In this document: in pieces, positions 1-64,000 of the stretch
Numbering within the stretch: the stretch's first letter is position 1
Layout of the letters: every line of letters starts with the position of its first letter
NCBI RefSeq assembly: GCF_003287935.1
Contig: NZ_CP030287.1
Coordinates: 6,224,613 to 6,288,612 of the forward strand
Direction: 5' to 3'
Length of the DNA: 64,000 nucleotides
DNA from: Streptomyces sp. ICC1
Lineage (GTDB): Bacteria; Actinomycetota; Actinomycetes; Streptomycetales; Streptomycetaceae
Position numbers and translations under genes: made by a program
The notes under the pieces: generated by a model
Seen by the model: the letters and a program-made list of their open reading frames with translations, nothing else
Told to the model about the DNA's origin: nothing
Databases searched by the model: none

Positions 1-1122
1 CCGGCCGTACGGGCCCTGCTTGCCGCCTTCCACACCCGGCTGGCCGGCGAGATCTACGCCCGTGCCGACCTGCTCACCCCCGGCAATGCCCACGCCCGGC
101 GCTGGCAGGAGCGGTGCGGGGCCTCGCGCGAGCGGCTGCGCACCGTCTACCCCGGGATGGAGGCGGACCGATTCGCCGCCGTCGGCGAGGACCCGGCCTC
201 CGGGGACCCCGACACGCTCGTGTGGGTGGGCCGCATAGAGCCCGCCAAGGACCTGATCGCCCTGCTGCACGCCTTCGCCGAGGTGCGCAAGGCCGCGCCG
301 CGCACCCGGCTGCGGATCTTCTCGACGGCCGTCGCCGCGGGGGCGGCGGCCGTCCAGTACCTCGCCGACTGCCGCTCGCTCGCCGCACAGCTCTTCCCGG
401 ACGAGGCGGCCGACGCCCACGCCGTCGGCGAGAGCCCGGTCACCTTCGAGGAGGTCGGCGGGCCCGAGGCGCCCACCCCGGCCGACGCGTACGGCGCCGG
501 GCGGGTGGTGGTGCTCTCCTCCGTCATCGAGGGCTTCCCCATCGCCCTGGCCGAGGCGATGTTCTGCGGCCGGGCCACCGTGTCCACGGACGTCGGCGCC
601 GTCTGCGAGGTGATCGGCGGGACCGGGCTCGTGGTGCCGCCGCGCAATCCGCGCGCGCTCGCCGAGGCCTGCGTCGCCCTGCTGCACGACCCCGAGCGGG
701 CCCAGCGGCTCGGGGCCGCCGCCAGGGCCAGGGCCCTGGAGCTCTTCACGGTCGAGCAGAACGTCACCGCCTTCCACGAGTCCTACCTCTGGCTGCTCGC
801 CCGCGGCCCGGCCCGGCCCGAAGGGGCCGGCTCCGGGGTGCCCTTCGAGCAGCCGCCCGAGGCGCGGGTCCCCGGGCACTGGGCGACCCCGACGTGGGCC
901 GCGGCTCCCGCCGGGGCCGCGGGCGCCGGCCGGGCCGCGGCCGAGGTCCCGGCGCAGGTCCGGAACCCGGACTCGGATGCGGACCTGGTCCCGGACGCGG
1001 ATCCGGCCCCGGTCGCCGGTGCGGTCGGCCCGGACCCCGGCGCGTCCGCCGCGGAGCCCGGCCGGGCGTCCGGCACGGCGCGCGTCGCCGTGCCCGTCAC
1101 GAGCGCGGAGGCGCTGGCATGA
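1..1122 (+). CDS. PelF-like GT4 glycosyltransferase (5' end outside window)
   Basis: The frame is open from the first base, so the N-terminus is missing. The visible 373 codons hold the C-terminal Rossmann half of a GT-B enzyme: a nucleotide-sugar-site motif VGRIEPAKDL near codons 76-85 and the E-x7-E signature in the stretch SSVIEGFPIALAEAMFCG near codons 172-189. The G-RIEP-KD form is characteristic of PelF-type GT4 enzymes, which build GalNAc/GalN-type exopolysaccharide in the cytoplasm. Codons from about 265 to the end are a Pro/Ala/Asp-rich low-complexity tail not expected in the family. The stop overlaps the next start (ATGA), so this is the upstream gene of a coupled operon. The donor sugar cannot be read from the sequence. 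Confidence 0.85.
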   Translation, partial: PAVRALLAAFHTRLAGEIYARADLLTPGNAHARRWQERCGASRERLRTVYPGMEADRFAAVGEDPASGDPDTLVWVGRIEPAKDLIALLHAFAEVRKAAPRTRLRIFSTAVAAGAAAVQYLADCRSLAAQLFPDEAADAHAVGESPVTFEEVGGPEAPTPADAYGAGRVVVLSSVIEGFPIALAEAMFCGRATVSTDVGAVCEVIGGTGLVVPPRNPRALAEACVALLHDPERAQRLGAAARARALELFTVEQNVTAFHESYLWLLARGPARPEGAGSGVPFEQPPEARVPGHWATPTWAAAPAGAAGAGRAAAEVPAQVRNPDSDADLVPDADPAPVAGAVGPDPGASAAEPGRASGTARVAVPVTSAEALA

Positions 1123-2018
1123 CCATCCCCCTGGACGAAGCCGTACCCGCCGGGCCCGCGCCCCGCCGCAGGCCCGCCGGAGACCCCGTCAAGGCGCTGC
1201 TCCACCGCCACCGCGACCTGTGCGAGCGCGCCGTGGACCCGCTGGAGATCGCCGCCGGGCTGGAGGCGCACGGCATCACCGACCGCACCGCCGCCCGGTT
1301 CCGGCACCGCGACGTCTTCTCCCTCGCCGAGGAGCTCTACGCCCGGACCCCCCGCGCGCAGACCGCGCCCGCCCCGCACGCCGGGATCCCCGTCGGCCCC
1401 GAGGCGGTACGGGGCTTCGGCTACGCCCTGCTGCCCGGCGCCCTCGCCCTCGGCGCGGCCGCCGCCGGGGTGCCCTGGGCCGGGGCCGTCGCGGTGCTCG
1501 CCACGGTGGCCGCCCTCGGGCGGCCGGGCCGGGCCGCCGGCAGCCGCTTCCCGGTCGCGGTGTACCTGCTCGCCGCGGCCGCCCTCGGCTGGGCCGTCCA
1601 CCGGCACGGGACCCCGCTCGGCCTCGCCCTGGCCGCAGCCGTCGCCCCCGCGCACCTGGCCGGCGCCGTCTTCGCGGCCCGAGCCCGGCGCCGCCTCGCC
1701 GGGAGCCGGGCCCTGGACGACTTCGCCGACGGGCTGAGGCCGCTGCTCTTCGGCACGCTCGCGCTGTTCGCCGCCGCCGCCGCGGGGGCGGCCGCGCTGG
1801 CCGGGGCCGCGCCGGCGGTGGCCGTACCGCTCGCGGTGCTGCTGTTCCTGATCCGGCTGCTCCTCGGCCACGGCGCCCCGCGCGGCGCGCTCGCCGCCGC
1901 CCTGGCCCTCGGCCTCGCCCTGCTCCCGATTCCGGCCGCGCCGTTCGCCGCCGCCGCGGGACTCCTCGTACCCGCCGTCCTCGCACTGTCGCGGGCCTCC
2001 GCGCACGCGCGCCCCTGA
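1119..2018 (+). CDS. Multi-pass membrane protein of the glycosyltransferase operon
   Basis: 299 residues, starting at an ATG overlapping the glycosyltransferase stop. The first ~95 residues are soluble and charged (motif HRHRDLCERAVDPLEIAAGL near 25-45), followed by about seven or eight hydrophobic Ala/Leu-rich segments to the C-terminus. No transporter or enzyme motif is visible. The tight coupling to a PelF-like transferase suggests a membrane partner in polysaccharide assembly or export, but that rests on context alone. It is much shorter than the ~12-helix PelG exporter and should not be called PelG. Confidence 0.7.
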   Translation: MTIPLDEAVPAGPAPRRRPAGDPVKALLHRHRDLCERAVDPLEIAAGLEAHGITDRTAARFRHRDVFSLAEELYARTPRAQTAPAPHAGIPVGPEAVRGFGYALLPGALALGAAAAGVPWAGAVAVLATVAALGRPGRAAGSRFPVAVYLLAAAALGWAVHRHGTPLGLALAAAVAPAHLAGAVFAARARRRLAGSRALDDFADGLRPLLFGTLALFAAAAAGAAALAGAAPAVAVPLAVLLFLIRLLLGHGAPRGALAAALALGLALLPIPAAPFAAAAGLLVPAVLALSRASAHARP

Positions 2019-2097
2019 GCGGCCCGAGCCCATCGGAAGCCGACACCGAAGTACCCCGTACCCCCGTACCGACCCATCCAGCAAGGAGACACAGGAC

Positions 2098-2136
2098 ATG
2101 ACCGGCCAGCCAACCAACCAAGGGGCCACGCGATGA
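2098..2136 (+). CDS. 12-codon leader ORF coupled to the epimerase
   Basis: A strong ribosome site (AAGGAG, 2083-2088) stands 9 nt before an ATG that opens a 12-codon frame, MTGQPTNQGATR. Its TGA overlaps the epimerase ATG as ATGA. The layout is that of a translationally coupled minigene: ribosomes loading at the strong site would terminate on the epimerase start. The epimerase also has its own weaker site (AGGGG, 2121-2125), so the leader may only boost or gate its translation. Expression is not proven; the alternative is a chance in-frame stop after a start left over from an older, longer N-terminus. Confidence 0.4.
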   Translation: MTGQPTNQGATR

Positions 2137-3146
2137 GGGTGCTGCTGATCGGAGCCAACGGATACCTCGGGCGCTACGTCGCGGACCGCCTGCTCGCCGA
2201 CCCCGCGGTCCAGCTCACCGCGCTCGGCCGCGGCGACGACGCGGACGTCCGCTTCGACCTCGCCACCGGCAGTCCCGGCGCCCTCACCCGGTTCCTCGAC
2301 GCCGTCCACCCCGGCGTCGTCATCAACTGCGCGGGCGCCACCCGCGGCGGCGCCCGGGAGCTCACCCGGCACAACACCGTCGCCGTCGCCACCATCTGCG
2401 AGTCGCTGCGCCGCAGCGGCTGCGGCGCCCGGCTCGTCCAGCTCGGCTGTGCGGCCGAGTACGGGCCCAGCCAGCCCGGGTCGTCCACGGCCGAGGACGC
2501 CGTGCCCAGACCTGGAGGGCCGTACGGAGTGAGCAAGCTGGCCGCCACCGAACTGGTGCTGGGCTCCGGGCTCGACGCCGTCGTCCTGCGGGTGTTCTCG
2601 CCCGTCGGCCCCGGCACCCCGGCCGGGTCCCCGCTGGGCCGGCTCGCCGAGGCCATGCGGCGCGCGATGCAGTCCGGGGACGGCGAGCTCAAGCTCAGCG
2701 GCCTCGGCGTGCAGCGCGACTTCGTCGACGTGCGCGACGTGGCGCGGGCGGTGCACGCGGCCTCGCTGTCGGCGGCCCAGGGCGTCGTCAACATCGGCAC
2801 CGGGCGCGCGGTCCGGCTGCGCGACGCCGCCGCCGTGCTGGCGCGGGTCGCCGGCTACGGGGGCTCGCTGCACGAGCTGGACCTGCCGCAGCACGCCCAG
2901 CACCCGCAGGGGCACGGGCACCCCGGCCGGCCGCAGGGGCTCGCCGCCATCGGCTCCCCGCGCTCCGAGGCCACGGCCGAGCAACTGGCCGCGGCGGCGC
3001 AGCCCCCGTACCCCTACCCGGACGGCTGCGGGGCCTGGCAGCAGGCGGATGTCCGCACCGCCCGCGACCGGCTCGGCTGGCGGCCCCGGATCAACCTGGA
3101 GGAGTCCCTCGCGGACATCTGGATGGAGGCCGCGTGCCGCATCTGA
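2133..3146 (+). CDS. NAD-dependent epimerase/dehydratase (SDR family)
   Basis: 337 residues of the extended SDR family acting on nucleotide sugars. The N-terminal GxxGxxG dinucleotide site reads GANGYLG (residues 7-13), and the catalytic Tyr-x3-Lys is in GGPYGVSKLA near residue 130. Near the C-terminus there is an unusual His/Gln/Pro-rich insertion (DLPQHAQHPQGHGHPG) before the conserved GWRPRINLEESL end. In this operon a UDP-sugar 4-epimerase feeding the PelF-like transferase is a reasonable inference, but substrate residues cannot be assigned. Its 3' end overlaps the spherulin-4 gene by 13 nt, so the two are coupled. Confidence 0.85.
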   Translation: MRVLLIGANGYLGRYVADRLLADPAVQLTALGRGDDADVRFDLATGSPGALTRFLDAVHPGVVINCAGATRGGARELTRHNTVAVATICESLRRSGCGARLVQLGCAAEYGPSQPGSSTAEDAVPRPGGPYGVSKLAATELVLGSGLDAVVLRVFSPVGPGTPAGSPLGRLAEAMRRAMQSGDGELKLSGLGVQRDFVDVRDVARAVHAASLSAAQGVVNIGTGRAVRLRDAAAVLARVAGYGGSLHELDLPQHAQHPQGHGHPGRPQGLAAIGSPRSEATAEQLAAAAQPPYPYPDGCGAWQQADVRTARDRLGWRPRINLEESLADIWMEAACRI

Positions 3147-3880
3147 CGACGCCGGCGGCCGAGCCGGCCACCGGGACGGGCAAGGTCGGCCTCGGCGTCC
3201 CCGGCTACGCGCACCCGCTGCTGGCCCCGGTCGAGTGGGCCGAGCTGACCCGGCCGGGGACACCGCTGCACTGGGCCGTCCTCAACGTCGCGGACGGGCC
3301 GGGCGGCCGGCCCGACCCGCACTGCACGGAGGCCGCCGCGAAGCTGCGCGGCGCGGGCGGCGTGGTCCTCGGCCATCTCGCGATGCGAGACGGGGAGCGC
3401 TCCTTCGGGGAGCTCGTCTCCGACGCCCACCGCTTCCGGGACTGGTACGGGGTCGGCGGCTTCTACCTCGCCGACGCCCCGGCCGGACCGGCGGAACTGG
3501 CCGCCGTCCGGCGGGTCACCGACACCCTGCGGGGCATCGGCGGGGACCCGCGGATCGTCCTCGGACAGGGCACCCACCCGTGCGAGGGCTATGTGGAGAC
3601 CGCCGACCAACTGGTCACCTTCTCCGGGACCTGGGCCGACTACCGCTGGTCGCAGGTGGCGGAGTGGACGGCGGACCATCCGCCGGAGCGGTTCTGCCAC
3701 CTCGTGCACGGGGTGCCGCGCACGCACCTGGAGGAGGCGGTCCGGATCGCCCGCTGGCAGGGCGCGGGGACCATCTGGTTCACCGACCGCAGAGGGGCGG
3801 CCGACCGGGACCCCTGGGCGTCGATGCCCGGGTACTGGGACGAAATCGTCTCGCGGATCGGACCGGGTGTCTCGGAATGA
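3134..3880 (+). CDS. Spherulin-4 family protein (GH135-like)
   Basis: 248 residues. The start overlaps the epimerase end; no signal peptide is visible, so the product looks cytoplasmic. The fold signature is the (beta/alpha)8-like spherulin-4 pattern: a VGLGVPGYAHPLLAPVEW opening, a central GVGGFYLADAPAG strand, and a late GTIWFTDRR segment. The fungal homologue Sph3 founds GH135 and cleaves galactosaminogalactan. Here the usual acidic pair after the Gly-Phe/Ile strand reads Ala-Asp, so hydrolase activity is uncertain. Next to a PelF-like transferase and an epimerase, a role in trimming or modifying a GalNAc-type polymer is inferred. Confidence 0.7.
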   Translation: MPHLTTPAAEPATGTGKVGLGVPGYAHPLLAPVEWAELTRPGTPLHWAVLNVADGPGGRPDPHCTEAAAKLRGAGGVVLGHLAMRDGERSFGELVSDAHRFRDWYGVGGFYLADAPAGPAELAAVRRVTDTLRGIGGDPRIVLGQGTHPCEGYVETADQLVTFSGTWADYRWSQVAEWTADHPPERFCHLVHGVPRTHLEEAVRIARWQGAGTIWFTDRRGAADRDPWASMPGYWDEIVSRIGPGVSE

Positions 3881-3943
3881 AGGAGGGCGTGGCAGTGTTA
3901 CGGGAAGAACCACCGTTAAGACTTAATCATCTACGGAGTCCCC

Positions 3944-5122
3944 GTGTCGCTGCCACCCCTGGTAGAGCCAGCTGCTGAGCTCACCGTTGACGAGGTCCGT
4001 CGGTACTCCCGCCACCTGATCATCCCCGACGTGGGGATGGACGGCCAGAAGCGCCTGAAGAACGCCAAGGTGCTGGCCGTGGGCGCGGGCGGCCTCGGCT
4101 CGCCCGCCCTCATGTACCTGGCCGCGGCCGGCGTCGGCACGCTGGGCATCGTGGAGTTCGACGAGGTCGACGAGTCGAACCTCCAGCGCCAGATCATCCA
4201 CAGCCAGGCGGACATCGGCCGTTCCAAGGCCCAGTCGGCCCGCGACAGCGTGCTGGGCATCAACCCGTACGTGAACGTGGTCCTTCACGAAGAGCGGCTC
4301 GAAGCCGAGAACGTGATGGAGATCTTCAGCCAGTACGACCTCATCGTCGACGGCACGGACAACTTCGCCACGCGCTACCTCGTCAACGACGCCTGCGTGC
4401 TGCTGAACAAGCCGTACGTGTGGGGCTCGATCTACCGCTTCGACGGCCAGGCCTCGGTCTTCTGGTCCGAGCACGGCCCGTGCTACCGCTGCCTCTACCC
4501 GGAGCCGCCCCCGCCGGGCATGGTCCCGAGCTGCGCCGAGGGCGGCGTGCTGGGCGTGCTCTGCGCGTCCATCGGGTCCATCCAGGTCACCGAGGCCATC
4601 AAGGTGCTCACGGGCGTCGGCGAGTCGCTGGTCGGCCGGCTGATGATCTACGACGCCCTGGAGATGCAGTACCGCCAGGTCAAGGTCCGCAAGGACCCCG
4701 ACTGCGCGGTCTGCGGTCCGAACGCGACCGTCACCGAGCTCATCGACTACGAGGCCTTCTGCGGCGTCGTGTCGGAGGAGGCCCAGGAGGCCGCGCTCGG
4801 CTCGACGATCACTCCCAAGCAGCTCAAGGAGTGGATCGACAACGACGAGCCGATCGAGATCATCGACGTCCGCGAGATCAACGAGTACGAGATCGTCTCG
4901 ATCCCCGGCGCGAAGCTGATCCCCAAGGGTGAGTTCCTGATGGGCACGGCCCTCGCGGACCTGCCGCAGGACAAGCGCATCGTCTTGCACTGCAAGACGG
5001 GTGTCCGCAGTGCGGAGGTCCTCGCGGTCCTGAAGTCCGCGGGCTTCGCGGACGCGGTCCACGTCGGCGGCGGCGTCATCGGCTGGGTCCACCAGATCGA
5101 GCCCGAGAAGCCGGTCTACTAG
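3944..5122 (+). CDS. moeZ: MoeZ: adenylyltransferase/sulfurtransferase
   Basis: 392 residues: an N-terminal ThiF/MoeB E1-like domain (~20-250) and a C-terminal rhodanese domain (~290-390). The ATP site includes GAGGLGSPALMYLAAAGVG; zinc-binding CxxC pairs are CYRC and CAVC; the rhodanese active-site Cys350 lies in LHCKTGVRSAEV. MoeZ adenylates the C-terminal Gly of ubiquitin-like sulfur carriers (MoaD, CysO, ThiS) and thiocarboxylates them for molybdopterin, cysteine and other sulfur metabolites. The GTG start is chosen because ACGGAG lies just upstream. It is monocistronic, with a strong hairpin 34 nt after the stop. Confidence 0.95.
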   Translation: MSLPPLVEPAAELTVDEVRRYSRHLIIPDVGMDGQKRLKNAKVLAVGAGGLGSPALMYLAAAGVGTLGIVEFDEVDESNLQRQIIHSQADIGRSKAQSARDSVLGINPYVNVVLHEERLEAENVMEIFSQYDLIVDGTDNFATRYLVNDACVLLNKPYVWGSIYRFDGQASVFWSEHGPCYRCLYPEPPPPGMVPSCAEGGVLGVLCASIGSIQVTEAIKVLTGVGESLVGRLMIYDALEMQYRQVKVRKDPDCAVCGPNATVTELIDYEAFCGVVSEEAQEAALGSTITPKQLKEWIDNDEPIEIIDVREINEYEIVSIPGAKLIPKGEFLMGTALADLPQDKRIVLHCKTGVRSAEVLAVLKSAGFADAVHVGGGVIGWVHQIEPEKPVY

Positions 5123-5155
5123 GTCTACCGGGTCTACCGGGTCTACCGGCAGTCC

Positions 5156-5199
5156 CCGCAGGGGTCGTACCGCGCACCGCGCGCGTACGGCCCCTGCGG
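5156..5199. terminator. Bidirectional hairpin terminator
   Basis: The 15-nt arms 5156-5170 and 5185-5199 pair with one G-T wobble, and CGCGC/GCGCG in the loop extends the stem. It lies between convergent moeZ and the hydrolase gene. Just before it, GGTCTACCG is repeated three times in tandem (5122-5148). Confidence 0.8.
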
Positions 5200-5210
5200 C
5201 GTTCCCGGGG

Positions 5211-6785
5211 TCAGACGGCGGAGGGGGAGGCGTTCGGCGCGGCGGTGCAGACCGTGCCGGACGCGGGCGCCTTCCCGTCCAGCAGGTAGGAGTTCACCGC
5301 CTGCTGCACGCACGGGTCGCCGCTGTTGTAGGCGCCGTGCCCCTCGCCCTTGTAGGTGAGCTCCACGCCGACGCCCGGGCCGAGCCGCTCCACCATCTTG
5401 CGCGCGCCCTCGTACGGGGTCGCGGGGTCACCGGTGTTGCCGATCACCAGGATCGGCGCCGAGCCCGGGGCGGAGACGTCCGGGGTGTTCCAGGCGCCCG
5501 CGACGGGCCAGTCGGTGCAGCTCATCATGGACCAGCCGAGGAAGTTGCCGAAGACGGGCGAGGCGGCGCGGAAGTCCGGCAGCTTCGCCTTCGTCTGCTC
5601 CAGGGTGTAGCGCTCCTTGGAGTCCGCGCAGTTGATGGCCGTGTTCGCGGCGCCGATGTTGCTGTAACGGCCCTGTTGGTCCCGCCCGTTGAGCGCGTCC
5701 GACAGGGCGAGGAGCAGCTGTCCCTGCCCGCCCTCGGCCTCGTCGAGCCCCTGCTCCAGCAGCGGCCACAGCTCCTTGGAGTACAGGGACTGGGCGATGC
5801 CGTTGGTGGCCGAGGTCTCGGTGAGCTGCCGGTCGCCGGAGCCGGCGATGGGCTTGGCCGCCAGGTCCTTCTGGAGCTTGATGATGTTCGCCTCGATCTC
5901 CTTGGCGGTGCTGCCCTGGAGCCGGCAGGCGTCGCCGCGGTTCACGCAGTCCTGGGCGAAGTTGCCGAGCGCGAGCTGGAAGCCCTTGGCCTGGCCGAGA
6001 CCCCCCTCCTCGGAGGTCTTGGTCGGGTCGACGACGGCGTCGAAGACGGCCCGCCCGACGTTCTTGGGGAAGAGGTGGGCGTAGACCCCGCCGAGCTCGG
6101 TGCCGTAGGAGATGCCGAAGTAGTGGAGCTTCTCGTCGCCGAGGGCCTGGCGGATCCGGTCCAGGTCGCGGGCGGCGTTCTCCGTTCCGACGTGGGGCAG
6201 CACCTTGCCGGAGTTCTTCTCGCAGGCCTTCTGGTACGTGTCGATGGTGGCGAGGAAGTCCTTCTCCTGCGCCGGGGTGGCGGGGGTGGAGTCGGAGGCG
6301 TAGTACGCGTCCAGCTGCTTGTCGTCCTCGCACTTCACGGGCGCGCTGCGGCCGACCCCGCGCGGATCGAAGCTGACCAGGTCGTACCGGTCGCGCAGGG
6401 CCGCGTACTCGGTCGCGGCGCCGGGCAGGGTGGTGATGCCGGAGCCGCCGGGGCCGCCGAAGTTGAAGACGAGCGAGCCGATCCGCTTGTCCTTGTCACG
6501 GGCCTTGGCCCGGATGAGCGCGAGGGGGATCGTCTCGCCCTCGGGCTCGGCGTAGTCCAGGGGCACGTCGAGGACCGCGCACTGCCAGTCCTTGCCCGGC
6601 ACCTGCCCGCCGCCCTCCGCCGCGGTGGGGGCCTCGCAGTCCCCCCACTTCAGCTTCTTGGCGCCCTGCGCGGCACCGTCCTTGCCCCTCTTCTCCTTGC
6701 CGCCGCCGTCGGAACAGGCGCTGGTGGCGAGCAGCGCGGCGGCGGTGACGGCGGCAGCGGCGACCCGGAGGGAGTTTGTGGGCAT
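5211..6785 (-). CDS. Secreted alpha/beta-hydrolase lipoprotein (Slp/TAP-type peptidase)
   Basis: 524 residues of the tripeptidyl-aminopeptidase-like alpha/beta-hydrolase family, related to the Streptomyces Slp mycelial peptidases. The lipoprotein signal ends in ATSAC with Cys24. The nucleophile is Ser226 in GISYGTE, the acid is in GNTGDPATPY, and the His is in GEGHGAYNS next to a C-terminal TAP-type lid. It probably removes short peptides from protein N-termini at the cell surface. The start has an SD-like GGATGGGG upstream. It is transcribed away from the aminotransferase across a 383-nt divergent gap. Confidence 0.88.
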   Translation of the reverse strand: MPTNSLRVAAAAVTAAALLATSACSDGGGKEKRGKDGAAQGAKKLKWGDCEAPTAAEGGGQVPGKDWQCAVLDVPLDYAEPEGETIPLALIRAKARDKDKRIGSLVFNFGGPGGSGITTLPGAATEYAALRDRYDLVSFDPRGVGRSAPVKCEDDKQLDAYYASDSTPATPAQEKDFLATIDTYQKACEKNSGKVLPHVGTENAARDLDRIRQALGDEKLHYFGISYGTELGGVYAHLFPKNVGRAVFDAVVDPTKTSEEGGLGQAKGFQLALGNFAQDCVNRGDACRLQGSTAKEIEANIIKLQKDLAAKPIAGSGDRQLTETSATNGIAQSLYSKELWPLLEQGLDEAEGGQGQLLLALSDALNGRDQQGRYSNIGAANTAINCADSKERYTLEQTKAKLPDFRAASPVFGNFLGWSMMSCTDWPVAGAWNTPDVSAPGSAPILVIGNTGDPATPYEGARKMVERLGPGVGVELTYKGEGHGAYNSGDPCVQQAVNSYLLDGKAPASGTVCTAAPNASPSAV

Positions 6786-7168
6786 GTCCCCATCCTGTGG
6801 GCGGCCCGTCCGGCGCGCCCCCGCGCTGACCCATCCGGGTCAGCGGCCGCGGAGGCGGGCGGGGGCAAGGAGCCCTCGGCTGGGGAGCACGAGGAGTAAG
6901 CGTGAGTGGAGCCACGGGCGCCGGACCGGCCGAGACTGGAGCGAACGGTGCCCGTGGCGCCGCCGCGAGATCGTCGTCAGTGTCAGAGGTGTCTAGGATA
7001 CGCCACCCATTCCGCAGGCCGCGGACGTGCCCCGGCCCCGGTTTCCAAGGGCGCGCGCCGCCCGCACCGAAGCTTTGCGCGAAAGGGGACATATCGGTCC
7101 ACCATCCACCCCTCGCCTCCCGGTCAAATAGCGGAGCGCACCCGCACCGGGCCCCGTAAGCTCCCGTC
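6786..7168. other. Divergent intergenic region, no supported gene
   Basis: It separates the hydrolase (minus) from the aminotransferase (plus). Visible are a TAGGAT -10-like box at 6994-6999, a 9-bp inverted repeat GCCACGGGC/GCCCGTGGC (6911-6919 and 6950-6958) and a TAAGCT box at 7158-7163 only a few bases from the aminotransferase ATG. An 85-codon frame from a GTG at 6902 exists, but its composition is not protein-like. Confidence 0.5.
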
Positions 7169-8380
7169 ATGCAGGTGATCCAGTCAACGAAACTCGCCAA
7201 TGTCTGCTACGAGATCCGCGGCCCCGTGCTCGAAGAGGCGATGCGGCTCGAAGCAGCAGGTCATCGCATCCTCAAGCTCAACACCGGCAACCCCGCGGCC
7301 TTCGGCTTCGAGTGCCCGCCGGAGATCCTTGAGGACATGCTCCGCAACCTGGGCACGGCCCACGGCTACGGGGACGCGAAGGGGCTGCTGTCGGCGCGCC
7401 GCGCGGTGATGCAGCACTACCAGACCAAGGGCATCGACCTGGACGTCGAGGACATCTACATCGGCAACGGCGTCTCCGAGCTGATCCAGATGTCGATGCA
7501 GGCGCTGCTCGACGACGGCGACGAGGTGCTCGTCCCCGCGCCGGACTACCCGCTGTGGACCGCCTCCGTCAGCCTGGCCGGCGGCACCGCCGTGCACTAC
7601 CGCTGCGACGAGCAGGCCGACTGGATGCCGGACCTCGCCGACATCGAGCGCAAGGTCACCGACCGCACCCGCGCGATCGTGATCATCAACCCGAACAACC
7701 CGACCGGCGCCGTCTACGACGACGAGATGCTGCGCGGTCTGACGGACATCGCGCGCCGCCACAACCTGATCGTGTGCTCGGACGAGATCTACGACCGGAT
7801 CCTCTACGACGGCGCCACGCACACGAACACCGCCGCCATCGCCCCGGACCTGCTGACGCTCACCTTCAACGGGCTCTCCAAGAACTACCGCGTCGCCGGC
7901 TACCGCTCCGGCTGGATGGCGGTCTGCGGGCCCAAGAAGCACGCCTCGTCCTACATCGAGGGCCTGACGATCCTGGCGAACATGCGGCTGTGCGCCAACA
8001 TGCCCTCCCAGCACGCCATCGCCACCGCGCTCGGCGGGCGGCAGTCGATCAACGACCTGGTCCTGCCCGGCGGGCGGATCCTGGAACAGCGCGACACGGC
8101 GTACGACCTGCTGACCCAGATCCCCGGCATCACCTGCGTGAAGCCCAAGGGCGCGCTGTACCTCTTCCCCAAGCTGGACCCGTCCGTCTACAAGATCAAG
8201 GACGACCGCCAGATGGTCCTCGACCTGCTGCGCGAGGAGAAGATCATGGTCGTGCACGGTACGGGCTTCAACTGGCCCGAGCCCGACCACTTCCGGATCG
8301 TGACCCTGCCGGGCGCGAAGGACCTGGCCGACGCGGTGACCCGGATCGGGAACTTCCTGGACGGCTACAGCCAGCCGTAG
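7169..8380 (+). CDS. Class I/II PLP aminotransferase (AlaA-type)
   Basis: 403 residues, fold-type I aminotransferase. The Schiff-base Lys238 lies in NGLSKNYRVAGYRSGW, the PLP-ring Asp and Tyr in CSDEIYDRI, and the substrate Asn in NPNNPTGAVY. The N-terminal IRGPVLEEAMRLEAAGHRI motif and length fit the AlaA/AvtA-like glutamate-pyruvate aminotransferases that make alanine. No SD is seen and a TAAGCT box is close to the ATG, so translation may be leaderless. Substrate preference (Ala versus Asp or Val) is inferred from family likeness. Confidence 0.9.
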   Translation: MQVIQSTKLANVCYEIRGPVLEEAMRLEAAGHRILKLNTGNPAAFGFECPPEILEDMLRNLGTAHGYGDAKGLLSARRAVMQHYQTKGIDLDVEDIYIGNGVSELIQMSMQALLDDGDEVLVPAPDYPLWTASVSLAGGTAVHYRCDEQADWMPDLADIERKVTDRTRAIVIINPNNPTGAVYDDEMLRGLTDIARRHNLIVCSDEIYDRILYDGATHTNTAAIAPDLLTLTFNGLSKNYRVAGYRSGWMAVCGPKKHASSYIEGLTILANMRLCANMPSQHAIATALGGRQSINDLVLPGGRILEQRDTAYDLLTQIPGITCVKPKGALYLFPKLDPSVYKIKDDRQMVLDLLREEKIMVVHGTGFNWPEPDHFRIVTLPGAKDLADAVTRIGNFLDGYSQP

Positions 8381-8423
8381 GGGGGCCAGGGGGTTGCGCC
8401 GGCCCACAGGATCAGGATTCAGC

Positions 8424-8452
8424 TCAACTTTAGAACGAATCCAATGTAGGAT
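8424..8452 (+). promoter_or_regulatory. Candidate promoter of the small gene downstream
   Basis: A TAGGAT -10 (8447-8452) sits in an unusually A/T-rich stretch with a weak -35 around 8424-8429. The ATG 30 nt downstream has a near-perfect AGGAGG (8469-8474). Confidence 0.5.
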
Positions 8453-8481
8453 GGTCTCCTGACCACGCAGGAGGCCACCTC

Positions 8482-8874
8482 ATGTACGAACCGATTCGCA
8501 CCAAGTCGGTCGACCCCCGCATCGGCGGCCACCGCGCGGACTACCCCCGCAGCAGCCGCTCCGAAGCCCTGGACATCCAGCTCGCCGGCCACCTCGCCGC
8601 GCTGCTCACCGTGACGGACGACCTCGGTCTCGACGAGGCGGCCGCCCGCATCGCCGCCGAGGTGGCCCGCCTGCGCGGCGCACAGCCCACCCGCGCCCCG
8701 CAGCAGCCCGGCCACGACGCCGAGGCCGCCGCCGCGCTGCACCACCGCGCCCACGACCTCGCCGCCCGCGCCCTGCTCGTCGCCGCTTCCCGCGCCGACA
8801 CCACGGTCGCGATCCTCGCCGCGGGGCGCATGGACGCGCACGCGGCCGCGCTCGACCTCGTCGGCGCCCCCTGA
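8482..8874 (+). CDS. Small conserved-looking protein of unknown function
   Basis: 130 residues; not recognised. It is supported by AGGAGG 7 nt before the ATG and a clear promoter-like region. After a charged N-terminus (MYEPIRTKSVDP) it is almost entirely amphipathic helix, with two Ala/Leu/His-rich blocks (about 35-65 and 80-125) separated by a Thr/Gln/Pro hinge. There are no membrane segments or Cys. It looks like a cytoplasmic helical-bundle protein, and it stands alone between convergent and divergent neighbours. Confidence 0.7.
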   Translation: MYEPIRTKSVDPRIGGHRADYPRSSRSEALDIQLAGHLAALLTVTDDLGLDEAAARIAAEVARLRGAQPTRAPQQPGHDAEAAAALHHRAHDLAARALLVAASRADTTVAILAAGRMDAHAAALDLVGAP

Positions 8875-8997
8875 CGGCCCCGGTCCGGGGCCGCGGAGGC
8901 TCCGGACCGGGTGCCCTTGTCCTGCGGGCCGCCCGGCCCGCAACCCGCCGGGTCTGCGCCCGCCCCGCCGGCGAACCCGACTCCGTCCCCGGCCCCG

Positions 8998-9456
8998 CTA
9001 CGGGGCCGGAGCGAAGTCCGCGGCCGCGATGCCGCACCAGGGGACCGTGGCCGGCGGCCAGACCGGCCCGAGCGCGTCACCGTGCTCCGTCGCCCCCGCG
9101 CGCACGCCCGGGATCCGCACCAGCACCTGGGGCCCACGCCCCGATGAAGCCGCCGAGGCCGCAGAACCAGCCCGGTCCGGCTCCGGACCCGGCTGGTCGC
9201 GGAACTCCACGGTGACCACGTACGCCCCCGGCGCCGGATAGCGGTTCACCGCCTCGACCGAGGCCGCCACCCGCCGGCTTGCCGGATCGATTCGGCAGTC
9301 CGTGATCCGTACGTCTTCCCGCGCGGCCCCGGCCGGCCGCGCGGTCGGCGCACCGCCGGCCCACACGTACAGCCCCAGCGGGGCGAAGACCAGCAGTCCC
9401 GCCACGGACACCAGGGCGACCAGCCAGCCCTGCCACTTCAACGCACTCACGCCCAT
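8998..9456 (-). CDS. Single-span membrane protein, unknown function
   Basis: 152 residues. The ATG at its 5' end is chosen over one 17 codons upstream because GGGAGGAT stands directly before it. One hydrophobic helix (residues ~10-32, GWLVALVSVAGLLVFAPLGL) is followed by an extracytoplasmic domain of beta-strand pattern with a CxIDPASRRVAASVEAVNRY opening, like a small Ig/FxLD-type fold with a few Cys. It diverges from the binding-protein/TelA operon across ~110 nt and may share its regulation. No family was recognised. Confidence 0.65.
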   Translation of the reverse strand: MGVSALKWQGWLVALVSVAGLLVFAPLGLYVWAGGAPTARPAGAAREDVRITDCRIDPASRRVAASVEAVNRYPAPGAYVVTVEFRDQPGPEPDRAGSAASAASSGRGPQVLVRIPGVRAGATEHGDALGPVWPPATVPWCGIAAADFAPAP

Positions 9457-9593
9457 GGGACGATCCTCCCGGCCGCCCGCCCCGCCCACCAGCACCCACG
9501 GGCCCACACAGCATTTCGAAGTGGGACCGCCTCGTCACCTCGCGTTCACTCAACTCATCGCGGAATGTGGGTTTCCGCGAGCACTCTGCACCC

Positions 9594-10682
9594 GTGAGAC
9601 GCATCCTAGGAATCGCCCTGGCGGTCCTCCTGATCGGCGGCGTGATAACCGCCATCGTCATCGGGGGCAAGAAGCCGGAGGGCACGGCAACGAAGACCGT
9701 GCGTGGCGTCATCGGTTCGGAGAAGTCCGAGTTCTTCCGCGACCCCGACGTCGTCAAGGCCCTGAAGGACAAGGGCTACACCGTGAAGGCGGAGACCTCG
9801 GGCTCCTGGGCGATGGACCAACTCGCCCTCAAGGAGTTCGACTTCGCCTTCCCCAGCAGCAGTGAACCCGCCAAGGAGATCGAGGCCTCGGCCGGGGTGA
9901 AGGGCGCCCAGAACACCAAGCCGTTCTTCTCCCCGCTCGTCGTCATCGCCCGCTCCAACGCCGCCAAGGTCCTCGCCGACCGCGGCCTCGTGAAGATGAA
10001 CGGCAAGAACTCCGGCACGCTCCTCCTCGGCCCCTACCTGAAGGCCGCCGGCGAGGACAGGAAGTGGCAGGAGCTCCAGGGCGGCACCACCGCCTACCCC
10101 GAGCTGACCGGCACGGTGTTCATCAAGACCACCGACCCGGCCACCTCCAACTCGGGCGCGCTCTTCCTCGCCGCCACCTCGAACGTGGCCAACAACTCCA
10201 CCGTCGTCTCCGACGACGCGGGCATCGAGCGGACCGCGCCCCTGCTGCGCAAGCTGATCTCCGTGCAGGGCGCCCTGGAGCCGAGCACCGACGACCCGTT
10301 CCGGGCCTTCATCAGCGGCAGCGGCGAACCGCTCATCCTCGCCTACGAGTCCCAGGTGGCCAGCCTGCTCCTGCAGAAGCAGACATCGGGGGACGTCGCC
10401 GGCATGGTGGTGCTCTATCCGGACACCACCGTCAACTCCCCGCACACCTTCGTGCCGATCAGCGAGAAGGCCAAGGACCTCGGCAGCCTGCTGGCCACCG
10501 ACCCGAAGCTGCGCGAGCTCGCGATCCGCCACGGGTTCCGGCCGCAGGAGGGGGTGGCCGAGTTCACCGCCGCCACCGCGCCGCACGCCGCGTACCTCAA
10601 CCCGGGGCTGACCGGCATCCGCCAGGTCGGCGCACCGACCGTCAAGATCCTGATGGCGCTGGCCGCGCGCACCAAGGGATAG
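9594..10682 (+). CDS. Membrane-anchored substrate-binding-like protein (TelA operon)
   Basis: 362 residues from the GTG used here; a GTG nine codons upstream is also possible and neither has an SD. An N-terminal signal/anchor (RRILGIALAVLLIGGVITAI) is followed by a type II periplasmic-binding-protein fold with a ligand-type TSGSWAMDQLALKEFDFAFP stretch and the phosphate/molybdate-like TTDPATSNSGALFLAA loop. No ABC permease lies nearby; instead the next genes are telA and a second binding-like protein with a VWA domain. It may sense an anion or ligand at the surface rather than import it. First gene of a four-gene operon. Confidence 0.8.
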   Translation: MRRILGIALAVLLIGGVITAIVIGGKKPEGTATKTVRGVIGSEKSEFFRDPDVVKALKDKGYTVKAETSGSWAMDQLALKEFDFAFPSSSEPAKEIEASAGVKGAQNTKPFFSPLVVIARSNAAKVLADRGLVKMNGKNSGTLLLGPYLKAAGEDRKWQELQGGTTAYPELTGTVFIKTTDPATSNSGALFLAATSNVANNSTVVSDDAGIERTAPLLRKLISVQGALEPSTDDPFRAFISGSGEPLILAYESQVASLLLQKQTSGDVAGMVVLYPDTTVNSPHTFVPISEKAKDLGSLLATDPKLRELAIRHGFRPQEGVAEFTAATAPHAAYLNPGLTGIRQVGAPTVKILMALAARTKG

Positions 10683-10694
10683 GGGGACCACACC

Positions 10695-11885
10695 ATGACA
10701 CTGACACCACCGCAGGACGCGCCGCTCGTCCTCACCGCTCCCGAGCCCGTCGCCCCCGTCAAGCGGGAGCAGGCCGCCGGCCTCGTACCGCTCCAGGACG
10801 GGGTGCGCGAGGAGATGGCGCGCCGGGCCGGGGAGTACGTCGGCTCGCTGGCCGGCATCGACAGCCGCTCCCCCGAGTTCGCGAACCGGATCGGGGAGAT
10901 CGCGGCCCTCGGCTCCGCCGACATCCGCGGCGCCGCCCAGCAGTCCAACCGGATGCTGGAGCGGGCCGTACGCTCGCTCGGCGCGGACGGCGGCGGCGAC
11001 GCCCAGGCCCGCGTGGCGGGCTCGCTGGTCGAACTGCGGCGCACCGTCGAGGACCTGGACCCGAGCGAGAGCGCGGGCAGCTCGACGAAGGGCGTGCGCA
11101 AGTTCCTCTCGAAGCTGCCCGGCGGCAACAAGTTCCGCGACCACGTGGCGAAGTACGCCTCCTCGCAGGCGACCCTCAACCGGATCGTCGGCGCGCTGCG
11201 CGGCGGCCAGGACGAACTGCGCCGCGACAGCGCCGCCCTGCACACCGAGCGCGCGCGCCTGTGGGAGACCATGGGCAAGCTCCAGGAGTACGCGGTGCTC
11301 ACCGAGGCCCTGGACGCGGCCGTCGAGCAGCGGATCGCCGAGCAGGGCGACCCGCAGCAGGCCGACGCGCTGCGCGTGGACGTGCTGTTCCCCGTCCGGC
11401 AGAAGCACCAGGACCTGCTGACCCAGCTGGCCGTCTGCGCGCAGGGCTACCTGGCGATGGACGTGGTGCGCCGCAACAACGAGGAGCTGATCAAGGGCGT
11501 CGACCGGGCCGCGACCACCACGGTGTCCGCGCTGCGGATCGCCGTGATGCTGGCCTCGGCGCTGAACACCCAGGACGAGGTGAGCCGCCAGATCAACACC
11601 CTGCGCGATACGACCGAGTCCCTGATCCGCGGCAACGCGGACATGCTGGCCACGCAGAGCGGGGAGATCCAGCGGATCGCCGCCGACCCCGCGGTCGGCG
11701 CGGAGACGCTGCGCACGGCCTTCGCGCAGATCTACAAGACGCTGGACACGATCGACACCTTCAAGGTGCAGGCCACCGAGAGCATGGCGGCCACCGTGGA
11801 GTCCCTGACCGGTGAACTGCGGGACGCCTCGGCGTACTTGGCGCGCACCCGCAACGCGAGCGCCCTGGAAGGCGGAGCCCGATGA
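10695..11885 (+). CDS. telA: TelA-family toxic-anion-resistance protein
   Basis: 396 residues, nearly all alpha-helical, with an SD (GGGGGACC) before the ATG. It matches the TelA family (tellurite resistance), with the core helices ERARLWETMGKLQEYAVLTE and the conserved LTQLAVCAQGYLAMDVVRRNNEELIKGVDRA region. No membrane helix is evident; it is probably a cytoplasmic, membrane-proximal coiled-coil scaffold. The family is known from Ter-type stress systems, but the biochemical role is unresolved. It overlaps the next gene by 4 nt and follows the binding protein by 12 nt, so all three are co-translated. Confidence 0.88.
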   Translation: MTLTPPQDAPLVLTAPEPVAPVKREQAAGLVPLQDGVREEMARRAGEYVGSLAGIDSRSPEFANRIGEIAALGSADIRGAAQQSNRMLERAVRSLGADGGGDAQARVAGSLVELRRTVEDLDPSESAGSSTKGVRKFLSKLPGGNKFRDHVAKYASSQATLNRIVGALRGGQDELRRDSAALHTERARLWETMGKLQEYAVLTEALDAAVEQRIAEQGDPQQADALRVDVLFPVRQKHQDLLTQLAVCAQGYLAMDVVRRNNEELIKGVDRAATTTVSALRIAVMLASALNTQDEVSRQINTLRDTTESLIRGNADMLATQSGEIQRIAADPAVGAETLRTAFAQIYKTLDTIDTFKVQATESMAATVESLTGELRDASAYLARTRNASALEGGAR

Positions 11886-13504
11886 ACGGCACCAGGATCC
11901 GTGGCGCCGTGGTGCGCAGACGGCTGGCGGCGGCCGTGGCCCTGGCCGCGACCCTGCTCGGGGCGGGCGCGTGCACCTCCGGGGGGACGCCGGACAAGCC
12001 GAAGCAGACGGTGTACCAGGAAGGCAAGCTGCGCGTGCTGGCCTCCAGCGAGCTGGCCGACATGGACGAGGTGCTGAAGGCGGCGAAGACCGCCACGGGG
12101 GTCAGCGTGGAGCTGACCCTGTCCGGCACCCTCGACGCGGTCGAGCAGATCGCCTCCGGCGCGGCGGACGGCAAGTACGACGCCGTCTGGCTCTCCTCCA
12201 ACGACTACCTGCGGCTGCGGCCCGAGGCGGCGGGGAAGCTGTCGAGCGAGACCCCGGTGATGTCCTCGCCCGTCGCCATCGGGGTGAAGCCGCAGGCGCT
12301 GGCCCGGCTGGGCTGGAAGCCCGGGGAGGTCACCTGGTCGGCGGTGCACGAGGCCGTCTCCACCGGGAAGCTGGCCTACGGGATGACCGATCCCGTGCGC
12401 TCCAACTCCGGCTTCTCCGCGCTGGTCTCCGTCGCGTCGGGGCTCTCGGGCGCGCAGGCGGCGCTGACGGACGCGGACGTGGCGAAGGCGCAGCCGAAAC
12501 TGAAGGAGTTCTTCACCGGGCAGAAGCTGACCTCGGGCTCCTCGGGCTGGCTGGCGGCCGCCTACACCAAGCGCGGGGACGTCGACGCGCTGGTGAACTA
12601 CGAGTCGGTGCTGCTGTCCCTGAACCGGGACGCGAAGACGGACCTGACGGTGATCCGGCCGCTCGACGGCGTGGTCACCGCCCACTACCCGCTGACCCTG
12701 CTGACCTCGGCCCCGTCCGGCGCCCGCGAGTCGGGGCGGGTGCTGACCGACTACCTGCGCGGCGCCGAGGCCCAGAAGGCGATCACCGAGAAGACCTTCC
12801 GGCGGCCCGTCGGGGCCGGCGTGGCCCCGGCGGCCCCGCTGAACGCGGACAAGCGGCGCGAGCTGCCCTTCCCGGGCACCCGGTCGGTCGCGGACGGGCT
12901 GCTGGCCAGCTACGAGAACGAGCTGCGCCGCCCCTCGCGCACGGTGTACGTCCTGGACACCTCGGGCTCGATGGCCGAGGAGGACCGCATCGGACGGCTG
13001 AAGACGGCGCTCACCGATCTGACGGGGAGCGGGACCTCGGGGACCGGGCACCGGTTCCGGGACCGCGAGGAGGTGACGCTGCTGCCCTTCGGCGACAAGG
13101 TGAAGAAGGTGCTGACGCACGTGGTCGAGCCCGGGAACCCCGGACCGGCCCTGGACGCGATCCGGGGTGACGTGAAGTCGCTGCAGCCGCAGGGGGGCAC
13201 GGCCGTGTACGGCAGCCTGAAGGCGGCGTACCAGCACCTGGGGCAGGGCAACGCGGACGCCTTCACCTCGATCGTGCTGATGACGGACGGGCAGAGCGGC
13301 GACAAGGTGAAGGACTTCGACACCTTCTACGCGGGGCTGCCGGAGGCGCAGAAGCACACGCCGGTCTTCGCGGTGCTGTTCGGCGACTCGGACCGCAAGG
13401 AGCTCACCCACATCACCGAACTGACCGGCGGGCGGCTCTTCGACGCCACCGACGGCAACGGTTCCCTGGACGGAGCCTTCGAGGAGATCCGTGGCTACCA
13501 GTAG
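11882..13504 (+). CDS. Lipoprotein fusing a binding-protein domain to a VWA domain
   Basis: 540 residues. The lipobox LLGAGAC gives acylated Cys31. Residues ~40-330 form a type II periplasmic-binding fold with the SNSGFSAL anion-type loop. Residues ~350-540 form a von Willebrand A domain with an intact MIDAS: DTSGS starting at Asp359, the Thr in GGTAVYG and the Asp in MTDGQSG. It therefore displays a metal-dependent adhesion-type domain and a ligand domain on the outer membrane face. Fused and stand-alone binding domains alongside TelA suggest a surface sensing complex. It overlaps telA and the next gene. Confidence 0.88.
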   Translation: MNGTRIRGAVVRRRLAAAVALAATLLGAGACTSGGTPDKPKQTVYQEGKLRVLASSELADMDEVLKAAKTATGVSVELTLSGTLDAVEQIASGAADGKYDAVWLSSNDYLRLRPEAAGKLSSETPVMSSPVAIGVKPQALARLGWKPGEVTWSAVHEAVSTGKLAYGMTDPVRSNSGFSALVSVASGLSGAQAALTDADVAKAQPKLKEFFTGQKLTSGSSGWLAAAYTKRGDVDALVNYESVLLSLNRDAKTDLTVIRPLDGVVTAHYPLTLLTSAPSGARESGRVLTDYLRGAEAQKAITEKTFRRPVGAGVAPAAPLNADKRRELPFPGTRSVADGLLASYENELRRPSRTVYVLDTSGSMAEEDRIGRLKTALTDLTGSGTSGTGHRFRDREEVTLLPFGDKVKKVLTHVVEPGNPGPALDAIRGDVKSLQPQGGTAVYGSLKAAYQHLGQGNADAFTSIVLMTDGQSGDKVKDFDTFYAGLPEAQKHTPVFAVLFGDSDRKELTHITELTGGRLFDATDGNGSLDGAFEEIRGYQ

Positions 13505-14105
13505 GACGTCCGGGATCCTCGGGTACCTGGAGTCGAAGAAGAACCTGGCCGGCAGCGCCTGCGGCGTGGTCGGGGTGGGCCTGACGCTGGCCGGGGTGGC
13601 CGGCACGTACTGGCCGGTCGTGGTCGGCGGACTGTACGCGGCGGGCGCGCTCATCGCCCCGCCGGACGTGCCCGCACCCCCGGTGCCCCCGGAGCCCGCC
13701 GAGCAACTGGGCTTCGTACGGGAGGACTTCGCGCGGCTGCGGGAGTACGTCGGCGAGGTGGACCTGCCGGCGGAGCCGGCCGGGATCCTGGCCGAGCTGC
13801 TGGCGCTGTACGCGGCGATGCTGGAGCCGGGCTGGGTGGCCGGCGTCCTGGCCGGCGACCCGGAGGCGGTGCACGCGCTGACGCGGGCGATCCGGACGGA
13901 CGTCCCGGAGTGCGTGGACACCTACAACCGGACCCGCTGGTGGACCAGGCTCACGCCGGGCGGGGAATCGCCGGAGCGCCACCTGGAGCGGCAGCTGTCG
14001 CTGCTGCGCGAGGAGGCGGAACGCGTGACGGCGGACCTCCGTGAAACGGAGGCCCGCCGCCAGCAGACGCACACGACCTATTTGGAAGGCCGCAGGGAAA
14101 CCTGA
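13491..14105 (+). CDS. Membrane protein completing the TelA operon
   Basis: 204 residues from a GTG overlapping the VWA gene by 14 nt. Two closely spaced hydrophobic segments (residues ~20-55: SACGVVGVGLTLAGVAGTYW then VVVGGLYAAGAL) make a hairpin. A Pro-rich turn (PPDVPAPPVPPEPAE) and a cytoplasmic-looking helical domain follow, ending in a charged coiled coil (LERQLSLLREEAERVTADLR). The pattern suits a membrane adaptor linking surface sensors to TelA, an inference from context. Homologues outside this operon were not recognised. Confidence 0.7.
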   Translation: MATSRTSGILGYLESKKNLAGSACGVVGVGLTLAGVAGTYWPVVVGGLYAAGALIAPPDVPAPPVPPEPAEQLGFVREDFARLREYVGEVDLPAEPAGILAELLALYAAMLEPGWVAGVLAGDPEAVHALTRAIRTDVPECVDTYNRTRWWTRLTPGGESPERHLERQLSLLREEAERVTADLRETEARRQQTHTTYLEGRRET

Positions 14106-14128
14106 GTCGGGGAATCCCGCGTCGACCC

Positions 14129-14150
14129 GCGGCCGGGGACAGCCGGCCGC
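14129..14150. terminator. Hairpin between convergent telA operon and pckG
   Basis: GCGGCCGG and CCGGCCGC arms (8 bp) around a 6-nt loop lie 24 nt after the last operon gene and 26 nt past the pckG stop. Confidence 0.55.
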
Positions 14151-14175
14151 AGGAGCTTCATGTGAGTGGCCGGGT

Positions 14176-16050
14176 TCAGCCGAGGCGCTCGACCAGGGCC
14201 TCGTACTGGTCCCACAGCTCCTTCGGCGTGTGGTCGCCGTAGGTGTTCAGGTGCGCCGGGACCAGCGAGGCCTCGTCGCGCCAGACCTCCTTGTCGACCG
14301 TGAGGAGGAACTCCAGGTCGGCGGCGGGCAGGTCCAGGCCGTCGGTGTCCAGGGAGGCCACGGTCGGCAGGATGCCGATCGGGGTCTCCACGCCCTCCGC
14401 GGTGCCGTCGAGGCGCTCGACGATCCACTTCAGGACGCGGCTGTTCTCGCCGAAGCCGGGCCACACGAACTTGCCCGCGTCGTTCTTGCGGAACCAGTTC
14501 ACGTAGTAGATCTTCGGGAGCTTGGACTGGTCCTTGCCCTTGGCCACGTCGACCCAGTGACCCATGTAGTCGCCCATGTTGTAGCCGCAGAACGGCAGCA
14601 TGGCGAAGGGGTCGCGGCGCAGCTCGCCGACCTTGCCCTCGGCGGCGGCGGTCTTCTCGGACGCGATGTTCGAGCCGATGAAGACGCCGTGGTTCCAGTC
14701 GAAGGACTCGGTGACCAGCGGCACGGCGGAGGCGCGGCGGCCGCCGAAGAGGATCGCGGAGATCGGGACGCCCTTGGGGTCCTCCCACTCGTCGGCGATC
14801 GTCGGGCACTGGGAGGCCGGGACGGCGAAGCGGGCGTTGGGGTGGGCCGCCGGGGTGTCGCTCTCCGGGGTCCAGTCGTTGCCCTTCCAGTCGATGAGGC
14901 GGGCGGGCGCCTCTTCGGTCATGCCCTCCCACCAGACGTCGGAGCCGTCGGGGGTGAGCGCGACGTTGGTGAAGACGGTGTTGGCGTACATCGTCTTCAT
15001 GGCGTTGGCGTTGGTGTGCTCGCCGGTGCCGGGCGCGACGCCGAAGAAGCCGGCCTCGGGGTTGATCGCGTACAGGCGACCGTCCTCGCCGAAGCGCATC
15101 CAGGCGATGTCGTCACCGACGGTCTCGACGGTCCAGCCGGGGATCGTGGGCTCCAGCATGGCCAGGTTCGTCTTGCCGCAGGCGCTCGGGAACGCGGCGG
15201 CGATGTACCTGGGCTCGACCGAGCCGGCGGCGGAGGCCGGCGGGGTGAGCTTGAGGATCAGCATGTGCTCGGCGAGCCAGCCCTCGTCGCGCGCCATGAC
15301 GGACGCGATGCGCAGCGCGTAGCACTTCTTGCCGAGCAGGGCGTTGCCGCCGTAGCCCGATCCGTAGGACCAGATCTCGCGGGTCTCGGGGAAGTGCGAG
15401 ATGTACTTGGTGGTGTTGCACGGCCACGGCACGTCGGCCTGGCCCTCGGCGAGCGGAGCGCCGAGGGTGTGGACGGCCTTGACGAAGAACCCGTCGGTGC
15501 CGAGCTCGTCGAGGACGGGCTTGCCCATGCGGGTCATGGTGCGCATGGCGACGGCGACGTAGGCGGAGTCGGTGATCTCGACGCCGATCGCGGAGAGCTC
15601 GGAGCCGAGCGGGCCCATGCAGAAGGGCACCACGTACATGGTGCGGCCCTTCATGGAGCCGCGGAAGATGCCGCCCTCCTCGCCCTTGCCGGCGAAGCCC
15701 CCCTCACCGGTAAAAAGGGCCTTCATCTCGGAGGGGGCCTTCCAGTGGTTGGTCGGGCCCGCGTCCTCCTCCTTCTCGGAGCAGATGAAGGTCCGGTCCT
15801 CGACGCGCGCGACGTCGGAGGGATCGGAGGCGGCGTAGTACGAGTTCGGGCGCTTGGCCGGGTCCAGCTTCTTGAAGGTGCCCTTGGAGACGAGCTCCTC
15901 GCAGAGGGCCTCGTACTCGGACTCCGAGCCGTCACACCAGACGATGCGGTCCGGCTGGGTGAGGGCCGCGATGTCGCCGACCCAGGAGACCAGCTCCTGG
16001 TGGTTGGTCGGGACGTCGGAAGTGGTGCCAGCCGCGATGTCGCGCGCCAC
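14176..16050 (-). CDS. pckG: Phosphoenolpyruvate carboxykinase (GTP)
   Basis: 624 residues. It converts oxaloacetate and GTP to phosphoenolpyruvate in gluconeogenesis. The kinase loop with the reactive Cys is [12 protein letters not shown]; other signatures are the MGPLGS substrate motif, [16 protein letters not shown], and [18 protein letters not shown]. The length fits the GTP-dependent family, not the ~540-residue ATP form. The GTG start has AAGGAGCG six nt upstream. It is divergent from the hemolysin III gene across 210 nt that hold a palindromic operator on the far side. Confidence 0.97.
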
Positions 16051-16239
16051 GATCGCTCCTTGTTGAGGGGTTTGATTGGTGTTGCCCCGTGGGGGCCGCG
16101 ACCCGGACGCTTCGCGCTCCGCTCATCCGGTGCCGACCGCACTCATCTGATCATCCGGTGGATGTGCGCATATGTCCAGAGGGCCTCTCACGTGAGCATC
16201 GCCACTCCGGTCAATCTTCCGTAAAGCGCACTAACGGAA

Positions 16240-16257
16240 ACCTACGCAACCGTAGGT
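16240..16257. promoter_or_regulatory. Palindromic operator ACCTACG-CAAC-CGTAGGT
   Basis: Perfect 7-bp arms around a 4-nt spacer end 3 nt before the first ATG of the hemolysin III-like gene, where they would cover its -10 region. Arms of this kind are typical of TetR-family operators in Streptomyces, but the regulator is not in the window. Confidence 0.6.
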
Positions 16258-16260
16258 AGC

Positions 16261-16968
16261 ATGGCCGGCATGACTTCTGACGCCGCTGCCGTGGCCGCTC
16301 CGGTGGTCGAACCGGCCGATCCGGAGGCCGATCCGGAGGCCAAGCCGCTCATGCGCGGCTGGCTGCACACCGGCATGTTCCCCGCCGTGGTGATCGCCGG
16401 CCTCGTCCTCATGGCATTCACCGACTCGACCCGGGCCCGGGTCGCGTGCGGGGTGTACGTCCTCACCGCGTGCCTGCTCTTCGGCGTCAGCGCCGTGTAC
16501 CACCGGGGTACGTGGGGTCCGCGCGGCGAGGCCGTCCTGCGGCGGCTCGACCACGCCAACATCTTCCTGATCATCGCGGGCACGTACACACCGCTGACCG
16601 TGCTGCTCCTGCCCGACTCCAGCGGGCGGACCCTGCTGTGGGCGGTCTGGATCGCGGCGGCGGCCGGCATCGCCTTCCGCGTCTTCTGGGTCGGCGCCCC
16701 GCGCTGGCTGTACACCCCCTGCTACATCGCGATGGGCTGGGCGGCCGTCTTCTTCCTCCCCGAGTTCATGCGGACCGGCGGGATCACGGTCCTGGTGCTC
16801 GTCATCGTGGGCGGACTCCTCTACAGCGCCGGCGGGGTCATCTACGGCATGAAGCGCCCGAACCCCTCCCCGCGCTTCTTCGGCTTCCACGAGGTGTTCC
16901 ACTCGCTGACGCTCGCCGCGTTCGTGGCGCACTACGTCGGCATCTCACTGGCCGCCTACTCGCACTAG
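16261..16968 (+). CDS. Hemolysin III / TrhA family membrane protein
   Basis: 235 residues, seven membrane helices of the PAQR/hemolysin III family. The metal-site residues are all present: Ser and His in GVSAVYHRG, Asp in DHANIFLIIAGTYTP, and two His in GFHEVFHSLTLAAFVAHYV. Bacterial TrhA proteins act in membrane-energetics or lipid homeostasis. The first ~30 residues are an acidic Ala/Pro tail; a second ATG at codon 4 is an equally good start, and a -10-like box inside the upstream palindrome would give a leaderless message. A lipid-linked regulator would fit the operator, but this is inference. Confidence 0.9.
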   Translation: MAGMTSDAAAVAAPVVEPADPEADPEAKPLMRGWLHTGMFPAVVIAGLVLMAFTDSTRARVACGVYVLTACLLFGVSAVYHRGTWGPRGEAVLRRLDHANIFLIIAGTYTPLTVLLLPDSSGRTLLWAVWIAAAAGIAFRVFWVGAPRWLYTPCYIAMGWAAVFFLPEFMRTGGITVLVLVIVGGLLYSAGGVIYGMKRPNPSPRFFGFHEVFHSLTLAAFVAHYVGISLAAYSH

Positions 16969-16979
16969 CGCCGTGACCA

Positions 16980-17030
16980 GGCCACGACCGGGGGCCGGCC
17001 GCGTGCGCGGCGGGGCCCCCGGTCGTGGCC
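16980..17030. terminator. Strong bidirectional hairpin terminator
   Basis: A perfect 17-bp stem (16980-16996 with 17014-17030) around a 17-nt GC-rich loop lies between the convergent hemolysin III and YyaL-like genes. Confidence 0.85.
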
Positions 17031-17037
17031 GGCCGCG

Positions 17038-19101
17038 TCAGGGGCGGGCCGTCCCCAGCTGATCCGCGAGCTCGGCCGGATCCGTCGTGGGGCGGGCGCA
17101 GACGAAGTGCCGGCAGACGTACGCCGTCGAGAGCCCGTCCACGAGGGTCCGCTCGGCGAGCAGCGGGAACTCGCCGCCGCTGCCGTCCGCCGCCTGCGGC
17201 AGACCGGTCGCCACCACCGCCCCGGGAGCCGTACCCAGCAGCGCGGTGCGGTGCAGCGCCTCCCGCGCCCGGTCCTGCGGATGCCCGACGACGGCGACCT
17301 CGCGCGGCCCGTCGACGAGCGCCTCGGCCACCGCCAGCCCGTGCCCGATGAAGCGCGGCGCGCGCGGCCCGAGCGCGTGCACCACGGCCAGCGCCCGCTC
17401 GGCCGCCGTGCGGTGCGGCTCCGAGCCGGTGTGCGCGGCGTACGAGAGCAGCGCGCCGGCGGCGGCGGTCCAGCCGGAGGGGGCGGCGGTGTCGGTCGGG
17501 TCCTGGGGCCGGCGGATCAGCCGCTCCGCGTCGTGCGCGGTGTCGTACAGCGTCCCGTCCTCGGCGGTGAACCGGTCCAGGACCAGGTCCACGAGGAACC
17601 CGGCGAACTCCAGCCAGACCCCTTCGCCGGTGACCGCGGCCAGCGCCAGGAACCCCTCCGCCACGTCCCCGTAGTCCTCCAGCACGCCGGCGTTGGCCCC
17701 GACCTGCCCGTCCCTGCTCGTCCGCGCCAGCCGGGCCCGCCCGGCCGCCGCGTCGAAGTGGACCCGTACGAGGAGGTCCGCGGCCTCGGTGGCCCGCTCG
17801 ACCAGGTCGGGCCGGTCGAAGAAGGCCCCGCACTCGGCGAGGGCGGCGACGGCCAGTCCGTTCCAGGCGGCGACGATCTTGTCGTCGCGCCCGGGCGCGG
17901 GCCGGGCGTCGCGGGCGGCCAGCAGCCGCTCCTTGATGCCCGCGAGCCGCTCCGGGGCGATGTCCGGGCCGTCGGCGGGGAGTTGCAGCACGGACGCCCC
18001 GTGCTCGAAGGTCCCCTCCCCGGTCACCCCGAAGCAGGCGGCGGCGAGCGCCGCCTCCTCCTCGCCGAGCACCTCGCGCAGCTGGGCGGGGGTCCAGGCG
18101 TAGTAGGCCCCTTCCACGTGCTTCCCGGTGGCCGGGTCCTCGCTGTCGGCGTCGAGGGCGGAGGCGAAGCCGCCCTCGGAGGTGCGCAGTTCGCGGACCA
18201 TGAAGTCGGCGGTCTCCAGGGCCACGCGCCGGGCGAGCTCCGATCCGGTCGACCGCCACAGGTGTGCGTACACCCGACAAAGCAGGGCGTTATCGTAGAG
18301 CATCTTTTCGAAATGCGGTGTCACCCACTCCCGGTCCACGGAGTAGCGCGCGAACCCACCCCCGAGCTGGTCGTAGATGCCACCCCGAGCCATGGCTTCA
18401 CACGTGTCGGCGGCCATCTGCAGCGCCCCCTCGGACCCGGTCCGGGCGTGGTGGCGCAGCAGGAACTCCAGCACCATGGACGGCGGGAACTTCGGCGCCC
18501 CGCCGAATCCGCCGTGCACGGAATCGAACTCCCGCGTCAGGCCGAGCAGCGCCTGCGCGAGCTCCTCGGGACCGGGCGTGCCCGCCTTCCCGTAGTCGAG
18601 CTTGCGCCCCGCGAGGTCCCGTACGATCCGCTGCGCGACCTCGGCGACCTCCTCGGGCCGCCCCACCCAGGCGGTCCGCACGCCTTCGAGGACATGCATG
18701 AAGGACGGCATGCCGTGCTTGGGCTCGGGCGGGAAGTAGGTGCCGAAGTAGAAGGGCTCGGCGTCGGGGGTCAGGAACACGGTCATGGGCCACCCGCCCT
18801 GCCCGGTGGCCGCCTGCACGGCCTCCATGTAGACGGCGTCGATGTCGGGGCGCTCCTCGCGGTCCACCTTGACGTTGACGAAGTGCTCGTTCATGTAGAC
18901 GGCCGTCAGCTCATCCTCGAAGGACTCGTTGGCCATGACATGACACCAATGACAGCTCGAGTAACCGACGCTCAGCAGGACGGGCACCCCCCGCTCCCGC
19001 GCCTCCGCGAAGGCCTCCGGGGACCAGGGCCACCAGTCGACGGGGTTGTCGGCGTGCTGGAGCAGGTAGGGGGAGGTCTCGTTCGCGAGGCGGTTCGGCA
19101 T
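17038..19101 (-). CDS. YyaL/SSP411-type thioredoxin-domain protein (DUF255)
   Basis: 687 residues. The ATG preceded by AGGATGG is preferred over a GTG six codons upstream. The N-terminal thioredoxin-like domain (1-~165) has the family opening [21 protein letters not shown] and the redox motif [10 protein letters not shown]. The rest is an (alpha/alpha)6 barrel like N-acylglucosamine 2-epimerases and glycoside hydrolases, with the conserved [17 protein letters not shown] and [12 protein letters not shown] segments. Activity is unproven for the family. It is cytoplasmic and follows the metallopeptidase gene on the same strand with a ~68-nt gap. Confidence 0.9.
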
Positions 19102-19169
19102 GGGGCCATCCTGCCGCACCGGGTCACCGCGCCCGACGACCCCGGCGCCGGTGTCCCGCCCCGGGTCGG

Positions 19170-19910
19170 TCAGTGGCGCAGGAGGGGGGCCAGGGTCTCG
19201 GTCCAGGTGGTGCGGGTGCGGGTCCAGGTGGCGGCGCAGTCGGAGCGGGCCGGGGTGGCGAGGTCCTTGTGCTCGGCGGGGAACGCGCCCTGGACGGCGC
19301 AGCGGTGGGACTCCGCGCGGGCGGCGTCCGGGGCGTGCACGTCCGTGGGATCGGGGGGCTGCTCGGCGGCCCCGGCGTCGTAGGCGCGGGCTGCCGTCAG
19401 GAGGGTGTCGTCGCCCTCGGGGTCGCGGGTCAGCAGCGCGACCTGGGCGAAGCGGTCGGCGGCGTCCTCCTCGGCGCGGTCCCCCTCGTCCGGGAGGTCC
19501 AGCGCGTCGATGAGGGCGTGGCCCGCCTCGTGGTACAGCGTCTCCCGGACGGTCTCGGCGAGGTCCTCGTCACGGCCGAACAGGTCGCGCTGCTCGGTCA
19601 GATCGTCGTAGCAGAGCTCGATGCGGCGGGTCTCGGGGTCGTAGCCGGTGCCCTCGCCGTGGCAGGACCGGGCGACCACGGTGACCCGGTGAGGGAGCTC
19701 GACGTAGTCGTTGAGGTCGTCGACGGTGAGCTCGACGAGGCCCCAGCTGGTCAGGAAGCGGTGGTGGGGCCGGTCGGCCGCCACGGGCTTCTCGTAGCGG
19801 ACCGCGAAACCCTGTTCCGGCAGGGGGGCTTGCGGCCAATCGCAGCAGGTCGCCGCGGAGAGCAGCGCCGCGGCCGCGCACAGTTCCCGAGTCCCCCAGC
19901 GTCTGCCCAC
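19170..19910 (-). CDS. Secreted DUF4344-like zinc metallopeptidase
   Basis: 246 residues. The short N-terminal hydrophobic stretch ([15 protein letters not shown]) looks like a lipoprotein or secretion signal with adjacent Cys residues. The zincin motif is intact in [16 protein letters not shown], followed by an acidic [11 protein letters not shown] helix typical of DUF4344 putative metallopeptidases. Two Cys in ARSCHGEG and IELCYDDL could form a disulfide. The start is a GTG with only a weak SD. The substrate is unknown. It diverges from the NB-ARC gene. Confidence 0.8.
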
Positions 19911-19931
19911 CCGACCACCCTATGCGACCGG

Positions 19932-19960
19932 TTGAGCGTCAACTCCCTCTGAACTAGCTC
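19932..19960 (+). promoter_or_regulatory. Candidate promoter of the NB-ARC gene
   Basis: TTGAGC and TAGCTC are 17 nt apart, close to the housekeeping Streptomyces consensus. The -35 lies within a small palindrome GTTGA-GCG-TCAAC (19931-19943), a possible operator in the divergent region shared with the metallopeptidase. Confidence 0.5.
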
Positions 19961-20034
19961 AGATTCCCTCGCGCTCGCGACCGTACCGAAGGACACTTGT
20001 GACACGGTGCCGGAGCTCTCTGAGGGGGATGCCG

Positions 20035-21381
20035 ATGCGGGACAGCCATCGCGGTGAGGCCGAGCGACTGCTGGGACGGGCCGTGGACGAGGAAGCCCGG
20101 CGGGGCGCGGGCGGGGCCGCCGGGACCCCGGAGGCCAAGGCGGCGCTGCTCGCCCGCGGCAAGGAGGCGCTGGACGCGCTCGCGGCGAGCGCCTCCGCCG
20201 AGTACGAGGCGTACGCACGGGCCCTGGACGAGGCCGCGGCGGGGGACGAGTCGCTGGGCGAGGCCTTCCGGCGTGCGAACACCTCGACGGCGCTGCTGGT
20301 GACGGCCGTGGCCGCGGCCGCCGCGGTCGGGGCCGACCTGGCCTTCGGCGTGGCGCTCGGCACGGCGCTGACCGCCGGGGCCGTCACGGGCGTGGCCGGG
20401 GCCACGGCCACCGTCGTCAAGGTGACCGCCCTGCACCTGCCGGCCGCGAACCGGCGCGCCGGTGAGCTGGGCCGCCCGGGCGGCACGGAGCAGCTGAAGC
20501 TGCAGTGGCTGTCGGCCCTGGAGGTGCGCGGGATACGGCCGTTCCTGGAGCAGCAGCGCAAGGTGGCGGCCGCGGCCGCCCGCGCCACCCACTCCTCCCC
20601 CGGCCACACGAACGGGAGCACCGGGGGCGGCTCCGCCGCCCGCCCCACCAACCGCAGCGCCGAGGCCCGCAGGCGGAGCATGCTGGAGCAGTCCTTCGGC
20701 CAGCTCCCCGAGCTCGACGGGGTGTTCGCGGGCCGGCGGGCGGAGCTGGCCCGGATCGCGCAGTGGGTGCAGTCCGCCCGGGCCAGCACCGAGACCCGCC
20801 CGGTGGTCGTGGTGCTGCACGGCGAGCCCGGCGTGGGCCGCACCACGCTGGCGCTGCACGCCGCGCAGGCGCTGCGGGACCAGTTCAAGGGTGCCTGCGT
20901 GGTGGACCTGCGGGGCGGGGCGGCCGAGACTCCGCTGCCGACCCGCGAGGCGCTGCTGCACCTGATGAACCGGCTCGGCGCCCCCCGGGAGCAGCTGCTC
21001 TTCCGGGAGGGCTCCTCGGCGGAGCAGCAGGTGCGCAGGCTCGGCGAGCTGTACCACCAGCACCTGCAGGGCACGCCGGTGACGGTGGTCCTGGACGACG
21101 CCGTCGACGCCGCGCAGGTACGGACGCTCGTGCCCGAGCGCTCCGAGAGCCTGGTCCTGGTCACGGCACGGGAGCCGCTGGACCTGGCCGCGGGCCAGGC
21201 GGCCTGGGTGTACCAGCTGCCGGTGTCGCGGCTCACGGCGGAGGCGGGCGCCGAGGTGGTCCGGGCGTCCGCGGGGCCCTCGGCGGCCGACAGGCCCTCG
21301 GGGCGCCGCGCGGTCCCGAGGGGGGCCAGTACGCGCAGCGCCAGCGGCAGCCCCGCACCCAGCGCGAGCAGCCCCCGCAAG
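20035..21381 (+). pseudogene. NB-ARC (STAND) ATPase gene, broken at a chimeric join
   Basis: The start is the ATG 7 nt after GAGGGGG (20022-20027). Residues ~80-125 form a hydrophobic hairpin (VTAVAAAAAVGADLAFGVAL), so the protein is membrane-attached. The nucleotide domain follows: P-loop GEPGVGRTT (263-271), Walker B region VTVVLDDAVDA and a VLVTAREPL sensor strand. Recognisable protein stops near GAEVVRA (~21265). The GLPLAL motif that should come next is instead on the opposite strand: the reverse complement of ~21270-21381 reads LLALGAGLPLALRVLAPLG. The 3' part is therefore inverted and then lost. The plus frame stays open to 22635 only as antisense of the haem permease. Confidence 0.75.
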
Positions 21382-21416
21382 GTCTCCTCGGGCTCGGAGA
21401 TGTGTCAAAGAGACAG
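21382..21416. other. Nextera transposase-adapter-like sequence (likely chimeric junction)
   Basis: Positions 21398-21416 match the 19-nt Tn5 mosaic end AGATGTGTATAAGAGACAG at 17 of 19 bases (only 21406-21407 differ). The preceding GGGCTCGG and GTCTC match the rest of the Nextera read-2 adapter apart from a small substitution/indel at 21387-21389. It lies exactly between the broken NB-ARC gene and the start of the gene after hmuU. It is most simply an uncleaned library adapter that joined unrelated reads. Confidence 0.8.
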
Positions 21417-21448
21417 TTCCTGCGGAATGCGGCGAACAGGACGCTCAC
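21417..21448 (-). pseudogene. Start of the gene after hmuU (expected hmuV), cut by the join
   Basis: A GTG overlapping the hmuU stop opens MSVLFAAFRRN and then runs straight into the adapter-like sequence. In haem importers the permease gene is followed by the ATPase gene hmuV, so this is probably its first codons or those of another operon gene. Too short to identify. Confidence 0.35.
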
Positions 21449-22608
21449 GCCCAGCCTCCTTGCTTGCGGCGGGTGCGGCGCAGCAGCCAGAAGAAGAACG
21501 GGCTGCCGAGCAGGGCGGTCAGCACGCCGAGCGGCAGCTCGGCGGGCTGGGCGAGGGTCCGCGCGGCCAGGTCTGCGGCGACGAGCACCACGGCCCCGGC
21601 GAGCGCGCTGCCCGGGACCAGGAATCGGTGGCCGGGGCCGTTGGCCATGCGCAGCAGGTGCGGGACGAGGAGCCCGACGAAGGTGATGATGCCGGCCACG
21701 GCGACCGCGGCCGCCGTCAGCAGCGCGACGACCAGGATCAGCGCGAGCCGCAGCCGCTCCACGTCGACGCCGAGGTGGCGGGCCGGCCGCTCACCGAGCG
21801 AGAGCAGGTCCAGCTTGCCCGCGTAGAAGGGGGCGACCAGCAGGCCGGCGAGGGCGCAGGGCAGGACGGCGAGGACCTTGGGCCAGGTGGCCTGGGCGAG
21901 GGAGCCGAGCTGCCAGAAGGTGATCTGGTTGACCTGGCCGCTGTCCGCGAAAAAGATGAACAGGCCGATCAGGGCGCCCGCGAAGGCGTTGACGGCGATG
22001 CCGGTGAGGATGAGGGTGACGACCTCCGTCTTGCCGCCGTTGCGGGAGAGCAGGTAGACGGCGCCGACGGTGATGAGCCCTGCGACGAACGCGCAGGCGG
22101 TGACGGTCCAGTTGCCGAAGAAGCTCAGGCCCAGCCCGATCGCGGCGACCGCGCCGACGGCGGCGCCCGCCGAGATCCCGATGACCCCGGGCTCGGCGAG
22201 GGGGTTGCCGAACACCCCCTGCATCAGTGCTCCGGCGCAGCCCAGGCTGGCCCCGACGAGCAGGGCGAGCACCACGCGGGGCAGCCGTACGTTCCACAAC
22301 ACGCTCTCGCCGACCCGGTCGAGGGCGGCGCCCCCGAGCCCGAGGCGGTGCTGCACCGAGCCGAGCACGTCGCCGAGCGGGATCTCGTAGGCCCCGACCC
22401 CGGCGGAGACGAGCGCGAGCAACAGGAGGACGCCGGCGAGGGCGGCGCTGAGCAGCATCGAGCGGGCCGGGCGGAAGCCGGCGCGGCCGGCGGCCGCCGG
22501 GGTGCCCGCCGAGCTGCCCGCCGGGGTCCCGGCCGCCGCGTCGTCCTGCGTGCCGGGGGCCGCGCCGTGCGGCGCGGCCCCCGGCACCTTGTCGTGGGAA
22601 ATCGTCAC
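21445..22608 (-). CDS. hmuU: Haem ABC transporter permease (FecCD family)
   Basis: 387 residues. After an Ala/Gly/Pro-rich cytoplasmic head (~45 residues) come about ten membrane helices of the FecCD/BtuC family, with LPRVVLALLVGASLGCAGALMQ-type and NPLAEPGVIGISAGAA signatures and the late FVGLLVPHLLR segment that contacts the ATPase. It imports haem delivered by HmuT. The GTG start lies one nt after the hmuT stop. The next gene, expected to encode the ATPase, is cut after ~11 codons, so the importer is incomplete in this sequence. Confidence 0.92.
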   Translation of the reverse strand: MTISHDKVPGAAPHGAAPGTQDDAAAGTPAGSSAGTPAAAGRAGFRPARSMLLSAALAGVLLLLALVSAGVGAYEIPLGDVLGSVQHRLGLGGAALDRVGESVLWNVRLPRVVLALLVGASLGCAGALMQGVFGNPLAEPGVIGISAGAAVGAVAAIGLGLSFFGNWTVTACAFVAGLITVGAVYLLSRNGGKTEVVTLILTGIAVNAFAGALIGLFIFFADSGQVNQITFWQLGSLAQATWPKVLAVLPCALAGLLVAPFYAGKLDLLSLGERPARHLGVDVERLRLALILVVALLTAAAVAVAGIITFVGLLVPHLLRMANGPGHRFLVPGSALAGAVVLVAADLAARTLAQPAELPLGVLTALLGSPFFFWLLRRTRRKQGGWA

Positions 22609-22609
22609 G

Positions 22610-23623
22610 TCATACCTTGCCGTAGAGCTGTGTGATCAGAGAGGTCAGGGCCTGGTCGGTGCGCGGACCGTAGTTCAGCAGCACCCCGTCGTCGACGGTG
22701 ATCACCCGCCGGTCCATCCCGGCGGGGGTCTGCGCGATGCCCGGGATCTTCACCAGGCCGTCCATGCCGCCGACCGACTCCAGGCCCTTGGACATGACCA
22801 GGATCGCGTCGGGCGCGGCGGCCGCCAGGGCCTCGCTCGTGATCGGGGTGAAGTCCTTGCCGAGCCCGGACTCCGTGCCGGTGTCCACCGCGCCGGCCGC
22901 GTCCAGCAGGGAGCCGGCGCCGGAGTCGGAGCCGCCCATCAGGTACACGGAGGCGGTGCCGCGCAGGTAGAGGAAGGCCACGCGCGGCTTCTTCCCCGAG
23001 GCGGGCAGGCCCTTGCGGGCGGTGGCGATGCGCTCGGCGGTGCGCTGGTTCAGCTGCGTCCCGGCCTCCTTGACGCCGAGCGCGGCGGCGACCGCGTCGG
23101 TGCGCTTCGCCACGTCGTCCAGGGACTTGGCCGGGGCCACCACGAGCAGCGGGATGCCGGCGTCGCGGATCTGCTGGATCGCCTCGGCGGGGCCGGAGGT
23201 GGTCTCGGCCAGCACCAGCGTCGGGCGCAGCGACAGCACGCTCTCGGCGGAGACGTCGTGGCCCCGCGTCACCACGGGGAGGTCCGCCGCCTGTTCGAAG
23301 GTGGCGGTGATGTCCCGGGCGACGACCTTGGGGCCGAGCCCGAGGGTGTACACGATCTCGTTCAGGCTGCCGGTCAGCGGCACCACCCGGTCCGCCGAGG
23401 CGACGGTGACCCGGGCGCCGTCCGCGGAGGCCACGGTCGCGGGAAGCACCGGTACGGGCGCCTGGGCGAGCGGCTCCACCCGGTCCGGGACGGCGGGGGC
23501 GCCGGCTCCGGGGGCGGAGGGGGTGGCCGTACCCCCGCAGGCCGCCACGCCGAACGCCAGGACCAGTGAGGTCACGGCAAGGGCGAGGCGGGGCATGCGG
23601 GTTGACGCGGCGGGCGTAGGCAC
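22610..23623 (-). CDS. hmuT: Haem-binding lipoprotein of the ABC importer
   Basis: 337 residues. The GTG start has AGGACGG 7 nt upstream. The signal peptide ends FGVAAC with Cys29. The mature part is a cluster A-III (BtuF/HmuT) binding protein: two lobes joined by a long helix, with LTGSLNEIVYTLGLGPKVVARD at its entry (quoted in two parts by family: LTGSLNEIVY and LGLGPKVVARD) and GGMDGLVKIPGIAQTPAG near the end. It captures haem outside the membrane, probably handed over by the HtaA proteins encoded divergently. An iron box lies in the shared 155-nt promoter region. Confidence 0.92.
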   Translation of the reverse strand: MPTPAASTRMPRLALAVTSLVLAFGVAACGGTATPSAPGAGAPAVPDRVEPLAQAPVPVLPATVASADGARVTVASADRVVPLTGSLNEIVYTLGLGPKVVARDITATFEQAADLPVVTRGHDVSAESVLSLRPTLVLAETTSGPAEAIQQIRDAGIPLLVVAPAKSLDDVAKRTDAVAAALGVKEAGTQLNQRTAERIATARKGLPASGKKPRVAFLYLRGTASVYLMGGSDSGAGSLLDAAGAVDTGTESGLGKDFTPITSEALAAAAPDAILVMSKGLESVGGMDGLVKIPGIAQTPAGMDRRVITVDDGVLLNYGPRTDQALTSLITQLYGKV

Positions 23624-23733
23624 GAAGGCACCGTCCTGATCGTCCGACTGGAAGCGGGATTGGCTGGAAAAGCATCCCGGTTCACCGTTCAAGTTCCGGG
23701 TGCCCGGGGGTTTCCCGCCCGGCCGGATGTAGC

Positions 23734-23750
23734 TTAGGTTAGCCTAACCT
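23734..23750. promoter_or_regulatory. Iron box (DmdR/DtxR-type) between hmuT and htaA
   Basis: TTAGGTTAGCCTAACCT is nearly identical to the 19-bp DtxR/IdeR/DmdR1 consensus palindrome. It lies 29 nt before the HtaA start and 111 nt before hmuT, so Fe2+-loaded repressor could silence both divergent units. Confidence 0.9.
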
Positions 23751-23778
23751 CGTCTGCTAGACCCTGGAGGGGACATTC

Positions 23779-25230
23779 ATGTCCGCAAGACCCGCCCGTG
23801 CTTCCGCCGTCGCCCTGCTGGCGACCCTGGCGGCCCTGCTGGGAGCCCTGCTCCCGGCGACCGCCGCCCAGGCCGCGGACCGCACCGTGGAGGGCGGCCG
23901 ACTTGACTGGGGCATCAAATCCTCCTTCCAGAGCTATGTCACCGGGCCGGTGGCCAAGGGCGGGTTCAAGCTGAAGAGCGGCGCCGCCACCGTCGGCGGC
24001 AGCCTGTTCCGCTTCCACTCGGCGAACGGCTCCTACGACCCGGACGCGGGCTCGCTGCAGGCCTCCTTCAGCGGCGGCGTCACCTTCCAGGGCCACCAGA
24101 AGCCTGACGGCACGTACGAGCTGGAACTCAGCGTCAGCCGCCCCACCGTCAAGATCAGCGGCGGCAGCGGCACCCTCTACGCGGACGTCTCCAGCAAGGC
24201 CAAGGAGGGCGGAGCGGTCACCACCGCCTCCCAGGTCCCCTTCGCCAAGCTGGGCCTGGGCGCGGTGAACATGAAGGGCGGCGGCACCCCGATCGCCCTC
24301 ACCAACATCCCGGCCACCCTCACCGACCAGGGCGCCAAGGCCTTCGCCGGCTACTACACGGCCGGCGCCCAGCTCGACCCGATCTCGCTCTCCGTGGACG
24401 TCAAGGCCGCCCCCGCGGCCGAGCAGCCCGCGCAGACCCCGAGCGCCCCGGCCGAGACCCCGGAGGCCTCGCAGGCCCCGCAGGCCGCGGGCGCGTTCAC
24501 CGACGCCGCCGTGGACTGGGGCGTACGGCGCACCTTCCGTGAGTACGTCTCCGGTTCCATCGGCCAGGGCAAGTGGGAGCTCGCCGAAGGCGCGCAGGAC
24601 GGCGGCGCGCTGTTCCGCTTCCCGCAGGGCAAGGGCGTGTACGACGGCGGGAAGGGCACCCTCGACGCCGCCTTCGCCGGCTCCGTCCACTTCACCGGCG
24701 CCCACCTCGACCTGAAGCTCACCAAGTTCACCGCCAAGGTGGAGAACGGCAAGGGCGTCCTCTCCGCCGACGTCACCAGCGGTGCCGACACCAAGCCCGC
24801 GGTCCCGCTCGTCGAGTTCGACGCCAAGGGCCTCAAGACCGAGGGCGGCCTCGCCACCCTCACCGAAGCCCCGGCCACCCTCACCGAGGGCGGCGCCCAG
24901 GCCTTCAACTCGATGTACAAAGCGGGCACCGAGATGGACCCCGTCTCGCTCGCCGTCGTCCTCGACGGCGCCGCGAAGCTCCCCGCGCTGCCGAACCTCG
25001 GCTCCACCGCCTCGCCCCCGGCCCCCGCGGAGCCGGCCCCGGCCGCCGCCACGAAGGCCGAGGACACCTCGAACACCGGCCTGTACGCCGCCCTCGCGGT
25101 GGCCGTCCTGGTCCTCGCCGGCGGAGCTGCCTTCCTGGTGGTCCGCAAGCGCCGTACCGACGCGGCCGCCGCCGCGGCCGCCGGAGCGGACGGGGCCGCG
25201 GACGCCGCCGATCCCGCGCGGCGGGACTGA
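23779..25230 (+). CDS. Cell-surface haem-binding protein with two HtaA domains
   Basis: 483 residues. A signal peptide (~1-33, cleaved after AAQA) is followed by two HtaA domains (~37-205 and ~245-400), each starting with a DWG(I/V)(K/R)-type strand (LDWGIKSSFQSYV and VDWGVRRTFREYV) that carries the haem-ligand Tyr in characterised HtaA proteins. The C-terminus has one membrane helix and a basic tail (VVRKRRTD), without a clear LAXTG motif, so it is membrane-anchored. HtaA proteins take haem from haemoproteins and pass it to HmuT. The message probably includes the second HtaA gene 81 nt downstream. Confidence 0.92.
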   Translation: MSARPARASAVALLATLAALLGALLPATAAQAADRTVEGGRLDWGIKSSFQSYVTGPVAKGGFKLKSGAATVGGSLFRFHSANGSYDPDAGSLQASFSGGVTFQGHQKPDGTYELELSVSRPTVKISGGSGTLYADVSSKAKEGGAVTTASQVPFAKLGLGAVNMKGGGTPIALTNIPATLTDQGAKAFAGYYTAGAQLDPISLSVDVKAAPAAEQPAQTPSAPAETPEASQAPQAAGAFTDAAVDWGVRRTFREYVSGSIGQGKWELAEGAQDGGALFRFPQGKGVYDGGKGTLDAAFAGSVHFTGAHLDLKLTKFTAKVENGKGVLSADVTSGADTKPAVPLVEFDAKGLKTEGGLATLTEAPATLTEGGAQAFNSMYKAGTEMDPVSLAVVLDGAAKLPALPNLGSTASPPAPAEPAPAAATKAEDTSNTGLYAALAVAVLVLAGGAAFLVVRKRRTDAAAAAAAGADGAADAADPARRD

Positions 25231-25311
25231 CCGCCGGCTCCCGCCCCACGCGGCTCCTTCTTCCGCCCCCCTTTCCTTCTCTTTCCCGTCCCGTTTCAGG
25301 AGACCCCAGCC

Positions 25312-26769
25312 ATGTCATCCAGCCGCCGCCCGGTCGCCATCGCGGCCGCCATCGCCACCGCCGCCGCGATAGGCGCCACCGCGTTCGTCCTGCCCGCCAC
25401 CGCGGCGGGCCGTACGTCCGTGGCCCCCGCGGCGGGCCCGACCGCGCCGATCCCGGTCATCGGCGGCACCCTCGACTGGGGCGTCCTGGAGGCCTACCGC
25501 ACCTACGTCACCACCACCGCCAAGGGTGAGATCACCGTCGCCGACGGCGCCACGAAGACCGACAAGGGCTTCCAGTTCGGCGAGGCCACCGGCCAGTACG
25601 ACCCGGCCAACGGCCACGTCGTGACCGCCGCCTTCAAGGGCAGCGTCACCTTCAAGTCCGCCGCGCACCACTTCGAGGTGAAGCTGGCGAACCCGCGCAT
25701 CGACACGGGCAAGAAGAAGCTCGTCGTCGACGTCACCCGCGACGGCACGCTCACCGCGGACGTCCCCTTCGCCGACGTGGCCTTCGGCCAGGGCCCGATG
25801 ACCAACCTGGTCACCACCCTGACCGCGCAGGCCGGCACGCTGCTCGGCTCCGACACCTACGCGGGCAAGGCCGGTGACCCGCTGACGGCCGTGCTGAAGT
25901 TCCCGGCGCCGCCGACGAGCCCGTCGCCGTCCGTCTCCGCTTCCGCCTCCGCCTCCGTGTCGGCGTCCGCGTCCGCGTCGGCTTCGGCGTCCGCCTCGGC
26001 CTCCCCGTCGAAGTCGGCCTCCCCCTCGGCCTCCGTGAGCTCCCCGGCCACCGACGGCCCGCAGCAGATCCTCAGCGGCAAGCTGGCCTGGGGCATCAAG
26101 GAGTCCTTCCGCAAGTACGTCCAGGGCGCGGGCGGCACCGTCACCCCGGCCGACGGCGCGGTCGCCAACGGCGACAGCTTCGCCTTCGGCGCCGGCAAGG
26201 GCACCCTGGACACCAAGACGCAGAAGCTGAACGCCTCCTTCGCGGGCAACCTGCGCTTCCAGTACGCGGCCCACGGCATCGACATGACCTTCGGCAACGT
26301 CCGCATCGACACCGAGGGCGCCAAGGGCACCCTGGTCCTGGACGTGAAGACCGCCACGGCCACCAAGACCAACGTCCCCTTCGCCACGCTCGACCTGTCG
26401 AAGGCCGAGTACAAGACCAAGGACGGCCTGCTCGCCCTGAACGCCGTCCGCACGGCGCTCACCGCCGAAGGCGCCGCGGCCTTCGCCAACGACACCACCG
26501 GCTCCATGTACAAGGCCGGCGACCGGGTGGACGACGTCAACCTCACCGTCTCAGTGGACAAGGACGCGGTCCTGCCGACCAGCACCCCCACCACCGGCAC
26601 GACGGCCGCGGCCACCACGGGCGGCACGGGCGGCAGCGTCGGCGGCAACCTCGCCTCCACCGGCGCCGAGATCCCGGCCGGCGCCCTGCTCGGCGCCTCC
26701 GGCGCCATCGTCGCCGCCGGTGCGGGCGCGGTGTTCATCGCGCGCAGGCGGTGTACGGCCCAGAACTGA
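25312..26769 (+). CDS. Sortase-type HtaA haem-binding protein with Ser/Ala stalk
   Basis: 485 residues. Signal peptide (~1-32), HtaA domain 1 (~45-200, opening LDWGVLEAYRTYV), a Ser/Ala/Pro low-complexity stalk (~203-245), HtaA domain 2 (~255-415, opening LAWGIKESFRKYV), then a sorting signal: LASTG at 447-451, a hydrophobic helix and RRR. LAXTG is the class E sortase motif of Streptomyces, so this protein is probably wall-linked, in contrast to its membrane-anchored upstream partner. The start has CAGGAG nine nt upstream. Together they would form an outer and an inner step of a haem relay. Confidence 0.92.
   Translation: MSSSRRPVAIAAAIATAAAIGATAFVLPATAAGRTSVAPAAGPTAPIPVIGGTLDWGVLEAYRTYVTTTAKGEITVADGATKTDKGFQFGEATGQYDPANGHVVTAAFKGSVTFKSAAHHFEVKLANPRIDTGKKKLVVDVTRDGTLTADVPFADVAFGQGPMTNLVTTLTAQAGTLLGSDTYAGKAGDPLTAVLKFPAPPTSPSPSVSASASASVSASASASASASASASPSKSASPSASVSSPATDGPQQILSGKLAWGIKESFRKYVQGAGGTVTPADGAVANGDSFAFGAGKGTLDTKTQKLNASFAGNLRFQYAAHGIDMTFGNVRIDTEGAKGTLVLDVKTATATKTNVPFATLDLSKAEYKTKDGLLALNAVRTALTAEGAAAFANDTTGSMYKAGDRVDDVNLTVSVDKDAVLPTSTPTTGTTAAATTGGTGGSVGGNLASTGAEIPAGALLGASGAIVAAGAGAVFIARRRCTAQN
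25918..26043 (+). repeat. Ser/Ala-coding low-complexity repeat in the HtaA stalk
   Basis: Tandem TCC/GCC/TCG/GCG codons encode alternating Ser and Ala with interspersed Pro and Lys. The codons vary while the amino acids do not, which suggests selection on a flexible wall-spanning linker rather than recent slippage. Confidence 0.8.
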
Positions 26770-26788
26770 GCCGTGCTTCAATGCCCGC

Positions 26789-27448
26789 GTGAACGATCTC
26801 GACGTCCTGAAGGTCTTCTGCGCGGGTGACGGCGGCCACGGCAACCTGCTCGGCGTCGTGCGCGACGGCCGCACCTGCCCCGACGACGCGTCCCGGCAGG
26901 CGCTGGCCGCCGAACTCGGCTACAGCGAGACGGTGTTCGTCGACGACCCCGAACGCGGGGTCGTCGACATCCGCACCCCCGGCACCCGGATGTCCTTCGC
27001 CGGGCACCCGCTGGTCGGAGTCGCGTGGCTGCTCGACATCGAGGAGCTCCAGCCCCCGGCGGGCACCGTATGGGCGCGCGACGACGGTGAGTTCACCTGG
27101 ATCACCGCCCGCCCCGAGTGGGTCGAGGGCAAGCGCACGGAGCAGTACGCCAGCGCCGCCGAGGTCGAGGCGCTGCCCGCCCCGCCGCCGGGCGAGGGCT
27201 GGCTGTACGCCTGGGCGTGGGAGGACGAGGCCGCGGGCCGGATCCGGGCCCGCGGTTTTCCGCGTCGGCCCGACGGGGCGATCGCCGAGGACGAGGCCAC
27301 CGGCTCGGCGGCGATCCTGCTGACGGCCGAGCTGAACCGGGCCCTGAACATCACCCAGGGCGCGGGATCCCAGATCCTCACCGCCCCGTGCCCGGACGGC
27401 GCGGTGGAGATCGGCGGCCGAGTCCGCTTCGACCCGGGCACCGGCTGA
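26789..27448 (+). CDS. PhzF-family isomerase-like protein
   Basis: 219 residues from a GTG 19 nt after the HtaA stop. It has the PhzF/DapF fold signatures: Glu of SETVFV (the PhzF catalytic-type Glu), SFAGHPLVG in the first half and DEATGSAAILL in the second. It is shorter than most PhzF-like proteins (~260-300), with a compact middle. The known member isomerises a dihydroxyanthranilate in phenazine synthesis; most relatives have no known substrate. Its tight placement in a haem-acquisition operon is unusual and hints at a role in processing a haem-derived or chelating metabolite, which is speculative. Confidence 0.8.
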   Translation: MNDLDVLKVFCAGDGGHGNLLGVVRDGRTCPDDASRQALAAELGYSETVFVDDPERGVVDIRTPGTRMSFAGHPLVGVAWLLDIEELQPPAGTVWARDDGEFTWITARPEWVEGKRTEQYASAAEVEALPAPPPGEGWLYAWAWEDEAAGRIRARGFPRRPDGAIAEDEATGSAAILLTAELNRALNITQGAGSQILTAPCPDGAVEIGGRVRFDPGTG

Positions 27449-27600
27449 CGGAACCTCACGCGGGCACGCCGGGCGCGCGGGGCACACCGAACGCGCCGGG
27501 CACACCTGGCGCGCCGACGGGCACGGCGCACGGCCGCGGGACGGCGCCGGTCGGCCGGTCGGCCCGTAGCGCGGCGCCGGCGACCGGGGCCGCACAGCCC

Positions 27601-27633
27601 GGAAGGGGCGGGCCCGCAGGGCCCGCCCCTTCC
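27601..27633. terminator. Perfect 15-bp hairpin terminator
   Basis: GGAAGGGGCGGGCCC and its exact complement flank a GCA loop between the convergent PhzF-like and haem oxygenase genes. The preceding ~100 nt hold imperfect repeats of GGCACACC/GGCGCGCC type. Confidence 0.9.
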
Positions 27634-27654
27634 CCGTTCAGCCCTCCGCAGGAG

Positions 27655-28302
27655 CTACGCACTCATGGGGAACTGCTCGCCCAGCTCCCGGAACACCGCG
27701 CCGTTGAAGTCGAAGGCGCGCTTGCACTCGTCGATGATGCGCTGCTTCTCCAGGTCGTCCGCGGCGATCGCGTCGAGCAGCTCGCGGTAGGTCCGCTTGA
27801 AGGCGGCCGGGTTGGAGATGTCCGCGAAGACGTAGAAGCGGACGCCGTCGCCCTTGCGCTCGAAGCCCCAGGTCCGCTCCGCCTTGTCGCGGATGATCTG
27901 GCCGCCGGAGAGGTCGCCCAGGTAGCGGGTGTAGTGGTGGGCGACGTAACCGCCGGGCCAGGACGCGGCGCACTCGGCCACGCGCGCGGCGTACGCCTCG
28001 GTGGCCGGCAGCGCCACCAGCGTCTCGCGCCACTCGGGACCCCGCAGGTGGGCGAGGTCGCGCTCGATCTCGGCCAGGCGCATCAGCTCGGGCTGAATGA
28101 ACGGCCCGGCCACCGCGTCGTCCTTGAGGGCCTCGGCAGCGTCCTCCAGAGCCCGGTACACGAACCACAGCTGCTCGGTGTAGCGGGTGTAGGCGTCCAC
28201 CCCGAGACGGCCGCCGAGCAGGTCGCTCATGAAGGTCGAGGTCTCGGCCTCGGTGTGCTGCTCGTGAGAGGCGACACGGATGACGGTCGAGAAGGCGTCC
28301 AA
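27655..28302 (-). CDS. hmuO: Haem oxygenase (HmuO-like)
   Basis: 215 residues. It opens haem to biliverdin, CO and Fe2+ in the cytoplasm. The proximal haem-ligand His is in ASHEQHTEAETS (His16), and the distal-helix Gly motif is intact in YLGDLSGGQIIRDKA. The TTG start is chosen because GGAGGT stands five nt upstream and the homologous sequence begins there; the frame extends further upstream without likeness to the family. An iron box 73 nt upstream places it under the same control as haem uptake, completing an uptake-and-degradation regulon. Confidence 0.93.
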   Translation of the reverse strand: MDAFSTVIRVASHEQHTEAETSTFMSDLLGGRLGVDAYTRYTEQLWFVYRALEDAAEALKDDAVAGPFIQPELMRLAEIERDLAHLRGPEWRETLVALPATEAYAARVAECAASWPGGYVAHHYTRYLGDLSGGQIIRDKAERTWGFERKGDGVRFYVFADISNPAAFKRTYRELLDAIAADDLEKQRIIDECKRAFDFNGAVFRELGEQFPMSA

Positions 28303-28374
28303 GGCGGACCTCCGAGGAATCGGAAGAAACGGGGAAAAGGCGTGGCGGCCGTGCCGCCACACCCGATCTTCCTA

Positions 28375-28390
28375 CTTAGGCAAACCTAAG
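28375..28390. promoter_or_regulatory. Iron box upstream of haem oxygenase
   Basis: CTTAGGCAAACCTAAG: perfect 6-bp arms of the DtxR/DmdR palindrome, CTTAGG and CCTAAG, around CAAA, in the only A/T-rich part of this promoter region. Confidence 0.85.
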
Positions 28391-28485
28391 TCAATGTGTT
28401 CCCGACGCCTTGTCGGTAAAAGTTTCAAGAACCGCTCACGCGGGGGCCGGAGCCGGCTCGGGGCCGGCTCGGGGCCGGCTCGGGG

Positions 28486-29343
28486 TCAGGGCAGCGTCAG
28501 GATCTCCGCCCCGGTGTCCGTGACCACCAGCGTGTGCTCGAACTGCGCGGTGCGCTTGCGGTCCTTCGTGACGACCGTCCAGCCGTCCTCCCACATGTCG
28601 TACTCGTGGGTGCCCAGGGTCAGCATCGGCTCGATGGTGAAGGTCATCCCGGGCTCGATGACGGTGGTGGCGTGCGGGCTGTCGTAGTGCGGGATGATCA
28701 GGCCGGAGTGGAAGGACGAGTTGATCCCGTGCCCGGTGAAGTCCCGGACCACGCCGTAGCCGAAGCGCTTCGCGTACGACTCGATGACCCGGCCGATGAT
28801 GTTGATCTGGCGGCCCGGCCTGACGGCCTTGACGGCCCGGTTCAAGGACTCGCGGGTGCGCTCCACGAGCAGCCGCGACTCCTCGTCCACGTCCCCGCAC
28901 AGGTACGTGGCGTTGTTGTCTCCGTGCACCCCGCCGATGTACGCGGTCACGTCGAGGTTGACGATGTCGCCGTCCTTGAGGACGGTCGAGTCGGGGATCC
29001 CGTGGCAGATGACCTCGTTGAGCGAGGAGCACAGGGACTTGGGGAAGCCGCGGTAGCCCAGCGTCGAGGGATAGGCGCCGTGGTCGCACATGTACTCGTG
29101 GGCGACCCGGTCCAGCTCGTCGGTGGTCACCCCCGGCGCGATCAGCTTGGCGGCTTCTTCCATCGCCTGGGCGGCGATCCGGCCGGCGATGCGCATGGCC
29201 TCGATCGTCTCGGCCGTCTGCACCTCCGGTCCGGTGTACGGAGTGGGCGCGGGCTTGCCCACGTACTCGGGCCGGCGGATGTTTCCGGGAACGGAACGGA
29301 CGGGAGTGAGCTCGCCTGGTACGAGCAGCGACTGGCCAGACAT
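28486..29343 (-). CDS. map: Methionine aminopeptidase, type I
   Basis: 285 residues. It removes the initiator Met from new proteins. All five metal ligands of the pita-bread fold are visible: Asp in [11 protein letters not shown], Asp in HGDNNATYL, His in [12 protein letters not shown], Glu in [10 protein letters not shown] and Glu in [10 protein letters not shown]. The ~40-residue N-terminal extension ([13 protein letters not shown]) is the actinobacterial form that contains an SH3-binding-like region. No good SD is seen. Downstream, GGCTCGGGGCC is repeated three times (28455-28485). Confidence 0.96.
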
Positions 29344-29402
29344 ACGAGCGAGTGTATCGACCGGGTATGGGGCAGCATGGCGACAGAGAGAGGAGCCTGA
29401 CG

Positions 29403-29642
29403 ATGGCCCTGTTCAAGAAGCGCCAGGTGGGTAAAGCGGGCGAGTGGTACTACTGCCTGGTCCACAAGAAGGTCGAGGAAGGCCCCGAGTGCCCGGCGAA
29501 GGACCGCTTCGGCCCTTACGCGACGCCGGAGGAGGCGACCCACGCCATGGAGACGGCGCAGGAGCGCAACCTCGAATGGCAGAACGACCCGAAGTGGAAC
29601 GACAAGACGCGCGAGGAAGAGGAAGGCGAAGCCACTCCCTGA
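29403..29642 (+). CDS. Small Cys/His protein, conserved-looking, unknown function
   Basis: 79 residues. The ATG with GAGAGGAG upstream is chosen over an earlier in-frame start that lies in the map promoter. The N-terminal half resembles a single zinc-finger-like module ([20 protein letters not shown]), with a later [14 protein letters not shown] helix; the C-terminal third is a very acidic/basic tail ([11 protein letters not shown]). Probably a small cytoplasmic protein, possibly nucleic-acid or ribosome associated. It is divergent from map with ~60 nt between them. Confidence 0.8.
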
Positions 29643-29679
29643 AGCCCCCGCGGCCCGTACGATCCTTCGGCCCCGGGGG

Positions 29680-30312
29680 CTACCAGCGGCTGGGCGGCGG
29701 TGCGGTCAGCTGGTCGGCCAGCCGCGCCAGCCGGTCCCGGAAGCGCCGCGGCCCGCGCTGCACCGGCAGGCTGTTCTCCCCGGCCGCCGCGCTGACCAGG
29801 TGCTGCACCGTGTCCAGGTCCATCCCCCAGCTACCGCTGGGAGGTGCCCCCTGGGCGGCACCGGCCGGCACGGACAGCACGTCGTGCGCGAGCGTCCCCA
29901 GGTCCGGGTCCCCGCCGTCCAGGGACAGTACGGTCGCCCCCGCGCGCCGGGCGTCGTGGACGCGCTCCAGCAGCCCCGCGTCGGGCCGCTCCGGAGCCAC
30001 CACCAGCAGGGTGTGACCGCGCCGGGCCGCCTCCAGCCGGCTCAGGCCGACCGACAGGTGGGGGGCGTCGCCCGGCAGCACGTGGTGGCGTACGAGCGTG
30101 GGCGCCAGCTCCGGCAGTCCCGACCAGGCGGCCTCGTCGACCAGGTGCGCGGCCAGGTGCCAGGGCTCGTACCCCTCGGTCCCGACCAGCAGCAGGTTCC
30201 CGCCGGCCGGCACCACGGAGCGCCGCAGCGTCCCGGCGAACCGGCGTGCGGCACCGGGCCACTCGGTACCGGCGAGCACCTCGCGCAGCAGCGCGACTCT
30301 CACGGCGTCCAT
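29680..30312 (-). CDS. Unknown protein with a Rossmann/SIS-like pattern
   Basis: 210 residues from the ATG with CAGGATG upstream. Repeated strand-turn-helix units (NLLLVGTEGYEPWHLAAHLV, TLLVVAPERPDAGLLERV, GATVLSLDGG) suggest an alpha/beta sandwich similar to sugar-isomerase (SIS) domains. No catalytic motif is evident, and the end (RFRDRLARLADQL) is a basic amphipathic helix. It is divergent from the F420 reductase across ~157 nt. Identification is structural impression only. Confidence 0.6.
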   Translation of the reverse strand: MDAVRVALLREVLAGTEWPGAARRFAGTLRRSVVPAGGNLLLVGTEGYEPWHLAAHLVDEAAWSGLPELAPTLVRHHVLPGDAPHLSVGLSRLEAARRGHTLLVVAPERPDAGLLERVHDARRAGATVLSLDGGDPDLGTLAHDVLSVPAGAAQGAPPSGSWGMDLDTVQHLVSAAAGENSLPVQRGPRRFRDRLARLADQLTAPPPSRW

Positions 30313-30469
30313 ACCGGCATCCTGCCGCATGGAAGGGACATACGGGAGCCGTTCCCCCCATCCACCCCACAAGCACCCCGCAAGCACCCGCGCTCCGGGC
30401 CTCCGATGCCGTCGATCTCACGCGGTCCGCGCATTCGACTCTGACGATCTCGGAGTTACCCTCGGCCCC

Positions 30470-31198
30470 ATGACCTCCACAGACAGTACGCAGCAGCCCT
30501 CGGCTCCGGCCCCCGCGAAGGCCCCCGCCAAGGACCCCTGGGACCTCCCCGACGTCTCCGGCCTCGTCGTCGGCGTCCTCGGCGGCACCGGCGACCAGGG
30601 TCGGGGCCTCGCCTACCGGCTCGCCCGGGCCGGCCAGAAGGTGATCATCGGCTCCCGCGCCGCCGACCGCGCGCGGACCGCGGCCGAGGAACTGGGCCTC
30701 GGGGTGGAGGGCGCGGACAACGCCGAGTGCGCCCGCCGCAGCGACATCGTGATCATCGCGGTGCCGTGGGAGGGCCACGCCAAGACCCTGGAATCGCTGC
30801 GCGAGGACCTCGCGGGCAAGCTCGTGGTCGACTGCGTCAACCCGCTCGGCTTCGACAAGCAGGGCGCCTACGCCCTCCAGGTCGAAGAGGGCAGCGCGGC
30901 CCAGCAGGCCGCCGCCCTCCTCCCGGACTCCCGCGTCACGGCCGCCTTCCACCACCTCTCGGCCGTCCTGCTCCAGGACGAGTCGATCGAGGAGATCGAC
31001 ACCGACGTGATGGTCCTCGGCGAAGCCCGCGCGGACACGGACGTGGTCCAGGCCCTGGCCGCCCGCATCCCGGGCATGCGCGGCGTCTTCGCCGGCCGCC
31101 TGCGCAACGCCCACCAGGTCGAATCCCTGGTGGCCAACCTCATCTCCACGAACCGCCGCTACAAGGCCCACGCGGGCCTCCGAGTAACGGACCTCTGA
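30470..31198 (+). CDS. npdG: F420:NADPH oxidoreductase
   Basis: 242 residues. It moves hydride between NADPH and the deazaflavin F420, supplying F420H2 for secondary metabolism and detoxification. After a Thr/Pro/Ala head (~28 residues), the NADPH site is GVLGGTGDQGRGLAYRL; the SRAAD after GSR is the phosphate-binding turn, and AVPWEGH and DCVNPLGF frame the cofactor pocket. The core fits the ~210-220-residue family. No SD precedes the ATG. The stop is 11 nt from the end of the IS607 tnpB. Confidence 0.92.
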   Translation: MTSTDSTQQPSAPAPAKAPAKDPWDLPDVSGLVVGVLGGTGDQGRGLAYRLARAGQKVIIGSRAADRARTAAEELGLGVEGADNAECARRSDIVIIAVPWEGHAKTLESLREDLAGKLVVDCVNPLGFDKQGAYALQVEEGSAAQQAAALLPDSRVTAAFHHLSAVLLQDESIEEIDTDVMVLGEARADTDVVQALAARIPGMRGVFAGRLRNAHQVESLVANLISTNRRYKAHAGLRVTDL

Positions 31199-31208
31199 CC
31201 CACCGTTC

Positions 31209-32855
31209 CTACTCAGTGAGCAGGAGTGAGTCTTGGACCCATTCCTGGTCGCTGCGCGCATCCCGAACGGTTTTGGGTGCGCTGGTCTCCCGCGTTCGCT
31301 GTGTCCCCGTCCGGGTTCGCGCATCGTGTGCACGTTCCGTGACGGGTGGGCGGGCTTCCTCGCGCCCCTGGTCACCTGGTCCGGCCTGGACGGTCCGATG
31401 CCCACGACGATCGCTCTGGTCGTCGTGGGGCGGTGCCGTCCGTCGCCGGATCGGGTGCCCGAGGGCGCGTCGCCCGATCGCGATGCCAGCGGCATCGTGA
31501 CGGGACATCTTTCGGCGCGGCGTGGTCAGCGGCTTGCGCCAGTGCTGGTCGCCCCACATGGAGGTGTAGGCGGGGTCCACGGCCACGATGGACATGTCCA
31601 TCTCGGCTGCCATCGAGATCAGCCGGGCTTTGAGTTTGCCGGTGGGGATCCCGGAGATGAGCTGCCGGAACCGCTTCTTGCGTCCGTGCTTCTCTCGGGT
31701 CTTCTCGGCGGTGAAGTCCAGGTCTTCGATCGCGATAGCGGCCACGCCGCATGCCTTGGCCCAGTGCAGGACTTGGGTGACGGCGTGGCGGATCTGCGCG
31801 TCACGATGATCAGCGGTGCCGGACAGGTCGTAGAAGAACCGCTTGGGGTCGCCGACCGGGTTGCCGTGCCGGTCGAGCTGGTAGGCAGCGAAGTGGTCGG
31901 CGTTCGTGTCCACGCCGACCATGCCGTTTGCCCGTGCGGTCTCCAGCGGGACGCTCCGCACGATGGGGCGCTGCCACGATGCGGTCAAGTACCAGCGCCC
32001 ACGGGTCACGTCCAGGTGGATGCGGTAGGCGACAGCCCGGTTCGCCTCGATGCGGTCGGTCCACTTCTGGCCCCGGTGCGCGAACGCGATCCGGGAGGCG
32101 AGGACGTACCGGCCGTGCTTGGCGTTGGCCAGATCCTTGAGCGGGGCCGGGAGCTTGATGCTGACCTCACCGTCCGGGGTGACGCGGATCGTCTCGTTCC
32201 CGAAACGCTTCCCCGACTCCCCGTCAGCTGCGATAAACCAGCGCTCGGACTCCCACCGTTCCCGCCACTGGGCCTCGGTGATCTGCGCGACGGCCAGGTT
32301 GTGCCGGGTGTTCAGCAGGCGCCGGCCGCCGCGCACCACGCGCACGGTCCCGGCTTCACGCTTGGCACGGGCGACATCGAGGCGGTGCTCCAGTACATAC
32401 AGACGCCGAGTCTTGTGGAACCACTCGCCCTTCGAGCGGTAGCCGCCCGCCGCCTTCTTGGTGCCCTTCTCCCCGATCGGGAGGGACAGCCGGTGCATCA
32501 GCGCCCGGACACCGGCCTCAAGCCCCTGGATGCGCGCGAGCTGGCAGCGGCGCGACAACGCCCACTGATCATGGGTGGCCTTCGTGATCGACCCGGCCCA
32601 CCGCGATGACGAGGAAGCGGTAAGGCCCTGCTTGCGGGCCGCCCACGTGTCGGTGGAGTGGTCGTTGCCGTCTGCGCAGCGGGCCGCCAGATCACGGGAC
32701 GCGAGGCGTCCAAGGTGTTCGCCGACCAGGCGCAACGCCTTCTCGTCCTCTGGTGTGAGGTGCTTGAGCCGGTCGCGTATCGCGACACCGCACGGTCCGA
32801 GGGCGACGAACGGCGGGGCGATGGTGCGGAGCTGCTTCTTCTCCGGCTCACTCAT
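31209..32855 (-). CDS. tnpB: TnpB, RuvC-type RNA-guided nuclease homologue
   Basis: 548 residues, starting at an ATG overlapping the recombinase stop by 8 nt. RuvC acids are present: Asp316 in GVDTNADHF, Glu377 in AIEDLDF, Asp454 in SRHDAAGIAIGRR. TnpB proteins cut DNA guided by an RNA from the element's end. Between Glu377 and Asp454, where canonical TnpB has a Cys4 zinc ribbon, the sequence reads AYTSMWGDQHWRKPLTTPRR with no Cys. The basic ~95-residue tail is also long. A guide RNA, if made, would overlap the 3' end of this gene and the npdG side. Confidence 0.88.
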   Translation of the reverse strand: MSEPEKKQLRTIAPPFVALGPCGVAIRDRLKHLTPEDEKALRLVGEHLGRLASRDLAARCADGNDHSTDTWAARKQGLTASSSSRWAGSITKATHDQWALSRRCQLARIQGLEAGVRALMHRLSLPIGEKGTKKAAGGYRSKGEWFHKTRRLYVLEHRLDVARAKREAGTVRVVRGGRRLLNTRHNLAVAQITEAQWRERWESERWFIAADGESGKRFGNETIRVTPDGEVSIKLPAPLKDLANAKHGRYVLASRIAFAHRGQKWTDRIEANRAVAYRIHLDVTRGRWYLTASWQRPIVRSVPLETARANGMVGVDTNADHFAAYQLDRHGNPVGDPKRFFYDLSGTADHRDAQIRHAVTQVLHWAKACGVAAIAIEDLDFTAEKTREKHGRKKRFRQLISGIPTGKLKARLISMAAEMDMSIVAVDPAYTSMWGDQHWRKPLTTPRRKMSRHDAAGIAIGRRALGHPIRRRTAPPHDDQSDRRGHRTVQAGPGDQGREEARPPVTERAHDARTRTGTQRTRETSAPKTVRDARSDQEWVQDSLLLTE

Positions 32856-33429
32856 CGGCGGCAGCCGCTTCCAGCGCCTTGCGGGCACGGTTCTTCGCGG
32901 AGCGTCGTCCGTACAGGCGGGCGCAGAACGAGGTCAGCACCTCGATCATGTCGCGCACCAGGTCGTCTTCTACCTCGCCGTCATCGAGGACGACCAGACG
33001 CCGGCCCGACGCGGACAAGGCGGCTTCGATCAGCTCGACGTTCATACGGCCGAGCCGGTCCTTGTGCTCGACCACCACCGTGGTGACCTTCGGATCGGCC
33101 AACAACCTCCGGGCCTTCGTCCGGGCCCCGTTCATACCCGAAGCGACCTCAGACTCGATACGGGCCACCTGCTGACCGTGCTTCACAGCCCAGCCGGCCA
33201 GACGGGCGACCTGGCGTTCCAGATCCGCCTTCTGGTCATGCGAGGAGACACGGGCGTACAGCCCGACACCACCCACAGCTACGGGCGGTGACGAGTTTGC
33301 CTCGATGTTCACCAGGATCGTGCGCGGCCCGACCCGCTCGGCAGGGACCGGCAACGTGCCCTCACGGAACCAGCGATACGCGGTATGCGGATGCACACCG
33401 TTCGCTATCGCCCACTCCTTGAGGTTCAC
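32848..33429 (-). CDS. tnpA: IS607-family serine recombinase (TnpA)
   Basis: 193 residues from a GTG, chosen because the MerR-like helix-turn-helix begins there (NLKEWAIANGVHPHTAYRWF). The small-serine catalytic domain follows with the nucleophile region YARVSSHDQ (Ser62/63), and the later EHKDRLGRMN arginines. It moves the element as a covalent serine-DNA intermediate. The N-terminal placement of the DNA-binding domain is diagnostic of IS607. tnpB overlaps its 3' end, so they are co-translated. Confidence 0.92.
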   Translation of the reverse strand: MNLKEWAIANGVHPHTAYRWFREGTLPVPAERVGPRTILVNIEANSSPPVAVGGVGLYARVSSHDQKADLERQVARLAGWAVKHGQQVARIESEVASGMNGARTKARRLLADPKVTTVVVEHKDRLGRMNVELIEAALSASGRRLVVLDDGEVEDDLVRDMIEVLTSFCARLYGRRSAKNRARKALEAAAADE

Positions 33430-33501
33430 ACACGGAGCGTAACACCCACTCAAAGGCATTAATAGGCACTAGAGTTCACTCAACCAACAACAGTCCAACC
33501 C

Positions 33502-33530
33502 CCGCCCGGCCCCTTCCCGGGGCCGGGCGG
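33502..33530 (-). terminator. Hairpin after the TerD-nuclease gene
   Basis: A perfect 12-bp GC stem (33502-33513 with 33519-33530) around TTCCC lies 20 nt past the stop of the TerD fusion gene and between it and the IS607 element. Confidence 0.8.
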
Positions 33531-33549
33531 ACGGCGTACGCGCCCCCGC

Positions 33550-35655
33550 TCAGCCGCGGCGGCCCGTACGACCCTCGACCGGACCCAGATGGGCCACCAC
33601 ACCCCGGTAGAAGCGGTCGACGGCCTCGTCCACACTGCGGATGAACCCGGACTCCGTGTTGCCGCGAGTGCTGCCCATGCCCTTGAGCAGGGACAGCCGG
33701 AAACCCACGACCGCGGCGCCGTCGGCAGGCAGCAGGTCGCCCGGCTCCGGGCGCAGCCGCTCGAGCGTGCCGCGCGGCCCGCTGCCCGCTTCTACGAGGC
33801 TCTCCACGTGGAGGTCCGCCGGCGCCTCGGCCAGCAGCCGCACCAGCCGCTTCGCCATGGCCAGCGGGTACGCGCCCTCGGGCGCCGGCACGTCGACGGA
33901 CGTGCGGACCTTGGAGGTCCTCAGATCGGCGTGGACGGCGATGACACTGCTGGTCCCGTCGACGCGCAACTCCGCGGAGAGCTTTCCGCCCTCGCACAGC
34001 GCCTGCGCCGCCGCGACCCGCCGGGCCTGCGGATCACTGCCCCGCCGGGCCCGCTGCACCGGAAGCGCCTTCTGGCCGAGCTCCCCGCCGAGGCGCAGGC
34101 ATACCTGGCGGATGAGCCGCTCCCAGCTCTCCACGACCTCCACGGCCCGCGCGTCCCCGTGGCCGAGGGTCTCGTCCTCGATGCCCTTGCGGACGGGCAC
34201 CCAGGCGGCACCCATGTTCTGGAAGCCGTGGCAGCCCGACTGCTCGTGCTGGAGGTACTCCAGGAGTTCCTGCAGGAGCCAGGCGTGCGCGGCGTTGCCC
34301 ACCCCCTCGTGGCGGATCAGCATCTGCGCCTGGTGCGCCACTTCGGCCCAGGACAGGTGCCAGAGGCTGACCTTGTGCTTGCGCCGGCCGTCGACCTTCA
34401 CCTCGACCATGGCGCGGCCCTCGAGGGCCACGTCGTTGGAGAGGGTGACCACGGCTTCGTAGCCGCGGCGCGCGGCGATGTCCATGTACTGCTGGATCTG
34501 TTCGGCCTTGAGCAGGTTGCCGTTGGTCTTCGTCTCCACGAGCGCCGTCCACAGCTTGCCCGCGCGCTCCACCCGGATCACCCCGTCCGGGCGCCGCGGA
34601 GTGTCCCCGTGGGGGAGCGAGACCTCCGTGAAGGTCTGCATGCGGCCGGCGGGCGCGCCGAACCCGGCGGTGAGGCGGCGGCCGAACTCCGGTACCTGCG
34701 CCATGACCGACAGCAGCACCGAAGTGGCGCGGACCTCGCGCTCCTTGTCGCTCTTGAGCGAGGGGACTGGGAACAGCCGAGCCTGGCTCCAGGACTCGTT
34801 CTCGGCGAGGGACTTCTTGGCCACCTTGGGCAGGGTGACTTTTTTCCTGGTGGTACGGGGGCCACGGGTCTGGGCCGGTACGGCGACCGCCGGGTCCGCC
34901 GGGGAGCCGGGGGAGGAGGCCGAGGATGTCGAGGAGGCAGGGGCGGGCGCGGGCTCGGGGACCGCGCCGGCTCCGGGCGCGTCGGCCGCGGCCGAGGTGT
35001 CCGCCGTGTCGGCGGCCCGTTCCGGCGCCGCGGGTTCCCCCGTGCCCGCCGGCTCCCCTTCGGCGGCCTGCTCCGCCCCCTCGGCCTCCGCCTCCTCGGC
35101 GCCCTCCGACTCCTCCAGCACCGGAATGCCGAAGTCCGTCGCCAGGCCCGCGAGGCCGGTTTCGTAGCCCTGGCCGACCGCGCGGAACTTCCACTCCTCA
35201 CCCCGCCGGTACAGCTCGCCGAAGATGAACGCCGTCTCCACGCCCGCGTCCTCGATGGAGTAGCCGACCAGGGGCTCGCCCGAGCGGTCGGTGATCGTCA
35301 TCCGCAGGTCGTCGAGGTCTCCGAAGCGGGCGCCGCCGTACCGGCTGGCCGCCACCACGATCCTGGCGATCCCCTCGGGGACCGCGGTCAGGTCCACGCT
35401 GATGCGGTCCTCGTCGCCGTTCTCGTTCGGCGTCTTGCCCAGCAGCTGCACGCTTCCGTCGGCTGCCGCCGGGTTGTTGTAGAAGTAGAAGTCGTTCTCG
35501 TCGCGGATCTTGTCGTTCCCGTCCAGCAGCACCACGGAGACGTCGGCGTCCCCGGCCCCCGATGCGCTGGTCCAGCTCAGGCTGACGACGACCGCGCCGG
35601 CGTCCTCGCTGAGGGCGGTCAGGCTGACGTTCGCGCCCTTTGGGATTTCCTGCAT
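33550..35655 (-). CDS. TerD domain fused to a PD-(D/E)XK nuclease-like domain
   Basis: 701 residues. Residues 1-~175 are a TerD domain with the Ca2+-site sequence LLDGNDKIRDENDFYFYNNP. Residues ~180-265 are an acidic Ala/Pro/Glu linker. Residues ~285-480 carry a PD-(D/E)XK-type active site: Asp357 in RRPDGVIRV, then Glu374 and Lys376 in ALVETKTNG and Gln386 one turn into the next helix. The remaining ~200 residues are an uncharacterised globular region. TerD proteins belong to Ter stress systems that respond to tellurite, phage and envelope damage; the fusion links that sensor to a probable DNA-cutting domain. It stands alone with its own terminator. Confidence 0.85.
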   Translation of the reverse strand: MQEIPKGANVSLTALSEDAGAVVVSLSWTSASGAGDADVSVVLLDGNDKIRDENDFYFYNNPAAADGSVQLLGKTPNENGDEDRISVDLTAVPEGIARIVVAASRYGGARFGDLDDLRMTITDRSGEPLVGYSIEDAGVETAFIFGELYRRGEEWKFRAVGQGYETGLAGLATDFGIPVLEESEGAEEAEAEGAEQAAEGEPAGTGEPAAPERAADTADTSAAADAPGAGAVPEPAPAPASSTSSASSPGSPADPAVAVPAQTRGPRTTRKKVTLPKVAKKSLAENESWSQARLFPVPSLKSDKEREVRATSVLLSVMAQVPEFGRRLTAGFGAPAGRMQTFTEVSLPHGDTPRRPDGVIRVERAGKLWTALVETKTNGNLLKAEQIQQYMDIAARRGYEAVVTLSNDVALEGRAMVEVKVDGRRKHKVSLWHLSWAEVAHQAQMLIRHEGVGNAAHAWLLQELLEYLQHEQSGCHGFQNMGAAWVPVRKGIEDETLGHGDARAVEVVESWERLIRQVCLRLGGELGQKALPVQRARRGSDPQARRVAAAQALCEGGKLSAELRVDGTSSVIAVHADLRTSKVRTSVDVPAPEGAYPLAMAKRLVRLLAEAPADLHVESLVEAGSGPRGTLERLRPEPGDLLPADGAAVVGFRLSLLKGMGSTRGNTESGFIRSVDEAVDRFYRGVVAHLGPVEGRTGRRG

Positions 35656-35806
35656 GTCATCCCCCCAGTCGCCCGGCGTCGTCCGTGGCGGACCGAGGCG
35701 GCCGGGCTGTCGTTCCGTGTGGCTTTCGCACCGGCTGAGCGGTGCGTCCCGGCGAACCGTAACCGCGGGAGGGGGGAAAGATCACGGGAAGCCCGAAAAA
35801 AGCACG

Positions 35807-35864
35807 CGAAGCTCCTGGCGGACACGGGTGATCTTGGTCGAGAACCCGTCTACCAGGAGCTTCG
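35807..35864. repeat. Long imperfect palindrome with 12-bp perfect arms
   Basis: CGAAGCTCCTGG pairs with CCAGGAGCTTCG; inside, GAC(AC)GGGT pairs with ACCCGTC. The loop is ~14 nt. It has no U-run and no adjacent intact gene, so it could be an IS/MITE end relic rather than a terminator. Confidence 0.5.
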
Positions 35865-35922
35865 TCGTTCCGTACAGCCCACACCGACCAACACCACAGC
35901 CCCACCGTCAGGTTGAAAAGGG

Positions 35923-36070
35923 CTCAAGGTCTCCGTCACCTCGCTGCGTTCCACCGACGTGCAATGGTCCGACGAGGACCGGGCCGACCTCCTGGAAGGC
36001 ATCGAGGACGGCGCCGACCGCCTCGACCACCTGATCGGCAACCTCCTCGACATGTCCCGCCTCCAGACGG
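35923..36070 (+). pseudogene. Relic of the sensor kinase gene kdpD
   Basis: About 49 codons read as the dimerisation/phosphoacceptor C-terminal part of KdpD: VTSLRSTDVQWSDEDRADLL and then DRLDHLIGNLLDMSRLQT. A stop lies just upstream and homology ends abruptly after LQT. The KdpD sensor controls the Kdp K+ pump; nothing else of the locus remains here. Confidence 0.75.
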
Positions 36071-36605
36071 TGTGTTCGGGCTGTCTGACCGCGCTGGATT
36101 CCCCTTGGTGCGGTCGGGGCGCCTCATCGTCCTGCAGAGGCCATGCTCTCTGCCCCCATCCTTGTCGGCCGGCTTCCTGCCCGCCGACCGGTGGCGGGCA
36201 GAGTGGCTCCGAATTGGTCCGAGCCTGTCTTCAGGTGCCGCAGGGGTGCTCCGGGTGGCGGGCCTCGCGGGTTTCCGGCCGCCCGCTGGACGAGGACCCG
36301 GGCCGTGAGTGTGCAGGACCGTGACTGCGCCTCCGGGGTTCCCGGTCCAGGACGGAGTATGGGATGCCAGACGTACTGTCCGGAGCACAGCAGGCGCAGT
36401 GCTTGAGTCCGGCGTTTCAGAGCCGCGGCGGCACCTGTGCAGAGCCGTGCTCTACGGCGGGGCCCCGAAGCCTTCTCGGCTACCTCACCGAGGTGCCCCG
36501 CTGGCCCCAACCTGGAACCCTCCAAGCGGTAGCCGGACCTGGTCATGCGACTCGTGGCTGTAGCTCCGCATACCAGTCACGATGTACACCTCGGATACGG
36601 GCGCA

Positions 36606-37655
36606 TCACACGGCGGCGGAGTGCAGAGTCGCCTTTCCCACTACCTCGATCCCTGTGCGCTCGCCTGGGCGTGCGGCGGCTGGGGTGGGGACTCGGACGT
36701 CGATGGGCTGGTCAATGCCGTCCACCGCAACCGTGACCATGGCGTCGTGGCCGTAGAAGCGGACGTCAGTCACCGTGCCACGGGCTTCGGCCCCATCCGG
36801 GTCGGTCAGCCGGAGCTGCTCGGGCCGGAGCAGCACCACGCCGTCGCGGACCCCGCGGGGCCGATCCGTCAGCGGGATACGGCCGAGCGCGGTGGCCGCC
36901 ACGTCTTGGTCCGCGGTGCCGGTGACGAGGACCGCGTCACCGACGAAGGCGGCCACCCAAGGGTCCGCGGGACGGCTGTACACCTCGTGCGGTGTGGCGC
37001 ACTGGGCGACCCGGCCGTCCCGGACGACTGCGACGAGGTCGGCCGTGGAGAGGGCTTCCTGCTGGTCGTGGGTGACGAGCAGGGCGGTGGCTCCGGTGGC
37101 GCGCAGGGCTGCGCGCACGTCGGCCCGTACGCCGGTGCGCAGGGCGGCATCGAGGGCGTTGAACGGCTCGTCGAGGAGGACCAGGGCGGGCTGCGGTGCC
37201 AGGGCCCGGGCCAGGGCGATGCGCTGCTGCTGGCCGCCGGACAGCTCGTGCGGCATGCGGTCGCCGTAGCCGGCCAGTCCGACGAGTTCGAGCATCTCTT
37301 CCGTGCGCCGGTGCCGGGTGGACCGGTCGAGGCCGGTCAGGCCGAAGGCGACGTTGCGGGCCACGCTCAAGTGCGGGAAGAGCGCGCCCTCCTGGGGCAC
37401 GATGCCGATGCGGCGGCGTTCGGGCGGAAGGTGGACCCCGGGGCCGCTGAGCGCGCGTCCGTCGAGGGTGACGGTGCCCGCGTCGGCGCGCAGGAAGCCC
37501 GCGATGATGCGCAGCAGCGTGGTCTTGCCGCAGCCCGAGGGACCGAGGACGGCGGTCAGCGCGCCGCCGGGGACCGTGAGGTCGAGGCCGTCGAGGACCG
37601 GCGCCGCACCGGGGCCGTACGCCTTGGCCAGTCCGGCGATCTGCAGGTCGGTCAT
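36606..37655 (-). CDS. Fe3+ ABC transporter ATPase (FbpC-like)
   Basis: 349 residues. Nucleotide-binding domain 1-~235: Walker A GPSGCGKTT, signature LSGGQQQR, Walker B LVLLDEPFNALDA, and the His switch in LLVTHDQQEA. The C-terminal ~110 residues are the regulatory TOBE-like domain of the ferric/spermidine/CUT1 group (RPRGVRDGVVLLRPEQLRL). It energises uptake of Fe3+ delivered by the binding protein two genes upstream. The ATG overlaps the permease stop (ATGA). Ferric specificity is inferred from the binding protein and the iron box. Confidence 0.92.
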   Translation of the reverse strand: MTDLQIAGLAKAYGPGAAPVLDGLDLTVPGGALTAVLGPSGCGKTTLLRIIAGFLRADAGTVTLDGRALSGPGVHLPPERRRIGIVPQEGALFPHLSVARNVAFGLTGLDRSTRHRRTEEMLELVGLAGYGDRMPHELSGGQQQRIALARALAPQPALVLLDEPFNALDAALRTGVRADVRAALRATGATALLVTHDQQEALSTADLVAVVRDGRVAQCATPHEVYSRPADPWVAAFVGDAVLVTGTADQDVAATALGRIPLTDRPRGVRDGVVLLRPEQLRLTDPDGAEARGTVTDVRFYGHDAMVTVAVDGIDQPIDVRVPTPAAARPGERTGIEVVGKATLHSAAV

Positions 37656-39247
37656 GTGCGGTGCCTTCCGAGGAGATAAGACGGGATGGCGGCCAGCAGG
37701 ATCAGCGCGGCGGCGTAGGGCGCGGCGGCGGCGAAGGATCCGGTGCCGGTCTCCGTCCACAGGCGGGTGGCCAGGGTGTCCATTCCCGTGGGGCGCAGCA
37801 GGAGGGTGGCGGGGAGTTCCTTCATGCACACGACGAAGGTGAGCGCGGCTCCGGCGGCGACCCCGGGGGCGGCCAGCGGCACGGTCACCTCGCGCAGCAC
37901 GCGCAGCGGGGAGCGGCCCAGCGAGCGGGCCACGTCCTCCAGGACGGGCGGGGACTGGAGCACGGCCGCGCGGGTCCCCGCGACGGCGACGGGCAGGAAG
38001 AGCACGGCGTACGCGCAGACCAGCAGCGGGAGTTCCTGGTAGATCGGTTCGGCGTAGCGGACCGCGAAGAAGACCAGGGACAGGGCGACGGTGATGCCGG
38101 GGAGCGCGTGGCCGGCGTAGGCCGACTGCTCCAGCAGCCGGGCGGTCCGGCCGCGGTAGCGCGCGGCGATCACTCCGACCGGCAGGGCGAGCAGGGTGGT
38201 GAGCGCGGCTCCCGCGGCGGCGACGCCGAGGGTGGTGGCGGCGGTGTCGAGGAGCGTGGCCGGGTCCCAGGTCGCGGAGTTGCCGACGGCCAGCCAGTAC
38301 CCGAGGGTCGCCAGCGGGGTGAGGACGGCGACGCCGGTGACGGCCGCGCACCAGGCCAGCGCGGGGGCCCGCCAGCGGCCGAGGACCGCGGGAACGGCGG
38401 GGCGGGCGGTGCCGCCGCCCGTTCGCGCGTGGCCGGCCCGGCCCCGGGTCCGTGCTTCGGCGGCGACCAGGGCGATGGTCATCACGACGAGGACGATGCT
38501 GAGGGCGGCGGCGGGAGTGCGGTCGAAGCTGGCCCGGTAGGAGGTGTAGATGCCGCGGGTGAAGGTGTCGTACCGCATCAGCGATACGGCGCCGAAGTCG
38601 GAGAACACGTACAGCGCGACGAGTACCGCTCCGCCGGCGGCCGCGGGCCGCAGCTGCGGCAGCGTGACCCGCAGGAAGGTCTTCAGCGGCCCGTGGCCCA
38701 GCGAGCGGGCGACCTCCTCCGGCGCCGGGTCGGTGCCGCGCAGTGCGGCGGTGACGGGCAGGTAGACGTACGGGAAGCTCACCAGCGTCAGCGCGAGGGC
38801 CGACCCGGTGAAGCCGGCCAGCTCCGGGAAGGCGGACAGCCAGGCGAAGGCGGCGACGTAGCTGGGCACGGCCAGCGGCAGGGTCACCAGCACCGACCAG
38901 GCCCGGCCGCCGGGCAGGTCGGTCCGTACGGTGAGCCAGGCCAGGGAGACGCCCAGGACCAGGCAGGCCGAGACGACCACGACGGCCAGTCCGAGGCTGC
39001 GGCCTAGCAGTTGGGCGGTGCGCTCGTCGGAGACGACGTCCCAGGCGAAGGCCGGGCCGCGCTCCAGGGAGCGGACGGCGAGGTAGCCGAGGGGCAGCAG
39101 GGCGAACACAGCGGCGACGGCCGCGGGGACGAGCAGGATGGAGGGTGGCCGGCGGCCGGCACGCCACCGCCCGGTCGGCGCGGTGGCGCCGTCCGGGCGG
39201 TGGGCAGTGGCGGGATCCGTCGGCGTGACGGGATCCGTGGAGGGCAT
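37652..39247 (-). CDS. Fe3+ ABC transporter permease (FbpB-like, duplicated)
   Basis: 531 residues with about twelve membrane helices in two homologous halves, as in FbpB/SfuB. Each half has the EAA loop contacting the ATPase: EEVARSLGHGPLKTFLRVTL in the first and EDVARSLGRSPLRVLREVTV in the second. The N-terminal ~35 residues are a Thr/Pro-rich cytoplasmic tail. It starts five nt after the binding-protein stop and overlaps the ATPase gene, so all three form one iron-controlled operon. Confidence 0.92.
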   Translation of the reverse strand: MPSTDPVTPTDPATAHRPDGATAPTGRWRAGRRPPSILLVPAAVAAVFALLPLGYLAVRSLERGPAFAWDVVSDERTAQLLGRSLGLAVVVVSACLVLGVSLAWLTVRTDLPGGRAWSVLVTLPLAVPSYVAAFAWLSAFPELAGFTGSALALTLVSFPYVYLPVTAALRGTDPAPEEVARSLGHGPLKTFLRVTLPQLRPAAAGGAVLVALYVFSDFGAVSLMRYDTFTRGIYTSYRASFDRTPAAALSIVLVVMTIALVAAEARTRGRAGHARTGGGTARPAVPAVLGRWRAPALAWCAAVTGVAVLTPLATLGYWLAVGNSATWDPATLLDTAATTLGVAAAGAALTTLLALPVGVIAARYRGRTARLLEQSAYAGHALPGITVALSLVFFAVRYAEPIYQELPLLVCAYAVLFLPVAVAGTRAAVLQSPPVLEDVARSLGRSPLRVLREVTVPLAAPGVAAGAALTFVVCMKELPATLLLRPTGMDTLATRLWTETGTGSFAAAAPYAAALILLAAIPSYLLGRHRT

Positions 39248-39252
39248 GGGGG

Positions 39253-40272
39253 TCAGACCATCCCGGCTTCCTGGAGCATCTTCAGGGTCTCCTGAAGCGA
39301 TTCCAGCTTCCCGAGGTCGATCTTCGGTGCGTCCAGGGAGGCCAGCGGCGGAAGGCCCTTGACCGTGCTGGTCACGCCCGAGGCGAGCGGGTACTCCTTG
39401 GTGTCCTCGGCGAAGTACTTCTGCGCCTTCTCCGAGAGCAGGAAGTCGACGGCCTTCTGGGCGACCGGGGCCTGGTCGCTTCCCTTGACGATGGCGACAC
39501 CGGCGGTGTTGACGAGACCGCCCGCGTCACCACCGGCGAGGAAGTGGATCTTCGCCTTGACCTTGGCCTCGCCCTTCTCGGCGACCTGCTCGTACCAGTA
39601 GTAGTGGTTGACCAGTCCGAGCGAGACCTCGCCCTTGCCGACCGCTTCCAGCACCTTGAGGTTGTTGTCGTACACCTTCGGCTCGTTGGCCTTGAGGCCC
39701 TTCAGCCAGGTGCGGGTGGCGTCGTCGCCCTCCAGGACGCGCATGCCGGTGACGAAGGCCTGGAAGGAGGCGTTCGTCGGGACGTAGCCGACCTTCCCCT
39801 TCCACTCCGGCTTGACCAGATCGTGGACGGTGTCCGGCACCTTGGAGACCTGTCCGGGGTGGTACGCGAGGACGCGGACCCGCCCTGAAGTGCCCACCCA
39901 GTCGCCCGCGCCACCGCGGAAGCCGGGGTCCACCTTGTCGAGGGAGGCCTGCGGAAGCTTCTCCAGCAGGCCCTTGGTGGACAGGGCCCCGAGGGCGCCG
40001 GCGTCCTGGGAGAAGAACAGCCCGGCCTTGGTCTTGCCGCCCTCTTCCTGGATCTGGGCGGCGAGTTCGGCGCTCTCGCCGTAGCGGACGGCGACCGTGG
40101 TGCCGACGGCCTTCTCCAGCTCGTCGAGGAGCGGCTTGACCAGCTTCTCGTTGCGGCCCGAGTAGATGACGAGGCCCGCGTCGTCCTCGTCTACGCCGCA
40201 GGCTGCGACGGCGGGGAGAAGGAGTGCCGCCGCGAAGAGCGCGGTCAGGCGTCGGACCAAGGGGCGTCGCAT
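39253..40272 (-). CDS. Fe3+-binding lipoprotein (FbpA/FutA-like)
   Basis: 339 residues. The lipobox PAVAAC gives Cys25; AGGAAGG precedes the ATG. The mature protein is the ferric-binding type II fold: LVIYSGRNEKLVKPLLDELE opening, and the paired iron-ligand tyrosines in LVNHYYWYEQV with an upstream VRYGESAELAAQ. It binds free or weakly chelated Fe3+ outside the membrane. Its promoter contains an almost complete iron box, and it is divergent from the adenylation/acyltransferase fusion gene. Confidence 0.92.
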   Translation of the reverse strand: MRRPLVRRLTALFAAALLLPAVAACGVDEDDAGLVIYSGRNEKLVKPLLDELEKAVGTTVAVRYGESAELAAQIQEEGGKTKAGLFFSQDAGALGALSTKGLLEKLPQASLDKVDPGFRGGAGDWVGTSGRVRVLAYHPGQVSKVPDTVHDLVKPEWKGKVGYVPTNASFQAFVTGMRVLEGDDATRTWLKGLKANEPKVYDNNLKVLEAVGKGEVSLGLVNHYYWYEQVAEKGEAKVKAKIHFLAGGDAGGLVNTAGVAIVKGSDQAPVAQKAVDFLLSEKAQKYFAEDTKEYPLASGVTSTVKGLPPLASLDAPKIDLGKLESLQETLKMLQEAGMV

Positions 40273-40321
40273 GGGAAGCCTTCCTAGAAGGGCAGCGGAG
40301 AACCGGGTAACGCCCCATAAG

Positions 40322-40340
40322 TAAGGTAAAGCTAACCTAA
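40322..40340. promoter_or_regulatory. Iron box in front of the Fe3+ ABC operon
   Basis: TAAGGTAAAGCTAACCTAA matches the DmdR/DtxR palindrome at most positions and lies 50 nt before the binding-protein start. Confidence 0.85.
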
Positions 40341-40459
40341 AGGTCAAGGTGACGCACGCAACAATTCGACCGCGCCCACACATCGGCGAAGCCGACCTTA
40401 CCGCTTATTTTCCTATGGACCTTCCATGAGTCCTCTGTGACTTTCCTGTGACTATCGGG

Positions 40460-40478
40460 CGAGGTAAGGCTTTCCTAA
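40460..40478. promoter_or_regulatory. Iron box in front of the adenylation/acyltransferase gene
   Basis: CGAGGTAAGGCTTTCCTAA matches 14 of 19 positions of the DmdR/DtxR consensus and ends 9 nt before the GTG start, so a bound repressor would block initiation directly. The message is then probably leaderless or nearly so. Confidence 0.75.
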
Positions 40479-40487
40479 GATGCGCCC

Positions 40488-43103
<2,616 letters not shown>

Positions 43104-44563
43104 CCCGCGGAGCGACTGGTCGGTTGGGCCGCTCGCCGCCGCCGTCGTAGTGCACAAGGGGCGGCTCCCGCCGGGATCACGGTCCCAGCCAGCCAGCGGC
43201 AATCCGCCGCCAGGTACCCTCTGCTGGGGGGAATCTGGGGGGAATGAGGCCTCGTTGGGGGGCAGCTGGGGAGAATCGGCTGCATAAACGGGCAGCAGGG
43301 CGAAAGACTCGGCAAGGACGATCACTGCAGGTCAGACCGCCCGCATAGGCAATTTCTCCAGGTCAGCGGTGTGAGGGTGACGACTTCAAGAAGATCTCCT
43401 CGTGGGCGGCCATCCTCTTTGCACCCACCCTGGTCGGCACGATCTACGGCATGAACTTCGAGACCATGCCCGAACTCGGCTGGGTCCTCGGCTACCCCCT
43501 TCGCCGTCGCACTGATGGCCATCGTGTGCCTCAGCCTGTACGTGATCTTCAAGCGGCGTGACTGGCTCTGAACCCATGGGGAGACACGCTGCGCGCCCGC
43601 TCCTCCCGAAACGCAAGCGTCGCCTCGTGCCATCGAAGCCGCCGAGGAAGCCCTGGAAGTGGTGCTCGCGGACACAGCCGCAGTGGAATCAGATCGCCGA
43701 CAGGCGGGCTCCACTTCCGCCAACATCGCGATGATGCTCGCGTGAGGGCGGTGAAGGCTGATCTGGAGGCTGCCCGGATCGGTGGGAGCAAGTCACCGGA
43801 CGGCATCCTCTCTGATCTGCTACTCGGGCCCGCGGCGGGGTGGTACGGCTCATCCTGGCTCCCGATGGCGCGAATCAGGTGGGGCTAGTTTGCGCTTTCA
43901 CAGGCCGACCCGTCGCGGGCCGAGGGAGGGCGCGCGGCCGTACTACGAGCATTCCCCCTTACGCCGCCCGAGATTCAATCGCACACGGGCTCCTCGGCAC
44001 CCCGGGCATGTTCACCGACTACACATTTTCCAGTCCGGAAGATGTGCGGCCTGAAGCCGGGCGGAATCATGCCACCCATGCATTCCACTCCCGCAGGGAT
44101 CGGACCGCATCGGTCCGCGGTGGCTCACTTACGCCTACCGTCCATACCTGTCACCGCTCAGACCGATCTCGCCAGTTCGCCGGTCCGATCTTGGTCGCTC
44201 CGCTTGCCGACACACCCCCAAAGGCATCGAGGCTGGGCTTTCCTAAGTCAGCACCGACCCAGCACGGTTGAGGTTCCCAGGAGTGATGACGGGTGATGAG
44301 AGGTCAGCACCAGGTCAGCACGGGGATGCGGGAGGGCCCCGCCGAGAGGCGAGGCTCAGACGCTTGACCTGCATGTTTGTGCTCGAAGGAGCATTCATGC
44401 TAAGGAATGCGCCAAAAAGGTGTGCAGGAACTTCACTCGCCGGCCCCGCCGCGCATACCGTCTCCCCCTGCTGGATGAACCCTGGGCCCCGCTGCCTGAA
44501 CCCCGCTGCCTGAACCCCTCTACGCTAACGCTTCCCCGGCGTCCCACGGGCCGCCCCCGGCGC
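43104..44563. other. 1.4-kb degraded region, no intact gene
   Basis: It holds a corA relic (listed separately). Just after it, 43634-43744 reads RAIEAAEEALEVVLADTAAV as a helical fragment without a start. From 43750 to 44563 no frame is protein-like. Short direct repeats occur: GGTCAGCAC twice at 44302-44322 and CCGCTGCCTGAACCCC-type copies near 44490-44518. No tRNA was recognised. Confidence 0.6.
43379..43571 (+). pseudogene. Relic of a CorA Mg2+ channel gene with a frameshift
   Basis: The last ~63 codons of CorA remain: [20 protein letters not shown], then the diagnostic GMN in [20 protein letters not shown], a one-base insertion in a C run (43494-43499), and then [20 protein letters not shown] ending in a stop. 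The ~250 upstream residues are missing. Together with the kdpD relic, it brackets the iron cassette. Confidence 0.85.
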
Positions 44564-45190
44564 TCAGGGCGCGTAGGTCTCCCCGCCGGGGGTGAGGGTG
44601 GCGCTGCCCGCGGTGCTGTCGGCGAGCCAGGCCCCGAAGGCGGGCAGATCGGCCTCGGGCAGGGCGATCTCGATCTCCACGGCGGCCCCGTAGCGCACGT
44701 CCAGCACGGTGCGGCCGGTGGAGCGCAGGTCGTTCTGGGTCTTGCCGGCCCGCTGGTGGTCGACGGTGACGGTGGCCAGCCGGTAGCGGTGGCGGGTGAC
44801 GGTGCCGAGCTCGTCGAGGGCTTCCCCGACGACTCCCCCGTAGGCGCGGATGAGCCCGCCGGCCCCGAGCTTCACCCCGCCGTAGTAGCGGGTGACGACG
44901 GCGACGGCGTAGCGGATGTCCCGGCGGGTCAGCATCTGCAGCATCGGCACGCCGGCGGTGCCGCCCGGCTCGCCGTCGTCGCTGGCCTTCTGGACGGAGG
45001 CGTCGGCGCCGATGACGTAGGCGAAGCAGTTGTGCGAGGCGGCGGGGTGCTCCTTGCGGACGCGGGCGACGAACTGCTGCGCCTCCCGCTCGGTCGCCGC
45101 GGGCGCGAGCGAGCACAGGAACCTCGAGCGGTTGATCTCCGACTCGTGCACGCCCTCGCGGGCCACCGTCACGTACTGGTCTGCCTTCAC
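44564..45190 (-). CDS. YigZ/IMPACT family protein
   Basis: 208 residues from a GTG. The N-terminal UPF0029/IMPACT domain shows INRSRFLCSLAPAATEREAQ, HNCFAYVIG, the SDDGEPGGTAG loop and VTRYYGGVKLGAGGLIRAYG; the C-terminal ~70 residues are the ferredoxin-like DUF1949 domain. The family is ribosome/translation associated in eukaryotes and is of unknown role in bacteria. It is divergent from the CoA-binding protein gene. Confidence 0.93.
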   Translation of the reverse strand: MKADQYVTVAREGVHESEINRSRFLCSLAPAATEREAQQFVARVRKEHPAASHNCFAYVIGADASVQKASDDGEPGGTAGVPMLQMLTRRDIRYAVAVVTRYYGGVKLGAGGLIRAYGGVVGEALDELGTVTRHRYRLATVTVDHQRAGKTQNDLRSTGRTVLDVRYGAAVEIEIALPEADLPAFGAWLADSTAGSATLTPGGETYAP

Positions 45191-45283
45191 CCGTCCACCC
45201 TACGGGGAATCGGACATGCGTCCTTTCTGTTGATTGACCTGGCAGTGGTCAGCAGGCAGGCGAAACAGCAGGAGGCGGCACAC

Positions 45284-45688
45284 GTGTACGGCGATCCGGC
45301 AACCATCCGCAAGGTCCTCACCGAGCTCGGCGACACCTGGGCCGTGGTGGGCCTGTCCGACAACGAGGACCGGGCCGCCTACCGCGTGGCCCAGGTGCTC
45401 CAGCGGTACGGCAAGCGCGTGGTCCCCGTGCACCCCAAGGCCGAGACGGTCCACGGCGAGCAGGGGTACCCCTCGCTGGAGGCGATCCCCTTCAAGGTGG
45501 ACGTGGTGGACGTCTTCGTGAACAGCTCGCTGGCGGGCTCCGTCGCCGACGAGGCCGTCGCGAAGGGGGCGGAGGCGGTCTGGTTCCAGCTGAACGTGAT
45601 CGACGAGGCCGCCGGCGAGCGCGCCCGCGCGGCCGGCCTGGACATGGTCATGGACCGCTGCCCGGCGATCGAGATCCCCGCGCTCTGA
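45284..45688 (+). CDS. CoA-binding domain protein (YccU-like)
   Basis: 134 residues. The GTG is preferred because GGAGG lies 8 nt upstream; the frame continues upstream without family likeness. A single Rossmann-type CoA_binding domain: WAVVGLSDNEDRAAYRVAQV opening, VVPVHPKAETVHGEQGYPSL, VDVVDVFVNSS and KGAEAVWFQLNVIDE, ending in the conserved MDRCPAIEIP. It is a stand-alone version of the succinyl-CoA-synthetase alpha domain; its function is unknown, possibly a CoA-state sensor. Confidence 0.93.
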   Translation: MYGDPATIRKVLTELGDTWAVVGLSDNEDRAAYRVAQVLQRYGKRVVPVHPKAETVHGEQGYPSLEAIPFKVDVVDVFVNSSLAGSVADEAVAKGAEAVWFQLNVIDEAAGERARAAGLDMVMDRCPAIEIPAL

Positions 45689-45723
45689 GGCCGGAGCCGG
45701 GGGCTGCCCGGCCGGCGCCGGGG

Positions 45724-46227
45724 TCAGCCGCGGGCGGCCACCGGGGGGATGGAGACGGCCATCGTCATCTCCACCGGGCCGGGGCCCTCGTTGCGGTAGG
45801 CGTGCGGGGCGTCCGCCTCGAAGGAGACGGCCCCGCCGGCCGGTACGGAGTACTTCTCGTCGGCGACCACCAGCGTCAGCTCCCCGAGCGTGACGTGCAG
45901 CATCTCGAAGGTGCCCGGGGGGTGCGGGTCCGAGGCGGTCCCCTCGCCGGGCTCCAGGCGGTAGGTCCACATCTCCACCGGCCCGCGCCGGTCGTCGCCG
46001 AGCAGCATGTGCGCGCCGCTGCCGCCCTCGGTGGACCACATCCGCACCCCTTGCCCCGGCAGCACCACCTTCACCCGGGGGCCCCGCTCATGGTCGAGCA
46101 GCGTGGTGATGCTCACGCCGAGGGCGTCGGCGAGCTTGACCGTCGTGCCGACGCTGGGGTTCGTACGGGCCTGCTCGATCTGGATGATCATGCCGCGGCT
46201 CACCCCCGCACGGGCCGCGAGGCCTCG
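45724..46227 (-). pseudogene. XRE-cupin regulator missing its N-terminus
   Basis: The cupin domain is complete (ERGPRVKVVLPGQGVRMW to GGAVSFEADAPHAYRNEGPG), but the helix-turn-helix starts only at LAARAGVSRGMIIQIEQ; helix 1 and the start codon are missing. Translation from the internal ATG at 46203 would give a protein that could not bind DNA normally. The homology ends inside a 10-bp palindrome that also truncates the divergent transporter. Such XRE-cupin proteins usually control the adjacent gene. Confidence 0.75.
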
Positions 46228-47044
46228 CCGACTTCGGCGGCGGGCTGCTGACCCGCCGGATACCGGCCCTCACCGTGGTGGTCGCCTCCCAGGTCCTCGC
46301 CGTCGCCGTGCTCGGCGCCGTGGTGCTGGGCACCGGCGCCTGGCGGGACCGCAGCTCTGGTTCGCGGTCGGGGCGAGCCTGGTGGGGCCCGTCGCGATGC
46401 TCAGCTTCTACAAGGCGCTGGCACTGGGCCCGATGGGCGTGGTCTCCCCGCTCGGCTCGCTCGGCGTCGTCGTGCCGGTGACGGCCGGGCTGCTGATGGG
46501 CGAGCGGCCCGGCACCGGCCGGTTCGCCGGCATCGCGGTGGCCGTGGCGGGCATCGTCCTGGCCGGCGGCCCGGAGCTGCGCGACGCTCCCGTACAGCGG
46601 CAGGCGGTCGTCCTCACCCTCGTCGCGGCCTTCGGCTTCGGCGCGGTGATGGCCCTGATCGCGCCCGCCTCCTCCACGATCCCCGGCCTGTTCCTCGCGC
46701 TCTTCGTCCAGCGCGTCACCAACGTCGCCGTCGGCGGCACCGCCCTGTGGGTCCGGACCCGGCGCGGCATCCCGGCCCTCCCCGCGGGGACGGGCGGCCT
46801 GCGGCTCCTGTGGGGGCTGCTCCCGGCGCTCGCCTTCGTCGGACTCGCCGACGTCGCGGCCAACGGCACGTACTCCATCGCCGCCCAGCACGGCCCGGTC
46901 ACGGTGGCCGCCGTGCTCTCCTCGCTCTACCCGGTGATCACCGCGCTGGCCGCCTTCGCCGTCCTCAAGGAACGCCTGCGCACCGTCCAGGCGGCGGGCG
47001 CCGGCCTGGCCCTGGCGGGCACGGTCCTGCTGGCGGCGGGCTAG
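46218..47044 (+). pseudogene. EamA/DMT-family transporter, truncated and frameshifted
   Basis: The sequence begins within the first helix region as LADFGGGLLTRRIPAL without a start codon, runs VVVASQVLAVAVLGAVVLGT, and changes frame near 46345-46355 before resuming as GPQLWFAVGASLVGPVAML. The rest is a typical ten-helix drug/metabolite transporter to the C-terminus (LKERLRTVQAAGAGLALAG). It was presumably regulated by the neighbouring XRE-cupin protein. The missing 5' end and the frame change could be real decay or assembly errors. Confidence 0.75.
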
Positions 47045-47673
47045 TACCGCGTACGGCTCCCGTCCGGCGCGTGCCGGACGTGCAGGTGGCCGTCCAGGGG
47101 GTACGGGGGCATCGCGGGAAGGATCCGCTCGAAGGAGAAGCCGGCCTTCTCCGCGACCCGGCAGGACGCCTCGTTGTCCACCTGGTGGATCAGCTCGATC
47201 CGCGCCAGGCCCTCGGCCGCGAAGACCTCGAACGCCCAGGCCGTGACGGCCCCCAGGGCCCGGGAGGCGACCCCGCGGCCCCGGGCGCGCGCCGCCGTCC
47301 AATAGCCGGCTTCCAGCAAGCCCGACCCGGTCCCGGACACGGCCCCGGACACGGACCCGGTCCCTGACCCTGACCCTGACCCGGCGCCCGTCCGCTTCAG
47401 CACCACGTTGGCGACCGGCGGGCCCTCGTCCGCCCCTTCGCGCGGAGGTTCGTACACGGCGAAGCTCAGCCGGTTCCCGCTCTCCCACCCGAGCCGTTGC
47501 TCCTCGAGCCAGCTCCGCGCGTCCTCGACGCCGTCGACGTGCCGCGTCAGCCAGTGCCGCAGCGCCGGATCCCGGAACACCTCGACCAGCGCCCCGGCGT
47601 CCGCGGCGCCCCACGGCCGCAGGACGAGTCCGGCGGCGGCCGGGGTCCCCTCCACCGCGAGCACGACGCTCAC
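47041..47673 (-). CDS. GNAT acetyltransferase with a repeat-encoded insertion
   Basis: 210 residues, RimJ/RimL-like. The GTG overlaps the stop of the preceding acyltransferase gene. The acetyl-CoA loop is ARGRGVASRALGAVTAW; family ends are LIHQVDNEASCRVAEKAGFSFE. Between the central strands (after NVVLKRTG) there is a ~20-residue Gly/Ser/Thr insertion not seen in the family, encoded by a DNA repeat. The substrate is unknown; this branch acetylates protein N-termini or small molecules. Confidence 0.85.
   Translation of the reverse strand: MSVVLAVEGTPAAAGLVLRPWGAADAGALVEVFRDPALRHWLTRHVDGVEDARSWLEEQRLGWESGNRLSFAVYEPPREGADEGPPVANVVLKRTGAGSGSGSGTGSVSGAVSGTGSGLLEAGYWTAARARGRGVASRALGAVTAWAFEVFAAEGLARIELIHQVDNEASCRVAEKAGFSFERILPAMPPYPLDGHLHVRHAPDGSRTRY
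47321..47386 (-). repeat. Hexanucleotide-type repeat inside the GNAT gene
   Basis: Degenerate 6-nt units (CCCGGA, CCCTGA and similar on the plus strand) are repeated about ten times in frame, coding Gly-Ser/Thr/Val pairs. The three adjacent identical TGACCC units suggest recent slippage. Confidence 0.75.
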
Positions 47674-48416
47674 TCCGCTTCTGCCTCCGCCAGCTCCGCC
47701 AGCGCGCACAGCTGCTCGGGCGTCACCCCGTCGGGGATCGGCACCGGCGCCGGGGTGCGCAGGGGCGGCTGCCAGCCCGTCTCGGGCTCCCAGCGGCGTA
47801 CGATCCGCGCCGGCGCCCCCGCCACCACGGCGTGGTCCGGGACCTCGCCCCGTACGACGGCACCCGCGGCCACCACGACGTTGCGGCCCAGCCGCGCCCC
47901 GGGCAGGACCACCGATCCCGTACCCAGCCAGCAGCCCGGGCCGATCTCCACCGGCGCGCTGCGCGGCCACTGCTTGCCGACGGGCTCGTGCGGATCGTCG
48001 TAGCTGTGGTTGGTGGAGGTGATGTACACCCCGGGACCGCAGAAGGTGTCATCGCCGATCGTGATCCGGGTGTCGGCGATGACATGGCTGTCCCGTCCGA
48101 TGACCACGCCGTTGCCGAGGACGAGCATCGGCTCCGCGCCGAGGTCGAGGTCCGGCATCATCCCGGCGGTGAGCGTGACCTGTTCCCCGATGATGCAGTG
48201 GTCCCCGAGCCTGATCCAGGGCTCACCGAAGACCGTGCCCTGGGGGAAGGCGAGCCTGGTGCCCTGCCCGATCGCCCCGAAGCGCAGCCCTCCCGGGGTC
48301 TGCGCGGTCACGGCGCCGGCCCGCTGCATCCAGCGCCAGCCCGCGTGGGCGGCGCGGCCGGCGAGCCGCCGGCGCAGGGCCGTCAGGGATGAGAACGTGT
48401 TCTGGTTCTTCGCCAC
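47670..48416 (-). CDS. Left-handed beta-helix (hexapeptide) acyltransferase
   Basis: 248 residues from a GTG. Repeated hexapeptides (IRLGDHCIIGEQVTLTAG, VIGRDSHVIADTRITIGDDT, VEIGPGCWLGTGSVVLPGAR) form the trimeric beta-helix, and the catalytic-type His is in YITSTNHSYDDP, as in WcaF/maltose-type O-acetyltransferases. A basic N-terminal helix precedes it and a Pro-rich tail follows. It probably acetylates a sugar using acetyl-CoA. It is coupled to the GNAT gene. Confidence 0.9.
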   Translation of the reverse strand: MAKNQNTFSSLTALRRRLAGRAAHAGWRWMQRAGAVTAQTPGGLRFGAIGQGTRLAFPQGTVFGEPWIRLGDHCIIGEQVTLTAGMMPDLDLGAEPMLVLGNGVVIGRDSHVIADTRITIGDDTFCGPGVYITSTNHSYDDPHEPVGKQWPRSAPVEIGPGCWLGTGSVVLPGARLGRNVVVAAGAVVRGEVPDHAVVAGAPARIVRRWEPETGWQPPLRTPAPVPIPDGVTPEQLCALAELAEAEAE

Positions 48417-48542
48417 CCGGTCACCGTAGCGCGCCCGGTGCCCGGACCGCGCCGTGATCTTCACCCCATCTCCGGGAGCGCGGACCGCGTGCCCTACGGC
48501 GCCCGTAGCGCGACACGACGTACCGACAGAGGAAGAGAACAC

Positions 48543-49088
48543 ATGACGCAGCAGGCGGCCCAGGCACTCGTGGCGGGTGTCGGCGGGAAGAACCCCGAGA
48601 TCGACCCGACGGCGTTCACCGCCCCCACCTCCGTCGTCGTCGGCGACGTCACCCTGGGCGCGGGCGCGAGCATCTGGTACTCGGCGGTGCTCCGCGCCGA
48701 TTGCGGTCCGATCGTCCTCGGCGCCGACAGCAACGTGCAGGACAACTGCACCGTGCACGTGGACCCCGGCTTCCCGGTCTCCATCGGCGAGCGCGTCTCC
48801 ATCGGCCACAACGCCGTCGTGCACGGCTGCACGGTCGGGGACGACTGCCTGATCGGCATGGGCGCCACCGTCCTGAACGGCGCGGTGATCGGCGCCGGCT
48901 CGCTGGTCGCGGCCCAGGCGCTGGTCCCGCAGGGCATGGTGGTCCCGCCCGGCTCGCTGGTCGCCGGCGTCCCGGCGAAGGTGCGGCGCGAGCTGACCGA
49001 GGAGGAGCGCGAGGGCATCAAGGTCAACGCCCAGATGTACACCGAACTGGCCAAGCAGCACCGCGCTTCGGTGGCCCCGGACGCGTGA
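48543..49088 (+). CDS. Gamma-type carbonic anhydrase-like protein
   Basis: 181 residues. SD AGGAAG. Left-handed beta-helix of the gamma-CA/PaaY family with the three zinc His in DNCTVHVDPG and SIGHNAVVHGC; the first Arg-Asp pair of the active site is in LRADCGPI. C-terminal helix YTELAKQHRASV. Members hydrate CO2 or act as CoA-thioester-related accessory proteins. It is divergent from the hexapeptide acyltransferase gene and ends at a hairpin. Confidence 0.92.
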   Translation: MTQQAAQALVAGVGGKNPEIDPTAFTAPTSVVVGDVTLGAGASIWYSAVLRADCGPIVLGADSNVQDNCTVHVDPGFPVSIGERVSIGHNAVVHGCTVGDDCLIGMGATVLNGAVIGAGSLVAAQALVPQGMVVPPGSLVAGVPAKVRRELTEEEREGIKVNAQMYTELAKQHRASVAPDA

Positions 49089-49096
49089 GGCGCCTC

Positions 49097-49122
49097 CCCC
49101 GCCCGCCCACGGGAGGGCGGGG
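49097..49122. terminator. Hairpin between gamma-CA and dedA-type genes
   Basis: CCCCGCCC and GGGCGGGG pair around a 10-nt loop, followed by two smaller palindromes (GGCCGGCTGAGCCGGCC and CCGAGCGCGCTCGG). Confidence 0.7.
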
Positions 49123-49173
49123 AACCCACTGGCCGGCTGAGCCGGCCGAACCGGCCGAGCGCGCTCGGCGCAC

Positions 49174-49854
49174 TCAGTCGGCGAGCACGGCCCCGGCCAC
49201 GGGAGCCGAGTCCGAAGCGGCCTCGGCAGCGGCCTCGGCGCGCGCCGCCTCGGCCGCCTTCTTCATCCGCCCGCGCACGACCACCGTCACTCCGATCCCG
49301 AAGAGCAGCGCCAGGGCGAGCGCCACCCAGGAGAAGCCCTTCAGCCACGGCTCGGCGACGATCCCGATCGAGTAGATGACCGCCGTCGTGCCGCCCGCCC
49401 ACAGGATCCCGCCGAGGACGTTCGCGACGAGGAACCGCCAGTAGGGCATGTGCAGTACGCCGGCCAGCGGGCCCGCGAAGATGCGCAGCAGCGCCACGAA
49501 CCGCCCGAAGAAGACGGCCCACATGCCCCACTTGTCGAAGGAGCGTTCCGCGAGGGCCACCTGGTCGGGCCCGAAGTGCTTGGGGAAGCGCCGCCCCAGC
49601 CGCTCCAGCAGCGGCTTGCCGCCCCTGCGCCCGATCGCGTAGCCGATCGAGTCGCCGATGATCGCCCCCGCGGTCGCGCAGACGCCGAGCACCACGGGGT
49701 CGATGTGCCCCTGCTGCGAGGCCAGCAGCGCCGAGCTGACCAGGACGATCTCCCCGGGCAGCGGGATTCCGAGGCTTTCCAGGCCGATGACGATCCCCAC
49801 GAGGAGGTAGATGCTGACCGCCGGAATCGTCTCCAGCCATTCCTGGATGTGCAC
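49174..49854 (-). CDS. DedA-family membrane protein
   Basis: 226 residues from a GTG with GGAGGA upstream. DedA/VTT topology: re-entrant loop ESLGIPLPGEIVLVSSALLA, the conserved Glu/Arg motifs, GRFVALLRIFAGPLAGVLHM and the late GGILWAGGTTAVIYSIG. The C-terminus is an Ala/Glu-rich tail (KKAAEAARAEAAAEAAS). Family members flip phosphatidyl or undecaprenyl phosphate lipids and affect envelope stress resistance. Confidence 0.92.
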   Translation of the reverse strand: MHIQEWLETIPAVSIYLLVGIVIGLESLGIPLPGEIVLVSSALLASQQGHIDPVVLGVCATAGAIIGDSIGYAIGRRGGKPLLERLGRRFPKHFGPDQVALAERSFDKWGMWAVFFGRFVALLRIFAGPLAGVLHMPYWRFLVANVLGGILWAGGTTAVIYSIGIVAEPWLKGFSWVALALALLFGIGVTVVVRGRMKKAAEAARAEAAAEAASDSAPVAGAVLAD

Positions 49855-49913
49855 CGGTACGTCCTCCAGAGTCTCCGCCCGGCCCGCCCCCTGTGACAGG
49901 CCGAACGGGCAGC

Positions 49914-50225
49914 CTATCCGGTCGCCACCACAGCCTTTGCCCGCAGCGGCAGTTCGCGCGAGGAACGGCCCGCGAACACCTCGCGGCGGCCCGATCCCAC
50001 CACCCACGCGTGGCGCCCCGGGTCCCAGGACGACAGCGTGCGCGCGTCGATGTCCAGGGAGACCCGGCGCGCCTCGCCGGGCGCGAGGGTGAGCCGCCGG
50101 TAGCCGGCCAGCGCCCGCACCGGCTGGTCCAGTTTCAGGTCCGGGGACGGGCCCACGTAGACCTGGGCCACCTCGGTGCCCTTGCGGCGCCCGGTGTTGC
50201 GGGTTCTCACGGCCCAGCAGACTTC
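49914..50225 (-). pseudogene. C-terminal relic of a GH3 beta-glycosidase
   Basis: About 100 codons read as the fibronectin-III-like C-terminal domain of GH3 enzymes: RNTGRRKGTEVAQVYVGPSP, DQPVRALAGYRRLTLAPGEA, and WVVGSGRREVFAGRSSRELP, ending in a stop. The catalytic domains are absent: homology stops at EVCWAV, next to the SIS gene. A recombination or join has removed the 5' ~2 kb. Confidence 0.8.
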
Positions 50226-50241
50226 GTAAGGACCCCCCACC

Positions 50242-51294
50242 ATGTCCGGATCCCGCATCACCTTCCTCGAGGGCCAGGCCGGCCAGGGCGCAGCCCTCGC
50301 CCGGATCGCCGACCGCGTCCGCACCCAGCTCGCCTCCCCGGAGCTCGCCGGGCTGCGCGCCGCCGAACGCCCCCTCTTCACCGGCATCGGCGCCTCGTAC
50401 GCCGCCCCCGCCGTCCCCGTACAGCAGCTGCGCGAGGCCGGGATCGTCACCCAGCGCGTGCTGTCCAGCGAGATCGAGACCGGCACCGCCGGCTTCGACA
50501 CCGACTGCCTGATCGCCGTCTCCCAGGGCGGCCGCAGCTCCGAGACCATCGCCGCCTTCGAGTGCGCCGCCCCCGGCATCACCAGGACCGCGCTGCTCAA
50601 CGTCGTCCCGTCGCCGCTCGGCGACCTCGCCGACCTCACCGTGGACCTCGGCAACGAGCCCGACTCGTACGCCTCGACCACCGGCTACACCGGGACCGTC
50701 GTGGCCCTCGACCTGATCGCCGGCGCCATCGCCGGCCGCGCGGGTGACCCGTGGGGCGACATCGCGGAGCAGACCACCGCGATCCACCGGCAGGCCACCG
50801 AGATCGTGGCGGGTCTGCGCGAGCGCGGCGCCCGCTGCATCGCCTCCGACGGCGTGGCCGCCGGCGCCTCCCGGGCCTCCGCCGAGGAGGGCGCGCTGCT
50901 GCTGCGCGAGGTGGTGCGGATGACCGCGGCCGCCTCGGCGACCCGCAACTACCTGCACGGCGAGATGGAGTCGGCGGGCAACACCCTGCACCTCGTCTAC
51001 GGCGACGGCCGCGAGATCGAGCTGGCCCGCTCGCTGGCCGGCGCCGGCCACCTCACGCTGCTGATCACGGCCGCCGAGGTGGAGCCGGCGGACAGCCTGT
51101 CGGTCGTCCGGCTGCCCGAGGTCGCGGACGCGGTCCGCGTGGTCCTGGAAACGGTGGTCCTGCAGGAACTGGTCGCCCAGCTCAGTGCCGAGCGGGACGT
51201 CCCGATCGAGTCCTTCGTCTTCGCCAACGACGACACCAAGCAGGGCGGACTCGACATGTCCGACTTCGAGGTCGCGGCCTTCACCCAGGCCTAG
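50242..51294 (+). CDS. SIS-domain sugar isomerase-like protein
   Basis: 350 residues with two SIS domains (~20-170 and ~190-340) related to GlmS/AgaS isomerase halves: TGIGASYAAPAVPVQQL, AVSQGGRSSETIAA (phosphosugar Ser/Thr loop) and NYLHGEMESAGNTLHLVYGD. No glutaminase domain. AAGGA lies upstream of the ATG. It may isomerise or sense an amino-sugar phosphate; such genes often accompany sugar hydrolases, consistent with the GH3 relic beside it. The stop codon lies in a 19-bp repeat shared with dctA. Confidence 0.88.
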   Translation: MSGSRITFLEGQAGQGAALARIADRVRTQLASPELAGLRAAERPLFTGIGASYAAPAVPVQQLREAGIVTQRVLSSEIETGTAGFDTDCLIAVSQGGRSSETIAAFECAAPGITRTALLNVVPSPLGDLADLTVDLGNEPDSYASTTGYTGTVVALDLIAGAIAGRAGDPWGDIAEQTTAIHRQATEIVAGLRERGARCIASDGVAAGASRASAEEGALLLREVVRMTAAASATRNYLHGEMESAGNTLHLVYGDGREIELARSLAGAGHLTLLITAAEVEPADSLSVVRLPEVADAVRVVLETVVLQELVAQLSAERDVPIESFVFANDDTKQGGLDMSDFEVAAFTQA

Positions 51295-51307
51295 TGCTGT
51301 GACCGGA
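51289..51307 (+). repeat. 19-bp repeat spanning the SIS gene stop (copy 1)
   Basis: GCCTAGTGCTGTGACCGGA occurs here and in inverted orientation at the dctA stop. In both places its TAG is the stop codon. Confidence 0.9.
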
Positions 51308-51403
51308 AAGGTCCACCGGATCGCGGCGCCTGAGATCATCGGGCCATGGACTGCTTCGTGACGGCCCCCGCGGCCCTGCCCGACGACGGATGCGGGGCCT
51401 GAG

Positions 51404-52084
51404 GTGGAGGACGTACTGCGGCAGTTGCGCTCCGTCGGACCGTTCTTCACCGTGGCGTACGGGAAGGAGCCGCCCGGGCCCGGCTTCCGGCCGCTCGGCG
51501 AGCTGTACGGGGAGCGGCTCGGGGCCTACGTGGGCGAGGTGGGGCGGCGGATCGGCAGCGGGCCGGGCCGGGTGGCCGCCTCCACCGCGCAGTTCGGGAT
51601 CGCCTCGAGGCTCTGGTCGCTCGCGCTCGGCTGCGCCGTCCTGGCCGGACGGGTGCCCGACCTCGGACCGGACCGCGTGTGGTGGCGGCTGCCCGGTGCG
51701 GGATCGCTGGAGCTGTGGCTCCCCGAGCCGGCCGGGCTGCCGGAGGAGGACCCGGCGCCGGCCCTGGCGCAGAGCGTGCTCGGGAACCTCGGAGTACTGG
51801 ACGCGGCGCTGCGCGAGCGGTTCGGCGTCTCGCCGCGGGTGCTGCGCGGCAACGCCGCCTCCGGGCTGGTCGGCGCCGTCCGGGTGCTCACCGACCGGGT
51901 GCCCGGGGAGGCGGCGGCGTCCCTCGCGGCCGTACTGCTCGGCGCCGGGGGGCCGCTCGCCGGAACCGGCACCTACCTCCACGAACCGGGCCTCGGGGTG
52001 GCCTTCGTACGCCGCAGCTGCTGCCTGTACTACAAGGTGCCCGGCGGCGGCCTGTGCGGGGACTGCGTACTGCGGACCAGGTAG
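51404..52084 (+). CDS. FhuF-like [2Fe-2S] ferric-siderophore reductase
   Basis: 226 residues. The C-terminus has the FhuF cluster motif: RRSCCLYYKVPGGGLCGDC (Cys-Cys-x10-Cys-x2-Cys). The body is the helical FhuF domain (RVAASTAQFGIASRLWSLAL). It would reduce ferric siderophores or chelates inside the cell to release iron. The GTG start given has poor SD. Directly upstream a better ATG (51346) opens MDCFVTAPAALPDDGCGA and stops at the point where this frame begins, so a one-base loss may have split a longer N-terminus. Confidence 0.85.
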   Translation: MEDVLRQLRSVGPFFTVAYGKEPPGPGFRPLGELYGERLGAYVGEVGRRIGSGPGRVAASTAQFGIASRLWSLALGCAVLAGRVPDLGPDRVWWRLPGAGSLELWLPEPAGLPEEDPAPALAQSVLGNLGVLDAALRERFGVSPRVLRGNAASGLVGAVRVLTDRVPGEAAASLAAVLLGAGGPLAGTGTYLHEPGLGVAFVRRSCCLYYKVPGGGLCGDCVLRTR

Positions 52085-52275
52085 CGGTGCGGCCGTTCGG
52101 AGCACCGGAGGGTGTGGCGGACGGAGGCTCGCCCGGACGCGCTCCTACGTTCCGTGCAATAACCCAAGCTCAAGCCGAAACGCCCGCCCGTACCCCGCGG
52201 CCCGGCCCGCGGGACGCCCGCGCCGAGGCGCGCGTCGAGGCCCGCGCCGCCGCCCCCGATCCCGCTCCGGGCTCG

Positions 52276-52803
52276 ATGAAGCTCTTCGCCGACCCGGGCT
52301 TCAACTTCGCCGGGCTCCGCGCCCCCGGCCGCCGGCCGGCACGGCGGCGGGACCCCCTCGCAGACCCGCAGGTTCCGCTCGCTGCGCGCGGCGCAGTACT
52401 CCGGGCAGGCCCTGTTCTACGTCCTGGGCACCGACCGCCCCGGAGACGAGGAGGAGGTCTACCTCGAGGGCCGCCGCGCCTGGGACACATTCACCCGGCT
52501 CTGCTCCCCGGCCGCCGTCCGCGCGCAGCCCCGTACGGGAAGACCCGGCTGCCGGTCTGGTTCATGAGCCTCGACGTCACCGCCGTCGTCCCGAAGAACA
52601 AGGCCCCGACGCTCGTCCTGGACTACGACTTCGAGCAGTTCTACCCCGGCCAGCCCCGGCAGATGTACGACCTGCTCCGCTCGCCGCGCGAGTACGTGAA
52701 ACTGACGGAGGCCACCGGGGCGCAGTTGCACTGCTCCCCGATGGCCCCGCAACAGCACTGCGACGTCGTCTTCGACTGGCTGGCCGATGTCCCGCACCGC
52801 TGA
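52276..52803 (+). pseudogene. Alpha/beta-hydrolase gene with frameshifts and internal deletion
   Basis: Three frames together read one family: MKLFADPGFNFAGLRA, then after a shift FRSLRAAQYSGQALFYVLGT and EEEVYLEGRRAWDTFTRLC, then after another shift APTLVLDYDFEQFYPGQPRQ and HCSPMAPQQHCDVVFDWLAD. The second half jumps from the PYGKTRLPVWF strand straight to the C-terminal strand, so the ~200 residues with the catalytic Ser are missing. It cannot be functional. Confidence 0.85.
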
Positions 52804-52822
52804 GTGCGAGGACCGACTCGGA

Positions 52823-54625
52823 CTAGAAGGTCAGGTTCCAGGCGTCGATCTTGCCCGTGTCCTGGCTGGCGTTGTCGTTCACGCGGAGCTTCCAGACGCC
52901 GTTCGCGACCTCGGAGGAGGCGTTGACGGTGAAGCTCTTGATGATGTTGTCCGTGCTGCCGCCGGCCCGGTTGCTCAGGGTGTAGACCGTGCCGTCCGGG
53001 GCCACGAGGTCGACCTTGATGTCACCGGTGTAGGTGTGCTTGATGTCCACGCCCACCTTGAGGGTGGCCGGCGCGTTGCCGGTCACTCCGCTGACGGTGA
53101 CGGGGCTCTCCACCGTGGTGTTGTCGGGGATCGCGACATCGGTGAGGTTCTCGAAGTACTTCCCGGGCGGCGGGGTGGCGCCGACCGCCTTCAGCGCGTC
53201 GACCTGACCCTCGCCGAAGAACCCGTTGTTGGCCGTCGTACCGGTGCAGCGGCCGTCCGACGGGCAGGCGACGTCGTTGGCCTGGGTGGCCAGCTTGTCG
53301 CGGATCTGCGCCGGGGTGATGCCCGGGTTGGCGCTGGCGATGAGCGCCGCGACGCCCGCGACGTGCGGGGAGGCCATCGACGTACCGCTCATGGAGCTGT
53401 ACGTGCCGCCCGGCACGGTGGAGTAGACGTTGCTGCCCGGCGCCGCGACGTCGATGACGCCCTGGCCGAAGTTGGAGAACGAGGCCTTGGTGACACCGGT
53501 GCCGTTGGCCGCGACCGTGACCACGCCCGGGAGCTCGGTCGGGATGTCGAGGCAGGCGTTGGTGATGGTGCGGTTGGTCGGGGTGGAGTCGTTGGGGCTC
53601 GCGGAGTCGGTGGTCTTGTGGGCGAGGTCGTAGTCCTCGTTGCCCGCCGCGGCGACCTGGAGCGAGCCCTTGCTCTCCGCGTACTCCTGGGCGCGCTTGA
53701 CGCCCTCGATGATGGCGGCCTGGTCGATGTTGTCCGGGCAGTTGAACTGCCACGGGTCCGTGTAATAGCTGTTGTTGGTCACCTTGAAGCCGTGGTCGCC
53801 GGACCAGACGAAGGCGCAGATGGTGTTCTCGGCGAAGAACATCGAGGTGCTGGGCTCGGCCACGCGGACCGAGGAGATCTTCACGCCCGGGGCCACGCCG
53901 ACGACGCCCTTGCCGTTCTTGGCGGCGGCGACGGTGCCCGCGACGTGCGTTCCGTGGCTGCCCACGTCACGCCAGGCGCCGACCCGGGTGTCCGCCTTGC
54001 CGTAGGCGCAGGAGGCGGAGTCGGCCGCGTTGAAGTTCGGTGCCAGGTCCTGGTGCTGGTCGTCCACGCCGGTGTCCAGGATGCCGACCTTGACGGTGGC
54101 GGAGCCGGGGTTCACGGCCCAGGCCTGGTCGGCCTTGATCTGGCTCATGTCGACGCGTACGGGCTCTCCCGCGGCGGTCGAGGACTGCGCCGGGTTGGCG
54201 GGCAGCGCCGGGTTGTAGGCGTCGGCCGGGACGTCCGAGGTGCGCGTCGCGCCGACCTTCTGGACACCGCTGACCCCGCGCATGGTGGTCGCGAAGGTCG
54301 AGGAGGTCGAGTGGGCGACGATCACGCCGATGGAGTCGAAGTACGAGAAGACCGTGCCGCCGTTCGCCGTGACGGCGGAACGGACCGCCGAGCTGTCACC
54401 GGCGGCGGTGATCACCAGGTAGGCGCGGGTGCCGGCAGCCCAGGTCGCACTCTGGGAAGTCGGCGCCGCGGCCTGGGCCTTGGCGGGTGCGGAGGCGGCA
54501 GGGGTGCCGACCGGGGAGACGGGCGCGGTGCCGGCGAGCGCGGCAGGGGCTCCGAAGGCCAGCGCGCCGAGAGCGGCGGCCAGCACGAGGGTACGTCGAG
54601 GTCGGCTGGATATGTGGGGTATCAA
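52823..54625 (-). CDS. Secreted subtilisin-like serine peptidase (S8) with P-domain
   Basis: 600 residues. The TTG start is chosen for GGAGG 6-8 nt upstream and a proper signal peptide (IPHISSRPRRTLVLAAALGA). An inhibitor-I9-like propeptide (~65-125) precedes the catalytic domain (~155-475) with Asp184 (LDTGVDD), His224 (GSHGTHVAG) and Ser416 (GTSMASPHVAG); the oxyanion Asn is in AAGNEDYD. A proprotein-convertase P-domain (~485-600) ends the protein. It degrades extracellular protein, probably during development or nutrient release. Confidence 0.93.
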   Translation of the reverse strand: MIPHISSRPRRTLVLAAALGALAFGAPAALAGTAPVSPVGTPAASAPAKAQAAAPTSQSATWAAGTRAYLVITAAGDSSAVRSAVTANGGTVFSYFDSIGVIVAHSTSSTFATTMRGVSGVQKVGATRTSDVPADAYNPALPANPAQSSTAAGEPVRVDMSQIKADQAWAVNPGSATVKVGILDTGVDDQHQDLAPNFNAADSASCAYGKADTRVGAWRDVGSHGTHVAGTVAAAKNGKGVVGVAPGVKISSVRVAEPSTSMFFAENTICAFVWSGDHGFKVTNNSYYTDPWQFNCPDNIDQAAIIEGVKRAQEYAESKGSLQVAAAGNEDYDLAHKTTDSASPNDSTPTNRTITNACLDIPTELPGVVTVAANGTGVTKASFSNFGQGVIDVAAPGSNVYSTVPGGTYSSMSGTSMASPHVAGVAALIASANPGITPAQIRDKLATQANDVACPSDGRCTGTTANNGFFGEGQVDALKAVGATPPPGKYFENLTDVAIPDNTTVESPVTVSGVTGNAPATLKVGVDIKHTYTGDIKVDLVAPDGTVYTLSNRAGGSTDNIIKSFTVNASSEVANGVWKLRVNDNASQDTGKIDAWNLTF

Positions 54626-54840
54626 TGCGTCCTCCGAAGACGGCCCTGCGGTGCGGGTGGCACCTACCGGGCCGTACGAAACGAGTGGTGGACGCAAGAT
54701 GTCAGACGCCTGCCCCGATATGGAAGTACCTTTTACCGCAGGACACTTCCTTGTCGCTTGGCTGGAAATCGACGCTGTATCGAGGTGTCGGGACCGGCCG
54801 GGCTGGGCACCGTGGGGGCGAACCCTGGCCGGCCGGTCCC

Positions 54841-54859
54841 TCCGGTCACAGCACTAGGC
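54841..54859 (-). repeat. 19-bp repeat spanning the dctA stop (copy 2, inverted)
   Basis: Reverse complement of 51289-51307, base for base. Similarity continues imperfectly for ~10 nt on the downstream side. Confidence 0.9.
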
Positions 54860-56206
54860 GGGTACGCCGTCCTTGGCGGCCTCCGGCTGGGCGGGGACCG
54901 CGGGGCTCTCGCCGTGGCCGTCGTCGGTGAGCGTGGTCTCGTCGAACGGCAGGCGGCCCGCGAGGACTTCGGTGGCCCGGGCCCGGTCGAACTCCTTCGT
55001 CCAGGTCCCGATCAGGACGGTCGCGATCGCGTTGCCCGCGAAGTTCGTGAGCGCCCGCGCCTCGCTCATGAACCGGTCGATGCCCACGATCAGGCCGACG
55101 CCGTCGACGAGTTCCGGCCGGTGGGACTGGAGTCCACCCGCGAGGGTGGCCAGTCCCGCGCCCGTCACCCCGGCCGCGCCCTTCGAGGCCACGATCATGA
55201 ACAGCAGCAGGGAGACCTGCTCGCCGAGCGCGAGGGGTTTGCCCATCGCTTCTGCGACGAAGAGCGAGGACATCGTCAGGTAGATCGCGGTCCCGTCCAG
55301 GTTGAAGGAGTAGCCCGTCGGCACGGTGATGCCGACCACCGGGCGCGACACCCCCACGTGCTCCATCTTCGCGATCAGCCGGGGCAGCGCCGACTCGGAG
55401 GAGGAGGTGGAGAGGATCAGCAGGAACTCCCGGCCCAGGTAGCGCAGCAGGGCGAACACGCTGATCCCCGTACACACCCTGAGCAGCGTGCCGAGCACCA
55501 CGAACACGAAGATCAGGCACGTCGTGTAGAAGCCGATCATGATGACCGCCAGCGACTTCAGCGCGTCCATGCCGGTCGCGCCGACCACCGCCGCGATCGC
55601 ACCGAACGCGCCCACCGGCGCCACCCACATGATCATCGCGAGCACCCGGAACACCAGCTTCTGCACGTGCCCGATCCCGCGCAGCACCGGTTCGCCCGCC
55701 GCGCCCATCGCCTGGAGCGCGAACCCGCACAACAGCGCCACCAGCAGGGTCTGCAGCACCTCGCCCCCGGTGAAGGCCGACACCAGCGTCGTCGGGATGA
55801 TCCCCAGCAGGAACTCGGGGGTGCTCTCCGCGCCGCCCGCCTTGGCCTGCGCCTCGCCCGCGTGCCGGGCCGCCTCGGTCAGGTGCAGTCCGCTGCCCGG
55901 CTCCAGCAGGTTGCCCACCAGCAGTCCGATGGCCAGCGCCACCGTGGACATCACCATGAAGTAGCCGAGCGCCAGTCCGCCCACGGCGCCGACCTTGGCG
56001 GCCTTGCGCACCGAACCGATGCCCAGCACGATCGTGCAGAAGATCACCGGCGAGATCATCATCTTGATGAGGTTGACGAACCCGGTGCCCAGCGGCTTGA
56101 GCTCCACGGCCGTGCCGGGCGCGGCGAAGCCGACGGCGATGCCGAGCAGCACCGCGGCGATCACCGCGATGTACAGATAGTGCGTCTTGTCGCGCCTCGC
56201 GGACAC
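54854..56206 (-). CDS. dctA: C4-dicarboxylate:cation symporter (DctA)
   Basis: 450 residues from a GTG with AGGAGG close upstream. DAACS family: IKMMISPVIFCTIVLGIGSV, the serine-rich re-entrant loop STSSSESALPRLI, VPTGYSFNLDGTAIYLTMSS and the NxxAT motif in TNFAGNAIATVLIGTWTKEF. It imports succinate, fumarate and malate with H+ or Na+. The divergent histidine kinase/response regulator pair is of the type that senses C4-dicarboxylates, so autoregulated induction is likely. Confidence 0.93.
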   Translation of the reverse strand: MSARRDKTHYLYIAVIAAVLLGIAVGFAAPGTAVELKPLGTGFVNLIKMMISPVIFCTIVLGIGSVRKAAKVGAVGGLALGYFMVMSTVALAIGLLVGNLLEPGSGLHLTEAARHAGEAQAKAGGAESTPEFLLGIIPTTLVSAFTGGEVLQTLLVALLCGFALQAMGAAGEPVLRGIGHVQKLVFRVLAMIMWVAPVGAFGAIAAVVGATGMDALKSLAVIMIGFYTTCLIFVFVVLGTLLRVCTGISVFALLRYLGREFLLILSTSSSESALPRLIAKMEHVGVSRPVVGITVPTGYSFNLDGTAIYLTMSSLFVAEAMGKPLALGEQVSLLLFMIVASKGAAGVTGAGLATLAGGLQSHRPELVDGVGLIVGIDRFMSEARALTNFAGNAIATVLIGTWTKEFDRARATEVLAGRLPFDETTLTDDGHGESPAVPAQPEAAKDGVPA

Positions 56207-56228
56207 GCTGCCTCCTGGTGGTGCACGT

Positions 56229-56287
56229 CGCCTCCAGGTGGTGGAGGCGTCCCGGGAGACCATCGCCCGCCCTGTGACCCCGGTCAC
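56229..56287. promoter_or_regulatory. Regulatory palindromes in the dctA/two-component intergenic region
   Basis: Two palindromes lie in the 124-nt divergent gap: CGCCTCCA/TGGAGGCG (56229-56249) in the dctA leader and GTGACC-CC-GGTCAC (56274-56287) near its centre. The second is a plausible response-regulator site serving both directions. Confidence 0.45.
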
Positions 56288-56330
56288 CCTTGCGTTCATT
56301 GAGTTCACGCCCGGGTGCACACTGAGCGCC

Positions 56331-57962
56331 ATGTTCCGCTTCCCCCGGCCACCGCGCAGCCTCGCCGGCCAGCTCTTCGCCATGCAGGTGGTGCTGGTCG
56401 CCGTGGTCGTCGCCGGTTGCGCCGTCTTCGCGTACGCGACCGCCCGCGGCCAGGCCGAGGAAGCCGCCCGGCGCCAGGCCGGAGCGGTGGCCCGGGCGGT
56501 CGCGGACTCGCCTTCCGTACGGGAGGCGGTCCGGGGAGCCGTGCGGGGGAGCGGGGATCCCGGCGGGCCCTCCGGGGTCCTGCAGCCCTACGCGGAGCGG
56601 GTCCGGGTCGACGCGGGCGTGGACTTCGTGACGATCATGGCTCCGGACGGCAGGCGCTGGACCCACCCCGACCCGCGGCGCATCGGCGAGCCCTTCCTCG
56701 GCAACACCGCCCCCGCACTGCGCGGCGAGACCTTCGGCGAGACCTACACCGGCACCCTCGGCCCCTCCATCCGCGTGGTCACCCCGGTCACGGACGACGA
56801 CGGCCGGGTCATCGGCATGGTCGCCGCGGGCATCACCGTCCGCGCGGTCAGCGCCCGGCTCGCCGCGCAGCTCTCCGCCCTCGCCTGGGTCGCCGGCGGG
56901 GCACTGGCCCTCGGCGGGGCGGGCACGTACGTGGTCAACGCCCGGCTGCGCCGCCACACCCACGGGATGAACGCCGGCGAGCTGAGCCGGATGTACGACT
57001 ACCACCAGGCCGCCCTGCACGGGGTCCGCGAAGGCCTCCTGATGCTCGACGGGCAGCGCAGGATCACCCTCGTCAACGACGCCGGCCGCGAACTCCTGGG
57101 CCTGCGCGGGGAGATCAAGGGCACCGGCGTCGCCGACCTCGGCCTGCCCGCCCCGCTCACCGGGGCGCTGCTCGCCGACCGGCCCCGGGTGGACGAGGTG
57201 CACCTGACCGCCGACCGGGTGCTCGTGCTCAACAGTGCGCCCGTCGCCGGAGGCGGCCGCCGCGGCACCGTGGTGACCCTGCGCGACCACACCGAACTCC
57301 TGGCGCTGACCGGAGAGCTGGACCACGAACGCGGCTTCACCCAGGCGCTGCGCGCACAGGCCCACGAGGCGGCCAACCGGCTGCACACCGTGGTCTCCCT
57401 CATCGAACTCGGCCGCACCGGCGAGGCGGTGGACTTCGCCACCGCCGAACTGCGCCTCGCCCAGGCCCTGACCGACGAGGTGGTCACCGCGGTCGGCGAA
57501 CCGGTGCTCGTGGCCCTGCTGCTCAGCAAGGCCGCCCAGGCGCACGAGCGCGGCATCGAGCTGGTCGTCACCCCGGACAGCGCCGCCATCGCCGCCGGGC
57601 CCGGCGGCCCGCCCGCCCGGGACCTCGTCACCCTCCTCGGCAACCTCGTCGACAACGCCGTGGACGCCCTCACCGGAGTCCCCGGCGCCCGCGTGGCCGT
57701 CACCGTCCGTCCGGACGGTCCCGACGGTCCCGGCGGGCGGGGCCTGCTGCTGCGCGTCGCCGACAACGGCCCCGGACTCCCCGAGGGCGCGGACGTGTTC
57801 CGCCGCGGCTGGTCCGGGAAGGGGGAGGGGCGGGGCCTGGGCCTGGCGCTGGTGCGGCAGGTGGCGCACCGCCACGGGGGCAGCGCGGACGCCGACCGGC
57901 TGCCGGACGGGGGCGCGCGGTTCACCGTACGGCTCCCGGCGCGCGGGGAGGCGGGCCGGTGA
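56331..57962 (+). CDS. DcuS/CitA-type sensor histidine kinase
   Basis: 543 residues. Membrane helix 1 (~15-37), a periplasmic PAS/Cache-like ligand domain (~40-165), helix 2 (~182-203, ALAWVAGGALALGGAGTYVV), a cytoplasmic PAS domain (~215-310), then a SpoB-type phosphoacceptor helix with His345 (AQAHEAANRLHTVVSLIELG) and an ATPase domain (NLVDNAVDAL, DNGPGLPEG, GRGLGLALVRQV). It probably senses C4-dicarboxylates or citrate outside the cell. No SD precedes the ATG. Its stop overlaps the regulator start (GTGA). Confidence 0.9.
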   Translation: MFRFPRPPRSLAGQLFAMQVVLVAVVVAGCAVFAYATARGQAEEAARRQAGAVARAVADSPSVREAVRGAVRGSGDPGGPSGVLQPYAERVRVDAGVDFVTIMAPDGRRWTHPDPRRIGEPFLGNTAPALRGETFGETYTGTLGPSIRVVTPVTDDDGRVIGMVAAGITVRAVSARLAAQLSALAWVAGGALALGGAGTYVVNARLRRHTHGMNAGELSRMYDYHQAALHGVREGLLMLDGQRRITLVNDAGRELLGLRGEIKGTGVADLGLPAPLTGALLADRPRVDEVHLTADRVLVLNSAPVAGGGRRGTVVTLRDHTELLALTGELDHERGFTQALRAQAHEAANRLHTVVSLIELGRTGEAVDFATAELRLAQALTDEVVTAVGEPVLVALLLSKAAQAHERGIELVVTPDSAAIAAGPGGPPARDLVTLLGNLVDNAVDALTGVPGARVAVTVRPDGPDGPGGRGLLLRVADNGPGLPEGADVFRRGWSGKGEGRGLGLALVRQVAHRHGGSADADRLPDGGARFTVRLPARGEAGR

Positions 57963-58678
57963 GCGCGCCCGAGGTGCGGGTCCTCGTGGTGGAGGACGAT
58001 CCGGTCGCCGCCGACGCGCACGCGCTGTACGTCGGGCGGGTGCCCGGCTTCACCGCGGTCGCGGCCGTCCACTCGCTCGCCGGGGCGACCCGGGTCCTGG
58101 AGCGGACCAGGATCGACCTGCTGCTGCTCGACCTCACCCTGCCCGACGGTCACGGGTTGCGCTTCGCACGCGGTCTGCGGGCCGCCGGCCACCCGGCCGA
58201 CGTGATCGTGGTGACCTCGGCGCGGGACCTGGGGGTCGTGCGCGAGAGCGTCTCGCTCGGGGTCGTGCAGTACGTGCTGAAGCCCTTCGCCTTCCCGACC
58301 CTGCGCGAACGGCTGCTGCGCTACGCCGAGTTCCGCGCGACGGCGGCGGGCGAGGCGGCCGGCCAGGACGACGTGGACCGGGCCATGGCGGCCCTGCGCG
58401 CACCCGGCCCGGCCGAGCTCCCCAAGGGGATCGGCGCGCCGACCCTGGACCGGGTCGCCGCGCTGCTGCGGGCCGCCCCGGAGGGACTGACCGCGGCCGG
58501 GGCGGCCGAGGCGGCCGGGATCTCCCGGATCACCGCCCGCAGGTACCTGGAGCACCTGGTGGACACGGGCCGTGCGGCCCGCGCCCCCCGGTACGGCCAG
58601 GTCGGCCGCCCCGAACTGCACTACCGCTGGCTGGCGGCTCCGGCCGGGACCGGGGCCGGCTCGGTGTCGAAGGTGTAG
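57959..58678 (+). CDS. CitB/DcuR-type response regulator
   Basis: 239 residues. Receiver domain 1-~120 with phosphoacceptor Asp58 (LLLLDLTLPDGHG), acidic pair in VVEDDPVAAD, Thr in VVTSARD and Lys in YVLKPFAFPTL. The C-terminal helix-turn-helix is ITARRYLEHLVDTGRAARAP, followed by a winged-helix-type YGQVGRPELHYRW strand. It pairs with the upstream kinase and probably activates dctA. Its last 58 nt overlap the end of the convergent tyrosinase gene. Confidence 0.9.
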   Translation: MSAPEVRVLVVEDDPVAADAHALYVGRVPGFTAVAAVHSLAGATRVLERTRIDLLLLDLTLPDGHGLRFARGLRAAGHPADVIVVTSARDLGVVRESVSLGVVQYVLKPFAFPTLRERLLRYAEFRATAAGEAAGQDDVDRAMAALRAPGPAELPKGIGAPTLDRVAALLRAAPEGLTAAGAAEAAGISRITARRYLEHLVDTGRAARAPRYGQVGRPELHYRWLAAPAGTGAGSVSKV

Positions 58679-59481
58679 AACTTGCGGTGGTCCAGCATGT
58701 CCGCCGGCGTCACGTCGTTCCACGGCCGCATGGTGTCGTTCAGGTCCACGACGTTCGGGGTGCCGGCGGCGGGCAGGTACGGCGACTGCGGGTGCAGTGC
58801 CTGCCAGTCGGCCCACAGCTTGTCGACGAAGGCGTGGTGCATCCAGAACACCGGGTCGTTGGGGGAGACCCCGGTGCCCATCTGGCCGCCGACCCACACG
58901 TGCACCCGGTTGTGCAGGTTGGCCCCGCGCCACCCCTCCAGGTTGTTGCGGAACCCGCCCGAGGAGCTGTTCCAGGGCGCCGCGTCGTACACCGGCATCG
59001 CGAGGACGGCGTCCACCTCGGCCTTGGTGGGCAGCTGGGCGACGCCCGTGCCGAGCGCGCGCCGCAGGTAGGAGCGCCCGTCCACGCGGACGGCTATCTC
59101 CCACTTGCCCGTCGCGTAGGCGAAGGGCCCGTCGAGCACCTGTCCGTCGCGGGCCCGCCCGGTGCCGCCGAGGAAGTCGGCGGCCCAGAGCGAGGAGCGG
59201 GCGGTCCGGTCCGCCGTCCAGTCCCAGTAGGGCAGGGCCACGCCCGGATCCACTGCCTGCAGAGCCGCCTCGAACTCCAGCAGAAACCGGCGGTGCCAGG
59301 GCAGGAAGGAGGGGGAGCGGTGGCCGACCCGGTCGCCCGAGTCGGTGTCGGCCATGATGAAGCCGTTGTGGGTGGTGACGAAGCGGTCGTAGCGGCCGGT
59401 GCGCTTGAGTTCGAGGAGCGCGTTGGTGAAGGCCCTCTTCTCCTCGGTGGTGAGCGAGGCCTGGTTCTTGCGGATCGTCAT
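58621..59481 (-). CDS. melC2: Tyrosinase
   Basis: 286 residues, type 3 dicopper oxidase making melanin from tyrosine. CuA His in VTTHNGF and HRSPSFLPWHRRF; CuB His in NLHNRVHVWVGG and MHHAFVDKLW. The length is close to the ~273 of classical MelC2. It has no signal peptide: export depends on MelC1, encoded directly upstream with a one-base TGATG overlap. A GTG one codon earlier is an alternative start. It lacks its own terminator before the overlapping response-regulator gene. Confidence 0.95.
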   Translation of the reverse strand: MTIRKNQASLTTEEKRAFTNALLELKRTGRYDRFVTTHNGFIMADTDSGDRVGHRSPSFLPWHRRFLLEFEAALQAVDPGVALPYWDWTADRTARSSLWAADFLGGTGRARDGQVLDGPFAYATGKWEIAVRVDGRSYLRRALGTGVAQLPTKAEVDAVLAMPVYDAAPWNSSSGGFRNNLEGWRGANLHNRVHVWVGGQMGTGVSPNDPVFWMHHAFVDKLWADWQALHPQSPYLPAAGTPNVVDLNDTMRPWNDVTPADMLDHRKFYTFDTEPAPVPAGAASQR

Positions 59482-59873
59482 CACATGCCGCCCATCGGGA
59501 CGAGGGCGGCGCCCTGGAGTTCGCGCACGGCGGCGCGGGCGAGCGGCAGGACGTCGGAGAACGTCTCGTAGTGGTTGACCACGCTGATCCAGGTGCCGTC
59601 GGCGTTCCGCATCACGTGCAGTTCGCGGCCGTCTATGAGGACGGTCGGCAGGCCGGGGGAGTGGTGGCCGCCGTGGTGGCCGCCCCCGCCGGAGGCGGGG
59701 GTTATCCGGATGCGGCGGCCCTGGTAGACCTCGTCGACCTTGCCCGTGGGGGTGGCGGGTGCGGCGGAGCGGGAGCCGGTGACGGCCGCGTGCGCGGTGG
59801 CGCCGGCGAGGCCGAGGACGGTGAGCGCGCCGGCAGTTGTGCCTAAGGCCTGACGGCGAGTGATCTTGTTCAT
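59481..59873 (-). CDS. melC1: Tyrosinase cofactor / copper chaperone
   Basis: 130 residues. The ATG is chosen for the twin-arginine signal that follows ([14 protein letters not shown]). The mature part carries the His-rich copper-loading segment [21 protein letters not shown] and the conserved Tyr/His region [19 protein letters not shown]. MelC1 holds apo-tyrosinase, loads its copper and takes it out through the Tat pathway. The SD is weak. Confidence 0.93.
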
Positions 59874-59959
59874 GGCCCGAGAGGTATCAGGGCGCGCGGA
59901 ACACGGGATCACTATCCGGACATGCGCGGATAAGTTGCCGTATGAACTAGTTGGATGAT

Positions 59960-59998
59960 CTTCCCGTCCGAACCGGCTCCAGTGGTCCGGACGGGAAG
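59960..59998. terminator. Isolated 11-bp hairpin between melC1 and gad
   Basis: CTTCCCGTCCG and CGGACGGGAAG pair around a 17-nt loop in the 288-nt divergent region. With no gene ending here it may be an RNA leader structure or a former terminator; the flanking DNA (59900-60030) is the most A/T-rich in this area and includes ACCTTAACC. Confidence 0.5.
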
Positions 59999-60149
59999 AC
60001 CTATGTGAAAAACCTTAACCGACAGGAAATCTTTCGGTCGCATCGGGAGGGTATGGGAGGGGTCACACCGTCGAGTCGGCCGGAAGCCGCAGCGGGAACC
60101 GCTCGGATCCCCTACCTGAGTTCATGGCGGTCAATGACGGTCTGTCCAT

Positions 60150-60155
60150 TAGAGT
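60150..60155 (+). promoter_or_regulatory. TAGAGT -10 box of a leaderless gad message
   Basis: TAGAGT fits the Streptomyces -10 consensus exactly and ends 7 bases before the gad ATG, so transcription would begin at or next to the start codon. No SD is present, as expected. The -35 is weak. Confidence 0.45.
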
Positions 60156-60161
60156 CCCGAT

Positions 60162-61553
60162 ATGGCCCTCCATGAGACGAAGGACGTACGCTCCCTCGAC
60201 GCCGAGACGGACGTGTTCGCTTCCGCCCTCAGCGGCGAGATCCTCCCCAAGTACCGGATGCCCGACGACCACTCGCCCAGCGAGGTGGTCTACGAGCTCC
60301 TCCACAACGAGCTGCTCCTCGACGGCAACGCCGCCCAGAACCTCGCCACCTTCTGCACCACCTGGTCGGACGACGGGGTCCACCGGCTGATGAACGAGTG
60401 CCTCGACAAGAACATGATCGACAAGGACGAGTACCCGCAGACCGCCGAGATCGAGGCCCGCTGCGTCAACATCCTGGCCGACCTGTGGAACGCCCCGCCC
60501 GAAGCCACCGGGACCGGCTGCTCCACCACCGGCTCCAGCGAGGCCGCCATGCTCGGCGGCCTCGCCCTGAAGTGGCGCTGGCGCGAGCGCCGGCGGGCCG
60601 CCGGACTCCCCACGGACCGGCCCAACCTGGTGTGCGGACCCGTCCAGATCTGCTGGGACAAGTTCGCCCGCTACTTCGACGTCGAGCTCCGCCAGGTCCC
60701 CCTGGAGGAGGGCGCCACCGGACTGCGCCCCGAACAGCTCGCCGCCTACGTGGACGAGAACACCATCGGCGTCGTCGCCATCCTCGGCGTCACCTACACC
60801 TGCGTCTACGAGCCCGTCGCCGAGATCGCCGCCGAGCTGGACCGGATCCAGGCCGAGCACGGCTGGGACGTGCCCATCCACGTCGACGCCGCCAGCGGGG
60901 GCTTCGTCGCGCCCTTCCTCCACCCCGACGTGGTCTGGGACTTCCGGCTGCCGCGCGTGGCCTCCGTCAACACCTCCGGGCACAAGTACGGCCTCGCCCC
61001 GCTCGGCGTCGGCTGGATCGTCTGGCGCACCGCCGACCTGCTCCCGGCCGACCTCGTCTTCTCCGTGGACTACCTCGGCGGGGACATGCCCACCTTCGCC
61101 CTCAACTTCTCCCGCCCCGGCGGCGAGATCATCGCCCAGTACTACCTCTTCCTGCGCCTGGGCCGGGGCGGCTACCGCCGGGTCCAGCAGGCCTGCGCCG
61201 ACACCGCCCAGTACCTGGCCCGCGAGATCGAGCAGGTCGGCCCCTTCACCCTGCTCTACGACGGCCGGGGCGCGCTGCCCGCCGTCTCCTACCGGCTCAC
61301 CGACCCGGCCGGCGCCGGCTTCACCCTGTACGACCTCTCCGACCGGCTGCGCATGCGCGGCTGGCAGGTGCCCTCGTACCCGCTGCCGGCCGACCGGGGC
61401 GACACGGTCATCCAACGGGTCCTGATCCGCCACGGGGTGACGCGCGACCAGATCGCGCTGCTCGTCTCGGACCTGCGCCGCGCCGTGGAGCACCTGACCG
61501 CGACGCCGCCGCCCGTGCCGGCCACCGCGCCCCGGTCCGGCTTCCACCACTGA
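60162..61553 (+). CDS. gad: Glutamate decarboxylase
   Basis: 463 residues, PLP group II decarboxylase that converts glutamate to GABA, consuming a proton. Schiff-base Lys275 lies in NTSGHKYGLAPLGVGW; PLP contacts are HVDAASGGFVAPF and TTGSSEAAMLGGLALKWRWR. Length and the N-terminal LPKYRMPDDHSPSEV motif agree with the GadB family. It is cytoplasmic and probably acid- or osmo-related; no GABA antiporter is adjacent. It converges on the helicase gene with a strong terminator between. Confidence 0.95.
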   Translation: MALHETKDVRSLDAETDVFASALSGEILPKYRMPDDHSPSEVVYELLHNELLLDGNAAQNLATFCTTWSDDGVHRLMNECLDKNMIDKDEYPQTAEIEARCVNILADLWNAPPEATGTGCSTTGSSEAAMLGGLALKWRWRERRRAAGLPTDRPNLVCGPVQICWDKFARYFDVELRQVPLEEGATGLRPEQLAAYVDENTIGVVAILGVTYTCVYEPVAEIAAELDRIQAEHGWDVPIHVDAASGGFVAPFLHPDVVWDFRLPRVASVNTSGHKYGLAPLGVGWIVWRTADLLPADLVFSVDYLGGDMPTFALNFSRPGGEIIAQYYLFLRLGRGGYRRVQQACADTAQYLAREIEQVGPFTLLYDGRGALPAVSYRLTDPAGAGFTLYDLSDRLRMRGWQVPSYPLPADRGDTVIQRVLIRHGVTRDQIALLVSDLRRAVEHLTATPPPVPATAPRSGFHH

Positions 61554-61560
61554 CCCGGGT

Positions 61561-61606
61561 GCCGGCCCCGGCCCCGGCCCCGCGCGCGGCCGCGGCCGGG
61601 GCCGGC
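61561..61606. terminator. Bidirectional hairpin terminator
   Basis: Perfect 13-bp stem GCCGGCCCCGGCC/GGCCGGGGCCGGC around a 20-nt GC loop between convergent gad and the helicase gene. Confidence 0.85.
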
Positions 61607-61640
61607 GCACGCGCACCGGCGGGCGCGGCGGCCCGCCCGG

Positions 61641-64000
61641 TCAGGCGGAGCCCGGCCAGCGCATCCCCAGCTCCGTGAGGGCGGCCGCCCGCTCCTCGCC
61701 GAGGGACGCGGCGCGGGAGCGCTGGTTGGCGATCCACGAGCCGAGCCGCAGCTCCCGGCCACCGACCCGCTCCACGTGCGTGCGCGGCACCCGCAGGTGC
61801 CGCTCGCGCGCGTGGAACTGCCGGGCCGCCTCCAGGTGGGCCGCCCACGCGGCTCCATGGCCGACGCGCTTCCTCGGCCGGTCCGCACCCTCGGCCGGGA
61901 CCACCCCGAGCGTGTGCTCCAGCAGCCAGCGCTGGGTCCACGCGAGGCGTTCCCACGCGTGGCGCTGCCCGCGCAGCCACACCCCGAGGTCCTCGCCCTG
62001 GACGACGGCCTCCCCGGGACCCGACGGGAGCCGGCCGCCCGCGTCCAGGTGGACCCGGGTCAGGTGGAAGGCCCGCTGCCAGGAGATCGGCCAGGCCGGG
62101 CACCAGGACGCGTCGATGGCCTCCAAGGCCTCCCGGCGCTCCTCGGGCAGGGTGCCCGGCCCCTCCCGGCGTGCCGCCGCACGCTGGTTCTTGACCCACA
62201 CCCCGACCGGGGCGCCGTGCCAGACGGCGTCCACCGGGGGCAGCAGGTGCCCGTGTTCGGCCGCCCAGCCGCCCGCCGCCGCGAGCCCCTCCTCGAAGGC
62301 CACGTCGAAGTGGCTCCACACCATGCCCAGCGCGTCGAGCTGCGCCGTCCGCTCCCTGCCCAGCGCCCCGCGCCGGTACGTGCGCCGCACGTCCGCGATC
62401 CACTGGCCGAGCGGGAACCGGGCGAGCCCGGGCGGCCACGGCTCGCCGCCCTCCCCGGCCTCCGCCCCCGCGGGGACCTTGAACACGAACGGCACCTTCA
62501 GGTCCCCGGCCCGGCCGGCGTAGATCCGGGCCGCCTCCACCCCCCGGCGCCAGTGTTCGTGCTCCGGGTGCAGCACCCGCAGCCGGATGAAGGCCGCCAG
62601 CAGCGCCGGGTCGCGCGGGGTGGAGAAGCTCAGCAGGGACTCCGCGCCGCTGCGCAGCCCGGAGCCGAGCGTCTGGCCCGCGGCTCCCCGCGCCCCGGGC
62701 CGGCTCGGCGCCTGCGGCTGCGCCAGGGACTCGACGAGCCGGGTGTCGTGCGCCCGCAGCGCCTCCAGCAGCCGCGCGAGGTCCCCGTACGCCCGTGAGG
62801 TCAGCATCGTCTCGGGGGACTCGCCCGGCCCCAGCAGCACCGGCACCACCAGGGAGGCGATCTTGCCCTCCCCGGGCCGGATGCGCAGCGCCCGGCCGAC
62901 GGCCTGGACCAGATCGGGCATCGAGCCCCGTACGTCCGCCCAGTAGACCGAGTCGCACTCCTTGGTGTCCACGCCCTCGCCCAGCACCCGGACACTGCCG
63001 AGGAACGCCTTGTCCGCGACCCGGTCGTCCGCGAAGGCGCCCAGCACCCGCCGCCGGTGCGCCGCCGTGTGCTGCCCGCACAGCCAGTCCGCCCAGACGG
63101 TACGGGGGTACACCGGCCGCGGGTCCCAGCTCGTGGCGCGCAGCCGCGCGGCCACCGCCGGGAGCCCCGCCGCGAACGCCTCGGCCTCCTTGGTCAGGTG
63201 GTGGAAGACGAGCGTGCGCCGGAAGCCCTGCTCCACGGCCGCCTTGACCAGCGCCGTCTGCAGCGCGGCGAGCCGTACCCCGCGCACCGCGTCGGAGCGC
63301 CCGTCCGGGCCGAGCAGGACCGCCGCCTGGAAATCCGGATCGCTGACGTCCACGCAGACCACCCGGTACGGCGCGCAGATCCCCCGGTCGATGGCCTCCG
63401 CCAGGGTCAGGGTGTGGCAGCGCGCGCCGAAGGGGCCGTCGGCGTCGTCCTCCATCGAGGCCACGAGATCGCCGCGGCCGCGCGCCTTGTCCTCGTCCGC
63501 CTCCTCGCCGTCCTGCCAGACCCGGGGCGTGGCCGTCATGTACAGCCGGCGCACGGCCGGGATCCGGGTGTTGTCGTGCACCACCGCCCACGGCTTGCCG
63601 ATCCGCCCGGACGTCCGGTGCGCCTCGTCGACGACGATCAGGTCCCAGCCCGGCAGCCCCTCCCGGTGCGCGCGCTCCACGGTGCCGAGGCCCAGGGAGG
63701 CGTACGTGGCGAACACCGTCACCCGGTCGAAGGACGGGCCCGCCCAGTCGGCGAGTTCGGCCGGATCCGTGGTGGTCGGCACCCCCGCGTCCTCGCCGCG
63801 CAGCGAGCACACGGCCAGGGCGCGCCCGGTCCGGCCGCCCTCGCGCCAGGCCGCCGCGGTCTGTACGAGCAGGTCGAGGGAGGGCACCAGTACGAGGACC
63901 CGGCCGGCCCGCAGTTCCTCGGCCGTGTGCACGGCCACCAGCGACTTGCCGGAGCCCGTCGCCATGATGACCTGGGTCCGCAGCCCCGTGTGCGGCACCC
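61641..64000 (-). CDS. DEAD/DEAH helicase with helicase-associated repeats (5' end outside window)
   Basis: The frame is open to the window edge; ~786 codons are visible. Motifs of superfamily 2: I MATGSGKSLVAVHTAEELRA, II VVDEAHRTSGR, III MTATPRV, V GEGVDTKECDSVYW and VI QAVGRALRIRPG. The C-terminal third holds three to four helicase-associated (HA) repeats with W-x-LG-W-type ends (GAPVGVWVKNQRAAARR, GEDLGVWLRGQRHAWERL, ELRLGSWIANQRSRAASL). Such helicases are common in Streptomyces, often in chromosome arms; their substrates are unknown. The missing N-terminus may hold a nuclease or DNA-binding domain. Confidence 0.9.
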   Translation of the reverse strand, partial: VPHTGLRTQVIMATGSGKSLVAVHTAEELRAGRVLVLVPSLDLLVQTAAAWREGGRTGRALAVCSLRGEDAGVPTTTDPAELADWAGPSFDRVTVFATYASLGLGTVERAHREGLPGWDLIVVDEAHRTSGRIGKPWAVVHDNTRIPAVRRLYMTATPRVWQDGEEADEDKARGRGDLVASMEDDADGPFGARCHTLTLAEAIDRGICAPYRVVCVDVSDPDFQAAVLLGPDGRSDAVRGVRLAALQTALVKAAVEQGFRRTLVFHHLTKEAEAFAAGLPAVAARLRATSWDPRPVYPRTVWADWLCGQHTAAHRRRVLGAFADDRVADKAFLGSVRVLGEGVDTKECDSVYWADVRGSMPDLVQAVGRALRIRPGEGKIASLVVPVLLGPGESPETMLTSRAYGDLARLLEALRAHDTRLVESLAQPQAPSRPGARGAAGQTLGSGLRSGAESLLSFSTPRDPALLAAFIRLRVLHPEHEHWRRGVEAARIYAGRAGDLKVPFVFKVPAGAEAGEGGEPWPPGLARFPLGQWIADVRRTYRRGALGRERTAQLDALGMVWSHFDVAFEEGLAAAGGWAAEHGHLLPPVDAVWHGAPVGVWVKNQRAAARREGPGTLPEERREALEAIDASWCPAWPISWQRAFHLTRVHLDAGGRLPSGPGEAVVQGEDLGVWLRGQRHAWERLAWTQRWLLEHTLGVVPAEGADRPRKRVGHGAAWAAHLEAARQFHARERHLRVPRTHVERVGGRELRLGSWIANQRSRAASLGEERAAALTELGMRWPGSA

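Follow-up and report, generated by a model that had tools for sequence, protein, structure and literature searches.

The one-contig genome of Streptomyces sp. ICC1 (G000:C1, 9,034,319 bp) is almost certainly a pseudomolecule of 9.03 Mb, in which short-read contigs were joined while still carrying untrimmed Nextera adapter at their ends, and one of these joins lies between positions 21390 and 21391 of the window, i.e. of the whole 64-kb stretch analysed here (G000:C1:6224613-6288612). The two genes broken at this point are a product of assembly error, not of biology, and no natural feature is present there. Direct observations carry this reading: the adapter itself, 127-bp overlaps, displaced halves of both genes and a break of synteny (coordinates of all features are collected in Table 1).

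Table 1. Features of the window related to the joins (positions of the window; strand as + or −, a dot where none applies)
Feature	Position	Strand	Evidence or remark
Another Nextera adapter (read 1), more degraded	6971..7003	+	25/33 vs maximum 21/33 in 20 simulated controls
AAA_16/NB-ARC-like NTPase gene, N-terminal part, cut by contig end	20032..21283 (limits approximate)	+	Pfam; 28 homologous loci
127-bp contig-end overlap	21264..21390	−	inverted piece of the NB-ARC-like gene; runs on in G000:C1 from 5886035 to lower positions
False join of two assembly contigs	21390..21391	.	127-bp exact repeat ends here; sides 0.7-6.5 Mb apart in relatives
Nextera read-2 adapter remnant (7-nt arm and 19-nt mosaic end)	21391..21416	+	24/26 identical; first bases of right-hand contig
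hmuV stub, 10 codons and 2 bases	21417..21448	−	remainder at G000:C1:8074925-8075701, minus strand
hmuU-like haem/iron ABC permease (FecCD), intact	21445..22608	−	Pfam FecCD 319 bits; relatives
hmuT-like substrate-binding protein ORF, upstream of hmuU	22610..23692	−	named by position and eye
127-bp exact repeat, four copies in genome, probable contig end	35800..35926	.	repeat search of G000

Adapter remnant and broken genes at the junction

The sequence AGATGTGTCAAAGAGACAG (21398–21416, + strand) coincides with the 19-bp mosaic end of Tn5 at 17 of 19 positions, as the initial annotation had pointed out. It is the sole site in the window with no more than three mismatches, and 100 shuffles produced none. 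Directly 5' of it, GGCTCGG (21391–21397) reproduces the end of the read-2 arm in 7/7 letters. The bases further upstream had also been assigned to the adapter. A gapped alignment of the read-2 adapter with 21382–21416 matches 31/34 letters with one inserted base, and the ungapped match over the segment reaches 26/34 versus a maximum of 23 in 20 simulated windows. This part of the claim stood for the seven arm letters only: the full 15-nt read-2 arm is absent before the mosaic end, and the resemblance beyond these 7 nt belongs to genomic DNA. Namely, GTCTCCTCG (21382–21390) represents the terminal bases of a 127-bp stretch (21264–21390), which is exactly repeated at G000:C1:5885909-5886035 and is continued there by other sequence with no adapter after it, and its complement is present in relative L019. 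Since the 127-bp stretch ending in GTCTCCTCG recurs without adapter, the adapter proper is confined to 21391–21416.

On the left side the junction interrupts a gene previously described as NB-ARC. By Pfam it is foremost AAA_16 (41 bits, above the cut-off of 32.6), and the former name survives only as “NB-ARC-like”, its score of 20.9 bits being below the curated cut-off of 23.5. The gene is indeed broken at the join, but not exactly at the adapter, since its reading frame is gone about 100 nt earlier, near 21283, and the segment of ~21290–21390 belongs to the same gene in inverted orientation. The second half was found on the opposite strand, at G000 position 5,886,034 and below, which is 360 kb away. 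Of 28 homologous loci, 27 have these two halves side by side and one (L030) stops at that very point; in none of the 28 does the hmu side stand beside the first half. The unaligned linker between the halves takes 8 to 456 bp across relatives (90 bp in L019), so a short stretch is probably missing from G000 here. The inverted tail of ~100 nt might have been produced beside this unassembled stretch by an assembler path that folded back across a short inverted repeat.

On the right side the gene following hmuU is cut where it had been noted, though not after 11 complete codons: the stub begins with GTGAGCGTCCTGTTCGCCGCATTCCGCAGGAA, comprises 10 codons and meets the adapter two bases into the 11th, whose last base the adapter supplies. 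An ABC ATPase gene (hmuV) follows hmuU in 7/7 relatives examined, within the 1.1 kb read downstream; they were taken from the eight genomes with the best hmuU, the eighth, G015, being left out. With the hmuV of a relative as query, the rest of the gene was located in G000 1.83 Mb off (Table 1), with 80% identity over 259 residues, the second-best match having 41% identity. None of the nine permease matches in G000 is situated near this displaced hmuV, and the closest of them is ~145 kb away. Comparison with a plasmid collection gave just matches of 60–80% identity, mostly permease among the matches listed.

The two sides of the junction were then placed on seven relatives using positions 12500–21263 (left) and 21445–35799 (right) of the window. 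They turned out to be separated in all seven: by ~2.8 Mb in G004, 3.0 Mb in G005, 6.5 Mb in G007 and 0.7 Mb in G010, where hmuU itself was matched, and by ~3.4 Mb in G009, 2.8 Mb in G012 and 1.1 Mb in G014, where placement of the right side rests on window positions 26770–31200 (G009 and G012) or on one match (G014). The comparison of hmuTUV and NB-ARC gene synteny in relatives, proposed as a check by the initial annotation, places the true neighbours of both genes elsewhere. With the missing gene parts found in other places and the sides 0.7–6.5 Mb apart in relatives, its assumption that the adapter marks a false join between sequences from different parts of the genome proved correct.

Adapter copies in the whole genome and in relatives

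The search for mosaic-end sites with no more than three mismatches registered 88 forward and 74 reverse copies in G000, 162 altogether, while the reversed-pattern control gave one forward and no reverse match. An exact mosaic end is absent among these 162 sites, which demands an extra assumption that exact copies have been trimmed or masked. Sites with at most two mismatches (93 in number) accumulate in the terminal part of the contig (KS p = 2e-16), and the first nine megabases contain 4, 2, 4, 3, 6, 3, 15, 21 and 29 of them, respectively. Some sites form head-to-head pairs, for instance 869010 minus with 869066 plus and 4221340 minus with 4221373 plus, and such pairs are expected where a contig ending in adapter meets a contig starting with it.

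In 20 scanned relatives, 14 had no site at all and the other six contained 49. The 27 forward sites all begin no farther than 112 bp from a contig start, and of the 22 reverse ones 21 finish no farther than 65 bp from a contig end, so that 48 of the 49 are located at contig termini with a three-mismatch site in G011 as the sole exception. The reversed-pattern control matched once in G004 and once in G012. Thus, what is internal to the contig in G000 sits at contig ends elsewhere.

Sites with substitutions only were inspected in detail within 864 kb of G000, which included 69 of the 162. This portion was chosen rather than random and comprised the window and its surroundings, the terminal 400 kb and a further 18 stretches, most of them situated at listed sites. 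Masked bases directly precede eight of the 69 sites. Among the remaining 61, 39 continue into the terminal letters of one of the two arms, read-1 or read-2 (no more than one mismatch in seven), against a background of about 0.9%, and 22 do not. If three mismatches are allowed, the full read-2 arm is recognized at 11 sites and the full read-1 arm at 23. The octamer CATGCCTA, which we take to be the Nextera index N706, stands immediately before two of these 11 read-2 arms and its near variants precede several others; no recognisable index was seen in the eight bases before the 23 read-1 arms. Changes at A or T letters were biased, 120 of 133 leading to G or C, and position 14 is altered in 28 of the 69 sites. 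The altered letters can be read as errors of sequencing, carried by copies that trimming missed. Runs of N in the examined G000 DNA (26–47 bp long) were found within 38 bp of a site in eight cases out of nine, and those beside sites look like later masking. Just outside the window (L075, G000:C1:6289190-6289226) an N run of 37 bases directly precedes an adapter-like site and itself looks like a masked adapter.

Origin of the joins and alternative explanations

Exact repeats of at least 100 bp were also searched for in the same 864 kb, giving 37 pairs, in which lengths of 127, 128 and 130 bp occurred 15, eight and three times, respectively. The lengths of the remaining pairs lie between 103 and 289 bp; pairs sharing a copy are not independent. 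One copy of a 127-bp repeat ends on the final base of the contig. The peak of long exact repeats at 127 bp is a mark of de Bruijn assembly with k=127, the contigs of which were placed end to end. The course of events could then be as follows. A Nextera library would have been sequenced in short reads, and trimming would have missed those adapter copies that bore sequencing errors. In an assembler of the de Bruijn type (k=127) contig ends may have run into the missed copies. The contigs would subsequently have been set one after another, perhaps by falling length, the rising density of sites looking as if the long ones came first, to yield the pseudomolecule of 9.03 Mb. At 21390|21391 the tip of the contig with the NB-ARC-like gene would thereby have met the start of the hmu contig, i.e. 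26 nt of read-2 adapter.

One chimeric molecule in the library, with an adapter ligated or mis-primed between two fragments, might have created just this join while the rest of the chromosome was correct, and an adapter lying between two unrelated sequences is what it would leave. Yet 162 such sites are present in the same contig, the 127-bp contig-end overlap found at this join has many counterparts elsewhere, and within the window a second adapter accompanies a second break of synteny, which makes this scenario highly improbable. Even less credit can be given to a real rearrangement, either a Tn5-like insertion or a natural inversion, that would have broken both genes and left a chance likeness to the adapter or a natural transposon end. 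Its one attraction is that the mosaic end was derived from natural Tn5 ends. But letters of the read-2 arm adjoin the mosaic end here and the presumed library index is found before such arms at other sites. A Tn5-like element should also have a second outside end, and no second one with three mismatches or fewer was found in the window, only this one site being present. Moreover, the absence of sites from 14 of 20 relatives and their location at contig ends in 48 of 49 cases among the other six do not fit this explanation. The initial annotation considered natural origin of the adapter together with two broken genes very unlikely. Hence the concatenation of adapter-ended contigs is retained as the explanation, and the junction gives no evidence for gene fusion, inversion or operon rearrangement.

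Other joins and their consequences

The degraded read-1 adapter at 6971–7003 marks another join near position 6970. Synteny is interrupted around it (~6658 to 7146) in 6/6 relatives, where the two sides are ~0.2 to 2.5 Mb apart. Near 31200 matches stop in 6/7 relatives and no adapter is present; this break is a candidate for either a join or a natural strain-specific region. Several parts of the window have short near-copies in G000. The segment 14470–14652, a piece resembling PEP carboxykinase (named by eye), is reproduced with 96% identity at G000:C1:6457921-6458103, ~40 bp from an adapter site, and similar near-copies exist for 3909–4099, 6845–6967 and 10925–11257.

Once the artefact is recognized, the apparent gene fusion, operon break and gene order at this point can all be dismissed as false. 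Gene order across such joins is not to be trusted, and probably many other junctions of the one-contig G000 are artificial. In studies of synteny, gene clusters or gene loss this genome should be treated as a draft of many contigs. Chances seem about even that the phenomenon is general, i.e. that adapter copies with errors escape trimming and screening, are still present at contig ends in numerous public genomes of actinobacteria and betray concatenation in one-contig entries. Adapter-like sites at contig ends were present in 5/20 relatives. If so, a mismatch-tolerant scan for the mosaic end with a reversed-pattern control could be a cheap way to detect falsely closed species representatives. 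The papers listed in literature searches, judged from the openings of their abstracts, offered nothing direct on adapter-marked false joins, and no claim about published work is built on them.

Two kinds of known objects are comparable with what was found here. In draft assemblies with Nextera adapter at contig ends the same mosaic end and read-2 arm occur in the same orientation, forward at contig starts and reverse at contig ends; the difference is that in G000 such ends are hidden within a single nominal contig, which makes the adapter look internal, while in the draft relatives it stands at the ends of contigs. Pseudomolecule drafts concatenated without gap spacers resemble G000 in 127-bp overlaps, displaced gene halves and broken synteny, and compared with concatenated pseudomolecule drafts as such the join at 21390|21391 is distinguished by the absence of an N spacer, nothing else essential being different.
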